This document shows, in pieces, positions 1-46,638 of a stretch of DNA of 46,638 nucleotides (position 1 is the stretch's first letter; every line of letters starts with the position of its first letter). The notes under the pieces were generated by a model that saw nothing but the letters and a program-made list of their open reading frames with translations, did not search any database and was not told the origin of the DNA. The DNA comes from Gemmatimonadota bacterium (GTDB lineage Bacteria; Gemmatimonadota; Gemmatimonadetes; Gemmatimonadales; GWC2-71-9), in the NCBI GenBank assembly GCA_009692115.1, contig SHZU01000009.1, positions 107,501 through 154,138 on the forward strand. Reading direction: 5' to 3'. Both the position numbers and the translations under genes were made by a program.

Positions 1-2160
<2,160 letters not shown>

Positions 2161-2392
2161 TCTTCCATTGGTTTTGATTCCGGGTGGGTTTGATACCCAC
2201 CCCTACCTACGACATCATCCAGTTCTCTCGATTGCCGATCTTTGGGCGCCCCGTAGGGCGCCCCTATCGGTGGTTGACTCGAGGCCGGTGCGATCACACG
2301 TCGTCCGAACCTTCTTCCCCTGGTATACAGGGGCGAAGACGGATAGCCGACCGCATACCGCTCGAACCATCAACCTCCGGTAGTGCCAGATT
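2161..2392 (+). other. 23S-5S internal transcribed spacer with three hairpins
   Basis: No gene is present. Three stem-loops are visible: GGGTGGGT/ACCCACCC at 2182-2202 with a 5-nt loop; the self-complementary arms GGGCGCCC/GGGCGCCC at 2244-2263 around CGTA; and CCCCTG/CAGGGG at 2317-2333, extended by CTTC/GAAG outside. None is followed by a T-run, so they look like rRNA-processing structures rather than terminators. No tRNA is seen in the spacer. Confidence 0.6.
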
Positions 2393-2510
2393 GGCTGACG
2401 ACTAGCGCGCAGGGGCCACACCCGTTCCCATTCCGAACACGGTCGTTAAGCCCTGTAGCGCCGATGGTACTACGACTGAGAGGTCGTGGGAGAGTAGGCC
2501 GTCGTCAGCC
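2393..2510 (+). rRNA. rrf: 5S ribosomal RNA
   Basis: The 118-nt gene is bounded by the helix I arms GGCTGACGAC (2393-2402) and GTCGTCAGCC (2501-2510), which pair perfectly. Inside are the conserved CACACCCGTTCCCATTCCGAACACG-type segment and the GGGAGAGTAGG segment near the 3' end. It lies 232 nt after the 23S gene on the same strand, the normal rrn order. A short CCCC/GGGG hairpin follows at about 2512-2521, but without a T-tract. Confidence 0.96.
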
Positions 2511-2656
2511 ACCCCCTTGGGGCCCCGTGATCTTCGGATTGTGGGGCTTCATTGTTTCTCCGCTCGGCCCACACCGCCCTTGCCATAACCCCGCGGGTCC
2601 GACGACCTTTGACCGGTGAACCACCATCCGCCACCAACCCGCTTGGATTCTACTCC

Positions 2657-3979
2657 ATGACCGACTCCCTGACCGGCCCCGAGATCATCGCGCTGACCAA
2701 GCGGCACACTCTCTACGAGTGGTCGGCTCAGTCCAAGGTCGATCCCATCGCGATCGCCCGCGCCGAGGGGATCTATTTCTGGACCCCGGAAGGGAAGCGC
2801 TTCTTCGATTTCAATAGCCAGCTGATGTCGGTCAACATCGGCCACGGCGACCGGCGGGTTGTCGACGCGATCGCTCAACAACTCGCGACCTTGGCCTACG
2901 CCAACCCGTTCATGGCCACGGAACCACGGGCCCGGCTGGGCGCCAAGCTCGCCGAACTGTGTCCCGGTGACATCGATACCTTCTTTTTCACCAACGGCGG
3001 CGCGGAGGCCAACGAGAACGCCGTGAAGCTGGCTCGGTTCTACACCGGCCGCCACAAGATCATGGCCCGGTATCGCTCGTATCATGGCGCAACCGCCGGC
3101 GCGATTACCCTGACCGGCGACCCACGGCGATGGGCCGCCGAACCCGGGATGCCCGGCGTGATTCGCTTTCCGGACGAATACCACGGGATTCAGCGCGGTT
3201 GGGATCCCGTGGACCGGTCGCTCGCGGCGATCGAGGAAATCATCCAGCTCGAAGGCCCGAGCACGATTGCCGGCCTGATTCTCGAGGCGGTGACGGGTAC
3301 GAACGGGATTCTGATTCCCCAACCGGGCTACTTGGAAGGGATTCGGGCCCTCTGTACCAAATACGGGATCCTGATGATCGTCGACGAAGTGATGTCCGGC
3401 TTCGGGCGCACCGGGAAATGGTTTGCTGTCGATCATTGGAATGTAGTGCCGGATCTCCTCACTATGGCCAAAGGACTCACGAGCAGCTATCTGCCGCTTG
3501 GGGCCCTCGGGATGCGCCGCCATCTGGCCGAACACTTCAACGACAAGGTGTTCTACGGCGGTCTCACCTACAACAGCCACCCGACCTGCTGCGCGGCCGC
3601 GCTCGCGACCATCGACGTCATGGAAGCTGACCAGTTGGTGGAGAACGCGGCCCGGATCGGCGGCGTCATGCAACAGCTGCTGGCGGAACTCGCCGCCAAG
3701 CACCGGTCCGTCGGCGCGGTCCGGTCGATCGGCCTCTTCGGGATCATCGAGTTGGTTCGGAACCGCCAAACGATGGAGCCGATGGCCCCGTTCAACGGCA
3801 CCTCCGAAGAGATGGGCGCGCTCAACCGCTTCTTTCGGGAAGAGGGCCTCTACACGATGGTCCGCTGGAACTACTTTTTCACCAACCCACCGCTCTGCGT
3901 CACTGAGGCCGAACTCCGAGAAGGGTTTGCGATCATCGACCGGGGCCTCGACATCACGGATCGCGCGGTGCAGGGTTGA
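2657..3979 (+). CDS. Class III pyridoxal-phosphate aminotransferase
   Basis: A 440-residue cytoplasmic fold-type I PLP enzyme of the omega-aminotransferase group, which moves an amino group from an omega-amino acid or amine to pyruvate or 2-oxoglutarate. FTNGGAEANENAVKLAR (about residues 111-127) is the phosphate/cofactor-binding segment, D243 in IVDEVMSGFGRTG contacts the PLP nitrogen, and K272 in the segment AKGLTSSYLPLG is the Schiff-base lysine. The frame is open from 2552, but the family N-terminus fits the ATG at 2657, and the extra 35 residues show no homology. Its stop overlaps the next gene's TTG start, so the two are probably co-transcribed. The substrate cannot be read from sequence; taurine, beta-alanine and 4-aminobutyrate enzymes all look like this. 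Confidence 0.93.
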   Translation: MTDSLTGPEIIALTKRHTLYEWSAQSKVDPIAIARAEGIYFWTPEGKRFFDFNSQLMSVNIGHGDRRVVDAIAQQLATLAYANPFMATEPRARLGAKLAELCPGDIDTFFFTNGGAEANENAVKLARFYTGRHKIMARYRSYHGATAGAITLTGDPRRWAAEPGMPGVIRFPDEYHGIQRGWDPVDRSLAAIEEIIQLEGPSTIAGLILEAVTGTNGILIPQPGYLEGIRALCTKYGILMIVDEVMSGFGRTGKWFAVDHWNVVPDLLTMAKGLTSSYLPLGALGMRRHLAEHFNDKVFYGGLTYNSHPTCCAAALATIDVMEADQLVENAARIGGVMQQLLAELAAKHRSVGAVRSIGLFGIIELVRNRQTMEPMAPFNGTSEEMGALNRFFREEGLYTMVRWNYFFTNPPLCVTEAELREGFAIIDRGLDITDRAVQG

Positions 3980-4473
3980 GATCGCTGGGCTTTCTGCTGG
4001 CGGCCGTGATGGCGGTCGGAGCGACGCCTGTGTCTGCCCAACTGCCCGGTCAGAGCGTCTTCGAAGGTCGCAAAAACCCGAGGGAGGAAGTTCGGGCCCG
4101 GGCGTTCGAGGAAATCAAGCCGGTGTTGGCAGATTGGAGCGATCAGATCTCCGGGAGAAATCGAAACCGGCTCGACAAGATGCTGATGGATGCCGTTCTG
4201 TTTGCTCCTCTCGGTCTGATGGCCGAAGGGCGGGCGGCGGTGGGCGATTCCCTGGCCGGTTGGCTGCCCCGGATCAGCAGCTACCACCTCACGCCGTTCG
4301 ATTTCGATGCCAGCGGGAACCTGGCCTATGCGTTTGGGGCCCTCCGGTACGATCGAATAGATGCCGATGGGGTGGCCAAGACGATCGAAGCCGAATGGGT
4401 CATGGTCCTGTATCTCTTGGGGCGATCCTGGAAGGTGCGAAGCTATCTCGAGCGCCCCGGCGCGGGAGGCTGA
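3976..4473 (+). CDS. Small secreted protein, NTF2/SnoaL-like
   Basis: A 165-residue protein with a signal peptide (hydrophobic stretch LGFLLAAVMAVGA, probable cleavage after VSA near residue 21). The mature part has the length and pattern of the SnoaL/DUF4440 (NTF2-like) fold: an N-terminal helix, then alternating strands ending in a YLLGRSWKVRSYLE-type segment. The start is a TTG at 3976 whose last two bases belong to the TGA of the aminotransferase (TTGA overlap); no ATG gives a signal peptide in this frame. Family assignment rests on pattern only. Its last 31 bases overlap the 3' end of the convergent gene at 4443. Confidence 0.7.
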   Translation: MRSLGFLLAAVMAVGATPVSAQLPGQSVFEGRKNPREEVRARAFEEIKPVLADWSDQISGRNRNRLDKMLMDAVLFAPLGLMAEGRAAVGDSLAGWLPRISSYHLTPFDFDASGNLAYAFGALRYDRIDADGVAKTIEAEWVMVLYLLGRSWKVRSYLERPGAGG

Positions 4474-5105
4474 TAGAGCTGGTCTCGCCGCACGCCGAGA
4501 AGCCCGGCCCGCTTCGATCGCTCGTCGACCATGGTCAGCCGGCGGGCTATGGCCGGGGTCACCAGGGTCACCGTCCGGCGGTCATTCAGGGCATCCCCAA
4601 TCGACTCGAGCCCCGCATCATCCCACATCCAACCCCCGGCATCGAATCGCCCCAGGTCAAGGGGGTAGGCATAAGCCCGGAGGGTTCGTTCGCCCAGGGC
4701 GTTGAAGTGCCCCTCGAAGTAGGACATGACTAATTCGCGGACGCCCCGGTAGACCGGCTCACGGGACCGGAGGCCGGAGTAGTTCGACTTGGCGATTGCC
4801 CCGAGGAACCCCCCGCGGCGATAAATCGCGATCAAGTGATCGTCGTCTCGATGGTTGGGCAGCAGGTCCACCAGCACCCCGCGATGCCCCAGCCGGCGGA
4901 GCGCCATGGCCGCGAAGAGGGCCCCATCAAAGCAATGGCCGCCCTGTTCCCGGAAGAAGGTAAGGGGCGACCGGTACCGCTCTTCGCCCACATACGGGAT
5001 CTCATCCAGCAGGGCCTGAATCCGGGCGGGCGTCCGGAGGGCCGTGATGATCCGGCGTTCAGCCGCTCTGAGCCGTTTCTCGAACTGTTGGCAGGTGGCA
5101 TCCAT
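4443..5105 (-). CDS. Transglutaminase-like cysteine-protease-fold protein
   Basis: A 220-residue protein with no signal peptide or membrane segment. C58 in GGHCFDGALFAAMALRRLG is placed as the nucleophile of the transglutaminase-like core at the head of a helix, H90 in RDDDHLIAIYR is the likely catalytic histidine, and the following segment GAIAKSNYSGLRSREP would carry the third polar residue. I recall similar stand-alone transglutaminase-like proteins in several phyla, of unknown substrate. It overlaps the secreted NTF2-like gene tail-to-tail by 31 bp and is divergent from the broken ORF at 5115. Confidence 0.72.
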   Translation of the reverse strand: MDATCQQFEKRLRAAERRIITALRTPARIQALLDEIPYVGEERYRSPLTFFREQGGHCFDGALFAAMALRRLGHRGVLVDLLPNHRDDDHLIAIYRRGGFLGAIAKSNYSGLRSREPVYRGVRELVMSYFEGHFNALGERTLRAYAYPLDLGRFDAGGWMWDDAGLESIGDALNDRRTVTLVTPAIARRLTMVDERSKRAGLLGVRRDQLYQPPAPGRSR

Positions 5106-5114
5106 TGCTGGAAT

Positions 5115-5524
5115 GTGGCCGCTGACCGGCCCGCACGACAGGGGGCCGACGGCGGTGGGCGGGGGGATCTGGCGGGGGCCCCTGAGTCCGGAGACCGGCT
5201 GGTGGCTGGGTACCTCGACCGCTACTTCGAGACCTATTGGCAGTCGTTAGTTCCCGCCCTCGAAGCATTCGTCCGGGCCAACGACCTGGCCACCTTGCCG
5301 GCCCATCGGAGCTTGGTCGTGGGGACGTCGCCGGCGTACCTCGCCGGTCAGTCCGTCGTCGGCGTGTACGGTGCGGGGCCGTTCGAGCCTAACGCCGTGA
5401 CCCTTCTCTTCGTCCCGGTGCCAGGCGGTTCCGCCAACCCTTCACACCCTACATTCTGCTCGAACACATTCGAGCGGTGCTCGACCCCTCGAACGGCCCC
5501 CCGATCCGCCGCCCCGGGAACTAG
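5115..5524 (+). pseudogene. Hypothetical protein gene interrupted by a frameshift
   Basis: Two pieces of protein-like sequence lie in different frames. The first (from about 5202) includes the segments YLDRYFETYWQSLVPALEAF and VVGVYGAGPFEPNAVTLLF. The second, entered by a -1 shift near 5421-5429, reads FRQPFTPYILLEHIRAVL and then DPSNGPPIRRPGN to a TAG at 5522-5524. Staying in the first frame gives a Ser/Pro/Thr/Arg-rich tail typical of out-of-frame high-GC DNA. The start is unclear; in-frame GTG codons lie at 5115 and 5202. No family is recognised. A missing base in the assembly would explain this as well as a true mutation. Confidence 0.5.
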
Positions 5525-5542
5525 CCCTGGGTCCCGAGTCGA

Positions 5543-7810
5543 TCAGGGCGTAGCGCGGGTCCGGCCACCGGCCGGCAAGTGTTCCACCAGATACCGGGTC
5601 AACAGCGAGTAGACGTGATGGGTCGTGCCCGGCCCCTCGCAGATGCAGTGACTCCGGTTCGGATACGCCATGAAGTCAAACGGCCGCCCCAACTCCACCA
5701 ACCGGTTGACCAGCCGCTCGGTTCCCTGGTAGTGGACGTTATCGTCGCCGCTGCCGTGAACCACCAGGAGCCGGCCCCGGAGCCCGTCGGCCACATTGAT
5801 CGGGGAGGCCTTTTGGTACGCCGCCGGGTTCTGGGCTGGCAGCCCCATGTACCGCTCTTGATAGATCGTGTCGTAGAGCAATTGATCCGGAACCGGGGCC
5901 ACCGACATCCCGACCTGATAAACGTCTGGATACCGAAACATTGCCTGCAACGTACTGGACCCGCCGCCGCTCCAGCCCCAGATCGCCACCCGGCTCGGGT
6001 CGAGGTACGATCGAGTCCGGGTCAGGACCCGCACCGCCTCGGCCTGCTCCTGGCTCGACAGGACCCCGATTTGTTGGTAGACCACTTTCCGCCAGGCGCG
6101 GCCCCGGGGCGCCGGGGTGCCGCGGTTGTCGACCGTCGCGATCACGTAGCCCTGATCGGCCATGGCCTGGTACCAAATCCGGGAATCACCCTGCCACTGG
6201 TCGGTGGCAGTTTGCCCGGCGGGTTCGCCATAGACGTACATCAGGAGTGGATACGTCTTGGTCGAATCGAAGTCTTTCGGCTTGATCATCCACCCGTCGA
6301 GCACCACCCCGCCTCCGACGTCCGCTTTGAAGAACTCGACCGGCCGAGCCAACACGGCCGCAACCGACCGTTGCCGGGCCGTGTCGTTCACCATCGTTCG
6401 GACCACGGTGTGCTTCGGCAGCCCGACCAGGTCGATCGTGGGCAGGCGGTTGGCGCTCGAATAGGTATGGAACGCCCACTTGGCGTTCGGCGCCACCGTG
6501 TAGCCATGGGTTCCCGGCTCATGGGCCGGCGAGATCCGCTCGGCGGTTCCCGCCCCGTCGAGCCGGGTCCGATAGAGATATCGCTGGGTGGCATTGTCCG
6601 GTGAGGCGATGAAGTAAAGCCACCCTAACGCTTCGTCGACCGCCGTTACCCCGACCACGTCGTAGTCGCCGCGGGTAATCAGGGCCCGGTTGGCTCCGGT
6701 CCGGCCAACCCGGTAGACATGGCGCCAGCCGTCGGCTTCGCTGACCCAGAGAAATTCCTTCCCTTTGGCCAGCCAGGTCAGCTCGTCGACGACATCGACC
6801 CAGGCGTCGTCCCGCTCGGTGAGCACCACGGTCACTCGGCCCGAGGCCGCATTGGCGAGGAAAACCCGGTTGGTGTTCTGCAGCCGGTTCATTCGCTGAA
6901 TCACCACCTCGTTCGGCCCGGCCCATTCCATCCGGGGGATGTAGTTCTGCCGCGGATCGTCCGGGACCTCGATCCACGTGGTCCGGCCGCCCTCGGCCGA
7001 GACCACGCCGACGGTGACGACCGAGTTGGTGGTGCCGACTTTGGGATACTGCACCGGGGTCACGAACGGATAGAGCGAATCCGTGGCGTTGAAGAGATTG
7101 AAGGTGCCCACGCCGGTCATGTCGAATCGCCAATAGGCGATCTTGGCTCCGTCCGGCGACCAACGAAATCCGTCGCGAAGCGAAAATTCTTCTTCGTAGA
7201 CCCAATCCGTCATCCCGTTGACATGCAGGGAATCCGCGCCGGATGTCAGCTTGGTCACCTGTCCGTCGGCCAGACGCTCGACGAAGATGTCGCCCTGGCG
7301 GACGTAGGCGGCCCGGTCGCCCGCGGGGGAGAGCTTGGCGTACATGAGACTCGAGGCCGGGGCGTCCGGTCCGCCCAGCTTGGAGAGCGACCCGGTTTGC
7401 CGGTCGAGCACCCAGAAGTCGCCCCGGGTGTTCTGCCGCCAGACTCGGGCGCTGTTGGTAAAGACCAGGACCTGGCGGCCATTGGCCGAGACGGTGTACT
7501 CCTCGATCTCGAGCGGCTCGGTGCGGCCGCGGGGCATGAGTTGGGCTGCCGGAACGAAGATCGTCCGGGCGCCGGTGGCGGTTTCATACCGCACGAGGTC
7601 ACTGGCTCCGGCGGTCGTGGCCGAGGGCTCGACCGCGAGGTAGGCGGCTCCCTGCTCGATCCATTCCACGGGTCCGAACCGCTCGCGAGCCCCGAACTCG
7701 TTCGAGGCAAAGACTCGTCGCACCAGGTCGGTAAGTGGGGCGGGGACTTGCCCGGCAAGCGGGGCGGCCAGGGAACCGAGGAGGAGCGCGGTGGTGGTTG
7801 TTTTGGTCAT
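5543..7810 (-). CDS. Secreted S9 prolyl oligopeptidase family, DPP-IV type
   Basis: A 755-residue serine peptidase with signal peptide (MTKTTTTALLLGSLAAPLAGQ). A DPPIV_N beta-propeller fills residues ~50-490, including the DWVYEEEF segment near residue 200; the paired Glu of DPP-IV bind the substrate N-terminus. The alpha/beta-hydrolase domain follows: S614 in GWSGGG, Asp in the GSGDDNVHYQG segment, His in YPNRSHCICEG. DPP-IV relatives remove Xaa-Pro or Xaa-Ala dipeptides from peptide N-termini, here probably in the periplasm. The frame runs on upstream to 8113, but that extension is antisense to the amidohydrolase; the ATG at 7810 gives the signal peptide. It is divergent from 7857 with only 46 bp between start codons. 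Confidence 0.93.
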   Translation of the reverse strand: MTKTTTTALLLGSLAAPLAGQVPAPLTDLVRRVFASNEFGARERFGPVEWIEQGAAYLAVEPSATTAGASDLVRYETATGARTIFVPAAQLMPRGRTEPLEIEEYTVSANGRQVLVFTNSARVWRQNTRGDFWVLDRQTGSLSKLGGPDAPASSLMYAKLSPAGDRAAYVRQGDIFVERLADGQVTKLTSGADSLHVNGMTDWVYEEEFSLRDGFRWSPDGAKIAYWRFDMTGVGTFNLFNATDSLYPFVTPVQYPKVGTTNSVVTVGVVSAEGGRTTWIEVPDDPRQNYIPRMEWAGPNEVVIQRMNRLQNTNRVFLANAASGRVTVVLTERDDAWVDVVDELTWLAKGKEFLWVSEADGWRHVYRVGRTGANRALITRGDYDVVGVTAVDEALGWLYFIASPDNATQRYLYRTRLDGAGTAERISPAHEPGTHGYTVAPNAKWAFHTYSSANRLPTIDLVGLPKHTVVRTMVNDTARQRSVAAVLARPVEFFKADVGGGVVLDGWMIKPKDFDSTKTYPLLMYVYGEPAGQTATDQWQGDSRIWYQAMADQGYVIATVDNRGTPAPRGRAWRKVVYQQIGVLSSQEQAEAVRVLTRTRSYLDPSRVAIWGWSGGGSSTLQAMFRYPDVYQVGMSVAPVPDQLLYDTIYQERYMGLPAQNPAAYQKASPINVADGLRGRLLVVHGSGDDNVHYQGTERLVNRLVELGRPFDFMAYPNRSHCICEGPGTTHHVYSLLTRYLVEHLPAGGRTRATP

Positions 7811-7856
7811 GCTCCCAATCTGGCCCGGTTCCGGTTCGACCGCCATATTGGGTCTC

Positions 7857-10553
7857 ATGACGCGACTTTTCTGTTGCCTGCTCATGGTGGCCGCCTGCCG
7901 CGCCGCCACGTCCCCCGCCGACCTCGTTCTGGTGAATGGCAAAGTGATCACGGTCGATGCCGCCGATCGGGTGGCCGAAGCGGTGGCGGTTCGGGGTGAC
8001 CGGATCGTGGCGGTGGGCAGCACCGCGGAGATCGAGCGGCTCGCGGGACCCGCGACCCGGCGGGTTGACTTGGCCGGCCGCGCGGTGACGCCCGGATTGA
8101 TCGACGCCCACAATCATTTTGCCTGGGGCGGCACCGACCGGCTTCTGCTCCTCGATCTCGGATACCCCGAGGTCAAAGCTGTGGCCGACGTCCAGGCCAA
8201 GGTCGGGGCCCGGGCCGTCCTGACGGCGCCCGGTGGCTGGATCCAGGGCCGGGGCTGGGACGAGAGCAAACTGGCCGAGCGGCGTCTCCTTACCGCGGCC
8301 GACTTGGACCGGGTGGCGCCGAACCATCCGGTCTGGCTGACCCAGACCACCGGGCACTACGGCGTGGCCAACTCCGCCGCGCTCAAGCTGGCCGGCGTGA
8401 CCCGGGACACGAGGGATCCGCCGGCTGGGACGATCGACCGGTATCCGGACGGGATGCCAACCGGCGTCCTCAAGGAATCGGCCCAGGATCTGGTGGCCAC
8501 TCTGATTCCGCCCCCCGCTGAGAGTGTCGTCGTCGACGCGATGAAGCAGCTGGCGCGGGCGATGAATGCCGAAGGGATGACCGGCATCAAGGATCCCGGG
8601 ATCGCGAGCGAGACCTGGAACGCCTATCGGAAAGCCTCGGCCGACAGCGGGCTTCCCGTCCGGGTGTTCGTCCTCTGGTCGGGGGGCCAGAGCATGGCGA
8701 CAGCCGACCGGCTGATCGCGGAGCGAGCCGCCATGAGCCGGCCGTATGAGTCGACCGGGGACGATCGGGTCATTGCCGGTGGGGTGAAGCTCTACCTCGA
8801 TGGAAGCGGTGGTGCCCGGACCGCATGGCTTTATGAGGACTGGAACCGGAATCTGACCGAAGTCGATCAGGGGAACACGGGGTACGCCGCCGCCAACCCC
8901 GATACCATCCGCGCCTTGATCAAGCGGTACCACGACGCCGGGTTCCACGTCAGCGTCCATTCGATCGGGGATCGGGCCATCGACTGGACCATGGACAGCT
9001 ACGCGGAAGCCCTGGCCGCCAACCCGGTGTCGGGGCGCCGACACGGGATCATCCACGCCAACATTCCAACCGACCGGGCCATCGACCTGATGGCCGGCAT
9101 GCAGCGGAAATTCGATGCTGGGTATCCCGAGCCGTCCCCGGCGTTTACCTGGTGGTTAGGCGATACCTACGCCGGGAACTTCGGCGCGGCCCGGTCGCGC
9201 CGGCTCAATCCGTTCAAGACTTTTGCCGCCAAGGGTGTTCGCTGGGCGGGGACCTCCGACTATAACGTCACCCCGTTCCCGGCCCGCTACGGCATTTGGG
9301 CGGCGGTGACCCGCGAGCCGCTGCTGGGCGTCTACGGCAAGGACCCGTTCGGCACCGACGAGACGATCGATGTGCGGGCCGCCCTCCGCGCCTTCACGAT
9401 CGACGCCGCGCATCAGTTGTTTCTCGAGACGAAGACCGGATCGATCGAGGTCGGCAAATACGCCGACTTGGCGGTGTGGGATCGGGATCCCTACACCGTA
9501 CCAGCCGCCGAGCTGAAAGACATGCGCTGCGAGTTGACGGTGTTCAACGGCCGAGTGGTCTTCGAGGCGGCCCCGGGGTTGCCGCCGCTCCCGATGGCGG
9601 TCAGCAACAACGCCGTCGCGGTCGGAACCGTGGCCGGGCAGCGGGTGATCTTTTCAGCCCTTGGGGTCGATAGCTCGAAACAGTGGTCCGGCATTACCCG
9701 GCGAGCGTTCCAGCTCGAAGCCGGCCGGCCGGAGTGGCGCGAGTTACCGCCGGTGCCCGGGCCGGTCGGGCGGCTGGCCGCCACGGCCCAGGTGGTGGGC
9801 GGGAAGTTCTACCTGTTCGGCGGCTACACGGTGGCGGCCGACGGCACCGAAGGGTCGGCGCCGGCCGTCGACATTTTCGACCCGGCCACGGGTCGGTGGA
9901 GCGCCGCCGCCCCGATTCCGGTGCCGGTCGACGATGCGATCAGCGGGGTGTACCGGGATTCGCTGATCTACTTGGTGTCCGGCTGGCACGACACCGACAA
10001 CGTCGATCTGGTCCAGATCTACGACCCCGCCACCGATCGATGGGCGGCGGGGACCAAGTTTCCCGGCGCGGCGGTGTTCGGTCATACCGGCGGCTTGCTC
10101 GGGCAGTCGATCCTGGTGATCGACGGCGCCAAAAAGACCGGCGGCCCTTCGCGGTACGACCTCGCCGCCCAAACCTGGCTCGGCCAGATCGACCCGGCTG
10201 ACCCGACCAGGATCGAGTGGCGGAAGCTTCCGCCGCACCCGGGGCCCGCCCTCTATCGGGCCGCCGCCGCACCCTGTCCGGCTCAAGGCGTGATTCTGGT
10301 GGCCGGCGGAACCGGGAATCCCTACAACTACAATGGCATCGGCTATGACGGCCGGCCGGCGGAGCCCCTGACCACGGTACTGGCGTTCGATCCGGTGTCC
10401 ACCGCTTGGACCACCAGGGCACCGTTCGGCGAGCCGACCATGGATCACCGGGGCTTGATTGTCAGCGGTCGCAGTGGGTGGACGGCGGGTGGCATGCGGG
10501 CCGGCCAGCGAGTGGTTGCCGGAGTGGTCGGAGCGCCGACCGGCGGTTGCTGA
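7857..10553 (+). CDS. YtcJ-like amidohydrolase fused to a C-terminal Kelch propeller, lipoprotein
   Basis: An 898-residue predicted lipoprotein (lipobox LMVAAC, C14). Residues ~20-572 form a metal-dependent amidohydrolase of the YtcJ type: HxH at H85/H87 in IDAHNHF, later KLYLDGSGGARTAWL, SIGDRAIDWTMD and an Asp in GTSDYNVTPFP, ending with the usual small beta-sandwich strand (LTVFNGRVVFEA). Residues ~575-898 are Kelch/galactose-oxidase-like repeats, seen as FYLFGGYTV, VDIFDPATGRWSAAAP, VQIYDPATDRWAAGTKFPG and VLAFDPVSTAWTTRAP. One uninterrupted frame spans both. In relatives I know, these are usually separate proteins, so this is a fusion or a lost stop codon. Both halves look complete. The substrate is unknown. 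Confidence 0.88.
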   Translation: MTRLFCCLLMVAACRAATSPADLVLVNGKVITVDAADRVAEAVAVRGDRIVAVGSTAEIERLAGPATRRVDLAGRAVTPGLIDAHNHFAWGGTDRLLLLDLGYPEVKAVADVQAKVGARAVLTAPGGWIQGRGWDESKLAERRLLTAADLDRVAPNHPVWLTQTTGHYGVANSAALKLAGVTRDTRDPPAGTIDRYPDGMPTGVLKESAQDLVATLIPPPAESVVVDAMKQLARAMNAEGMTGIKDPGIASETWNAYRKASADSGLPVRVFVLWSGGQSMATADRLIAERAAMSRPYESTGDDRVIAGGVKLYLDGSGGARTAWLYEDWNRNLTEVDQGNTGYAAANPDTIRALIKRYHDAGFHVSVHSIGDRAIDWTMDSYAEALAANPVSGRRHGIIHANIPTDRAIDLMAGMQRKFDAGYPEPSPAFTWWLGDTYAGNFGAARSRRLNPFKTFAAKGVRWAGTSDYNVTPFPARYGIWAAVTREPLLGVYGKDPFGTDETIDVRAALRAFTIDAAHQLFLETKTGSIEVGKYADLAVWDRDPYTVPAAELKDMRCELTVFNGRVVFEAAPGLPPLPMAVSNNAVAVGTVAGQRVIFSALGVDSSKQWSGITRRAFQLEAGRPEWRELPPVPGPVGRLAATAQVVGGKFYLFGGYTVAADGTEGSAPAVDIFDPATGRWSAAAPIPVPVDDAISGVYRDSLIYLVSGWHDTDNVDLVQIYDPATDRWAAGTKFPGAAVFGHTGGLLGQSILVIDGAKKTGGPSRYDLAAQTWLGQIDPADPTRIEWRKLPPHPGPALYRAAAAPCPAQGVILVAGGTGNPYNYNGIGYDGRPAEPLTTVLAFDPVSTAWTTRAPFGEPTMDHRGLIVSGRSGWTAGGMRAGQRVVAGVVGAPTGGC

Positions 10554-10560
10554 CCGGGCC

Positions 10561-11364
10561 CTAAGGCCGCCGAGCGTCGGCCGGGCGAACCATCTCGAGC
10601 GCCGGTCGTTTGGCGGTGCGGCCGTCGGCCGACGATCGGCCGCGGACATGGCGCCACATCCACGGAACGAGGTAGCGGCGCCCCCACTGGACTTCGGCAG
10701 CCGCCCGCTCAAGCCACGTGGGCGGAGCGACCGCCGGGAGCGGGTCGGCCCAGCGCTCGTCCGATCCCGGCAACCGTAACGCGTGCCCCAAGGCCGCCGC
10801 GATCCGGGCGTGGCCTTCGGCGTTGGCGTGGAGCCGGTCGTCGCTCCAGAGCCGCGGGTCGGACGCCACCGGGTGTTGGGCCACGTCCACCAAAATGGCG
10901 CCGCTCCGTGCCGAGGCCTGCCGGAGGGCCTCGTTCAACGCCAAGACTCTCGGCACCAGGCGGCGCGCCAACGGCATGACGGGGGTGAGATCAGGCAGGG
11001 TGAAGGTGAGGACGGTGGCGCCCTGCTGGACCAGCGCGGTCTGCATAGTCTCGACGTCGGCGGCCACGCGGCCGGGGTCGAACTCTCGCGTCACGATGTC
11101 GTTGGTACCGGAAAAAAGCGTCGCGAGGTTGGGTCGGAGCGCGAGCGCGACCTCGAGTTGGCTGTCGAGGATTTGCCGAGTCTTGAGACCCCGCACTCCG
11201 AGATTGGCGTAGAGCAGGGAGCCTTGGATTGACGCCACGCGTTCGGCCAGCCGGTTGGCCCATCCGCGGAACCCGCCCCGGCCGTCGGGATCGTCGAGTC
11301 CTTCGGTCGAGCTGTCGCCGATGGCGACGTAGCGTTCGAATCGTTGAGTGGGTGTTGCCGTCAT
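10561..11364 (-). CDS. SGNH/GDSL-type hydrolase
   Basis: A 267-residue esterase-family protein without a clear signal peptide. Block I is YVAIGDSSTEG with S18 as nucleophile, block III is LFSGTNDIV, and block V is DDRLHANAEGH with the Asp/His pair of the SGNH triad. The Arg-rich C-terminal ~60 residues lie beyond the core domain. It ends 7 bp from the 3' end of the convergent amidohydrolase-Kelch gene, and its start lies 16 bp from the tRNA-Ala fragment. Such enzymes deacylate lipids, sugars or thioesters; which one is not evident. Confidence 0.88.
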   Translation of the reverse strand: MTATPTQRFERYVAIGDSSTEGLDDPDGRGGFRGWANRLAERVASIQGSLLYANLGVRGLKTRQILDSQLEVALALRPNLATLFSGTNDIVTREFDPGRVAADVETMQTALVQQGATVLTFTLPDLTPVMPLARRLVPRVLALNEALRQASARSGAILVDVAQHPVASDPRLWSDDRLHANAEGHARIAAALGHALRLPGSDERWADPLPAVAPPTWLERAAAEVQWGRRYLVPWMWRHVRGRSSADGRTAKRPALEMVRPADARRP

Positions 11365-11380
11365 GGTGGGAACAACCTAA

Positions 11381-11421
11381 TGGAGCGGACCGGGATCGAA
11401 CCGGTGACCCTCTGCTTGCAA
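11381..11421 (-). tRNA. 3' half of tRNA-Ala(TGC) only: integration-site remnant
   Basis: On the minus strand the sequence runs from the anticodon arm (TTTGCAAGCAGAGG) through the T-arm ACCGG-TTCGATC-CCGGT to the acceptor strand CCGCTCCA. The 5' half of the tRNA (acceptor 5' strand, D-arm) is absent: upstream sequence is unrelated. This is the pattern left when a tyrosine-recombinase element uses a tRNA 3' end as its attachment site. The decayed recombinase 150 bp away supports that reading. It cannot encode a functional tRNA. Confidence 0.75.
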
Positions 11422-11574
11422 AAGTGACCAGCCCTGACGGCGGCCGGTCACGTGTGGTTCGTTGGAAGGGGCCTAACGTCTTCTCCGGCGGCAACCTGCA
11501 TGCACCCAAGATAGCAAGCGCGACCAACGATGGGGAGCCGTCCACTAGGCTGAAATACGCTGGTGACGCCTGTT

Positions 11575-11822
11575 CTAGGCACCAACTGAGGCATCGGAGG
11601 CCGGCCCGTCGCCGAGCAGCGATTCCATTTGGTGCGCCGCCCTCTTAGACCGGGAACCAGGTGGCTATAGGTGTCGAGGGTCAGCTTGATGCTCGCGTGG
11701 CCGAGCATGGCTTGCACCAACTTCGGGTGCAAATCGGCCGTGAGCAGGAGCGAGGCCGCGGAGTGGCGCAGGTCGTAGGGTCGAAGCCGGTCCAATCCGG
11801 TGCTGATCGTTCGGCTGGCTGT
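11575..11822 (-). pseudogene. Tyrosine recombinase (integrase), C-terminal remnant with frameshift
   Basis: The minus strand encodes the catalytic end of a phage-type integrase: LRPYDLRHSAASLLLTADL (the box II arginine, with Tyr where His is usual), then QAMLGHASIKLTLDTYSHLV with the box His and the nucleophile Tyr. Just after the Tyr the reading frame changes near 11650, in a G-rich run; the other frame continues RAAHQMESLLGDGPASDASVGA to a TAG at 11575-11577, a normal integrase tail. Upstream of about 11822 nothing resembles the core-binding or N-terminal domains. It is therefore both 5' truncated and frameshifted, and inactive. It points toward the tRNA-Ala fragment at 11381. Confidence 0.72.
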
Positions 11823-11823
11823 C

Positions 11824-12036
11824 GACGGGGCCGGGCCCTTTCCCACCCCCTCCGGGACGATCCGCTGCCCCCGCTGCCGGACGTTGGTCGACTGGCGGGC
11901 CGTATCGCAGCAGCAGCACCTGGCCGAGCTCCTAGAGCCGGACACCGCTCGGAGGCTCTGGACGGCCGACATGACTGTACCGGATCCGGATGACATGGTC
12001 CTGATGACCAAAGCGCCCCCCAGCTCGACACGCTGA
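11824..12036 (+). CDS. Possible small zinc-ribbon-like ORF (uncertain)
   Basis: A short frame with strongly GC-rich third positions reads FPTPSGTIRCPRCRTLVDW, then QQQHLAELLEPDTARRLWTA and PDPDDMVLM, ending at a TGA at 12034-12036. The single CPRC knuckle recalls half of a zinc ribbon. No good start or ribosome-binding site is visible, and the stretch sits between two decayed minus-strand fragments, so it may be a fragment or a chance frame. Confidence 0.25.
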   Translation, partial: DGAGPFPTPSGTIRCPRCRTLVDWRAVSQQQHLAELLEPDTARRLWTADMTVPDPDDMVLMTKAPPSSTR

Positions 12037-12069
12037 CCAGCCCAGACAACCCCAAGCCCTGACATGTCG

Positions 12070-12430
12070 TTAGGCCCCGGTGCCTTCGCCGGTGCCAGCT
12101 GTCGCGCCCTCGAGCGCCCGGTCGACCGCCGCGTACACGGCGGCGAGATCGCTTTGGAGGCGTACCCACAAGGCCCGGCGCTCGGGGCTGACGCCCTCGG
12201 CCGCGAGAATCTGCGCGGCCTTTCCCAGGGCGTCCCGGATGTAGACGAACGCCTAGAGCCGGGTCGCCGCTGACCGCCAGCTCCCGTAACCGTTCCATCA
12301 GACGGACCATCGCCCGGGTGCCCCGTTCGCAGTAGTCGAGCAGGTCCTGGCGGAGCCGGTCGCGCTCGGCCAGCTCCCGCCGCGGATCGCCGGAAAACCG
12401 GCGGTCTCGGTATATTCGGTCACCCTCTAT
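12070..12430 (-). pseudogene. Broken ORF of unknown function in the mobile-element scar
   Basis: Two minus-strand pieces in different frames look like one former protein. The first reads RRELAERDRLRQDLLDYCER then AMVRLMERLRELAVSGDP. After a frame change near 12255 the second reads AFVYIRDALGKAAQILAAEG then RALWVRLQSDLAAVYAAVDR and stops at a TAA (12070-12072). Both are helical and charged. The 5' end runs into the promoter of the hydrolase at 12447 without a convincing start. No family is recognised. Its position beside the integrase remnant suggests element cargo or an accessory gene. Confidence 0.5.
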
Positions 12431-12446
12431 CCATCGGGACTTTCGA

Positions 12447-13355
12447 ATGGTACCTCGTCTGATCGCCCTTGTTGCCGGGTTCGTCGCTACCCTCGCTGCC
12501 CCAGGTCCCGGGTTCGCCCAATCGGCCGGGAAACGCCTTTCAGTGCCAGGGGGCTGGGTCACCTACTATGAGCGAGGTCCAAGTACCGGAACACCGCTGA
12601 TCATGGTGAGCGGCGGCCCCGGCTTCGGGAGCGACTATTTCTCATTCCGGCCCTGGGGCGGATTTGAGACGGCGCACCGGAACGTCCGGTACGACCAGCG
12701 CGGCACCGGAACCTCATCGCCGGTCGGTGCCGAAACCCAAGTCTCGGTCGCCCAATTCGTCGCCGACCTCGAGGCGCTCCGGGTGGCGCTCAAAGCCGAC
12801 AAGATCGACCTGATGGGCCACTCCTGGGGCGGCTATCTGTCGATGGCGTACGCCACCAAACACGCCGACCGGCTCGCCCATCTGATCCTCCTCGATGCCG
12901 CGGCGCCCAAGTTCTCCGAAACGCTCTTTTTGTTCACCCAGGCGTTTCCGGACCGCGGCGACTTCATCGCGCAGTTCCGACGCGGCGTCGAGACCGGCGG
13001 TGCCACGATGGACAGCGCGTTGACCAGTTACGTCTCCAGCATTTTCTACTCGCCCGAGAATGCCGCCCAATTCCTCAAGCAACTCGGCGACAGCCATTTC
13101 AGCCGGTTCCAGCACAAGCAACTGTCGAAGGAAATGGGCGCGGTCGACCTCTCGACCGGGGTCCGGGCCCTGAAGGTACCGACCCTGGTCATCACCGGGC
13201 GCTACGACATGAACGTGGCCCCGCAGACGGCCTTCAAGATCCACCAGATGATTGCCGGCTCGCAGTTCGCGGTGTTCGAGAAGAGCAGCCACATGCCGTT
13301 CTACGAGGAGGGAGCCAAGTTCGGCGCCGTGCTCGAAAAGTTCCTGGGCCGGTAG
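12447..13355 (+). CDS. Secreted alpha/beta-hydrolase, proline iminopeptidase-like (S33)
   Basis: A 302-residue protein with signal peptide (LIALVAGFVATLAAPGPGFA). The core follows prolyl aminopeptidase: oxyanion-hole segment MVSGGPGFGSDY (residues ~53-64), YDQRGTGTS (82-90), nucleophile elbow GHSWGG with S126, Asp D254 in ITGRYDMNVAP, and H282 in SSHMPFYEE. S33 relatives release N-terminal proline, but many act on esters or amides, so the peptide role is inferred from the peptidase-rich context. It stands alone; GGTATATTC at about 12410 is the only promoter-like AT stretch upstream. Confidence 0.85.
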   Translation: MVPRLIALVAGFVATLAAPGPGFAQSAGKRLSVPGGWVTYYERGPSTGTPLIMVSGGPGFGSDYFSFRPWGGFETAHRNVRYDQRGTGTSSPVGAETQVSVAQFVADLEALRVALKADKIDLMGHSWGGYLSMAYATKHADRLAHLILLDAAAPKFSETLFLFTQAFPDRGDFIAQFRRGVETGGATMDSALTSYVSSIFYSPENAAQFLKQLGDSHFSRFQHKQLSKEMGAVDLSTGVRALKVPTLVITGRYDMNVAPQTAFKIHQMIAGSQFAVFEKSSHMPFYEEGAKFGAVLEKFLGR

Positions 13356-13533
13356 CACCCCACTTAATGCCGATTCGTACCTCGCAACCACTGCGTCTGG
13401 TGTTCTGGTCGCCGAACTCCTGACTCGAGCGGCTACTACAGCAGCTGTTTGCGGGATATATTTAGAGTCGCGGAAGCGGGCCCGCCCTCGCTTGCCCTGG
13501 AATAGCCGGTTACTGCCACCTGAGATTTGACCC

Positions 13534-14250
13534 TTGCCGACCAAAGCACCGACCAAGACGCGCAGTGACCCCGCTCCGAAGCGACCCGGGCGTGGCGGTG
13601 GGGCCAAGCACATCTACCAGCACCTGCGCGAGGAGATCCTCACCATGGTCCTCGAGCCCGGCTTCCTGCTCGACGAGGCCGAGATCGGCCGCCGGTTCCA
13701 TCTCTCGCGGTCCCCGGCCCGGGAGGCGCTGATTCGCCTGTCGGCGGAGGGACTGGTCAAAGCCCTCCCCAACCGCGGCGCGGAGGTGGCGTCCTTCGAC
13801 GTCAGCATGCTGCCGGCCTACCTCGAGGCCCTCGAGCTGACCTACCGGCTCACCGCCCACTTGGCGGCCATACGGAGAACCCCGCTATCGTTGGAGCGGA
13901 TCCTCGTCGCCCACCGGCGCTATGAGGCACTCAGCAAGGCGGGCGAGTTCCTCGAGTCCCTCGAGGCCAATCGCGACTTCCACATGGCCATCGCCGAGGC
14001 GGCCGCGAACCCGTACTTCACGATCTGGACTCGAACCATCCTCGAGCAGGGCCAGCGTCTCCTGCTCGTCGCGGTCCGTCACATGAAGCAGGCCCGGCTT
14101 CTTGGGGCTCATCCGGCGTTGGTGGAGGCGATCCGCCGAGGCGATCCCAAGGCGGCCGAAGTCGCCGCCCGGCGGGATGCCCGGAACACCATCAACGAGC
14201 TCCGGGCCTGGCTCGCGGAGTCCTCGACGTCGGGAGTGACGCTGCCGTAG
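13534..14250 (+). CDS. GntR-family transcriptional regulator, FCD subfamily
   Basis: A 238-residue DNA-binding repressor or activator. A basic tail (residues 1-25) precedes the winged helix-turn-helix (about 26-90; AEIGRRFHLSRSPAREALIRL is split by the recognition turn), then an FCD helical ligand domain (about 95-235) with NRDFHMAIA and GAHPALVEAI at two usual metal/ligand positions. At the last usual His position it has ARRDARN, so the metal site may be altered. The TTG start at 13534 is supported by the decayed paralogue at 26408, which begins ATG CCG ACC AAG at the same point. It lies 91 bp upstream of an amidohydrolase, with a putative operator between. It is the likely regulator of the six-site regulon. 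Confidence 0.9.
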   Translation: MPTKAPTKTRSDPAPKRPGRGGGAKHIYQHLREEILTMVLEPGFLLDEAEIGRRFHLSRSPAREALIRLSAEGLVKALPNRGAEVASFDVSMLPAYLEALELTYRLTAHLAAIRRTPLSLERILVAHRRYEALSKAGEFLESLEANRDFHMAIAEAAANPYFTIWTRTILEQGQRLLLVAVRHMKQARLLGAHPALVEAIRRGDPKAAEVAARRDARNTINELRAWLAESSTSGVTLP

Positions 14251-14257
14251 CTTGCCG

Positions 14258-14274
14258 GTATGCACGTTGTATCC
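14258..14274 (+). promoter_or_regulatory. Putative GntR operator 1
   Basis: GTATGC-ACGTT-GTATCC: two GYATRC-like hexamers, 11 bp start to start, between the regulator's stop codon and the amidohydrolase ATG at 14342. Same architecture as the sites at 18102, 20013, 26157, 26625 and 40691. Confidence 0.55.
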
Positions 14275-14341
14275 CATGTTTCCCCCGCGCCGGGCCCGAA
14301 CGGGCCGAGCCGCCGCCACCACCATTCGGGGGAAGAGGACC

Positions 14342-15763
14342 ATGCGATTCCGCGTTGTCGAGAGTCTCGTTGCCGGGGCGCTGACCGTCGCGTGCCCCTG
14401 GTTTGCCGGGTCATCGCTACAGGCCCAGGAACGGGCGGTGGACCGCCGCCGATCGCTGGACCCAAACATGCCGGTCTCCGACGATCCCCGGCGAGTGCCG
14501 GTGGCGCCGGGGCCGACCGGTCCGGAGGGCACGATCGTGCTCGTCGGCGGCCGGGTCTTCGATGGAACGGGAACGCCGGCTCGTCCGGCCACGATCGTGA
14601 TCGAGCGGAATCGGATCGCGGCGATCCGCGAGGCCGGCGCCGGCGGGGTGCCACCTGGGGCCCGAACGATCGACGCGAGCGGGATGACGATCCTCCCGGG
14701 CCTGATCGACCTCCATGTCCATCTCAGCTACTCCGCCAAGGCGGGCGAGGAGCCGTGGCACTTGGCGTCCGATCCAGTCGAAGCGACGCTCCGCGGCGTC
14801 GAACGGGCGCGATACTTCATCGAGAGCGGCATTACCAGTGTGCGGGACGTGGGATCCCACGGCTTAGTCCCGTTCCGGCTCAAGCAATGGATCCGCCAGC
14901 GCCGGCTTCCGGGCCCCCGGGTCTTCCCCGCGGGGATGCTCCTGACCGGCACCGGCGGACATGGTGCCGAGGGGCTCCGGCCCGGCTCCAGCCTCTGGCT
15001 CTACGTCAAGGAGGTCTCGGGTCCCGAGGAGTGGCGCGACGCCGTGCGGGAGAACTTCAAGGCCGGCGCCGACGTGATCAAGATCGCCAGCCACTTCAGC
15101 CGCGAGGAGGTGAAGGCCGCCGCCGACGAGGCGCATGCGCTCGGGCTCAGGGTGATTTGTGATTGCGAGACTTTCTACATCGACTGGGCGATCGACGCCG
15201 GTGTCGACATCATCGAGCATCCCTTGCCGCGGTCCGACGATGCGATCCGCAAGATGGCGGAGCGCGGGGTGTTCGCCGTGCCGACGGTCACGGCCTACGA
15301 CTTCGTCTTTGACGAGAACGGCGGGTACTTCGGCTCGAGTTCGAGGCGGTTCGGGTTTTCGCCAGCCCGCAACGTCGAGATGATTCGACGGCTCAAGCGG
15401 GCCGGGATCAAGAGTGGGATTGGCACCGATGTTGTCGGGGGGAACTATCGCTATGTGCTGCCGGCCTACATCAGAGAGCTCAAGCACTTCGTCGAAGCCG
15501 GGTACACCGTCGCCGAGGCCCTGGTGGCCGGCACCAAGACCAGCGCCGAGGTCCTCGACATGGACGACAAGCTCGGCACGCTCGAGGTCGGGAAGCTCGC
15601 CGATCTGCTGGTAGTGCGGGGCCAGCCCGATCGGAACCTCGACGACTTGGCCAACGTGAACCTGGTGATCCGGGACGGCGAGGTCGTCGTCGAGAACGGA
15701 AAGGTCGCGATCCCCAGGCACCCGGCGCTGCCGATTCCGCTGCCGGTCCGATCACCCCGATAG
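14342..15763 (+). CDS. Secreted metal-dependent amidohydrolase (imidazolonepropionase/dipeptidase-like), copy 1
   Basis: A 473-residue binuclear-metal hydrolase with signal peptide (residues ~1-29, ending LQAQE) and a Pro-rich linker (DDPRRVPVAPGPTGPEG) before the catalytic domain. Metal-site features are HxH in LIDLHVHLSY, Lys in ADVIKIASH, His in DIIEHPLPRSDD and Asp in GIGTDVVGG; the small beta-domain closes the protein (KLADLLVVRGQP to VVVENGKV). Members of this amidohydrolase branch include Xaa-Pro and Xaa-Arg/Lys dipeptidases, so dipeptide cleavage is plausible. The ATG at 14342 follows GGAAGAGGACC. It is closely paralogous to the gene at 26716. It lies downstream of the GntR gene and probably belongs to the same regulon. 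Confidence 0.9.
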   Translation: MRFRVVESLVAGALTVACPWFAGSSLQAQERAVDRRRSLDPNMPVSDDPRRVPVAPGPTGPEGTIVLVGGRVFDGTGTPARPATIVIERNRIAAIREAGAGGVPPGARTIDASGMTILPGLIDLHVHLSYSAKAGEEPWHLASDPVEATLRGVERARYFIESGITSVRDVGSHGLVPFRLKQWIRQRRLPGPRVFPAGMLLTGTGGHGAEGLRPGSSLWLYVKEVSGPEEWRDAVRENFKAGADVIKIASHFSREEVKAAADEAHALGLRVICDCETFYIDWAIDAGVDIIEHPLPRSDDAIRKMAERGVFAVPTVTAYDFVFDENGGYFGSSSRRFGFSPARNVEMIRRLKRAGIKSGIGTDVVGGNYRYVLPAYIRELKHFVEAGYTVAEALVAGTKTSAEVLDMDDKLGTLEVGKLADLLVVRGQPDRNLDDLANVNLVIRDGEVVVENGKVAIPRHPALPIPLPVRSPR

Positions 15764-15789
15764 CGCCAATCGCGATCGGGCTCGCTGCC

Positions 15790-18045
15790 CTACCGTGGCG
15801 GCGGCTCGACGCCGAGCAAGTGCTTGACGAAGTAGTCCCACCGGCTCCGAATCATGTAGGGGTCGGCATCCACGTCATGATTCCGGTTCGGCAGCACCAG
15901 GAGGTCGAACGACTTCCGCTGGGCGATCAGGGAGTCGACCATGGCGTAGGTTTGGGCGATCGGGACGTTCTCGTCGAGATCGCCATGGGTAAGCAGCAAC
16001 TTGCCCTTCAGGTTCCGGGCCAGGGTGGGGTTTGCCTGCTCGGCGTAGTGAGGGCCCATCGGGCCCATGTACCGCTCGGCCCACTCGACCTTGTCGAGCC
16101 GGAGGTCGTGGCACCCCGCAGCCGAGACCGCCACCTTGAAGAAATCGGGATACTTGAGGATGGCGCGGGCCGAGGCGTAACCGCCCGCCGAGATTCCGAA
16201 GATCCCGACCCGGGTGGTGTCGATGAACGAGTGCCCCGCCGCGAGCTGGCGAATGGCGGCCATGTGGTCGGGCAGCCCGGCGTCGCCGAGCCGCTGGTAG
16301 GCAACGTCGTGGAACTTCTTGGAGCGAAACGGCGTGCCCATCCCGTCGACGACCATGACGACGAAGCCCAGCTCGGCCAGGGCCTGCGCCTCCCAGAGGT
16401 ATCGGCTCGGCGCCAGGGTCTTCGGGGTGGCCATCGTCTGCGGACCGGCATAGATGTTATCGATGAGCGGGTAGCGACGGGTCGAATCGAAGGTGGTCGG
16501 CAGCAAAAGGATACCGTAGATATCGGTCGCCCCGTCGCGGGCGGTGGCCCGAAACGCTCGGGGTGGCCGCCAACCGAGCCGAGTCAGCCCCGACAGATCG
16601 GTCGTCCCCAGTTCGAGACGCACCGCGCCGTCCCGGGCCGAACGGACCACCGAACGGGCGCCAAGCTCCAGGGTCTCGTAGGTGTCGACCAGATACCGCC
16701 CGGATGGTGAGATCGACACTGAGTGGTCGGCCGGCTCGGGGGTGAGCAACTCCAGGCGGGAGCCATCGAGTCCGACTCGATAGAGGTGGCGGAGGTAAGG
16801 ATCTCGCCCGGGCTCGCGGCCTCCCGCGGTGAAGAACACCAAGCCGTTCTGGTCGTCGACCCGGAGCAGCTCGCGGACCACCCACGGCCCCCGGGTGATT
16901 TGCCGATCCAGTTGGCGGGTGACGGAGTCGAGCCGGTAGAGATGGCGCCAGCCGTCACGCTCGGAGGCCCAAACGATCTCGCCGCGCGGCCCCATGGGAT
17001 TGAACCGCTGGTAGAATCGCTCGACGAAGGTCGGGTTCTCGTCCCGCGCGATGAGCCGGGCCGTTCCGGTCTCGGCGTTGACCTCTCCAACCTCGGTCAT
17101 CCGGTTGCTGCGCGCCCGCCGGACTGAGTAGAAATGGCGCGAGTCCGCCGCCCACCAGTGATCGGGCCAGGTCATCGGGAACAGGTTGTAGTAGAGCACC
17201 GGCACCGGCGGTAACGGGCCGTCGATCCGGCGGCCTGAGCTCAGCTCGAACAGCACCAGCTCGGCCGTGGCCGTGGTTGAGTCGCCTGGAAGCGGGTAGG
17301 GAGCCGCATACGGGCGGGGCCGCAAATCCGCCGCGGTCCGGACCCCGTGCACGAGCGGAATGAGGCCCGCTCCTCGGATATCGATCCGATAGGTCGCGAT
17401 CCGGCGGGAGTCGGGTGACCAGAACGCCACGGTGGCCGGCGGATCGCTGAGACCTGACCGGCCGAGCGGCGAGACGACGCCGGTGCCATACCACCGATCC
17501 GCCGTCCCATCGCGGGTCAGCACCAGGGTGTCCCGGAAGTCGGTCGACCGAACCGCGAGATCGAAGCCCCGGACGAAGGCGACCCACCGGCCGTCCGGTG
17601 ACACGACCTGCTCGCGGGTGTTCGGTGGCGCCACGCCCGCCGTGGCGCATTGGTAGGTCTCGAGATCACACCGGATGGCTGCGCCGGCGATCGGCACCAG
17701 GACCGAGACGCCCGGGTCGAGCTGGAGCAGGGAATCGAACGGCAACGGCCGCCCGGCCATCAGCACTTTCGCGGCGGATAGCCCTGCCGCCAAACGGTCA
17801 TGATCGAACGCCGGCCCGTGGGTGGCCCGGCCGGGATTGACGAGACGAAACCCGCGGTTCTCGCCGGGGCTGCGATACCAGAACCGATCGCCGTCCGCGA
17901 GCCACACGGGGCTCACGGTCGCCCGGGTGAGATGGCGCCCGATCTGCGCGGGGAGGAACTGCTCGGCCCGCCGGTAGTCGTCCGGAGTTCCCTGGTTGAT
18001 CGGGGCCGCTGAGACCGCAGCGACCAAAAGGAATGACGGGGGCAT
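15790..18045 (-). CDS. Secreted S9 prolyl oligopeptidase family, DPP-IV type, second copy
   Basis: A 751-residue protein with a short signal peptide (MPPSFLLVAAVSAAP). The propeller domain (~40-500) contains VSPDGRWVAFVRG and WASERDGWRHLYRLD; the catalytic domain has S619 in GISAGG, Asp in THGDLDENVPIAQT, and His in LPNRNHDVDADPYM. The ATG at 18045 has AGGAGGT 6-7 bases upstream. Longer versions reaching 18120 would remove the signal peptide from the N-terminus. It is convergent with the amidohydrolase (26 bp apart) and divergent from the SDR gene, with operator 2 in the shared promoter region. Predicted to cleave Xaa-Pro-type peptides in the periplasm. Confidence 0.92.
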   Translation of the reverse strand: MPPSFLLVAAVSAAPINQGTPDDYRRAEQFLPAQIGRHLTRATVSPVWLADGDRFWYRSPGENRGFRLVNPGRATHGPAFDHDRLAAGLSAAKVLMAGRPLPFDSLLQLDPGVSVLVPIAGAAIRCDLETYQCATAGVAPPNTREQVVSPDGRWVAFVRGFDLAVRSTDFRDTLVLTRDGTADRWYGTGVVSPLGRSGLSDPPATVAFWSPDSRRIATYRIDIRGAGLIPLVHGVRTAADLRPRPYAAPYPLPGDSTTATAELVLFELSSGRRIDGPLPPVPVLYYNLFPMTWPDHWWAADSRHFYSVRRARSNRMTEVGEVNAETGTARLIARDENPTFVERFYQRFNPMGPRGEIVWASERDGWRHLYRLDSVTRQLDRQITRGPWVVRELLRVDDQNGLVFFTAGGREPGRDPYLRHLYRVGLDGSRLELLTPEPADHSVSISPSGRYLVDTYETLELGARSVVRSARDGAVRLELGTTDLSGLTRLGWRPPRAFRATARDGATDIYGILLLPTTFDSTRRYPLIDNIYAGPQTMATPKTLAPSRYLWEAQALAELGFVVMVVDGMGTPFRSKKFHDVAYQRLGDAGLPDHMAAIRQLAAGHSFIDTTRVGIFGISAGGYASARAILKYPDFFKVAVSAAGCHDLRLDKVEWAERYMGPMGPHYAEQANPTLARNLKGKLLLTHGDLDENVPIAQTYAMVDSLIAQRKSFDLLVLPNRNHDVDADPYMIRSRWDYFVKHLLGVEPPPR

Positions 18046-18101
18046 CGGATGACCTCCTGCCCTGGTGAAGGGCGAGAACCGGGATTGACTGGATTGGGCC
18101 G

Positions 18102-18118
18102 GTATGCTAGCTGTATTC
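18102..18118 (+). promoter_or_regulatory. Putative GntR operator 2
   Basis: GTATGC-TAGCT-GTATTC, in the divergent region between the S9 peptidase (start 18045, minus) and the SDR (start 18189, plus), so it could control both. The whole upstream region is duplicated at 20013. Confidence 0.55.
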
Positions 18119-18237
18119 ATGGTAGTGTACCGGTCCGCGTCCCGGGGGTCAATTGGGATGGCGGTTCTCTTTTACTCCGGCGGCGTCCATGGGGCAAGAA
18201 CTCGTAGGCAAGGTAGCGATCGTCACTGGTGCCGGAT
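18102..18237 (+). repeat. Direct repeat, copy A (promoter plus SDR 5' end)
   Basis: This stretch aligns without gaps to 20013-20148 (constant offset 1911 bp): 87 bp of promoter at about 80 percent identity by my count and the first ~50 bp of the SDR gene at about 90 percent. The repeat carries an operator-like site in both copies. Confidence 0.85.
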
Positions 18238-18983
18238 CCGTTGGGGAAGGAGTCGGCAACGGCAAGGCGGCGGCCATCCTCTTCGCCCGTGAAGGGGCGG
18301 CGGTGTTTGGCGTCGATCATAACCTGGCCGCCGCGGTCGAGACGCAGCGCCTGATCGAAGCGGAAGGCGGGCGGTGTGCGGTCCACCAAGCGGATGTCAG
18401 CGTGGCAACCGAATGCCAGGGCATCGTGGACGCCTGTGTTCAGCGGTTCGGGCGACTCGACATTCTCCACAACAACGTCGGGATCGAGTTGGCCGGCGGA
18501 CTCCTCGAGACCACCGAGGCGGCTTGGGACCGGACGCTCGCGGTCAACCTCAAGAGCATGTTTCTGCTCTGTCGAGCGGCCATCCCGGTGATGGAGGTTC
18601 AGGGTGGCGGTGTGGTGATCAACGTCTCCTCGATCAACTCGATCAGAACCTTGCCGGCGCTCTCGCTCGCGTACGCGGCCTCCAAGGCGGGGGTCAACGC
18701 GCTCACCCGTGAACTTGCCGTCGAGTATGCCAAGCGGGGCATTCGGGTCAACGCGATCCTGCCGGGGATGATGAACACGCCCTTCGTCCGGGCCGCCCTC
18801 ACCGAGGCCTACGGCGGGGACATCCAGGAGATGACCCGGTTTCGCGACGCCCGGTGCCCCACCGGCAAGCAGGGAGAATCATGGGATATCGGCCACCTGG
18901 CGGTGTTCCTGGCCTCCGACCGGGCCAAGTACATCACCGGCGCGGAGCTGGTCGTCGATGGCGGCCAGACGCTCCGGATCTGA
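18189..18983 (+). CDS. Short-chain dehydrogenase/reductase (SDR)
   Basis: A 264-residue classical NAD(P)-dependent SDR, cytoplasmic. The Rossmann glycine motif is TGAGSVGEGVG (residues ~14-24), with D at the end of strand 2 in VFGVDHN suggesting NAD preference. HNNVG is the NNAG-type motif, and catalytic Ser, Tyr and Lys lie in NVSSINSI and LAYAASKAG. LPGMMNTPF follows strand 6 and VVDGGQT closes the protein. Only 9 bp separate it from the proline-racemase-family gene, so the two form an operon. It may oxidise a hydroxy intermediate of the same pathway, but the substrate is not evident. Confidence 0.9.
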   Translation: MGQELVGKVAIVTGAGSVGEGVGNGKAAAILFAREGAAVFGVDHNLAAAVETQRLIEAEGGRCAVHQADVSVATECQGIVDACVQRFGRLDILHNNVGIELAGGLLETTEAAWDRTLAVNLKSMFLLCRAAIPVMEVQGGGVVINVSSINSIRTLPALSLAYAASKAGVNALTRELAVEYAKRGIRVNAILPGMMNTPFVRAALTEAYGGDIQEMTRFRDARCPTGKQGESWDIGHLAVFLASDRAKYITGAELVVDGGQTLRI

Positions 18984-18992
18984 TCTGACGCC

Positions 18993-19940
18993 ATGAGACA
19001 GCCGATCCGGATCTCGACGATCGACACCCACACGGCGGGAGGCCCAACCCGGATCGTGCTGTCCGGATTGCCGCCGCTCGCCGGGGCCACCGCGGCCGAG
19101 CGGATGCGGGAGTTCCAGACCAACCACGACGCCTTCCGAAAGTTCCTCCTCTGCGAGCCGAGAGGCCATCGGGGGATGTATGGGGCCGTCGTCGGCCCTC
19201 CGCCCGACGCCACCGTCGATCTCTCAGTCTTCTTCATGACCACGGGGGGATACCTCCCGACCTGTGTGCACGGCGCGATCGGGGTGGCAACCGCGTTGAT
19301 TCGCGAGGGGACCCTCCGGCCTCGACCCGACGGGAGCCTCCGTTTCGACACGCCCGGCGGCATTATGCCGCTCACGCCCCGGTTCCAGGACGGCGAGCTC
19401 GCCGAGATCAGTCTCCGCACGCCACCGGGGGCGGTCTCGGATCCCCACCTGGCGATCGCGTTGGACGGGGTGACGATCGCCGCATCGGCGGTGTTTTGTG
19501 GGGTCACCTTTCTCCTCGTCTCAGCCGAGCAACTCGGTAAAGCCGCGACTCGAGCCAACCTCGAGTTCTTCGTCGCGCTCGGCCAGAGACTGCTTGACCG
19601 GGCCGGTTCGGCCTTCGCCCTGGCGCTGTTCTACGACCGGATGGAGGGAGGAGGCTTCCGCGACATCGTGATCGGGCGGACCGGCGGGATCGACCGGTCG
19701 CCGTGCGGCGCCGGAGCCGGTGCCCTCGCACTCCACGAATGGGCCGCGGGCCGGTTGGCCGTCGGATCACCCCTCCCCGTAACGGGGATCATCGACACCC
19801 AGTTCGTTGCCCGAGTCGTTGAGGTCGTTGGTGGGGGCGCCATCGCCGAGATCTCGGGACGGGCCTGGATCACCGGCACCCATGTGTTCCTCCGAACCGA
19901 TGCCGACCCGCTCCCCGAAGGTTTCGACCTCGGTCGATAG
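18993..19940 (+). CDS. Proline racemase family; likely 4-hydroxyproline 2-epimerase
   Basis: A 315-residue cytoplasmic cofactor-independent epimerase. Both catalytic cysteines are present: C91 in YLPTCVHGAIG and C238 in DRSPCGAGAG. In this family two cysteines mean racemase or epimerase, whereas trans-3-hydroxyproline dehydratases carry Thr at the second position. IDTHTAGGPTR near the N-terminus is the usual start of the fold. The first motif reads CVHG instead of the common CGHG. Hydroxyproline epimerases convert trans-4-hydroxy-L-proline to the cis-D form for catabolism. The second gene of an SDR-epimerase operon behind operator 2. Proline racemase is the main alternative. Confidence 0.85.
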   Translation: MRQPIRISTIDTHTAGGPTRIVLSGLPPLAGATAAERMREFQTNHDAFRKFLLCEPRGHRGMYGAVVGPPPDATVDLSVFFMTTGGYLPTCVHGAIGVATALIREGTLRPRPDGSLRFDTPGGIMPLTPRFQDGELAEISLRTPPGAVSDPHLAIALDGVTIAASAVFCGVTFLLVSAEQLGKAATRANLEFFVALGQRLLDRAGSAFALALFYDRMEGGGFRDIVIGRTGGIDRSPCGAGAGALALHEWAAGRLAVGSPLPVTGIIDTQFVARVVEVVGGGAIAEISGRAWITGTHVFLRTDADPLPEGFDLGR

Positions 19941-20012
19941 CGGATCAACGCGGCCAGCAGTCGACGCGGGGATCGCCGGTGTCGTCGTCGACTGGGTGAT
20001 CGGACCGCCGCC

Positions 20013-20029
20013 GTATGCTAGCTGGATAC
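20013..20029 (+). promoter_or_regulatory. Putative GntR operator 3 (in duplicated promoter)
   Basis: GTATGC-TAGCT-GGATAC, upstream of the truncated SDR copy. The surrounding CCGTAT...ATACGG makes it nearly palindromic. The gene it served is now only a stub. Confidence 0.45.
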
Positions 20030-20148
20030 GGTGTAGTGGACCGGTTCGCCTTCCGGGGGTCAATCGGGTAGGCGCTTCTCCCTTTCTCCGGCGGCGGCCA
20101 TGGGGCTGGAACTCGTAGGCAAGGTAGCGATCGTCACTGGCGCCGGTT
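20013..20148 (+). repeat. Direct repeat, copy B (promoter plus SDR 5' end)
   Basis: Partner of 18102-18237, ungapped. Copy B ends exactly where the serine-hydrolase stop codon begins (20149-20151 on the minus strand), which marks a recombination junction. The 70 bp between 19941 and 20012 hold nothing recognisable. Confidence 0.85.
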
Positions 20149-20150
20149 CT
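20100..20150 (+). pseudogene. Truncated SDR gene: first 17 codons only
   Basis: The ATG at 20100 starts MGLELVGKVAIVTGAGS, matching the intact SDR (MGQELVGKVAIVTGAGS) except for one residue. It then breaks off at the end of the antisense serine-hydrolase gene. It keeps a full promoter/operator copy, so the stub could still be transcribed into the 3' end of that gene. Confidence 0.8.
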
Positions 20151-21546
20151 ACTTGTCGGGGTTGATCTGGTACTGCTCCAGCGAGCCGTCGGCCAGCGCG
20201 CGCGTCGTGAGCAGCAGGGTTCGGGTTCCGGCCCTGATCCGAAAGGCGCGGTAGCTCATCCCACCTCGCAACTCGTACGCCACCGGGACGAATTCGGTCG
20301 GGCCGCCGAGCGGAGCAAGGCTGGTGGCGAAGTCCTCGACCGCTTCTCGGGAGAAGTAGGCGTTGGCGTTCGGGGTGAATAGCGTGCGATCGATCCTCCC
20401 GTTCTGCAGCTCCGCGAAAATCCGCCGTGCCTGGCTCAGCGCCGTGGCTGCCGCCGTGTCGGTGACGACGAAGAGGGTGGCCGCGATCCGGTCGGCAATG
20501 AGTCTGGTCGCCCGGGATTCGTCGTTGGAAAGGACGACGATCGCGGTTCGATCGTCCGGATACACCTCGTGGTAGGTGAAGTAACCCGAGGCTCCGCCAC
20601 TATGCGAGATCCGGCGCCGGCCGTTCGCGGAGCTCACGTTCACCCCGAGCCCGTAGCCCGCCCCCAAGCCGTTGACGAGGCGCGCCTCCGTTTCCATCAA
20701 CGCGTAGGAGGCCGGGCGGAGCCGCGCGCGGTTGATCAGGGCGATGTCCCACAGGGCGAGATCGTGGGCCGTCATCGCGAGCTGGCCGCAGCCGAAGAGC
20801 CAACCCTTGGCCTCCTTCGGCGCGGGGCGCCACGGACCGAGCGCATAGCGGGTATAGCCACCGGCGTCGGCCGGGCCGAGGGCACCGGTATCGGCGTCGG
20901 CCACCGACGTCATCCGGAGCGGGGTGAAGACCCGTTCCCGCAGGAACTCGAACAGCCCCTTCCCGCTGGCTTGCTCGACGATCAACCCGGCGATCGTGTA
21001 GTTGGTGTTGCTGTACTCCCATTTGGTGCCCGGCTCGAAATCCAACGGTATCCGCGCCCAGCGATCCGCGATCCTCTGGGGCGGGGTCGGCTCGAGCAGG
21101 TCCGAGAAGACGTAATCCTGGGGCCAGAAATCCTGGTAGCCAGCCGTCATCGAGAGCAGTTGGTGCAGGGCGATATCGTTCGACCGGGTGAGCTCAGGCA
21201 GCCATTTCGCCACCTTGTCGTCGAGGGAGAGCTTCCCGTCTTCGGCGAGAAGCAGCAGGGCGGCTGCGGTGAACTGCTTGGTGATGGAGCCGATGTTGTA
21301 GCGGGTCGTCGTCGTCGCGGGCATCGCCGGCGTCAGCCGTCGATTTCCGTAGGCCTGCTCGTAGACGATCTTGGCATCGCGCACGATGGCAATCGCCGCG
21401 CTCGGGCCGCCGTGGGCGGCGAGAATCCAGGTAGCCGCGCTATCGATCGCCCGGCGCTGGGCGACGGAAAGCCCCTCCTGGGCGTTCGTAGGCGAGCAGG
21501 CCACCGCCGTGACCGCCCCGGCGAGAAGAGTCGACCGGAGCCACAT
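20149..21546 (-). CDS. Beta-lactamase-family serine hydrolase (class C/penicillin-binding fold)
   Basis: A 465-residue exported protein: signal MWLRSTLLAGAVTAVACSPTNA, with VTAVAC a possible lipobox. The active site is complete: S87xxK90 in NIGSITKQF, Y178-S179-N180 in WEYSNTNY, and HSG in RRISHSGGASG. A C-terminal extension of ~110 residues (FTPNANAYFSREAVEDF to EQYQINPDK) resembles the beta-barrel lobe found in D-aminopeptidase and esterase relatives. An upstream ATG at 21639 would add 31 unlikely residues before the signal. It could be a peptidase or esterase; a drug-resistance role should not be assumed. Its 3' end abuts the SDR stub. Confidence 0.88.
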   Translation of the reverse strand: MWLRSTLLAGAVTAVACSPTNAQEGLSVAQRRAIDSAATWILAAHGGPSAAIAIVRDAKIVYEQAYGNRRLTPAMPATTTTRYNIGSITKQFTAAALLLLAEDGKLSLDDKVAKWLPELTRSNDIALHQLLSMTAGYQDFWPQDYVFSDLLEPTPPQRIADRWARIPLDFEPGTKWEYSNTNYTIAGLIVEQASGKGLFEFLRERVFTPLRMTSVADADTGALGPADAGGYTRYALGPWRPAPKEAKGWLFGCGQLAMTAHDLALWDIALINRARLRPASYALMETEARLVNGLGAGYGLGVNVSSANGRRRISHSGGASGYFTYHEVYPDDRTAIVVLSNDESRATRLIADRIAATLFVVTDTAAATALSQARRIFAELQNGRIDRTLFTPNANAYFSREAVEDFATSLAPLGGPTEFVPVAYELRGGMSYRAFRIRAGTRTLLLTTRALADGSLEQYQINPDK

Positions 21547-21756
21547 CGCGAACCTGGCGGCTGGCGCTGGCGGGTGGAGGACCGCGTTCGGGCGGGCCCG
21601 TGACCCGCCCGTCAACACGGACAGCCGCTGATCGTTCATCGCCTGATGTCCCTATTGAAACGGGGGAATCACAAACGCCCTCCGGCTCAGCGGAACCGGC
21701 GGATCCAACCGCCGGTCATCCCCATCTATCGCTGGCTGAACCCGCCAAAGCGCCGA

Positions 21757-23037
21757 TCACCCCTTGCGTTCGAAGCTCGGGAGCGGGAGACACGCCAGGG
21801 CGCCCCCATGGAAACCGCCGAACTTGTGGGGCACCCCGGGAGCCGGGAACGGCGCGATCTGGTACCGAATCGCGTCGTTATAGTGATGCGACTCCAGGAA
21901 GAACTCCCGCTTCCGTTCCTCCACGATCTGGGCCATCACTTCCGTAGCGGTGCCTCCTTGATAGTTGGGCAAAGCGGCTGCTGTGTGGAGCGCGTTGATC
22001 TCTGCGACTGCCGCCGACAGGTTGCCAGTGGCCACCGCGTTCTCCGCTATGATCAGGCGGGCCTCCGCGTGTCGGGCGATCGGGATCGGCGTCCCGAGGC
22101 TCGCGTACTTCGTCTGAAGGAAGAGCGGAGTGCGCCCATCGGCGGCGAGGCGGGCGGCATCGACGATGGCCACTCGGCGGTCAGGGACGCCGTTGAAGGT
22201 AAGATTCTGGTAGATCGACTCGATCGAGACGAAGGAAGACCGATTGTTTAGGGCGAAAACCCGGTTCTCGGACCTGCCTGCGGCCGCCGAGTAGAGGGCG
22301 TTCTTCACGAAGCCGGCTGGAATGAGCTGGGCGTCAGCGGCGGCTTCGGCCTTCTTGCCGGCCGCGAGCCGAACCCGGGCTCGGCCCAACAGCGACATGT
22401 TCACGAGGTCCGGGCGGTTGGCCGTGGCGCCCAGCGCGATTGCGCGGTTGAACCGCTCCTCGGCTCGGGCCCGAATCTGGGCGGTGGTGACCTCCGTGCC
22501 TTCGTCGAAGACCGCTGAGCACATCGCTTCCGACAACAACAGATAGCTGTAGCCGGTGTAGGCCGCGGTTTGCGCCAACAGCGCCCCGCGGCCGGGGACT
22601 GCCGCGTCGGTCCACCCATCGAGCAGCTTGAACACTTTGTCGCCGAGGAATCGGGCCACCGAGAGCGAGGTGTAGATCGCAGGCTCGTTCTGGTCGCAGG
22701 TGGCGCTGGCCCAGGTTGGACCCGAGGCAACGTCAGCTAATGCGCGCTGGTCGTAGCTCCACCAGTGGGTGGTCAGAATGCTGACGTTGAGCTCATTCCC
22801 GATCAAGCTGCTCGCCATGATGTACTTGGCGAAGGCACACTCGAACTCGGCGAGGACCGCACCAGCTAGGAGCGGTGCGTTGTCTGGGATCTCGACCTTC
22901 TCCGTCTCGAGCTGCCCTGGCAGCTCGACCTCGAGAAGACTCTGACACCCGGTCGAGGTGATCGCTAGCGCCAGGCACAAGGACGATGCCCGTGCCCGCC
23001 AACGTCGGCCCTGAAAAAGAGTCACGCTTGTCATCAT
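21757..23037 (-). CDS. SusD/RagB-like outer-membrane lipoprotein
   Basis: A 426-residue lipoprotein with lipobox TSTGC after a hydrophobic segment (SSLCLALAITSTGC). It is helical and TPR-like, with the SusD hallmark near the C-terminus (VMAQIVEERKREFFLE) followed by HHYNDAIRY. SusD proteins cap the SusC channel and bind incoming oligomers at the cell surface. The ATG at 23037 follows GGGAG at good spacing; ATG 23064, 3 bp from the susC stop, is possible. It is cotranscribed with the receptor upstream. The 210 bp from 21547 to 21756 show no gene or terminator. Confidence 0.82.
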   Translation of the reverse strand: MMTSVTLFQGRRWRARASSLCLALAITSTGCQSLLEVELPGQLETEKVEIPDNAPLLAGAVLAEFECAFAKYIMASSLIGNELNVSILTTHWWSYDQRALADVASGPTWASATCDQNEPAIYTSLSVARFLGDKVFKLLDGWTDAAVPGRGALLAQTAAYTGYSYLLLSEAMCSAVFDEGTEVTTAQIRARAEERFNRAIALGATANRPDLVNMSLLGRARVRLAAGKKAEAAADAQLIPAGFVKNALYSAAAGRSENRVFALNNRSSFVSIESIYQNLTFNGVPDRRVAIVDAARLAADGRTPLFLQTKYASLGTPIPIARHAEARLIIAENAVATGNLSAAVAEINALHTAAALPNYQGGTATEVMAQIVEERKREFFLESHHYNDAIRYQIAPFPAPGVPHKFGGFHGGALACLPLPSFERKG

Positions 23038-23066
23038 CGGCTCCCGGTCTCGTGGTGTTGGCATCG

Positions 23067-26000
23067 TTAGAATACGATTCGGATCGTCGCTATGAACTGT
23101 GCTAGCTGCGGCAGCGTCGAGATGTCGGAGTTTTCAACTCGCAGGTTGTCACCAGCCCCAAAGAAGGACGTCCCCGGCGCCAAATGTTCATCGTACGACT
23201 CGGGATCAAAACTGGTGTACTTGGTCCACAGAGCCAGATTGCGGCCAGCTATCGTGATCGTGGCCCGCCGGCCTCCGACCATGTTCGCCAGCCGGTCAGG
23301 GAGCGTGTACCCCAGCGACAACTCCCGCAGCTTGAAGAAGCTAGCGTCTGCAAGGTAGGGCTCGGAGAACGCATCGTCGCTCAACTGGATGTACGCCAGC
23401 GTCACCGCGTCGAACTCGTTCGGGTAGAAGTTCTCCCGGCAGCGGGGAAGGAATCGGCAGCGAACGGCCATGTCGGTGTCCCACAACCGATGGCCGCGCT
23501 TGAAATCGACCATCCCATAGAGGCGAAGTCGGCCGAACAGCTGCCACTCGGAGGTGAAGGCGCCTTCGACCTTGGGGGTCATCCGCCCCATGTACAGCCG
23601 CGGCGCGTCAGCACAGGACATCGGCGCCTTTCCAGGGCCGCCGTCGCACAGGATGTCCCGCACCCGGCCGGCGACGGCGGGGTCTTTGGTGGCCGAGACG
23701 ACCCGCCGCTGCATGTATGAGCCCACCGGAAAGCCAACCCTGAAGCCGGAAAGGCCTCCCGTGCCCAAGAACTCAGCGCCTCCGAGGCTCTTCACTTCGC
23801 TGTCGTTGTCGGAGAAGTTGAGCCCCAATGTCCACTTGAGGTTCTGCTTGTCGATCACCTGTCCGGTCAGCGCAACCTCGAGGCCTTTCGTCAGGATCTC
23901 CCCGGCATTGCTGAATCGAAAGCCGGTGTAGCCGAGCGAGGGCGGAACTGGAAGCAGGAGAATCGCGTCTGCGGTGGTCTTTCGGTAATAACTGACGTCG
24001 ACGCCGATGCGGTCCTTCAAAAAGGCGGCTTCGAACCCGAGCTCGAGCTCTTCGCTTCGCTCCGGCTTGAGGTCGGGGTTGCCAATCGAGCCCGTCGAAA
24101 CCGACGACGCGCCATTGCCGCCCGTCACCGGACGGTAGCTCTGGACGGCGGCGAACGTCGACGGCTGCTGGCCCGCGGCTCCGAAGGCTGCCCGGAGACG
24201 AAAGCGCTCGGCGAACCCCTTCGGCCAGAAAGACTCCTCGCTCACCGCCCAGGAGAGCCCAACCTTGGGGTAGATCACGACGTCGTAGTTCTTCCCGAAC
24301 GCGCTGTTGTCATCGCCCCGGACCGCGGCAGTCAGGAAGACCCGGTCCTTCCACGCCACCTGCTGCTGAACGAAGAGGCCTACCGTCGCGCTCTCTTCGA
24401 AGTCCTCGAACCCCTGTCGAATCGCGGCCGAGCTCACGGTTGTCACACCCGGCGCGGGAAACTCCTGGCCCTGGGCGATCACTCGCTGGAGGCTCCGGCG
24501 AAAGTATTGCGCCCCGAAGGTCGTGGTCAACCCGAGTGACTGGGCCGGCTTCATGGTGGCAGTCAGGCTGTAGTCGACCGTCCGGTTGCTTACTGCAGTC
24601 CGGTCCTGGCGGACCGAGCCAAGACGGGCCGCCAGGCCGAAGAACTGACCATCTGCAAGGGACATTCGCTTATTCAGGTTCTTGTCGTCCTCGTTGGTGA
24701 GGTCGAGCCCAGTCCGCAACCGCTGGGTCAGCCAGGGACGGGTCCGGTGCGTAACATCGAGGGAGAAGGTCGAGCGGCGGAAGTCTTGGCGAAACTGGTA
24801 GTTGCGCCAGTAGACTTCCGGGGGCGCGAGGAAGAACCCTCGACGGGGAGTGTCGAGCAGATTGGCCTCAGCGTAGTACATGCTGAAGATGTTGTTCGAG
24901 AACGGGATGTCGACCCGCCCGCGAGTCAATCCCAAGCCGGCGTTGATATTGAGCTTGTCGGTGGGCGTCACGGTCAGGTTGAGGCGTGAGCTGAATCGGT
25001 TGGCTCTGTTGGTGGGCTCCACCCCCTCGTCATCGTCCCACCCCAGACTCCCGAAGTACTGGATCAAGTCAGTGCCGCCCCGCAGATTCAGCGCGTACCC
25101 CTGGGCATGTCCTGTTTTGAAGAACGGGCGCCCGGCGGCGTTCTCGACTTCCAAGATGTTCAGCGTGACCGGGTTGCCGGACTTGTCCTTCGAATAGAGG
25201 ACCGGAAGTCGCCCCTCCGGATCTTGAAACCAGTTGGCCCCCTGGCGGCTGGTGATCTCAAACTCGGCCTTGCCGCTCCGGCCCTTCTTGGTGATGATCT
25301 GAACTACGCCGTTGGACGCTTCCGTGCCGTACAGGGTCGCTGCCGCCGGACCCTTGATGATTTCGATGCTCTCGATGTCCTCGGGATTGAAGTCGTTGAG
25401 ACGAGACACCATCTCCGAATTACGACCGCCCAACGAGCCCCCGCTCGAGGCCCGGCCATCGGCGCGGATCCCGTCGACGTAGATGATGGGCTCCGACCCA
25501 AGGTAGAAGGTGCCCGCACCTCGGACTTTGAGCCGAGGGCCGGCTCCGACGAAGCCCATTCGCGGTTGAATGGTTACCCCCGCCGCGCGGCTGTTCAGCA
25601 GTTGGCCCAGGTTGGAGGCCGCCGCAAACTGGAGTTCATCCGACACCTGGACCGTGGCCACCGCGTTACCCAACTGCTTCCGCTGGGTCGCTTCAGTCGT
25701 TCCAGTGACGATGACCTCTTCGAGGTTGATCACCAGCTCGCTCAAGGTGAGTCGCAGGTTCTCATTCCCAACCCGGACCCGCTGAGTTAGGGGGCGATAC
25801 CCGATCGCCGCGACCGACAGCACTACCTCGGCGCCCCCGCCGGCCTCCAATCGGAACCGGCCATCCCGGTCGGTGGTTCCCGTGGTCGCGGTACCGACGA
25901 TCGACACCCGAGCCCCCGCCACCGGGCGACCCGCCGCGTTCACCACCGCCCCAGCGATGACGGCCAACTCCGTCAGCGCCGACGGACCAGTCACGGCTGC

Positions 26001-26105
26001 GGTCGGCGCTCTTGCGGTTACGCCCCGCAGCGCAGCCATTGCCGTAGCGGATCCCTCAGCGGCTTGTAGCAGCATGAACGACAGGAGGGGAAGAGCTAAG
26101 CGCAT
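23067..26105 (-). CDS. SusC/RagA-type TonB-dependent outer-membrane receptor
   Basis: A 1012-residue receptor with signal peptide (residues ~1-24). A carboxypeptidase-regulatory-like domain (about 45-120: VVNAAGRPVAGARVSIVGT, TTDRDGRF) is followed by the plug (about 130-270: PRLKVRGAGTFYLGSEPIIY with VDGIRAD, SIEIIKGPAAATLYGTEAS, VVQIITKKG) and a 22-strand barrel ending in Phe (ATIRIVF). AAGGAGT precedes the ATG. It imports oligomers across the outer membrane with its SusD partner. Operator 4 lies 52 bp upstream of the start, so the pair is likely under the same regulator. The peptidase and amidohydrolase neighbours favour peptide rather than glycan substrates, which is inference. Confidence 0.93.
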   Translation of the reverse strand: MRLALPLLSFMLLQAAEGSATAMAALRGVTARAPTAAVTGPSALTELAVIAGAVVNAAGRPVAGARVSIVGTATTGTTDRDGRFRLEAGGGAEVVLSVAAIGYRPLTQRVRVGNENLRLTLSELVINLEEVIVTGTTEATQRKQLGNAVATVQVSDELQFAAASNLGQLLNSRAAGVTIQPRMGFVGAGPRLKVRGAGTFYLGSEPIIYVDGIRADGRASSGGSLGGRNSEMVSRLNDFNPEDIESIEIIKGPAAATLYGTEASNGVVQIITKKGRSGKAEFEITSRQGANWFQDPEGRLPVLYSKDKSGNPVTLNILEVENAAGRPFFKTGHAQGYALNLRGGTDLIQYFGSLGWDDDEGVEPTNRANRFSSRLNLTVTPTDKLNINAGLGLTRGRVDIPFSNNIFSMYYAEANLLDTPRRGFFLAPPEVYWRNYQFRQDFRRSTFSLDVTHRTRPWLTQRLRTGLDLTNEDDKNLNKRMSLADGQFFGLAARLGSVRQDRTAVSNRTVDYSLTATMKPAQSLGLTTTFGAQYFRRSLQRVIAQGQEFPAPGVTTVSSAAIRQGFEDFEESATVGLFVQQQVAWKDRVFLTAAVRGDDNSAFGKNYDVVIYPKVGLSWAVSEESFWPKGFAERFRLRAAFGAAGQQPSTFAAVQSYRPVTGGNGASSVSTGSIGNPDLKPERSEELELGFEAAFLKDRIGVDVSYYRKTTADAILLLPVPPSLGYTGFRFSNAGEILTKGLEVALTGQVIDKQNLKWTLGLNFSDNDSEVKSLGGAEFLGTGGLSGFRVGFPVGSYMQRRVVSATKDPAVAGRVRDILCDGGPGKAPMSCADAPRLYMGRMTPKVEGAFTSEWQLFGRLRLYGMVDFKRGHRLWDTDMAVRCRFLPRCRENFYPNEFDAVTLAYIQLSDDAFSEPYLADASFFKLRELSLGYTLPDRLANMVGGRRATITIAGRNLALWTKYTSFDPESYDEHLAPGTSFFGAGDNLRVENSDISTLPQLAQFIATIRIVF

Positions 26106-26156
26106 GGCAGACTCCTTACGCGGCAGGATGGGCTGAGAATTGCTGGCCGTAGCTCC

Positions 26157-26173
26157 GCATACTGTGTGTATGC
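26157..26173 (-). promoter_or_regulatory. Putative GntR operator 4
   Basis: GCATAC-TGTGT-GTATGC, a perfect 6-bp inverted repeat with a 5-bp spacer, upstream of the SusC-type receptor. It is the most symmetrical of the six sites. A further half-site, CATACG, lies at about 26183. Confidence 0.6.
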
Positions 26174-26220
26174 GTAGTCCTTCATACGATGACACTGCGG
26201 CGTCCGGCTGTCAAGGGGGA

Positions 26221-26252
26221 GAGGGGGCGCGCGTGGCGCCCCCTCCGTTTTT
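26221..26252 (+). terminator. Strong rho-independent-terminator-like hairpin
   Basis: GAGGGGGCGC and GCGCCCCCTC form a perfect 10-bp stem (26221-26230 with 26236-26245) around GCGTG, followed by CG and TTTTT at 26248-26252. The T-run is on the plus strand, where no gene precedes it. On the minus strand it would be a hairpin in, or just upstream of, the receptor leader. Confidence 0.6.
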
Positions 26253-26268
26253 CGGCTGGGCTATCGCG

Positions 26269-26285
26269 GCATCCCGACGGGCGGC
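26269..26285. repeat. 17-bp exact repeat, copy 1
   Basis: GCATCCCGACGGGCGGC is identical to 46441-46457. In this copy it lies in the GntR remnant, at the DNA encoding its C-terminal AARRDA segment. Confidence 0.6.
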
Positions 26286-26408
26286 GGGATCGGAAGCGCA
26301 GGGTGCCAAAGTGAGGATCGGCTTCGGCAGTTGCTGGTAGGCGTGCTTGGCCCCACCGCCCCGCCGGGGTCGTTTCGCGGGGCCGGCACCGTGCGCCTTG
26401 GTCGGCAT

Positions 26409-26624
26409 CTTGGTTAGCTTGAGCGTCCAGAGCTGGGGTGGCATTAGCCAGGTAGTCCAGGGCAACTCCGTGCCTCTCGGCTTCCGGAACTCCAAGCTAC
26501 CTCGTGAACGGCGTGGATAGTAGTCGCTCGAGTCTGCTCGTTTCTTCCGCTCGACCAGCTGGCGGGTGCGTCACGGACCAGGGCTGTCGCCGCGCCTCTG
26601 CCGGGCTCGACGATACCGAGAAGT
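26409..26624. other. Gene-free stretch between GntR remnant and second amidohydrolase
   Basis: About 216 bp without a supported gene. Short frames are present but have no start signal, domain or conserved segment that I recognise. With the remnant and operator 5 it makes up the 600-bp non-coding region between the receptor and the amidohydrolase. Confidence 0.5.
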
Positions 26625-26641
26625 GCATACAGTTAGTATTC
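26625..26641 (+). promoter_or_regulatory. Putative GntR operator 5
   Basis: GCATAC-AGTTA-GTATTC, flanked as GTGCATAC...GTATTCAC, 74 bp upstream of the GTG start of the second amidohydrolase. Confidence 0.55.
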
Positions 26642-26715
26642 ACGGCAAGGCCCGACGCCACGGTAACCCTGCCGATTCGGAGGCGTCCGGGGACCGCCGA
26701 CCACAGGAGGTCCAG

Positions 26716-28182
26716 GTGTCCGACCGCACGAGGTGCCATCCGACCCCGCTGCGCCACCTTCGCTCCGCCGCGACCATCCTCGCCGCCGGCCTGTTGCTCG
26801 CCACGGGGGCGGCTTCGGCCCTCGCCCAGGAACGGCCGGAGGATCGTCGTCGGTACCTGGCTCCCGGTACCCAGGTATCGGACGACCCCCGACGGGTACC
26901 CGTGCCCCCGGGCCCGAGCGGGCCCGATGGAGCGATCGTGCTGCTCGGCGGGAGAATCTTCGACGGCACCGGGGCGCCGGCGCGGCCCGGGACGGTGGTG
27001 ATCGAGGGTAACCGAATCCGCGAGGTGCTGCCGGCCGGGCCGGGCGCGTGGCCCGCAGGCGCCCGGGTGATCGACGTTGGCGGAATGACCGTCCTTCCGG
27101 GGTTGATCGACCTCCATACCCACTTGAGCTACTACATGTCCGGGGGGTTCGGACCATCGGAGGAGCCTCAGAGTCTGATCGCCGATCCGATCCAGGGCAC
27201 CCTCCGAGGGGTCGAGCGGCTCCGGGCCTACATCGCCAGCGGCATCACCAGCGTTCGAGACGTCGGATCGCACGGCGACGTGGCCTTCCGGCTCAAGGAC
27301 TGGGTTCGGGCTCGTCGCCTTCCCGGTCCGCGCGTGTTCGCCGCCGGCAACTTGATCTCCGCCCGCGGCGGGCATGCCGCGGGGGGTCTCCGACCGGGGT
27401 CGCTACTGTTCGGGGCGGTACGGGTCGCGTCCGGTCCCGACGAATGGCGCGATGCGGTGCGCGAGCAGTACGAACGAGGGGCCGATTTCATCAAGCTGAC
27501 GAGCCATTTCACCCGCGAGGAGGTGGCGGCCGCCGTCGCGGAGGCCCACGCGCTAGGGCTCAAGGTGACGGTCGATGCCGAGACCTTCTACGTCCAGTGG
27601 GCGGTCGAGGCCGGGGCCGATTGCATCGAGCACCCGCTCCCCCGGAGCGACGAGGCGATTCAGCTGATGGCCACCAAGCGGACCTGCTCGGTGCCCACCG
27701 TCGTCTCCTACAAGTACATCTTCGACACCGTTCGCGGCTATTACGGCACGATGTCCCGTCGATTCACCTTCTCCCACGAGGCGAACGTCGAGATGGTGAG
27801 AAAGATGAAGCGCGCCAGTGTCACCATCGGGGTCGGCACCGACCTGGTCGGCGGCTGGTACCGGCACCTCCCCGCCGCCTACCTCACCGAGCTCAAGGTG
27901 CTCGTGGCCGCCGGGTTCACCGGGCCCGGGGCCCTGGTGGCCGCCACCGGGACGAACGCGGCCATTCTCGACATGGCCGACAAACTCGGCACCCTCGAGC
28001 CGGGCAAGCTCGCGGACGTCCTCGTGGTGCGGGGCAAACCCGATGAGAATCTCGATGACCTGACCCAGGTGCACCTGGTGGTCCGGGATGGGGAGGTGGT
28101 GGTCGAGCGAGGCCAGATCGTCAGTCTACCGCACGTGCCGCTGCCGGAGCCCGGCACCGCGCCAGCCCGCCGCACTCCGTGA
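26716..28182 (+). CDS. Secreted metal-dependent amidohydrolase (imidazolonepropionase/dipeptidase-like), copy 2
   Basis: A 488-residue close paralogue of the gene at 14342, sharing the signal peptide, the linker QVSDDPRRVPVPPGPSGPDG, HxH in LIDLHTHLSY, Lys in ADFIKLTSH, His in CIEHPLPRSDEA and Asp in GVGTDLVGG. The start is a GTG at 26716 with a consensus AGGAGG at 26705-26710; upstream frame to 26566 lacks a signal peptide. It heads an operon with the CocE-type and MmgE/PrpD genes (next start 32 bp on). A peptide- or amide-cleaving role in the periplasm is likely; the substrate may differ from copy 1. Confidence 0.9.
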   Translation: MSDRTRCHPTPLRHLRSAATILAAGLLLATGAASALAQERPEDRRRYLAPGTQVSDDPRRVPVPPGPSGPDGAIVLLGGRIFDGTGAPARPGTVVIEGNRIREVLPAGPGAWPAGARVIDVGGMTVLPGLIDLHTHLSYYMSGGFGPSEEPQSLIADPIQGTLRGVERLRAYIASGITSVRDVGSHGDVAFRLKDWVRARRLPGPRVFAAGNLISARGGHAAGGLRPGSLLFGAVRVASGPDEWRDAVREQYERGADFIKLTSHFTREEVAAAVAEAHALGLKVTVDAETFYVQWAVEAGADCIEHPLPRSDEAIQLMATKRTCSVPTVVSYKYIFDTVRGYYGTMSRRFTFSHEANVEMVRKMKRASVTIGVGTDLVGGWYRHLPAAYLTELKVLVAAGFTGPGALVAATGTNAAILDMADKLGTLEPGKLADVLVVRGKPDENLDDLTQVHLVVRDGEVVVERGQIVSLPHVPLPEPGTAPARRTP

Positions 28183-28214
28183 CCGGTACCGCATCGTTCG
28201 AGGGGGCAACCCGG

Positions 28215-30317
28215 ATGTCCGAGTCCCTAGCCGGGGTCTCGAGAGTAGTCGCGATCGCCGTGGTCGGCGCCTTCCTCGCGACCGCGCTCGGGGCTCAGAC
28301 CGCCAAGAAGCCAATCGTTCCAGCGTCCGCGCCCGAGTATGGAATCAGAGCCGACGAGAACGTCTGGGTCACCATGAAGGACGGGGTGCGCCTTTCCGGA
28401 CACATTTTCTTCCCGGTAGGCAAGCGCCGCGGTGAGCGGTTCCCGGTCCTGTTCCATCACACCCCGTACCGGGAAACCGCCGCCTCCCGGTACGGTGCCT
28501 CGTCGTACCTGGTGCGCCGCGGGTATGTCGATGCCCATTTCCAGGTCCGGGGAACCGGCCAGAGCGAGGGGGCGGTGCCCGATCGGGAGTACTCCGACCA
28601 GGAGATCGAGGACGCCATCGAAGTCATCGCTTGGCTCGCCCGCCAACCATGGTCCAACGGGCGGGTCGGCATGTATGGCGTGTCGTGGAGCGGTTTCAAC
28701 GCGGCTCAAGTCGCGATGCGCCGGCCGCCCGGACTCGAGGCCATCTCCGTCGGCGCCGGGACCGAGGATCTCTACCACGAGAACGTCCAGTACCTCGACG
28801 GGATTCTCCATTTCGGGAGTTACAACTTCGGGATAGACGTCCGCACCACCCAGAGCCCGCCGCCGGACTTCCCCCTCACGGACGCCGTCTTCCGAGATCG
28901 CTTCGACCAGCCCCCGTGGAGTCTCACCTTCCTCAAGCAACAGCGGGACGGCGACTACTGGCGCCGGGGGACACGGCTCGACCTCAAACCCGACGCCATC
29001 GCGATCCCGACCTTCATGATCGGCGGGTGGGTCGACACCTATCGCTCCAGCATCCCCCGCGCGCTGGACCGGATGAAAGCCCCAACGGTCGCGGTGATCG
29101 GCCCCTGGAATCATGACCTGAGAGACCCCGGCCCTGCGGTGGAGTACCGGCACCAGCAGATCCGCTGGTGGGACTACTGGCTCAAGGGACGGAACACCGG
29201 CATTCTCGACGAGCCCAGGGTCACCGCGTACATGCGGTATTCCCATCGCCCCGATCCCTGGATCCGGGGTCGCGACGTCCCGGGTGAGTGGCGGGCCGAT
29301 ACCTGGCCGCCACGAGGGCTGGCGTGGCAGCCGTGGTACCTGCAGCCCGATCACGACCTCCGCCGCACTCCGCCCGCCGACGCGACAACCCATCAGCTCG
29401 AGTACCTCCCCGCGGTCGGGCCGCAGGCGGGCCAGTATTGGACCAACACCCAGCCCGATCAACGAGCCGTCGACGCGTTCAGTCTGGTCTACGACTCGGA
29501 GCCACTCACGACGGACCTCGCGATCCTCGGCCGGCCGAAGGCGATCTTCGCCGCCTCGGCGACCGCGCCGCTGGCGCACTGGTTCGTTAGGCTGTCGGAT
29601 GTGGCGCCCGATGGCGTCACCACCCAGATCACCGGCGCGGGCTTGAACGGCGCCCACCGCGAATCCTCCACCGATCCGGCGCCGCTCGTGCCAGGCAAGG
29701 AATACCGCTTCGAAGTGAACCTTCACGTCACTTCGTGGGTCTTCAAGCCCGGCCATCGCATTCGAGTCGCGATCTCCAACGCTCTGTGGCCAATGCAGTG
29801 GCCGAGCCCGTACCCGATGACGACCTCGCTGGTCCTCGGCCCCGAAGGCGGACCGACGCCATCGGCCCAGATCCTCCTTCCGGTGGTGCCGCTCGAAAGC
29901 GGCTATCCGCTCCCCCCGTTCGTCGCGATGGCTCAAGAGACGGATCCGGTCATGCCCGGTGCCCCGCCACCACCACCGCTCCGCGGCCCCCTCGGGTTCA
30001 ACGCCCGTAAGCCCCAGAAGATCGATCGCGACGAAATCGCCGGCACGACTTCCGTCTCCCTGGAGGACGGCGTGCCGGGAACGACGACCAAGGTCGTCTG
30101 GCGGGTCAGTGACCTCCGGCCCGACCTTGCCTCCATCCGCGGCGAGCGGATCAACACCGTGAGGATTGGAGACCGCGAGCTGGTGTGGGAGGGATTCACC
30201 GAGATCCGGAGCGATTCCACCAACTTCTACTACCTGCACCGGCGGTGGGTCCGTGAGAACGGCCGGGTCGTCCGGGAGCGGAGTTGGCAGGACACGATCC
30301 CCCGGTTCTTCCGCTGA
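28215..30317 (+). CDS. CocE/NonD-type X-Pro dipeptidyl-peptidase family hydrolase, copy 1
   Basis: A 700-residue exported protein (signal ~1-27, ALGAQ). An alpha/beta-hydrolase domain, S157 in GMYGVSWSGF, carries an inserted helical cap; Asp lies near GGWVDTYRSS and His in GPWNHDL. A C-terminal jelly-roll domain (from ~480: RFEVNLHVTSWVFKPGHRIR) is typical of Xaa-Pro dipeptidyl-peptidase/cocaine-esterase proteins. The last ~130 residues, with a PPPPP run, resemble those of its paralogue at 31718. The ATG at 28215 follows GAGGGGGC; a GTG at 28179 overlapping the previous stop is an alternative. Xaa-Pro dipeptide release fits the context, but relatives also cleave esters. Confidence 0.9.
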   Translation: MSESLAGVSRVVAIAVVGAFLATALGAQTAKKPIVPASAPEYGIRADENVWVTMKDGVRLSGHIFFPVGKRRGERFPVLFHHTPYRETAASRYGASSYLVRRGYVDAHFQVRGTGQSEGAVPDREYSDQEIEDAIEVIAWLARQPWSNGRVGMYGVSWSGFNAAQVAMRRPPGLEAISVGAGTEDLYHENVQYLDGILHFGSYNFGIDVRTTQSPPPDFPLTDAVFRDRFDQPPWSLTFLKQQRDGDYWRRGTRLDLKPDAIAIPTFMIGGWVDTYRSSIPRALDRMKAPTVAVIGPWNHDLRDPGPAVEYRHQQIRWWDYWLKGRNTGILDEPRVTAYMRYSHRPDPWIRGRDVPGEWRADTWPPRGLAWQPWYLQPDHDLRRTPPADATTHQLEYLPAVGPQAGQYWTNTQPDQRAVDAFSLVYDSEPLTTDLAILGRPKAIFAASATAPLAHWFVRLSDVAPDGVTTQITGAGLNGAHRESSTDPAPLVPGKEYRFEVNLHVTSWVFKPGHRIRVAISNALWPMQWPSPYPMTTSLVLGPEGGPTPSAQILLPVVPLESGYPLPPFVAMAQETDPVMPGAPPPPPLRGPLGFNARKPQKIDRDEIAGTTSVSLEDGVPGTTTKVVWRVSDLRPDLASIRGERINTVRIGDRELVWEGFTEIRSDSTNFYYLHRRWVRENGRVVRERSWQDTIPRFFR

Positions 30318-30340
30318 GCTCATTCGAGAGAAGGAGGACC

Positions 30341-31666
30341 ATGAGAGTCGCCGATTTCATCCACGGGTTGCGCTGGGAGAACATCCCTGGCGAGGCGCGG
30401 CAATACGCGCGACGCTGTCTCCTCGACACGGTCGGCGCGGGCCTGGGCGGGCGACGCACCGAACTCTCGCGGATCATCTTCGACTTCGCCGCCTCGGCCT
30501 TCGGAGGGCGCGGCGCGCATCTGTGGCTGGACGGGCGCGAGGTCTCGCCTGCCGGGGCGGCCCTGGCCAATGGCATGACGGTGGATGCCCTCGACATTCA
30601 CGATGGTTACAAGCCGACGAAGGGCCACGCCGGGGCGGCGCTCGTCCCCGCCCTCTTGGCCTCGCTGAGACTCAGACCCGGACGGGTCTCCGGCGAAGAA
30701 CTACTCGCCACCCTGGCGATGGGCTACGAGATTGCCTTGCGCGCGGGCATCGCGTTGCACGCCACAGTCTCCGACTACCACACGTCTGGCGCGTGGAACG
30801 CACTTGGCTGCGCTGCCATCGCCGCACGACGGCTTGGCTCCACGGCGGAGCAGACGCGGCACGCCCTCGGCATCGCCGAATACCACGGCCCGCGCTCGCA
30901 GATGATGCGGTTGGTCGACCAGCCAACGATGCTCAAGGACGGCTCGGGTTGGGGCGCGATGGCGGGCGTCAGCGCGGCGCTGATGGCGCACGGCGGCTTC
31001 ACCGGCGCGCCCGCCCTCACCGTCGAGGCGCCTGAGGTTGCGGGTCTGTGGAACGATCTCGGAGCGACGTGGCACATCGCGGGCCAATACTTCAAGCCCT
31101 ACGCGGTCTGCTACTGGGCGCAGGCCCCGATCCACGGAGCGCTCACTCTCCAACGCGCCCACGCCCTCACGCTGGACGTGATCCGGCGCATCCGGGTACA
31201 CACCTTCCACGAGGCCACCCGGCTGGCCGTGCGCCGTCCGCACACCACCGAGGAAGCGCAATACAGCGTGCCCTTTCCCGTAGCGGCGGCGCTGGTGCAT
31301 GGGCAGGTCGGGCCGGAACAACTGAGCGGCCGGGCGTTGCAGGATCCGCGCGTCCTGGCGATCTCTGATCGTGTCGAGCTGGTCGAAGAGGACGCCTACA
31401 ACCAGCGCTTCCCGGCTGAGCGCGTTGCGCGCGTGGTCATTGAGACCACTGACGGCGCGATACTGGACTCCGGCGAGATGCGGCCGCGCTGGGATACCGG
31501 CGGGGACGCCCGGCCCGGCGACGACGACCTGCGTGAAAAGTTCCGCTGGCTGGCGAAGGGCTGTCTTCCGGAGCAGCGCGCGCTGGCGTTGGAGGCCGCG
31601 CTTTGCGAGTGCGACCGGCTACCCGATGCCGAGCAGATTCTCTCCCTGTTGACGCCTTCGAATTAG
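30341..31666 (+). CDS. MmgE/PrpD family protein
   Basis: A 441-residue cytoplasmic protein of the 2-methylcitrate dehydratase/cis-aconitate decarboxylase/iminodisuccinate epimerase family. Typical segments are RRCLLDTVGAGLGG, ALANGMTVDALDIHDGYKP, NALGCAAIAARRLG, GIAEYHGPRSQMMR and a C-terminal AAALVHGQVG lobe. AAGGAGG stands 3 bases before the ATG, and only 23 bp separate it from the CocE-type gene, so it ends the operon. True PrpD would need propionate genes (prpB, prpC), which are not here; a hydro-lyase or epimerase step on an amino-acid-derived acid is more likely. By eye its GCGC-rich composition differs from its neighbours. Confidence 0.85.
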   Translation: MRVADFIHGLRWENIPGEARQYARRCLLDTVGAGLGGRRTELSRIIFDFAASAFGGRGAHLWLDGREVSPAGAALANGMTVDALDIHDGYKPTKGHAGAALVPALLASLRLRPGRVSGEELLATLAMGYEIALRAGIALHATVSDYHTSGAWNALGCAAIAARRLGSTAEQTRHALGIAEYHGPRSQMMRLVDQPTMLKDGSGWGAMAGVSAALMAHGGFTGAPALTVEAPEVAGLWNDLGATWHIAGQYFKPYAVCYWAQAPIHGALTLQRAHALTLDVIRRIRVHTFHEATRLAVRRPHTTEEAQYSVPFPVAAALVHGQVGPEQLSGRALQDPRVLAISDRVELVEEDAYNQRFPAERVARVVIETTDGAILDSGEMRPRWDTGGDARPGDDDLREKFRWLAKGCLPEQRALALEAALCECDRLPDAEQILSLLTPSN

Positions 31667-31717
31667 AAACTGGCGCGTCGCAGGCTCAACCCAGATCGCA
31701 CCGTCCGAACGGGCGAC

Positions 31718-33832
31718 TCAACGAAACAGACGCGGCATCGAGTCCTGCCACCTCCGCTCGCGGATGACCTTCCCGTTCTCGAGCAGCCGGCGACGATGTT
31801 CGTAGTAGAAGAAGACCGAATCGCTCCGCACGTTCGTCACCCCTTCCCAGACGAGCTCTCGGCCCGGTAGCCGGTACCGATTGACCGCTTCGGTTCGGTA
31901 CGCCGCGGCGTCGGGCCGCAGGTCGCTGACCTCATACCTGGCGTAGCCGCGGTGGTCTTCCTCGTCCGGACTCGGCGGGCGCCCGATGATCATCGTGGTG
32001 GTCGCCGTGTTCTCGTCGCGAATGATCTGGTCGACCACGTAATCGAACCCGGGCCGCAGGAACCCGCCGGGCGGCGGGGGGGCTTGGCGGACGATCGGTT
32101 GTTGCCCCTCTTGCAACGCGGCGGTGAACGCGGGGACTCGGACGCCGTTTCGGAGGGGGACGATCGGCAGCAGCACCTGGCTCGCGGGGCGGCGCGAGCT
32201 CGCGCCGTTCGCGGTCGTTTCCCCCGGCGCCCCGACATAGAGCGACGTGGTCATCTGATATGGCGTCGGCCAGGCCATCGGCCACTGCGAGTTGGATACC
32301 GCGATGCGGATGCGGTGTCCAGGCTCGAAGATCCAGGAGGTGACGTGCAGCTTCAGGTCGAGATGGTACCCGGCGCCCGGCGTTAGGTACGAAGGCTTCA
32401 TCGACCCGTCGCGCTGCGCCCCATTGATCCCGGCGCCCGTGATCAGGGTCACCGACCCATCGGGAGCCACGTCGGAGAGCCGAACGAACCAGTGGGCCAG
32501 CTTGGCCGTGGCCGAGACCGCCAACTTGGCCTGCGGGTGGCCGAGGATCGCCATCGGCGCGGTGAGCGGCTCGGAATCATAGACCAGGCTGTAGGCGTCG
32601 GCGGGCCGTTGGTCCGGCTGCCGCGCGCCCCAGAGCACCCCGGCCGCGGCGCCGGTGCCCGGCAGGTACTTGAGCCGATGCACGGCGCCACGTCCCGCGG
32701 TCGCTCGCGCCAACTGGTGATCGGCGCGGAGAAAGTACGGCGTCATCACCTGGCCCCGTGGGGGCCAGGTATCTCCCCGCCACTCGCCAGGAATGGGCAA
32801 GTCCTGGTTCATCTCGGTCCCAGGCGGGTGCGACCGACGCATGAACACCGTGACCAGCGGCTCGTCCATGACCCCGGTGTTCCGGCCCTTGAGCCAGTAG
32901 TCCCAGAAGCGGACTTCCTCAAGCCGAACGTCGACCATCGCCGGGTAGCGGGCCATTCGGTGCTCCCAAGGACCGATGATCGCGCGGATCGGGCCGCGCG
33001 CGTTGAGCAGGGCGCGGGGAATGCTTGAGCGATAGGTGTCATACCAGCCGCCGATGCGGAGCTGCGGAATCGTGATGAGGCCGGGATTCACGTCAAGCCG
33101 CTGCTCGTTTCGCCAAAAGGGGCCATCCGTCTGATTCTTGAGATAGAGCATGTTCCAGGGCGGCTGATCGAAGCGATCCCGGAATAGCTCCTCGGTCAGT
33201 GGGAAGTCGGGCCCGGGGCTCTGCGACACCATCAGGTCTTCGTAGGCATGCCAGCCATAGAAGAGCCGGATGCCATCCAGATAGTGGATGTCCTCGTGGT
33301 AGAGGTCGTCGGTTGCATGCTGGGGCCTGATCGCCTTCAGCGCCGGCGGGTTCCGCATGGCGAGTTGGAGGCTGTTGAACCCACCCCACGAGTTGCCCTG
33401 CATGCCCACGCTTCCGTTGGACCACGGGCGCTTGGACAGCCAATCGATGACCTCGAGCCCGTCCACCATCTCCTGTTCCGAGTACTCTCGGGAGGGCGCG
33501 ACGCCCTCGCTCCGACCGGTTCCGCGAATATTGACGGTGGCGTCCACGTACCCGCGACGAGCGAAATACAGATCGGCATTCGGGGTTGGCAGGTCGCGAT
33601 AGGGCGAGTAGTACAGCCGTACCGGGAACTTCTCGCCCGGCTGTTTGGGAACCGGCAGGTACATGAATCCCCAGAGCTGCACCCCGTCCTTCATCGGGAT
33701 CCGCACCGTGTCGAGCCGAGTCTCGTACTCGGGCTGCGAGGGCGGCAGCACCGGACCTCGCGCTTGAGCGACCAGCGACGTCCCGACCACGGTAGCGCCG
33801 GCGGTCAGCCACCCCACGACTCGAGCAGCCAT
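31718..33832 (-). CDS. CocE/NonD-type X-Pro dipeptidyl-peptidase family hydrolase, copy 2
   Basis: A 704-residue exported paralogue of the gene at 28215, with the same order: signal peptide (~1-25, SLVAQA), S148 in GMQGNSWGGF, GGWYDTYRSS, IGPWEHRM, then a jelly-roll domain (LDLKLHVTSWIFEPGHRIR). The ATG at 33832 has GGGAGG just upstream. It is the last gene of the minus-strand sox operon, 69 bp after the symporter. It faces the MmgE/PrpD gene tail-to-tail with 51 bp between and no obvious terminator. The two paralogues at opposite ends of convergent operons probably arose by duplication. Confidence 0.9.
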   Translation of the reverse strand: MAARVVGWLTAGATVVGTSLVAQARGPVLPPSQPEYETRLDTVRIPMKDGVQLWGFMYLPVPKQPGEKFPVRLYYSPYRDLPTPNADLYFARRGYVDATVNIRGTGRSEGVAPSREYSEQEMVDGLEVIDWLSKRPWSNGSVGMQGNSWGGFNSLQLAMRNPPALKAIRPQHATDDLYHEDIHYLDGIRLFYGWHAYEDLMVSQSPGPDFPLTEELFRDRFDQPPWNMLYLKNQTDGPFWRNEQRLDVNPGLITIPQLRIGGWYDTYRSSIPRALLNARGPIRAIIGPWEHRMARYPAMVDVRLEEVRFWDYWLKGRNTGVMDEPLVTVFMRRSHPPGTEMNQDLPIPGEWRGDTWPPRGQVMTPYFLRADHQLARATAGRGAVHRLKYLPGTGAAAGVLWGARQPDQRPADAYSLVYDSEPLTAPMAILGHPQAKLAVSATAKLAHWFVRLSDVAPDGSVTLITGAGINGAQRDGSMKPSYLTPGAGYHLDLKLHVTSWIFEPGHRIRIAVSNSQWPMAWPTPYQMTTSLYVGAPGETTANGASSRRPASQVLLPIVPLRNGVRVPAFTAALQEGQQPIVRQAPPPPGGFLRPGFDYVVDQIIRDENTATTTMIIGRPPSPDEEDHRGYARYEVSDLRPDAAAYRTEAVNRYRLPGRELVWEGVTNVRSDSVFFYYEHRRRLLENGKVIRERRWQDSMPRLFR

Positions 33833-33901
33833 GTGCCTCCCATCCATCAAATGGGAACGCGATTTCAGGTACGAATCCAAACGAGGGTCGGTCAAGCTGG
33901 G

Positions 33902-35284
33902 TCAGCGCTCGTCTCGAGCCGCTACCACCTCGGCCTCGCCGTCGCGGATTGCAACCGGGTCTGGGGGCACCCATCCGATGAGCGTCTTCGACAGCACGAG
34001 TGCGGCGATCGCCACCGCGAGCAGTACCAGCGCCGGGAGCAGACCCATCCCCCGTGCGATCAGCACCGGCACGATCGCCACGATCGCGAGTTCGATGAAG
34101 GAGTTGCCCAGATACGCGGTGCCGTAGTCCTGCAAGGTCCCGCTCTTCAACTTGGGATCCACGACTCGAAGGAGGGCGATGCCGGTGGCGAGAACGCCGG
34201 TGGCCCAGCCGAAGGTGAAAAGGCTCCGCTCGAACCAGAAGTTGCCGAAGATCCGCCGGCCCAGCCAGAAGGTCCAGAGCGTGAAGACCATACCGAGCGC
34301 AAAGAGCAACAGCAGCGGAGCGAGGTAGCGTACGACGACGGTGATGGCGATGGAAGCGATCCCGAATCCGACCAGGTAGTCCGCCGAGCTCGAGGCGATC
34401 CGCGCCATCAACCTGGCGTCGATCGAATCGGTGAGGCGGAGCAGTCCGAGGGCCCAGCGCACGCCCCACCCGGTGAGCAAGGCCAGGGCGAAGAGGGGAA
34501 TCCCGTGCTCAGGGGGCAACGCCGTCAAGATCGCGTGCGCGAGCCAGACCGCCGCGCCCGCGAGCGCGAGGTGCCAGGTCAGCACGTCGAGCACCGCGGC
34601 GTTCACGGTCTCCTGTCCAGCGGAGGATCGCTCCGGCTCCGGAACGAAGCCGGTTCGAAAGCTCGAGGGCAGCGCGCTCGGAGCGCCGACGACTCGAGTC
34701 CAGCCCCGCCGTATGCCGAGGTGGATCAGCGCCATTCCCGCGATGGTTCCCACCGCGACGCCGATCGTGGCCGAGGTATAGCCTAGCGCGAGAAAATCGG
34801 GGAACCCGCGGGGCTCGAGCACGCTTCCGATCGCGGCTGCGGTCCCGAAGCCGCCGGCCCAACCCGCCGGCAGCACGAGGGCGAAGCCCTCGGGGAGCGA
34901 CGGGAACAGTCGATCGAGGACGAGCAGGCCGAACAGCAACGCGACGGCGTACTGTCCCACGAAGCAGATGATGTTGTAGAAGAAAAGGTCGCCGATGTGG
35001 CGCCACTGCGTCCGCCCCGGCTTCCCAGCGGTGCGGCCCAGAGGGAGAGCGGCGAAGATCAGCGCGATGAGGTAACCTGGATAACTCGCCAGATACGTTC
35101 CGCCGTCGGCCCGTTCGCTGAACGGGATGATGTCGACGCCGTAGCGCCCGCCGATCAGCGCGATCACCCCGGCCACCATCGCGGTCGGGATTCGGCTTGC
35201 CTGCAGCAGTCGCGACCGGGAGCGGAGCAACTGCGCGATCACCAGCAACAACGACATCAAGCCGAAGTCGACTAAGAGCTGCAT
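33902..35284 (-). CDS. GltS-like sodium:glutamate symporter family
   Basis: A 460-residue inner-membrane transporter with about ten to twelve hydrophobic segments, many glycine-containing (PAGWAGGFGTAAAIGSVL is the conserved family segment near residue 145). No signal peptide; the first helix is LLVDFGLMSLLLVIAQLL. Family members carry glutamate or related carboxylates with Na+. It starts inside soxG (13-bp overlap), so it is in the sox operon and may import an amino acid that feeds that pathway. The substrate is inferred only. Confidence 0.85.
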   Translation of the reverse strand: MQLLVDFGLMSLLLVIAQLLRSRSRLLQASRIPTAMVAGVIALIGGRYGVDIIPFSERADGGTYLASYPGYLIALIFAALPLGRTAGKPGRTQWRHIGDLFFYNIICFVGQYAVALLFGLLVLDRLFPSLPEGFALVLPAGWAGGFGTAAAIGSVLEPRGFPDFLALGYTSATIGVAVGTIAGMALIHLGIRRGWTRVVGAPSALPSSFRTGFVPEPERSSAGQETVNAAVLDVLTWHLALAGAAVWLAHAILTALPPEHGIPLFALALLTGWGVRWALGLLRLTDSIDARLMARIASSSADYLVGFGIASIAITVVVRYLAPLLLLFALGMVFTLWTFWLGRRIFGNFWFERSLFTFGWATGVLATGIALLRVVDPKLKSGTLQDYGTAYLGNSFIELAIVAIVPVLIARGMGLLPALVLLAVAIAALVLSKTLIGWVPPDPVAIRDGEAEVVAARDER

Positions 35285-35976
35285 GGCGGCTCCGTCGGAT
35301 CACCAGCTCGGATCGCGCCCGAGTCGAACGACCGAGTTGCTGCCCACCCCGCGAACCACTCGTCGAAACGGGCTTCCCCGGCTGGACCGAGACCGCAGGG
35401 ACGGGCGAACTTGAGCGCCGCCTCGGCGAAGGTCCGGCCGTAGCCTCGGCTCAAAGTCATCACCACCGCACTCCTGTCCAACGCCACCACCTGACAGGGG
35501 ACGTGGAGCACCGGGCCCTGCACCAAGCGGGGAAGGCCGCGCTCCCGGTCGAAGAGGTCGAGGTTGGTGAGATGCTCGAACACGGAGGCGATCTCCGAGC
35601 CCAGGAAGGCGAGCATGCAGTGCCCATCCGTCGTCTCGGTGAAACCGATCCCGGACGGCATCAGAGGCCGGTCGCTCGCGCCCAGATGCCAGAGTGATGC
35701 CTGGGTCCGGTTCATCCGGTTGACGACGAAGCCGCCCGAGATCGCCACCTCGCCCGGCTTGCCGGGCACCGGCACGCCGAAAGGGCGCTGGCTTCCTACT
35801 TCAGGGTGTTGCAGGTCCCAGCGGGAGCGGTGGCTCAGATCGATCAGCCACGGGCCGCCCCCCTCGTCCGGGTAGCGCCGGATGATGTCCCAGCCGTCTC
35901 GCTGAACGCGCTCGAGAGCCCCGGCGTCGAAGCGCACCGGCGACTGGCGGATCCGGGTCCCTCTGGTCGCGATCAC
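35272..35976 (-). CDS. soxG: Sarcosine oxidase gamma subunit-like
   Basis: A 234-residue protein with a GcvT/SoxG-like pattern (LIDLSHRSRWDLQHPEV, LWHLGASDRPLMPSGIG, DGHCMLAFLGSE and a C-terminal GYGRTFAEAALKFA). The GTG start overlaps the soxA TGA (GTGA), which suggests translational coupling. In heterotetrameric sarcosine oxidase the gamma subunit is needed for assembly. Assignment leans on position directly after soxA and is less certain than for the other subunits. Confidence 0.78.
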   Translation of the reverse strand: MIATRGTRIRQSPVRFDAGALERVQRDGWDIIRRYPDEGGGPWLIDLSHRSRWDLQHPEVGSQRPFGVPVPGKPGEVAISGGFVVNRMNRTQASLWHLGASDRPLMPSGIGFTETTDGHCMLAFLGSEIASVFEHLTNLDLFDRERGLPRLVQGPVLHVPCQVVALDRSAVVMTLSRGYGRTFAEAALKFARPCGLGPAGEARFDEWFAGWAATRSFDSGAIRAGDPTEPPCSS

Positions 35977-38903
35977 GCCCGTAACCTCGCCCCCTCGGGG
36001 TCGTAGAAGTGTGGCGCGACGACCGTCCCCCCCGTCACCGATGGCGTGCCGCCCGGATTGGAGTAGATCTGGACCGTTCCTCGCTCCGGTGCGTGGCGGT
36101 CGGTGATCAGCGCGAGGGCATACTGCCAGCCCAACGTCTCGCTCATCCGGGTAGTGCAGAGGTAGCCGACCACTTCCTTGCCGTCGATCACGATGTCACC
36201 GTCCTCCGGGCGGCGCTGGGCCTCGTCGATCCGGAGGCCCACCAGCTTCAATCGGCCGGCCTGTCCGATGGCGTGGCGGAGCGCCGGCGCCCCGACCTTC
36301 TTCGAGGCGGTGTCTTTGCGGTCCCAGAGAAAACCCATCCCGATGTCGGTGAGGGTCACTCGCTGCTCCGATTCGATCCCGATGATGACATGGCCCTTTT
36401 CCGCCCGAAGGCAGTTCTGCGCCTCGAGTCCGAACGGACGAATCCCGAACTCCGCCCCGGCCGCCATCAGCAGATCCCAGAGGTACCTGCCATAGCTCGA
36501 CGGCGCATGCAGCTCGTAGGAGAGCTCGCCGACGAATCCCAACCGGAGGCAGCGGACCGGGACGCCGTCACCAACCACGATCTCGCGATACCCCATGTAG
36601 GGAAAGGCCTCGGGGGAGAGGTCGGCGTCGGTGATCTTGGCCAAGACCTTGCGAGCGTTGGGCCCGGCGATGTTGAGCGATCCTAGCGTGTCGGTGAGGT
36701 TGACGAGGTGATACTCCCAGCCATCGTAACGAGTGTGATAACGGAACCACTCGACGGTGGCTCCGGCCCGGGCCGAGCTGGTGGTGAAGTAGTAGTCACC
36801 GGGGGCGATTTCGACCACGACTCCGTCGTCCATCAGGTTGCCGGTGTCGTTGCACATCGCCGAGTACTTGCAGCGGCCAGGCTTGGTCTTCGACAGGTCG
36901 GAGATGTGAACCCGCTGCAGCGCCTTGAGCGCGTCGGGTCCGTAGATCCTGAACTTGCCGAGGGGCGAGCTGTCGAGCATCCCGACGTTGGTGCGGACGT
37001 TCCGAATCTCCTCGCGGCAGCTGAGATCGGCGCTGAAGTACCGGGCCCGCTGCCACGCGCCCGCGGCCCGGAAGATGGCGCCGAGCCCTGCCTGCGCGTC
37101 GTGCAACGCGGTCTCCTTGTGCACCTCGAGCCCGGGCCCGGCCAGCGTGGCCAGACGAGGCGGAACCAACGGCGGACGAACCGTGGTGCCCGACAGCTGA
37201 TCGAGCGGCGTACCGTTGAGGACCGCCATGATCATCGCCAGGTTCTGGCCCGGGACGTGGTACTGACCCGGCCCCAGGCCGAATCCGCCGAACCGCTTGG
37301 CCAACTCGGGGGCGTCGAATCCCTGAGCCACCGACTCAACCACGTTCTTGTAGCTGCCATCCTCGTCGAAATCCACGAAGGACTTGGCTCCGCGCCCAAT
37401 CCCGGGAGCGCACGCCAGGAAGCAGCCGGCCGCCGGGCCAGGCGAGCTCCGCACGACTTCTCGTGCCTCGCGGATCCGCGATTCTGCCTCCCATCCGGTG
37501 GCGGCCGCCGCCTCGAGTCCGGCCAGCCGGCCCGACGCCTCGATCGCGGCGACGTCGCGGAGGCCAAGCATGGTGCCCGCGACGAAGACCCGTTCCGGTA
37601 ACCGGGTCGGTTGGAACATCCCCGTCCGAGTGCAGTAGCCGAGACCGGCGTTGAGCGTCGAGAGCGGCCCGATCAGTGACTGCAGCCCGGCGTTCGCCAG
37701 GAGCAGATCGCAGCGAAGCTCCTCGGCTCCTTCGCGACCGATCCGCCGGAGCTCGACCCCCGTCACCCGGTTCGTGCCCCGAGCCGCAGCCGCGGTCCAG
37801 CCGGGCAAGAACCGAATGCCAGCCCCACCGATCGCCGCGACCAACTCTGGATCGTGACCCTCGGGCCGTGCGTCGGCGACCGCCGCGACCTCCACGCCGT
37901 ACCCGGCCAGCTCGACGGCGGCCTCGAGGCTCGTATCGTCGCCCACGGCGAAGACGGCCCGGCGCCCGGGAAGCACCCCGTAGCTGGCAGCCAGGCGCCA
38001 CGCGGCCGACGCTTGCATCACGCCCGGGCGTTCGTTGTGCTCGAACACCAGCGGGCGCTCGGTGCACCCCGATGCGACCACCACCGAGCGGGCCCGGCAC
38101 TCGTAGTGGTACTCCCGGGCGATGCCTCCTTCAGGGCAGACCTGGAACCCGGTCACCAGATTCTCACCCCACACTCCGGTGACCGGGGCGTGGGTGAACA
38201 CCCGGATGTTGGAACATGCCGCCACCCGAGCAGCCAGCTCGGCCGCGCGGCGATGGAGCGGCTGCCCGTTCAGCGGCCGGGTCCGCCAGTCGAGGTGCCC
38301 TCCCAGGCGGGGCCGCCGCTCGAAGAGGCAGACTCGCCCGCCCGACTCGGCGGCAGCGAGCGCGGCGGCCATCCCAGCCGGCCCGCCGCCCACCACCGCC
38401 ACCTCGGCATTGAGATAGCGCTCGAACCGACCACCGGGCTCGCCCGAGGCTGCCGGATCGAGGACGCCCAGCCCGGCCATGGCCCGGATCCGGTCCTGGA
38501 AGAACGGCCACAGTCGGGCGGGTCGATGGAAGAGCCGATAGTAGAATCCGGCCGGCATCAGGCGGTCGAAGCGATCGAGCAACCCGAAGGGGTCGCGCTC
38601 GGGATCCCCGCGGACGTTCTGGGCTCCGATCGCCATCCCGGGCCGAAGCAGGGTGGTTTCCGCCGCTTCGTTAGGCACCCCATCGATCGCCACGAAGGCG
38701 CTGGCGCTCTCGCCGTCGAGGCCGTAGAGCCCGCGGGGACGATGATACTTGAGGCTCCGGCTGAAGACCCGGACGCCGGCGGCATAGAGCGCGCTGGCCA
38801 CGGTATCGCCGGCGGCCCCTTCCGCCTCGCCGCCCCAATACCGGAATCGGATCGGTCGGGACGGATCGATCCGCTGGGTCGGAGTGGCCGGCAGCCTAGC
38901 CAC
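35973..38903 (-). CDS. soxA: Sarcosine oxidase alpha subunit
   Basis: A 976-residue subunit of tetrahydrofolate-dependent heterotetrameric sarcosine oxidase, which oxidises sarcosine to glycine, passing the methyl carbon to THF and electrons to O2. An N-terminal ferredoxin-like domain (FRYWGGEAEG, RSLKYHRPRGLYG) is followed by a dinucleotide-binding domain (EVAVVGGGPAGMAAALAAA), the middle oxidoreductase part, and a C-terminal GcvT-like folate domain (about 590-976: MLDSSPLGKFRIYGPDALKA, GFVGELSYELHAP). The GTG at 38903 overlaps the soxD stop by 8 bases; an ATG at 38960 is possible. Length is normal for the family. Confidence 0.95.
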   Translation of the reverse strand: MARLPATPTQRIDPSRPIRFRYWGGEAEGAAGDTVASALYAAGVRVFSRSLKYHRPRGLYGLDGESASAFVAIDGVPNEAAETTLLRPGMAIGAQNVRGDPERDPFGLLDRFDRLMPAGFYYRLFHRPARLWPFFQDRIRAMAGLGVLDPAASGEPGGRFERYLNAEVAVVGGGPAGMAAALAAAESGGRVCLFERRPRLGGHLDWRTRPLNGQPLHRRAAELAARVAACSNIRVFTHAPVTGVWGENLVTGFQVCPEGGIAREYHYECRARSVVVASGCTERPLVFEHNERPGVMQASAAWRLAASYGVLPGRRAVFAVGDDTSLEAAVELAGYGVEVAAVADARPEGHDPELVAAIGGAGIRFLPGWTAAAARGTNRVTGVELRRIGREGAEELRCDLLLANAGLQSLIGPLSTLNAGLGYCTRTGMFQPTRLPERVFVAGTMLGLRDVAAIEASGRLAGLEAAAATGWEAESRIREAREVVRSSPGPAAGCFLACAPGIGRGAKSFVDFDEDGSYKNVVESVAQGFDAPELAKRFGGFGLGPGQYHVPGQNLAMIMAVLNGTPLDQLSGTTVRPPLVPPRLATLAGPGLEVHKETALHDAQAGLGAIFRAAGAWQRARYFSADLSCREEIRNVRTNVGMLDSSPLGKFRIYGPDALKALQRVHISDLSKTKPGRCKYSAMCNDTGNLMDDGVVVEIAPGDYYFTTSSARAGATVEWFRYHTRYDGWEYHLVNLTDTLGSLNIAGPNARKVLAKITDADLSPEAFPYMGYREIVVGDGVPVRCLRLGFVGELSYELHAPSSYGRYLWDLLMAAGAEFGIRPFGLEAQNCLRAEKGHVIIGIESEQRVTLTDIGMGFLWDRKDTASKKVGAPALRHAIGQAGRLKLVGLRIDEAQRRPEDGDIVIDGKEVVGYLCTTRMSETLGWQYALALITDRHAPERGTVQIYSNPGGTPSVTGGTVVAPHFYDPEGARLRA

Positions 38904-39147
38904 CGGGGCTCTCTTCTCGATTGGTGGCCGGGTTGCGGGTCGTTTTGAACCACACGCCACAGCCCTGGCCGTGGTACCACCACTCGGGTTGCGGAGCGGG
39001 TGGAATCGAGCGGAACTGAGCGTATCGGAAGTGGGCTTCCGCGCAGAGCCCTTCCTGGGCCGGCCGAGGTCCGCGGTCCTGCCCGCCGCACGTGAACTCG
39101 TGGACGTCGCGGCGACCGCAGATCGGACAGGTGAGCGTGAAGGTCAT
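38896..39147 (-). CDS. soxD: Sarcosine oxidase delta subunit
   Basis: An 83-residue zinc-binding subunit: CPICGRRDVHEFTCGG at the N-terminus and HGQGCGVWFKTTRN near the C-terminus supply the usual cysteine ligands. It lies between soxB (14 bp upstream) and soxA (8-bp overlap), the standard soxBDAG order. Confidence 0.93.
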   Translation of the reverse strand: MTFTLTCPICGRRDVHEFTCGGQDRGPRPAQEGLCAEAHFRYAQFRSIPPAPQPEWWYHGQGCGVWFKTTRNPATNREESPGG

Positions 39148-39161
39148 GGCTGTGGTGAGCT

Positions 39162-40394
39162 TTAGTCCCAGTGCCCGTACTTCATCGCGCCGGCGGTTTC
39201 ACCGGCATATCGGTTCTCGAGGAATCGCCCGAGACCGAAGGGACGGATGATGTCCGGGATCTGGTCCCTGGCGATCATCTCGGCCAGGTACTTCCCCGCG
39301 ATCGGGCCAGCTTTGAAGCCGAAATAGCCCCAGCCCACGTCGAGGTAGAGGCCGTCGAACCCCACGTTGGCGTCCATGATCGGCGCCATGTCGGGGGTCA
39401 TGTCGGCCAAACCGGCCCAGGTCCGCATGAACTTGACATTCTTGAAAACCGGCATGAAGTCGGTCAACGCCTCCGCCTGATGCTTGAAGTAGCGGGCGGT
39501 GGGGTCGGTGGTGTAGTTGACCTGGGGGTCCATGTGGGCGCCGGTGGCGATTTCGCCCTTGAGCGTTTGAGTGGCGTAGACGTGGTAGGCGCCGGAGCTG
39601 ACCACGTGGTTCAGGAACGGCTTGAGCGGCTGGGTGACCATCGCCTGGATGGTCAACGGGTGGACCGGCAGCTCCAGTCCGATCAGGGTGCAGAGCGCGC
39701 TCCCGTAGCCGCCGGCCATGATCCCAAGCTGGCGGCACTGAATGGCGCCCCGGTTGGTCTGAACGCCGGTGACACGACCGCCGTCGGTATCGATCCCCGT
39801 CACTTCCACGCCCTGGTGGATGTGAACCCCGTGCGCGGCCGCTCCCTTCGCCAGGCCCCAGACCACCGCGTCGTGCCGGAGCGTCCCGCCGGGTGGGTGG
39901 TACATTCCGGCCTGGATCGGATGCTCCGGACGGTCGGTGATGTCGAGCGCGGGAATCAGTTCCTGACACTGCTTGGGGTCGAGCAGCTCCGAGCGAATAC
40001 CCAGGAAGTTCGCGGTGCCTATCGCCATCCGGAACGCCGCGACCGCCGCCTCGCCATGGGCGAGGTTGAGGTTGCCGCAGTTGAAGAACATCAGGTTGAA
40101 GTCCAGCTCGTCGACCAGGACCGGCCACAGCTTCAATCCCTCGTCGTAGAGCCGAACGCTCTCCGCGGTGCGCTGGTTGGCCCGCACGATGGCCGTGTTC
40201 CTCCCGGAACCTCCGAAGCCGACGTAGCGGCGCTCCAGCACCGCCACGTCCCGGATCCCGTGCGTCTTCGCCAGGAAATACGCCGTGGCCAGGCCGTGGA
40301 TCCCCCCGCCGATGATCACCACCTGGTAGTGTGGCTTGATCGGTGACGGGGTCCACAGCCGCGTCGGGCGGAGGTAGTTGCCGAGGATCGCCAT
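39162..40394 (-). CDS. soxB: Sarcosine oxidase beta subunit
   Basis: A 410-residue catalytic flavoprotein of the DAO family. FAD binds at VVIIGGGIHGLATAYFLA (residues ~25-42). H174 in GGTLRHDAVVWG aligns with the histidine that carries covalent FMN in corynebacterial SoxB. MRTWAGLADMTPDMAPIM and GWGYFGFKAGP are the C-terminal FAD/substrate segments. It oxidises sarcosine to the imine in the tetrameric complex. It follows a small ORF by 16 bp and leads soxD, soxA and soxG. Confidence 0.95.
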   Translation of the reverse strand: MAILGNYLRPTRLWTPSPIKPHYQVVIIGGGIHGLATAYFLAKTHGIRDVAVLERRYVGFGGSGRNTAIVRANQRTAESVRLYDEGLKLWPVLVDELDFNLMFFNCGNLNLAHGEAAVAAFRMAIGTANFLGIRSELLDPKQCQELIPALDITDRPEHPIQAGMYHPPGGTLRHDAVVWGLAKGAAAHGVHIHQGVEVTGIDTDGGRVTGVQTNRGAIQCRQLGIMAGGYGSALCTLIGLELPVHPLTIQAMVTQPLKPFLNHVVSSGAYHVYATQTLKGEIATGAHMDPQVNYTTDPTARYFKHQAEALTDFMPVFKNVKFMRTWAGLADMTPDMAPIMDANVGFDGLYLDVGWGYFGFKAGPIAGKYLAEMIARDQIPDIIRPFGLGRFLENRYAGETAGAMKYGHWD

Positions 40395-40410
40395 GGGTTG
40401 GGGCCGTCGG

Positions 40411-40605
40411 CTATCCGACCACGGAGTACGACGAATCCAGGTTCTTGGTTCGGCGCCAGCCGCCGGGGCCGGCGGCGGAGGTCCACTTGGGATTGGGAGG
40501 TGGCCGGTTCATCGGATCCGGTTCCGGGATGAGGTCCGGCGGAAACTCTGAACGCAAGAACGAACTCTCGCCCGAGTGCCCTTCCGTCACGGCCATTCCG
40601 CCCAT
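40411..40605 (-). CDS. Small hypothetical protein heading the sox operon
   Basis: A 64-residue polypeptide from the ATG at 40605, which has GGAG nine bases upstream; a TTG at 40620 is an alternative. It is polar and Pro-rich in the middle (PDLIPEPDPMNRPPPNPKW) and ends WRRTKNLDSSYSVVG, with no signal peptide or membrane segment. Spacing of 16 bp to soxB and 86 bp from operator 6 fit a first-gene position. I recognise no family. The opposite strand is also open here but less protein-like. Confidence 0.5.
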   Translation of the reverse strand: MGGMAVTEGHSGESSFLRSEFPPDLIPEPDPMNRPPPNPKWTSAAGPGGWRRTKNLDSSYSVVG

Positions 40606-40690
40606 TTGGTCGATCTCCAAGGTGGAGTGCCGTTGGCGCCCTGAAGGGGGCTCGGCGTCGGTGCGGGGGGTCTTGCGCCCTTCCGCCTAT

Positions 40691-40707
40691 GCATGCATGC
40701 TGTATAC
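40691..40707. promoter_or_regulatory. Putative GntR operator 6, divergent promoter
   Basis: GCATGC-ATGCT-GTATAC, between the minus-strand sox operon and the plus-strand FAD dehydrogenase operon (start 40754). It includes the palindrome TGTATACA. One site could control both operons. Confidence 0.55.
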
Positions 40708-40753
40708 AGCTTAGGCTTCCAGGTTCATTCCTGCAAGGAGAAACGGCCGATCC

Positions 40754-42082
40754 ATGACGGATGCCATCCCAGCCGCCGTGCCCTACTGTATCCTCGGTGC
40801 CGGGGTGCACGGATTGAGCACGGCTTGGCACCTCGCGCGGGAATTGAAGTCGCGCAGCCGAGGGACCGGTGCCGATGTGGTCGTGCTCGACAAAACCGCG
40901 GTGGGGGCCGGGGCCAGCGGGATCGCCTGTGGCGTGGTGCGCAACTACTACGTCCAGCCGGCCATGGGAGAACTCATGGCGCACAGCGTCGACGTCTGGG
41001 AATCGGACGCCGAGGCACTCCATTACAGTCCGGTCGGATACCTTGCGGTGGCCGGCGACGTTCAGCGCAAGGACTTCGAGAGCATCGCGGCTCGGCACGA
41101 GAAGATCGGGTACCGCGCCCGCTTCATCCAGGGTGAACAGCAGGTGTTCGACTACATGCGCGGGATCTTCCCCGACTGGCGGGCCCGGGGCTTGAGCGTC
41201 TGTATCCACGAGCTGCAGGGTGGCTTCGCCCTCAATCGCGAATCGATGAACGGCCTAGCCCAGAAAGCCCAGGCCGAAGGCGTCCGCATCGTGACCGGTG
41301 TCACCGTGACCGGGTTCGAGATGAGAGCCGACGGCACGGTGCACACCGTGAAAACCGACCGCGGCGATATTGCGGTCGACCACGTGGTGGTTGGCGTGGG
41401 GCCTTGGATCAAGCAGATATGGGAGAAGCTGGGGCTTTCACACCAAGTGGATGTCCTCCACAACGGCACGCTCAACCCAGGGCTCGAGATGTGGACCTAC
41501 TGGCAGCTTCAGGAGGGGGAGATCCAGGCGGACCCTGACATCTACCGCACCGCCGACGGCCGGATCCCGCCTGTCATGCACGTCGACTCCACGGAGCCGC
41601 TGCTGGCCGACGACACCGGCCGAGTCATTACCAACGACCTGTGGGGCATCTACTTCAAGCGCGACCGCCACGGGGTTCAGGGAGGGGCGGTCCCGATCAA
41701 GCTGGGACACACGGCGCAAGTCGATCCGTACGGCCCGGACAGCCCACACTATACGGTTCGCGAGGATTTCGCTCCCTACTGGACGGCGGGGCTGGCGCAT
41801 TGCTTGGAACGCTTCCGCGGCTGCAGCAAGCTGTACCAGCGGGCACCCACCGGCGGGATCGGCTGCTTCACGGTCGACAACTTCCCGGTCTTTGACTGGA
41901 TGCGGCCCAATGTCTATGTCATCGCCGATAGCAATCATGGCTACAAGATGATCGGCGTTGGCAAGGAAGTGGCCCGGGTGCTCATGGGCGAGCAGAGCCG
42001 CCTCCTGCACCCCTTCCGATTTGGCCGTTTCGCCGAGGGCGCATTGCATCCCCGCTCGAGCGGCCCCTTCCCCTGGACCTGA
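40754..42082 (+). CDS. FAD-dependent amine dehydrogenase/oxidase, dimethylglycine dehydrogenase-like
   Basis: A 442-residue DAO-family flavoprotein, cytoplasmic. YCILGAGVHGLSTAWHLA (about 11-28) is the FAD Rossmann motif; GAGASGIACGVVRNYY follows the second strand; APTGGIGCFTVDNFPVFDW and ADSNHGYKMIGVGKEVA are the C-terminal FAD-binding segments. It is longer than SoxB but lacks the folate domain of full dimethylglycine dehydrogenase. Next to a betaine-homocysteine methyltransferase and opposite soxBDAG, the best role is oxidative demethylation of dimethylglycine or another N-methyl amino acid; this is inference. AAGGAG precedes the ATG, and operator 6 lies 47 bp upstream. Confidence 0.85.
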   Translation: MTDAIPAAVPYCILGAGVHGLSTAWHLARELKSRSRGTGADVVVLDKTAVGAGASGIACGVVRNYYVQPAMGELMAHSVDVWESDAEALHYSPVGYLAVAGDVQRKDFESIAARHEKIGYRARFIQGEQQVFDYMRGIFPDWRARGLSVCIHELQGGFALNRESMNGLAQKAQAEGVRIVTGVTVTGFEMRADGTVHTVKTDRGDIAVDHVVVGVGPWIKQIWEKLGLSHQVDVLHNGTLNPGLEMWTYWQLQEGEIQADPDIYRTADGRIPPVMHVDSTEPLLADDTGRVITNDLWGIYFKRDRHGVQGGAVPIKLGHTAQVDPYGPDSPHYTVREDFAPYWTAGLAHCLERFRGCSKLYQRAPTGGIGCFTVDNFPVFDWMRPNVYVIADSNHGYKMIGVGKEVARVLMGEQSRLLHPFRFGRFAEGALHPRSSGPFPWT

Positions 42083-42095
42083 TCACGGAGAAACG

Positions 42096-43154
42096 ATGAG
42101 TCCCGAACAGCCAAACGCCAAGCCCGGCCTCCTGGAGCGCCTGAACCAGGGCCCGGTGATTTGTGCCGAAGGATACCTCTTCGAACTCGAGCGCCGAGGC
42201 TACCTGCAGGCCGGGGCGTTCGTTCCGGAGGTGGTGCTGGATCATCCCCAGGCGGTCGAACAACTCCATCGCGAGTTCGTGAGAGCCGGCTCGGACGTGG
42301 TGGAAGCCCTGACCTACTACGCCCACCGCGAGAAACTGAGGCTGATCGGCAAGGAAGACATCCTCGAAGAGCTCAACCGTCAGGCCTTGCGGATCGCTCG
42401 ACAGGTCGCCGCCGACTCCGACGTGCTGGTCGCTGGCGACATCTGCAACACGAACGTCTACTCCCCCGAAGATCGTGCCTCGCATGAGGCCGTCGCCAAG
42501 ATGTTCGATGAGCAGGTCGCCTGGGCCGCCGACGCCGGAGTGGACTACATCGTGGCCGAGACCTTCTCTTTCTTGGGAGAGGCGCTGCTTGCGCTGGAAG
42601 CCATCCGCCGAGCGGGGCTGCCTTCCGTCGTCACCCTGGCGATTCACAAGGAAGGAACCCTCCGCGATGGCCACTCCCCGGAGGCGGCGTGCCGGGCCCT
42701 GCAGGACGCGGGCGCCGATGTCGCGGGACTGAACTGTGCCCGCGGGCCGGCCACCATGCTTCCCCTGATGGAGCGCATCCGTCAGACCTGTACCGGCCAC
42801 TTGGCGGCCCTGCCGGTTCCCTATCGCACCCGGCCGGAAGAACCGACCTTTCAATCGCTGACCGACCCGGGGATGAGCAACCTGCCCGGAGGACGCTCGT
42901 TTCCAACCGCCCTCGACCCGTTCGTTTGTACCCGATACGAGATCGCGGACTTCGCCAAGAAAGCCTGGGCCCTCGGCGTGCGCTATCAGGGCGTGTGCTG
43001 CGGCGCCGGACCGCACCATATCCGCAGCATGGCCGAAGCGCTGGGAAAGACCCCTGCGGCCGGCCGTTTCTCCGCCGACATGAGCAAGCATTACGCGCTG
43101 GGCAGCGACGGACGCCTCAAAGCGCACAACATCGAGTTCGCGAAACAACTATGA
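42096..43154 (+). CDS. Betaine-homocysteine S-methyltransferase family
   Basis: A 352-residue Zn-dependent methyltransferase. The three zinc cysteines are present: C214 in GLNCARGP, and C301 and C302 in GVCCGAGPHHIRSMAEAL. The N-terminal VICAEGYLFELERRGYL and the segment GSDVVEALTYYAHREKLRL match betaine-homocysteine methyltransferases better than bacterial MmuM. It would convert glycine betaine plus homocysteine to dimethylglycine plus methionine. ATG 42096 follows CGGAGAAACG, 13 bp after the dehydrogenase stop. The frame open from 41958 is overlap with that gene. It overlaps the amine oxidase by ATGA. Confidence 0.92.
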   Translation: MSPEQPNAKPGLLERLNQGPVICAEGYLFELERRGYLQAGAFVPEVVLDHPQAVEQLHREFVRAGSDVVEALTYYAHREKLRLIGKEDILEELNRQALRIARQVAADSDVLVAGDICNTNVYSPEDRASHEAVAKMFDEQVAWAADAGVDYIVAETFSFLGEALLALEAIRRAGLPSVVTLAIHKEGTLRDGHSPEAACRALQDAGADVAGLNCARGPATMLPLMERIRQTCTGHLAALPVPYRTRPEEPTFQSLTDPGMSNLPGGRSFPTALDPFVCTRYEIADFAKKAWALGVRYQGVCCGAGPHHIRSMAEALGKTPAAGRFSADMSKHYALGSDGRLKAHNIEFAKQL

Positions 43155-45160
43155 GCGGGCTCCGACCGAACTCCCGTTCTCGGCAACCCGACCGCGGGGC
43201 GGCCGCACGTCGGCTTGCGTTGAGCGTTCTCGCCGTCCTGACCCCGCTCTCCCTCGCCGCGCAGCAGCCCACCCACCCGCTCGACGGACTCACCGCCGCC
43301 GAGCACTGGGTGATCTACGACGTCCTCAAAGCAGCGGGAAAAACCGACTCCTCCGCGCTCTACCTTTATGAGGGACTCCACGAGCCACCCAAGGCCGAAG
43401 TGCTGGCTTGGCGGCCGGGAGCCTCCTTCCGCCGTGAGGCCATCGTCCAGGTCGTGCAGGGCGAGATCGGTTACGAGGGGGTGGTCGACCTGGTCGGCCG
43501 GAAGCTGCTCTCTTGGCGGGAGGCAACCAAACGCAATTACATGGTCACCATGGCCGAGACCAAGGCAGCCGGCGAAGCTACCCTCCGCAACGCCGAGGTG
43601 AGAGCCGCGCTCAAGCGCCGCGGGATCACCGATCTCGGGATGGTCTACTGCTCGGCCGCCAACGAGGGTTACTTGGATGGCGCCGAGGAACGGGGGCGGC
43701 GGTTGGCTCGGATGCTGTGCTTCAACACCCGCGGCGCCGTGTCCGGGGTGGGGGCTCCGATCGACGGGATCCAGGTCGTCGTCGACCTTCAGACCAAGAA
43801 GGTGGTGCGGGTGACCGATACCGGGGTGCGGCCCGCCGCCACGCTGTCGGGGGAGCATCACCCGGAGGCCGTCGGACCGACTCGGGCCCCGCTCCCACCG
43901 TTGAGCGTGACCCAGCCGATGGGCCCGGGCTTCAAGCTGGACCAGACCCAAGTCAGTTGGGACAACTGGCGGTTTCATTTCCGACTGGATCCCCGCCGGG
44001 GGCTGGTCCTTTCGCAAGTCAGAACGGTCGACCAGGGTCGAGGGCGATCGGTCCTCTATCAAGCATCACTTTCGGAACTGCTCGTGTTGTACATGGACCC
44101 CGAGGAGCCCTGGAACTACCAGGCCTTCTTCGACCTTGGCGCCTACCCGGGGGTGTTCGGCGGGGTGGCGAGTAGCCTGGAGCCCGGGTCCGACTGCCCG
44201 AGCAACGCCGTCTATGTCAGCTCTTTCAGCGTCAGCGAACAAGGGAGCCCATTCGAGACTCCCCGGACGGCTTGCCTCTTCGAGCGGCTCACCGGAGACC
44301 CGCTCTGGCGCCATGCCCGCCCCGGGATCACCGAATCCCGGGCCCGGCACGATCTGGTGCTCCGGATGATCATGGGGGCTGGCAACTACGACTACCTGTT
44401 CGACTGGATCTTCAGCCAGGACGGCTCCATCCACGTCGAGATGGCGGCCACCGGCATCGATCAGGTGCGCGGCGCCAGAACCCGGACCGCAGCCGACAGT
44501 GCACCCGGCGGCCCGAGCGACCGGTACGGACGGTTCGTGGCGCCCTACCTGGTGGCAGTAAATCACAGCCATTTCTTCGCGTTCCGACTCGACTTCGACG
44601 TCGACGGTCAAGCGAACAGCCTGGTGGTCGATCGGCTGGAGACCGAGCGTCAGCCGGCGACGAATCCACGCCGCAGCGTGTGGACTGTCAACTCGACCGT
44701 CGCCGCCACGGAGCAGGCCGCCAAACGGCACGCCCCGATGAGCGCGCCGGAATTCTGGCGCGTGATCAACCCTTCGGTGCCGGGGCCCTACGGCGAGCCC
44801 GTTGGCTACGCCCTCGAGGGGCACGGAGCGATGACCCTCCTTGCCGATGACGATTACCTGAGAAAGCGGGCCGGGTTCACCGACTACACCCTCTGGGCCA
44901 CGCCGTATTCCCCTACCGAGCTCTTCGCCGCTGGCGACTACCCCACCGTTGGTTTAGCCGGCCAGGGGCTCCCGGAATGGACCAAGGGGAATCGCCCGAT
45001 TGCCAACACGGACATCGTGCTCTGGTACACCATCGGCTTCCATCACGTGGCTCGACCAGAGGACTGGCCGATCCTGTCGCTGGAGCGACACCACTTCGAG
45101 ATCAAACCCTCGAACTTCTTCGCTCGCAATCCGGCCATCGACCTTCCGCGTCAGCCCTGA
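43151..45160 (+). CDS. Secreted copper amine oxidase (primary-amine oxidase)
   Basis: A 669-residue exported enzyme (Arg-rich N-region, then LALSVLAVLTPLSLAAQQ). Y413 in GAGNYDYLFDW is the precursor of topaquinone. Copper ligands are H472 and H474 in VNHSHFFAFRLD and one of H631/H632 in GFHHVARPEDWP; Asp in FFDLGAYPG is the expected base. It oxidises primary amines to aldehyde, NH3 and H2O2 in the periplasm. The start ATG overlaps the methyltransferase TGA (ATGA), so a periplasmic oxidase is translationally coupled to a cytoplasmic methyltransferase. The substrate is unknown; methylamine or an aromatic amine are options. Confidence 0.93.
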   Translation: MSGLRPNSRSRQPDRGAAARRLALSVLAVLTPLSLAAQQPTHPLDGLTAAEHWVIYDVLKAAGKTDSSALYLYEGLHEPPKAEVLAWRPGASFRREAIVQVVQGEIGYEGVVDLVGRKLLSWREATKRNYMVTMAETKAAGEATLRNAEVRAALKRRGITDLGMVYCSAANEGYLDGAEERGRRLARMLCFNTRGAVSGVGAPIDGIQVVVDLQTKKVVRVTDTGVRPAATLSGEHHPEAVGPTRAPLPPLSVTQPMGPGFKLDQTQVSWDNWRFHFRLDPRRGLVLSQVRTVDQGRGRSVLYQASLSELLVLYMDPEEPWNYQAFFDLGAYPGVFGGVASSLEPGSDCPSNAVYVSSFSVSEQGSPFETPRTACLFERLTGDPLWRHARPGITESRARHDLVLRMIMGAGNYDYLFDWIFSQDGSIHVEMAATGIDQVRGARTRTAADSAPGGPSDRYGRFVAPYLVAVNHSHFFAFRLDFDVDGQANSLVVDRLETERQPATNPRRSVWTVNSTVAATEQAAKRHAPMSAPEFWRVINPSVPGPYGEPVGYALEGHGAMTLLADDDYLRKRAGFTDYTLWATPYSPTELFAAGDYPTVGLAGQGLPEWTKGNRPIANTDIVLWYTIGFHHVARPEDWPILSLERHHFEIKPSNFFARNPAIDLPRQP

Positions 45161-45283
45161 CCCGTCCGCCAAACACCATCGCGGGGCAGGTCCGTCAGGA
45201 ACATCTGGCCTGGCTCGCGGGTGATCATCAGTTCTATCCGCTCGGCCGGGCTATCGGGGCGTCTCGGCCCCAACACCCTGAAC

Positions 45284-46390
45284 TCAAGGCGCCGAGACGA
45301 GGGGACGCCCGAGGAGCGTCTCCTCGACGTCAACACCGAGCCCCGGACCGGTCGGCGTGATGCCGACGCCGGCCTCGGAGCGGGGCTGGAAGCCGGCGAT
45401 GTGCTCGTTGACCCAGTCGTTCATGAACGACACCGTGAAGAGGGCCTCTGGCGCCGTGCTCGCCGCGAGGTGGCTGATGGCGGCGGTGGTCACGTCGCCC
45501 CCCCAGGTATCCTCGATGGTCAGGCGCAGGCCGAGGGTCTGGGCCACGTCGCGAATGAGCCGGGCTTTGGTGAGGCCGCCGACCCTACTGATCTTCAGGT
45601 TGATCGCGTCCATCGCGCCGGCGTGGAAGGCGCGAAGGAGGGAGGGAAGGTCGGTGATCAGCTCGTCGAGCACCATCGGGAGCGTGGTCCGCTCCCGGAC
45701 GTAGAGGCATTCCTCGAGGGTGGGGCAGGGCTGCTCGAGGTACGTGCGCGGAAGCCCCTCGAGCAGGCGCGCGGCGACGACGGCGTCCTGCATCCGCCAG
45801 CCGCAGTTCGCGTCGGCGATCACGGTGTCGCCGTCGCCGGTGGCTTCGACGACGCTGATAACCCGCTCCGCGTCGGCGGCGGGGGCGCCCCCGACCTTGA
45901 GCTGAAACCGGCGAATGCCCTCCGCCTTCCGGGCCAGCACATAGTCCCGCATCCGGGCGGGCTCATCGAGCGGCACCGCGATGTAGAGCGGATACCGGTC
46001 CTGCCTCCGGCCGCCGAGCAGAGTGCTCACGGGAAGGCCGGCCGCGCGTCCCACGAGGTCCCAGCAGGCCATGTCGACGGCGCTCTTGGCGTAGCCATGC
46101 CCCATGAGGGCCGAGTCCATCGTTTGGTAGACTTCGGCCAGGTTGCGGGGATCCACGCCGATCAGATGGGGAACGATCTCTCGAAGGGCGGCCACGGCGC
46201 CGGCGCCGAAGGCTGGGAGGTAGGTTGCGCCGAGGGGACAGACTTCGCCCCACCCGACCAACCCGGAGTCGGTGGTCACCCGGACCACGGTGCTCCGGAG
46301 GCTGGTGATGACGCGGCCGCCCGACATCACGTAGGTGCCGTGGACATAGGTCAGGTCGTAGCCGAAGACGTCGATGGCAGAGATCAACAT
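45284..46390 (-). CDS. Enolase-superfamily enzyme: cis-3-hydroxyproline dehydratase or hydroxyproline-betaine epimerase-like
   Basis: A 368-residue cytoplasmic Mg2+ enzyme of the mandelate-racemase/muconate-lactonising group. The catalytic set is complete: K165 in RFQLKVGG, metal ligands D193 (ADANCGW), E219 (EQPC) and D242 (VLDELI), and K266 in LKISRVGG. GEVCPLGATYLPA (48-60) and IEDTWGGDVTTAA are, as I remember them, marks of cis-3-hydroxy-L-proline dehydratases and of HpbD, the 4-hydroxyproline betaine 2-epimerase. ATG 46390 has GAGGAGA upstream; ATG 46408 is an alternative. It is convergent with the amine oxidase. It links with the proline-racemase-family gene at 18993. Confidence 0.85.
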   Translation of the reverse strand: MLISAIDVFGYDLTYVHGTYVMSGGRVITSLRSTVVRVTTDSGLVGWGEVCPLGATYLPAFGAGAVAALREIVPHLIGVDPRNLAEVYQTMDSALMGHGYAKSAVDMACWDLVGRAAGLPVSTLLGGRRQDRYPLYIAVPLDEPARMRDYVLARKAEGIRRFQLKVGGAPAADAERVISVVEATGDGDTVIADANCGWRMQDAVVAARLLEGLPRTYLEQPCPTLEECLYVRERTTLPMVLDELITDLPSLLRAFHAGAMDAINLKISRVGGLTKARLIRDVAQTLGLRLTIEDTWGGDVTTAAISHLAASTAPEALFTVSFMNDWVNEHIAGFQPRSEAGVGITPTGPGLGVDVEETLLGRPLVSAP

Positions 46391-46432
46391 GGCGCGGTCT
46401 CCTCGCATGCCGCTGGAAGGTGCATTTCGCGG

Positions 46433-46501
46433 CTAACGGCGCATCCCGACGGGCGGCCCCGCGAGCACGATGGTGGCCTCCGGACCAGTCGGCCCGGCAT
46501 A
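46433..46501 (-). pseudogene. Vestige of an amidohydrolase N-terminal segment
   Basis: The minus strand reads YAGPTGPEATIVLAGPP then VGMRR and a TAG at 46433-46435. GPTGPEATIVLAG matches 11 of 13 residues of GPTGPEGTIVLVG in the amidohydrolase at 14342, just before its catalytic domain, and the DNA matches closely too. Similarity stops at GG/GP. No start or signal peptide remains. It sits in the 132-bp gap between the S9 peptidase and the enolase-family gene. Confidence 0.45.
46441..46457. repeat. 17-bp exact repeat, copy 2
   Basis: GCATCCCGACGGGCGGC, identical to 26269-26285, here within the amidohydrolase vestige upstream of the enolase-family gene. Confidence 0.6.
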
Positions 46502-46522
46502 TGCAACTCCTTGGTTTTCAAT

Positions 46523-46638
46523 CTAGTTTCGGGGGCCCGGTGGCAGGTGCTCGATCAGGTACCGCGCCATGAGAATCCGCAGGTGCGCAGGCGTGCCTTT
46601 GCCTTGCTGGAGGTTGTGGTCCCGATGGGGGTACGCCA
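46523..46638 (-). CDS. S9 family peptidase, C-terminal end only (cut by window edge)
   Basis: The last 37 codons of a gene whose start lies beyond the window. The frame reads AYPHRDHNLQQGKGTPAHLR then ILMARYLIEHLPPGPRN and a TAG (46523-46525). This matches the end of the DPP-IV-type peptidase at 5543 (YPNRSHCICEG, LTRYLVEHLPAG); the His of RDHNL would be the catalytic histidine. It is a third S9 peptidase, upstream of and codirectional with the enolase-family gene. Confidence 0.8.
   Translation of the reverse strand, partial: AYPHRDHNLQQGKGTPAHLRILMARYLIEHLPPGPRN

Follow-up and report, generated by a model that had tools for sequence, protein, structure and literature searches.

At the right end of a contig from a Gemmatimonadota bacterium, a short piece of a tRNA-Ala(TGC) gene lies beside the tail of a tyrosine recombinase gene. 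Do the two mark the place where a mobile element once entered the tRNA gene, and if so, where is the other end and what came in between them? The stretch of DNA analysed here (the window) is 46,638 nucleotides long and forms the right end of contig C9 in a draft genome of 3.12 Mb and 23 contigs. The features that bear on the question are as follows.

10561-11364, minus strand: GDSL lipase gene (PF13472), 16 bp past the tRNA fragment, in the outer (chromosomal) flank
11381-11422, minus strand: tRNA-Ala(TGC) 3' fragment, nt 32-73 (anticodon loop to 3' end), presumed attachment core; 97.6% over 42 nt to the gene at G000:C10:151304-151376
11575-11646, minus strand: integrase C-terminal end in a shifted frame, to the stop (frames read by eye)
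11637-11840, minus strand: tyrosine recombinase C-terminal part (RPYDLRH...DTYSH), 5'-truncated; PF00589, E=2e-8, model positions 120-168 of 172
12070-12252, minus strand: open stretch of 60 aa plus stop, no start codon seen, no relative found
12278-12373, minus strand: 5'-truncated DUF2779 gene, with ~32 codons of its C-terminal end left; matches residues 452-483 of a 491-residue relative in G006 (81%, 32 aa)
12447-46638, no strand given: element-side DNA to the contig end, with hydrolase, transport-type and sarcosine-oxidase-type genes by Pfam; collinear with G005:C7 at 28179-45160

The fragment is identical to the intact tRNA-Ala(TGC) gene of the same genome at 41 of 42 nt, with one mismatch. 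The identity stops exactly at the 3' end of the tRNA, and its other limit lies 1 base 5' of TTGCAA. No other place in the window matches the 3' half of the tRNA at up to 3 mismatches, none of 100 dinucleotide shuffles matches it, and the genome-wide E value is 3.4e-14. The preliminary description had recognised a tRNA-Ala(TGC) 3' half here, and these values bear it out. An intact tRNA at the site, which would speak against a fragment, was also looked for, and ARAGORN found no complete tRNA in the window. An exact-match search of viral contigs with one pattern of the presumed attachment core returned no stretches.

If the fragment is one end of an insertion, an intact tRNA-Ala should exist elsewhere in the genome, as had been predicted together with the search that would find it. 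That search recovers the intact gene at C10:151304-151376, on another contig and with the same 3' end, as the sole other match in the genome at up to 3 mismatches; the 3' sequence is thus common to a genomic tRNA-Ala. From the end of this tRNA it is 1,563 bp to the right end of C10, and from the fragment 35,216 bp to that of C9, which puts at least 36.8 kb, plus an assembly gap, between the two junctions today. Past the tRNA, C10 continues into the presumed element, and C9 leads from its end back to the fragment: this is the layout required of the two ends of one insertion. With one end on each contig, no continuous element is visible, and a comparison of the ends of all 23 contigs gave no join between C9 and C10. 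On C10, the 5'-truncated open frame of an S9 peptidase (model positions 100-208 of 213, the C-terminal half) starts 46 bp downstream of the tRNA, and the contig end cuts an amidohydrolase gene. In the sister genome G005 (contig C44, locus L170) a SusD-type gene precedes the relative of this amidohydrolase. A join of C10 to C9 through the gene was considered and rejected: the only matches of L170 were C10 and, at 77%, the window, in a search that covered the window, stretches of C9, C10 and C11, both ends of all 23 contigs and the whole of C19-C23.

A draft assembly in 23 contigs leaves some room for a chimera that joined unrelated DNA at the shared 42 nt. We regard this as very improbable, as the copy is one base off the tRNA and diverges from it beyond both ends, and copies of this kind are found in other assemblies too.

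The integrase remnant consists of the last ~75-90 codons of the gene, broken by a frame change, and points at the fragment, from which its C-terminus is separated by ~150 bp. It retains DLRH and DTYSH, which we take to be catalytic residues. In G005, a 433-aa open frame for an integrase matches it at residues 347-414 (59% identity over 68 aa, E=1.6e-22), and an integrase of G087 matches it with 52% over 79 aa. About the first 346 residues of the G005 open frame are missing from the remnant; this and the partial PF00589 match confirm the reported 5' truncation. The reported frameshift is visible by eye, with ...DTYSHLVPGL in one frame and KRAAHQMESLLGDGPASDASVGA followed by a stop in another, but the match of the shifted-frame tail to the G005 integrase (29% over 21 aa, E 1.1) is not significant alone.

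What had been described as another frameshifted ORF resolves into the DUF2779 tail of ~32 aa and, after it and in another frame, the 60-aa stretch that lies between this tail and the integrase end; an origin of both from one gene is a candidate explanation. The tail has a match in 46 of 150 other genomes, and its G006 relative contains PF11074. For the 60-aa stretch, none of the 150 genomes has a relative at E <= 0.001. Of the several lesions that had been read as old decay, the frame changes could, taken by themselves, stem from errors of sequencing or assembly; for the two 5' truncations this is hardly possible.

In tRNA-integrated islands, the usual mechanism is recombination that leaves a whole tRNA at one end and a displaced 3' fragment at the other. 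We consider it very likely, with a probability of roughly 0.8, that the window contains the decayed attachment end of a tRNA-Ala(TGC)-integrated element, an ordinary island scar. An integrative element with a tyrosine recombinase would have entered the tRNA-Ala(TGC) gene at its 3' end. Recombination between the tRNA 3' half carried by the element and the gene would have left the whole tRNA at the end now on C10 and the displaced 42-nt fragment at the other, beyond which the former downstream neighbourhood would continue with the GDSL gene. Later decay would have reduced the integrase to its 3' end and truncated the neighbouring DUF2779 gene. We infer both this recombination event and the amount of intervening DNA that came with the element. 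The earlier proposal that the fragment is a former attachment end agrees with the 41/42 duplicate up to the exact 3' end of the tRNA, the adjoining integrase remnant and the intact tRNA on C10.

Islander is a collection of tRNA-integrated genomic islands with a displaced tRNA fragment (PMC6917214). Its islands share with the window an intact tRNA, a displaced fragment and a tyrosine-recombinase gene near an end; the window differs from them in that the integrase and its neighbours are decayed and the ends lie on different contigs, so that the limits of an island are not definable (PMC6917214). Judged by the standards of such a collection, the genome has an intact tRNA with the same 3' end (41/42 nt), and the displaced fragment reaches the 3' end of the tRNA in the orientation that integration would leave, since the GDSL gene beyond it points the same way, relative to the tRNA, as it does in the sister genomes G001 and G002. 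The tyrosine recombinase is represented by a remnant, not by a working gene.

These two sister genomes also indicate what the site looked like before. On contig C3 of G002, relatives of the three C10 genes that precede the tRNA (54-65%, 73% and 53% identity), tRNA-Ala and the GDSL gene all lie within ~11 kb. The tRNA (132393-132465) and the GDSL gene (138023-138778) are on the same strand, 5.6 kb apart and in the expected orientation, and farther upstream C10 and this contig have further genes in common (70-81%). On contig C51 of G001, tRNA-Ala and the GDSL gene lie 3.0 kb apart on the same strand, and in both genomes the GDSL gene is downstream of the tRNA. The closeness of tRNA and GDSL gene in G002, together with the relatives of the C10 flank, and in G001 makes it probable, as judged from gene order, that the two junctions were formerly neighbours. 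The arrangement occurs in two of five same-genus genomes, and the link to the right flank consists of one gene. In G003 and G005, both drafts, the GDSL gene and tRNA-Ala are on different contigs, and G004 has no close copy of the tRNA among the matches listed. Neither the G001 nor the G002 site is empty, and no clean empty site was seen. Between tRNA and GDSL gene, we take the genes, by eye, to be a biotin-type cluster in G002 and hydrogenase-maturation-type genes in G001; this difference in content suggests that the site has been variable. Among 80 named loci with flanks of up to 10 kb, one has a GDSL gene near tRNA-Ala(TGC), with a length and layout that match the G001 contig, and in a further named GDSL locus (L237) the tRNA-Ala has another anticodon.

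How much of the DNA between the junctions came with the element? A Pfam scan of 12.4-46.4 kb, excepting 19.9-21.8 kb, short ORFs and the assembly gap, covered 20 genes. They include hydrolases, a GntR regulator, amidohydrolases, S9/S15 peptidases, an SDR, a proline racemase, SusD, a TonB receptor, MmgE/PrpD, sarcosine-oxidase-type, amine-oxidase and other enzymes; 35272-35976 has no Pfam family. Mobility, transfer, replication or virion families were not found in these 20 genes, which therefore do not have the transfer, replication or virion content of an ICE or prophage. At 20067-20162, after the proline racemase gene, the start of the SDR gene (18153-) is partly repeated, with similar DNA upstream.

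Identity to G005 at fourfold sites varies along this DNA. It is 0.63-0.78 in 10 of 10 genes of the block at 28-45 kb, compared with 0.55 for rpoB, 0.52 for atpA and 0.59 for atpD. The amidohydrolase at the end of C10 reaches 0.76 against G005:C44 and 0.59 against its second relative on G005:C40. The values are 0.45 for the GDSL gene, 0.45 for proline racemase, 0.56 for the SDR, and 0.52 for SusD and 0.42 for TonB (against G005:C40, possibly paralogues). Genes at 18-26 kb are as diverged from G005 as housekeeping genes or more so; the values do not cover the genes at 12.4-18 kb. Against G002, in a comparison that did not cover the block, fourfold-site identity is 0.37-0.58. Protein identities do not set the block apart (82-95%, against 85-91% for atpA, atpD and rpoB); only its silent sites stand out. 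The lower silent-site divergence from G005 at 28-45 kb than in three housekeeping genes suggests that this block was exchanged later between the lineages of the window and G005, in either direction, and makes it probable that part of the DNA between the junctions has been exchanged. This likeness does not show that a tRNA-directed element carried the block. The earlier suggestion that the DNA between the ends may have been acquired holds only in part: unusual similarity at silent sites is seen for the 17-kb block and for the C10-end gene against one of its two G005 relatives, but not for the other genes, and the gap hides the span.

The same values bear on a reading that overlaps with the main one, namely that a large island of at least 36.8 kb was acquired as a unit and is still bounded by the two tRNA copies, which would make the site an end and not a scar. 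The block and the C10-end gene (against G005:C44) do exceed the housekeeping values, which speaks for such an island. However, the genes at 18-26 kb do not, the C10-end gene falls to 0.59 against its other relative, and G002 and G005 have the SDR and proline racemase genes as well, there on contigs that lack the GDSL gene. With no mobility family in the 20 genes, a broken integrase and contigs that are not joined, we find a single island of this kind unlikely.

By its position, we infer that the window integrase made the insertion at tRNA-Ala. Relatives of its 49-residue tail were found in 7 of 150 other genomes at E <= 1e-9. Two of the seven loci (G005 and G002) have tRNA-Arg beside the integrase and G087 has an unassigned tRNA-like match; the other four have no tRNA within the up to 1.5 kb read, and tRNA-Ala adjoins the integrase in none of the seven. 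The 3' end of the integrase faces the 3' end of the tRNA in G005, the 5' end of the tRNA in G002, and the 5' side of the tRNA fragment in the window. Facing and neighbours thus vary within the integrase subfamily, and with them the use of sites. An HMM built from five of the relatives, without L102 and L088, had no match in 30 tRNA-Ala loci with 1.5-kb flanks. As controls, it recovered the window remnant (E 8e-24), L102, L103 and L176, among them two relatives from outside the five; it missed the distant G007 integrase, and its result therefore speaks for this subfamily only.

We searched 61 genomes for the same tRNA, 59 of which gave some match; the counts of fragments are minimum numbers. 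Among the matches listed, displaced 3' copies occur, besides the window, in G003 (same genus; 1.7 kb beyond the intact tRNA gene), in G007 (same family; 15.7 kb beyond it; 47 nt, 87%) and in G039 (same order, with no intact tRNA within the 19 kb read). In G007, the stretch between tRNA and copy (L088, G007:C180, 7762-19901, continued in L089, 1-3727) starts with an integrase 82 bp past the tRNA. Like the window, it combines the same target tRNA, a 3' fragment downstream and a tyrosine recombinase at one end. Unlike the remnant, this integrase is whole and lies beside the whole tRNA rather than the fragment; its best match to the remnant is not significant (E 0.08), and the cargo of the stretch is defence-like, with a MerR-type regulator, a DUF4011/AAA/REase_MTES_1575 protein, a patatin, a SMODS nucleotidyltransferase and a TIR protein. 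This 15.7-kb integrase-bearing stretch between the tRNA and its 3' copy makes it very probable that the tRNA-Ala(TGC) gene serves as a landing site within the family.

The 15.7-kb stretch itself looks like a tRNA-borne defence island, its SMODS nucleotidyltransferase and patatin being CBASS-like. The reverse of the usual 3' fragment was seen in G010 (L090, 15914-15950) and G025 (L091, 6548-6584), where displaced 5' halves of tRNA-Ala (nt 1-37 to 1-40) lie upstream of the intact gene.

The recurrence of such copies also weighs on the idea that a rearrangement or short duplication copied the end of the tRNA without site-specific recombination, with the integrase tail as a bystander. Many element-side genes do have relatives elsewhere in the sister genomes, and the DNA downstream of tRNA-Ala differs among G001, G002, G003 and G005, which speaks for this idea. 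Yet the window copy spans the anticodon loop to the exact 3' end of the tRNA, with an integrase C-terminus ~150 bp away, which is the canonical layout, and similar copies recur in relatives; we hold a copy made in this way to be improbable.

A scar of tRNA and integrase is of a well-known type, and its mechanism is textbook knowledge. It is conceivable, though quite unlikely, that tRNA-Ala(TGC) is a recurrent landing site of the family by which large catabolic blocks pass from species to species within the genus, the blocks persisting longer than the integrase that carried them in. If that were true, the blocks moved would be those with peptidases, amidohydrolases and sarcosine-oxidase-type genes. 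The present finding adds an integration site for a lineage whose closest named records are assemblies from metagenomes, and gives, in tRNA-Ala(TGC), a named gene at which to look for islands.
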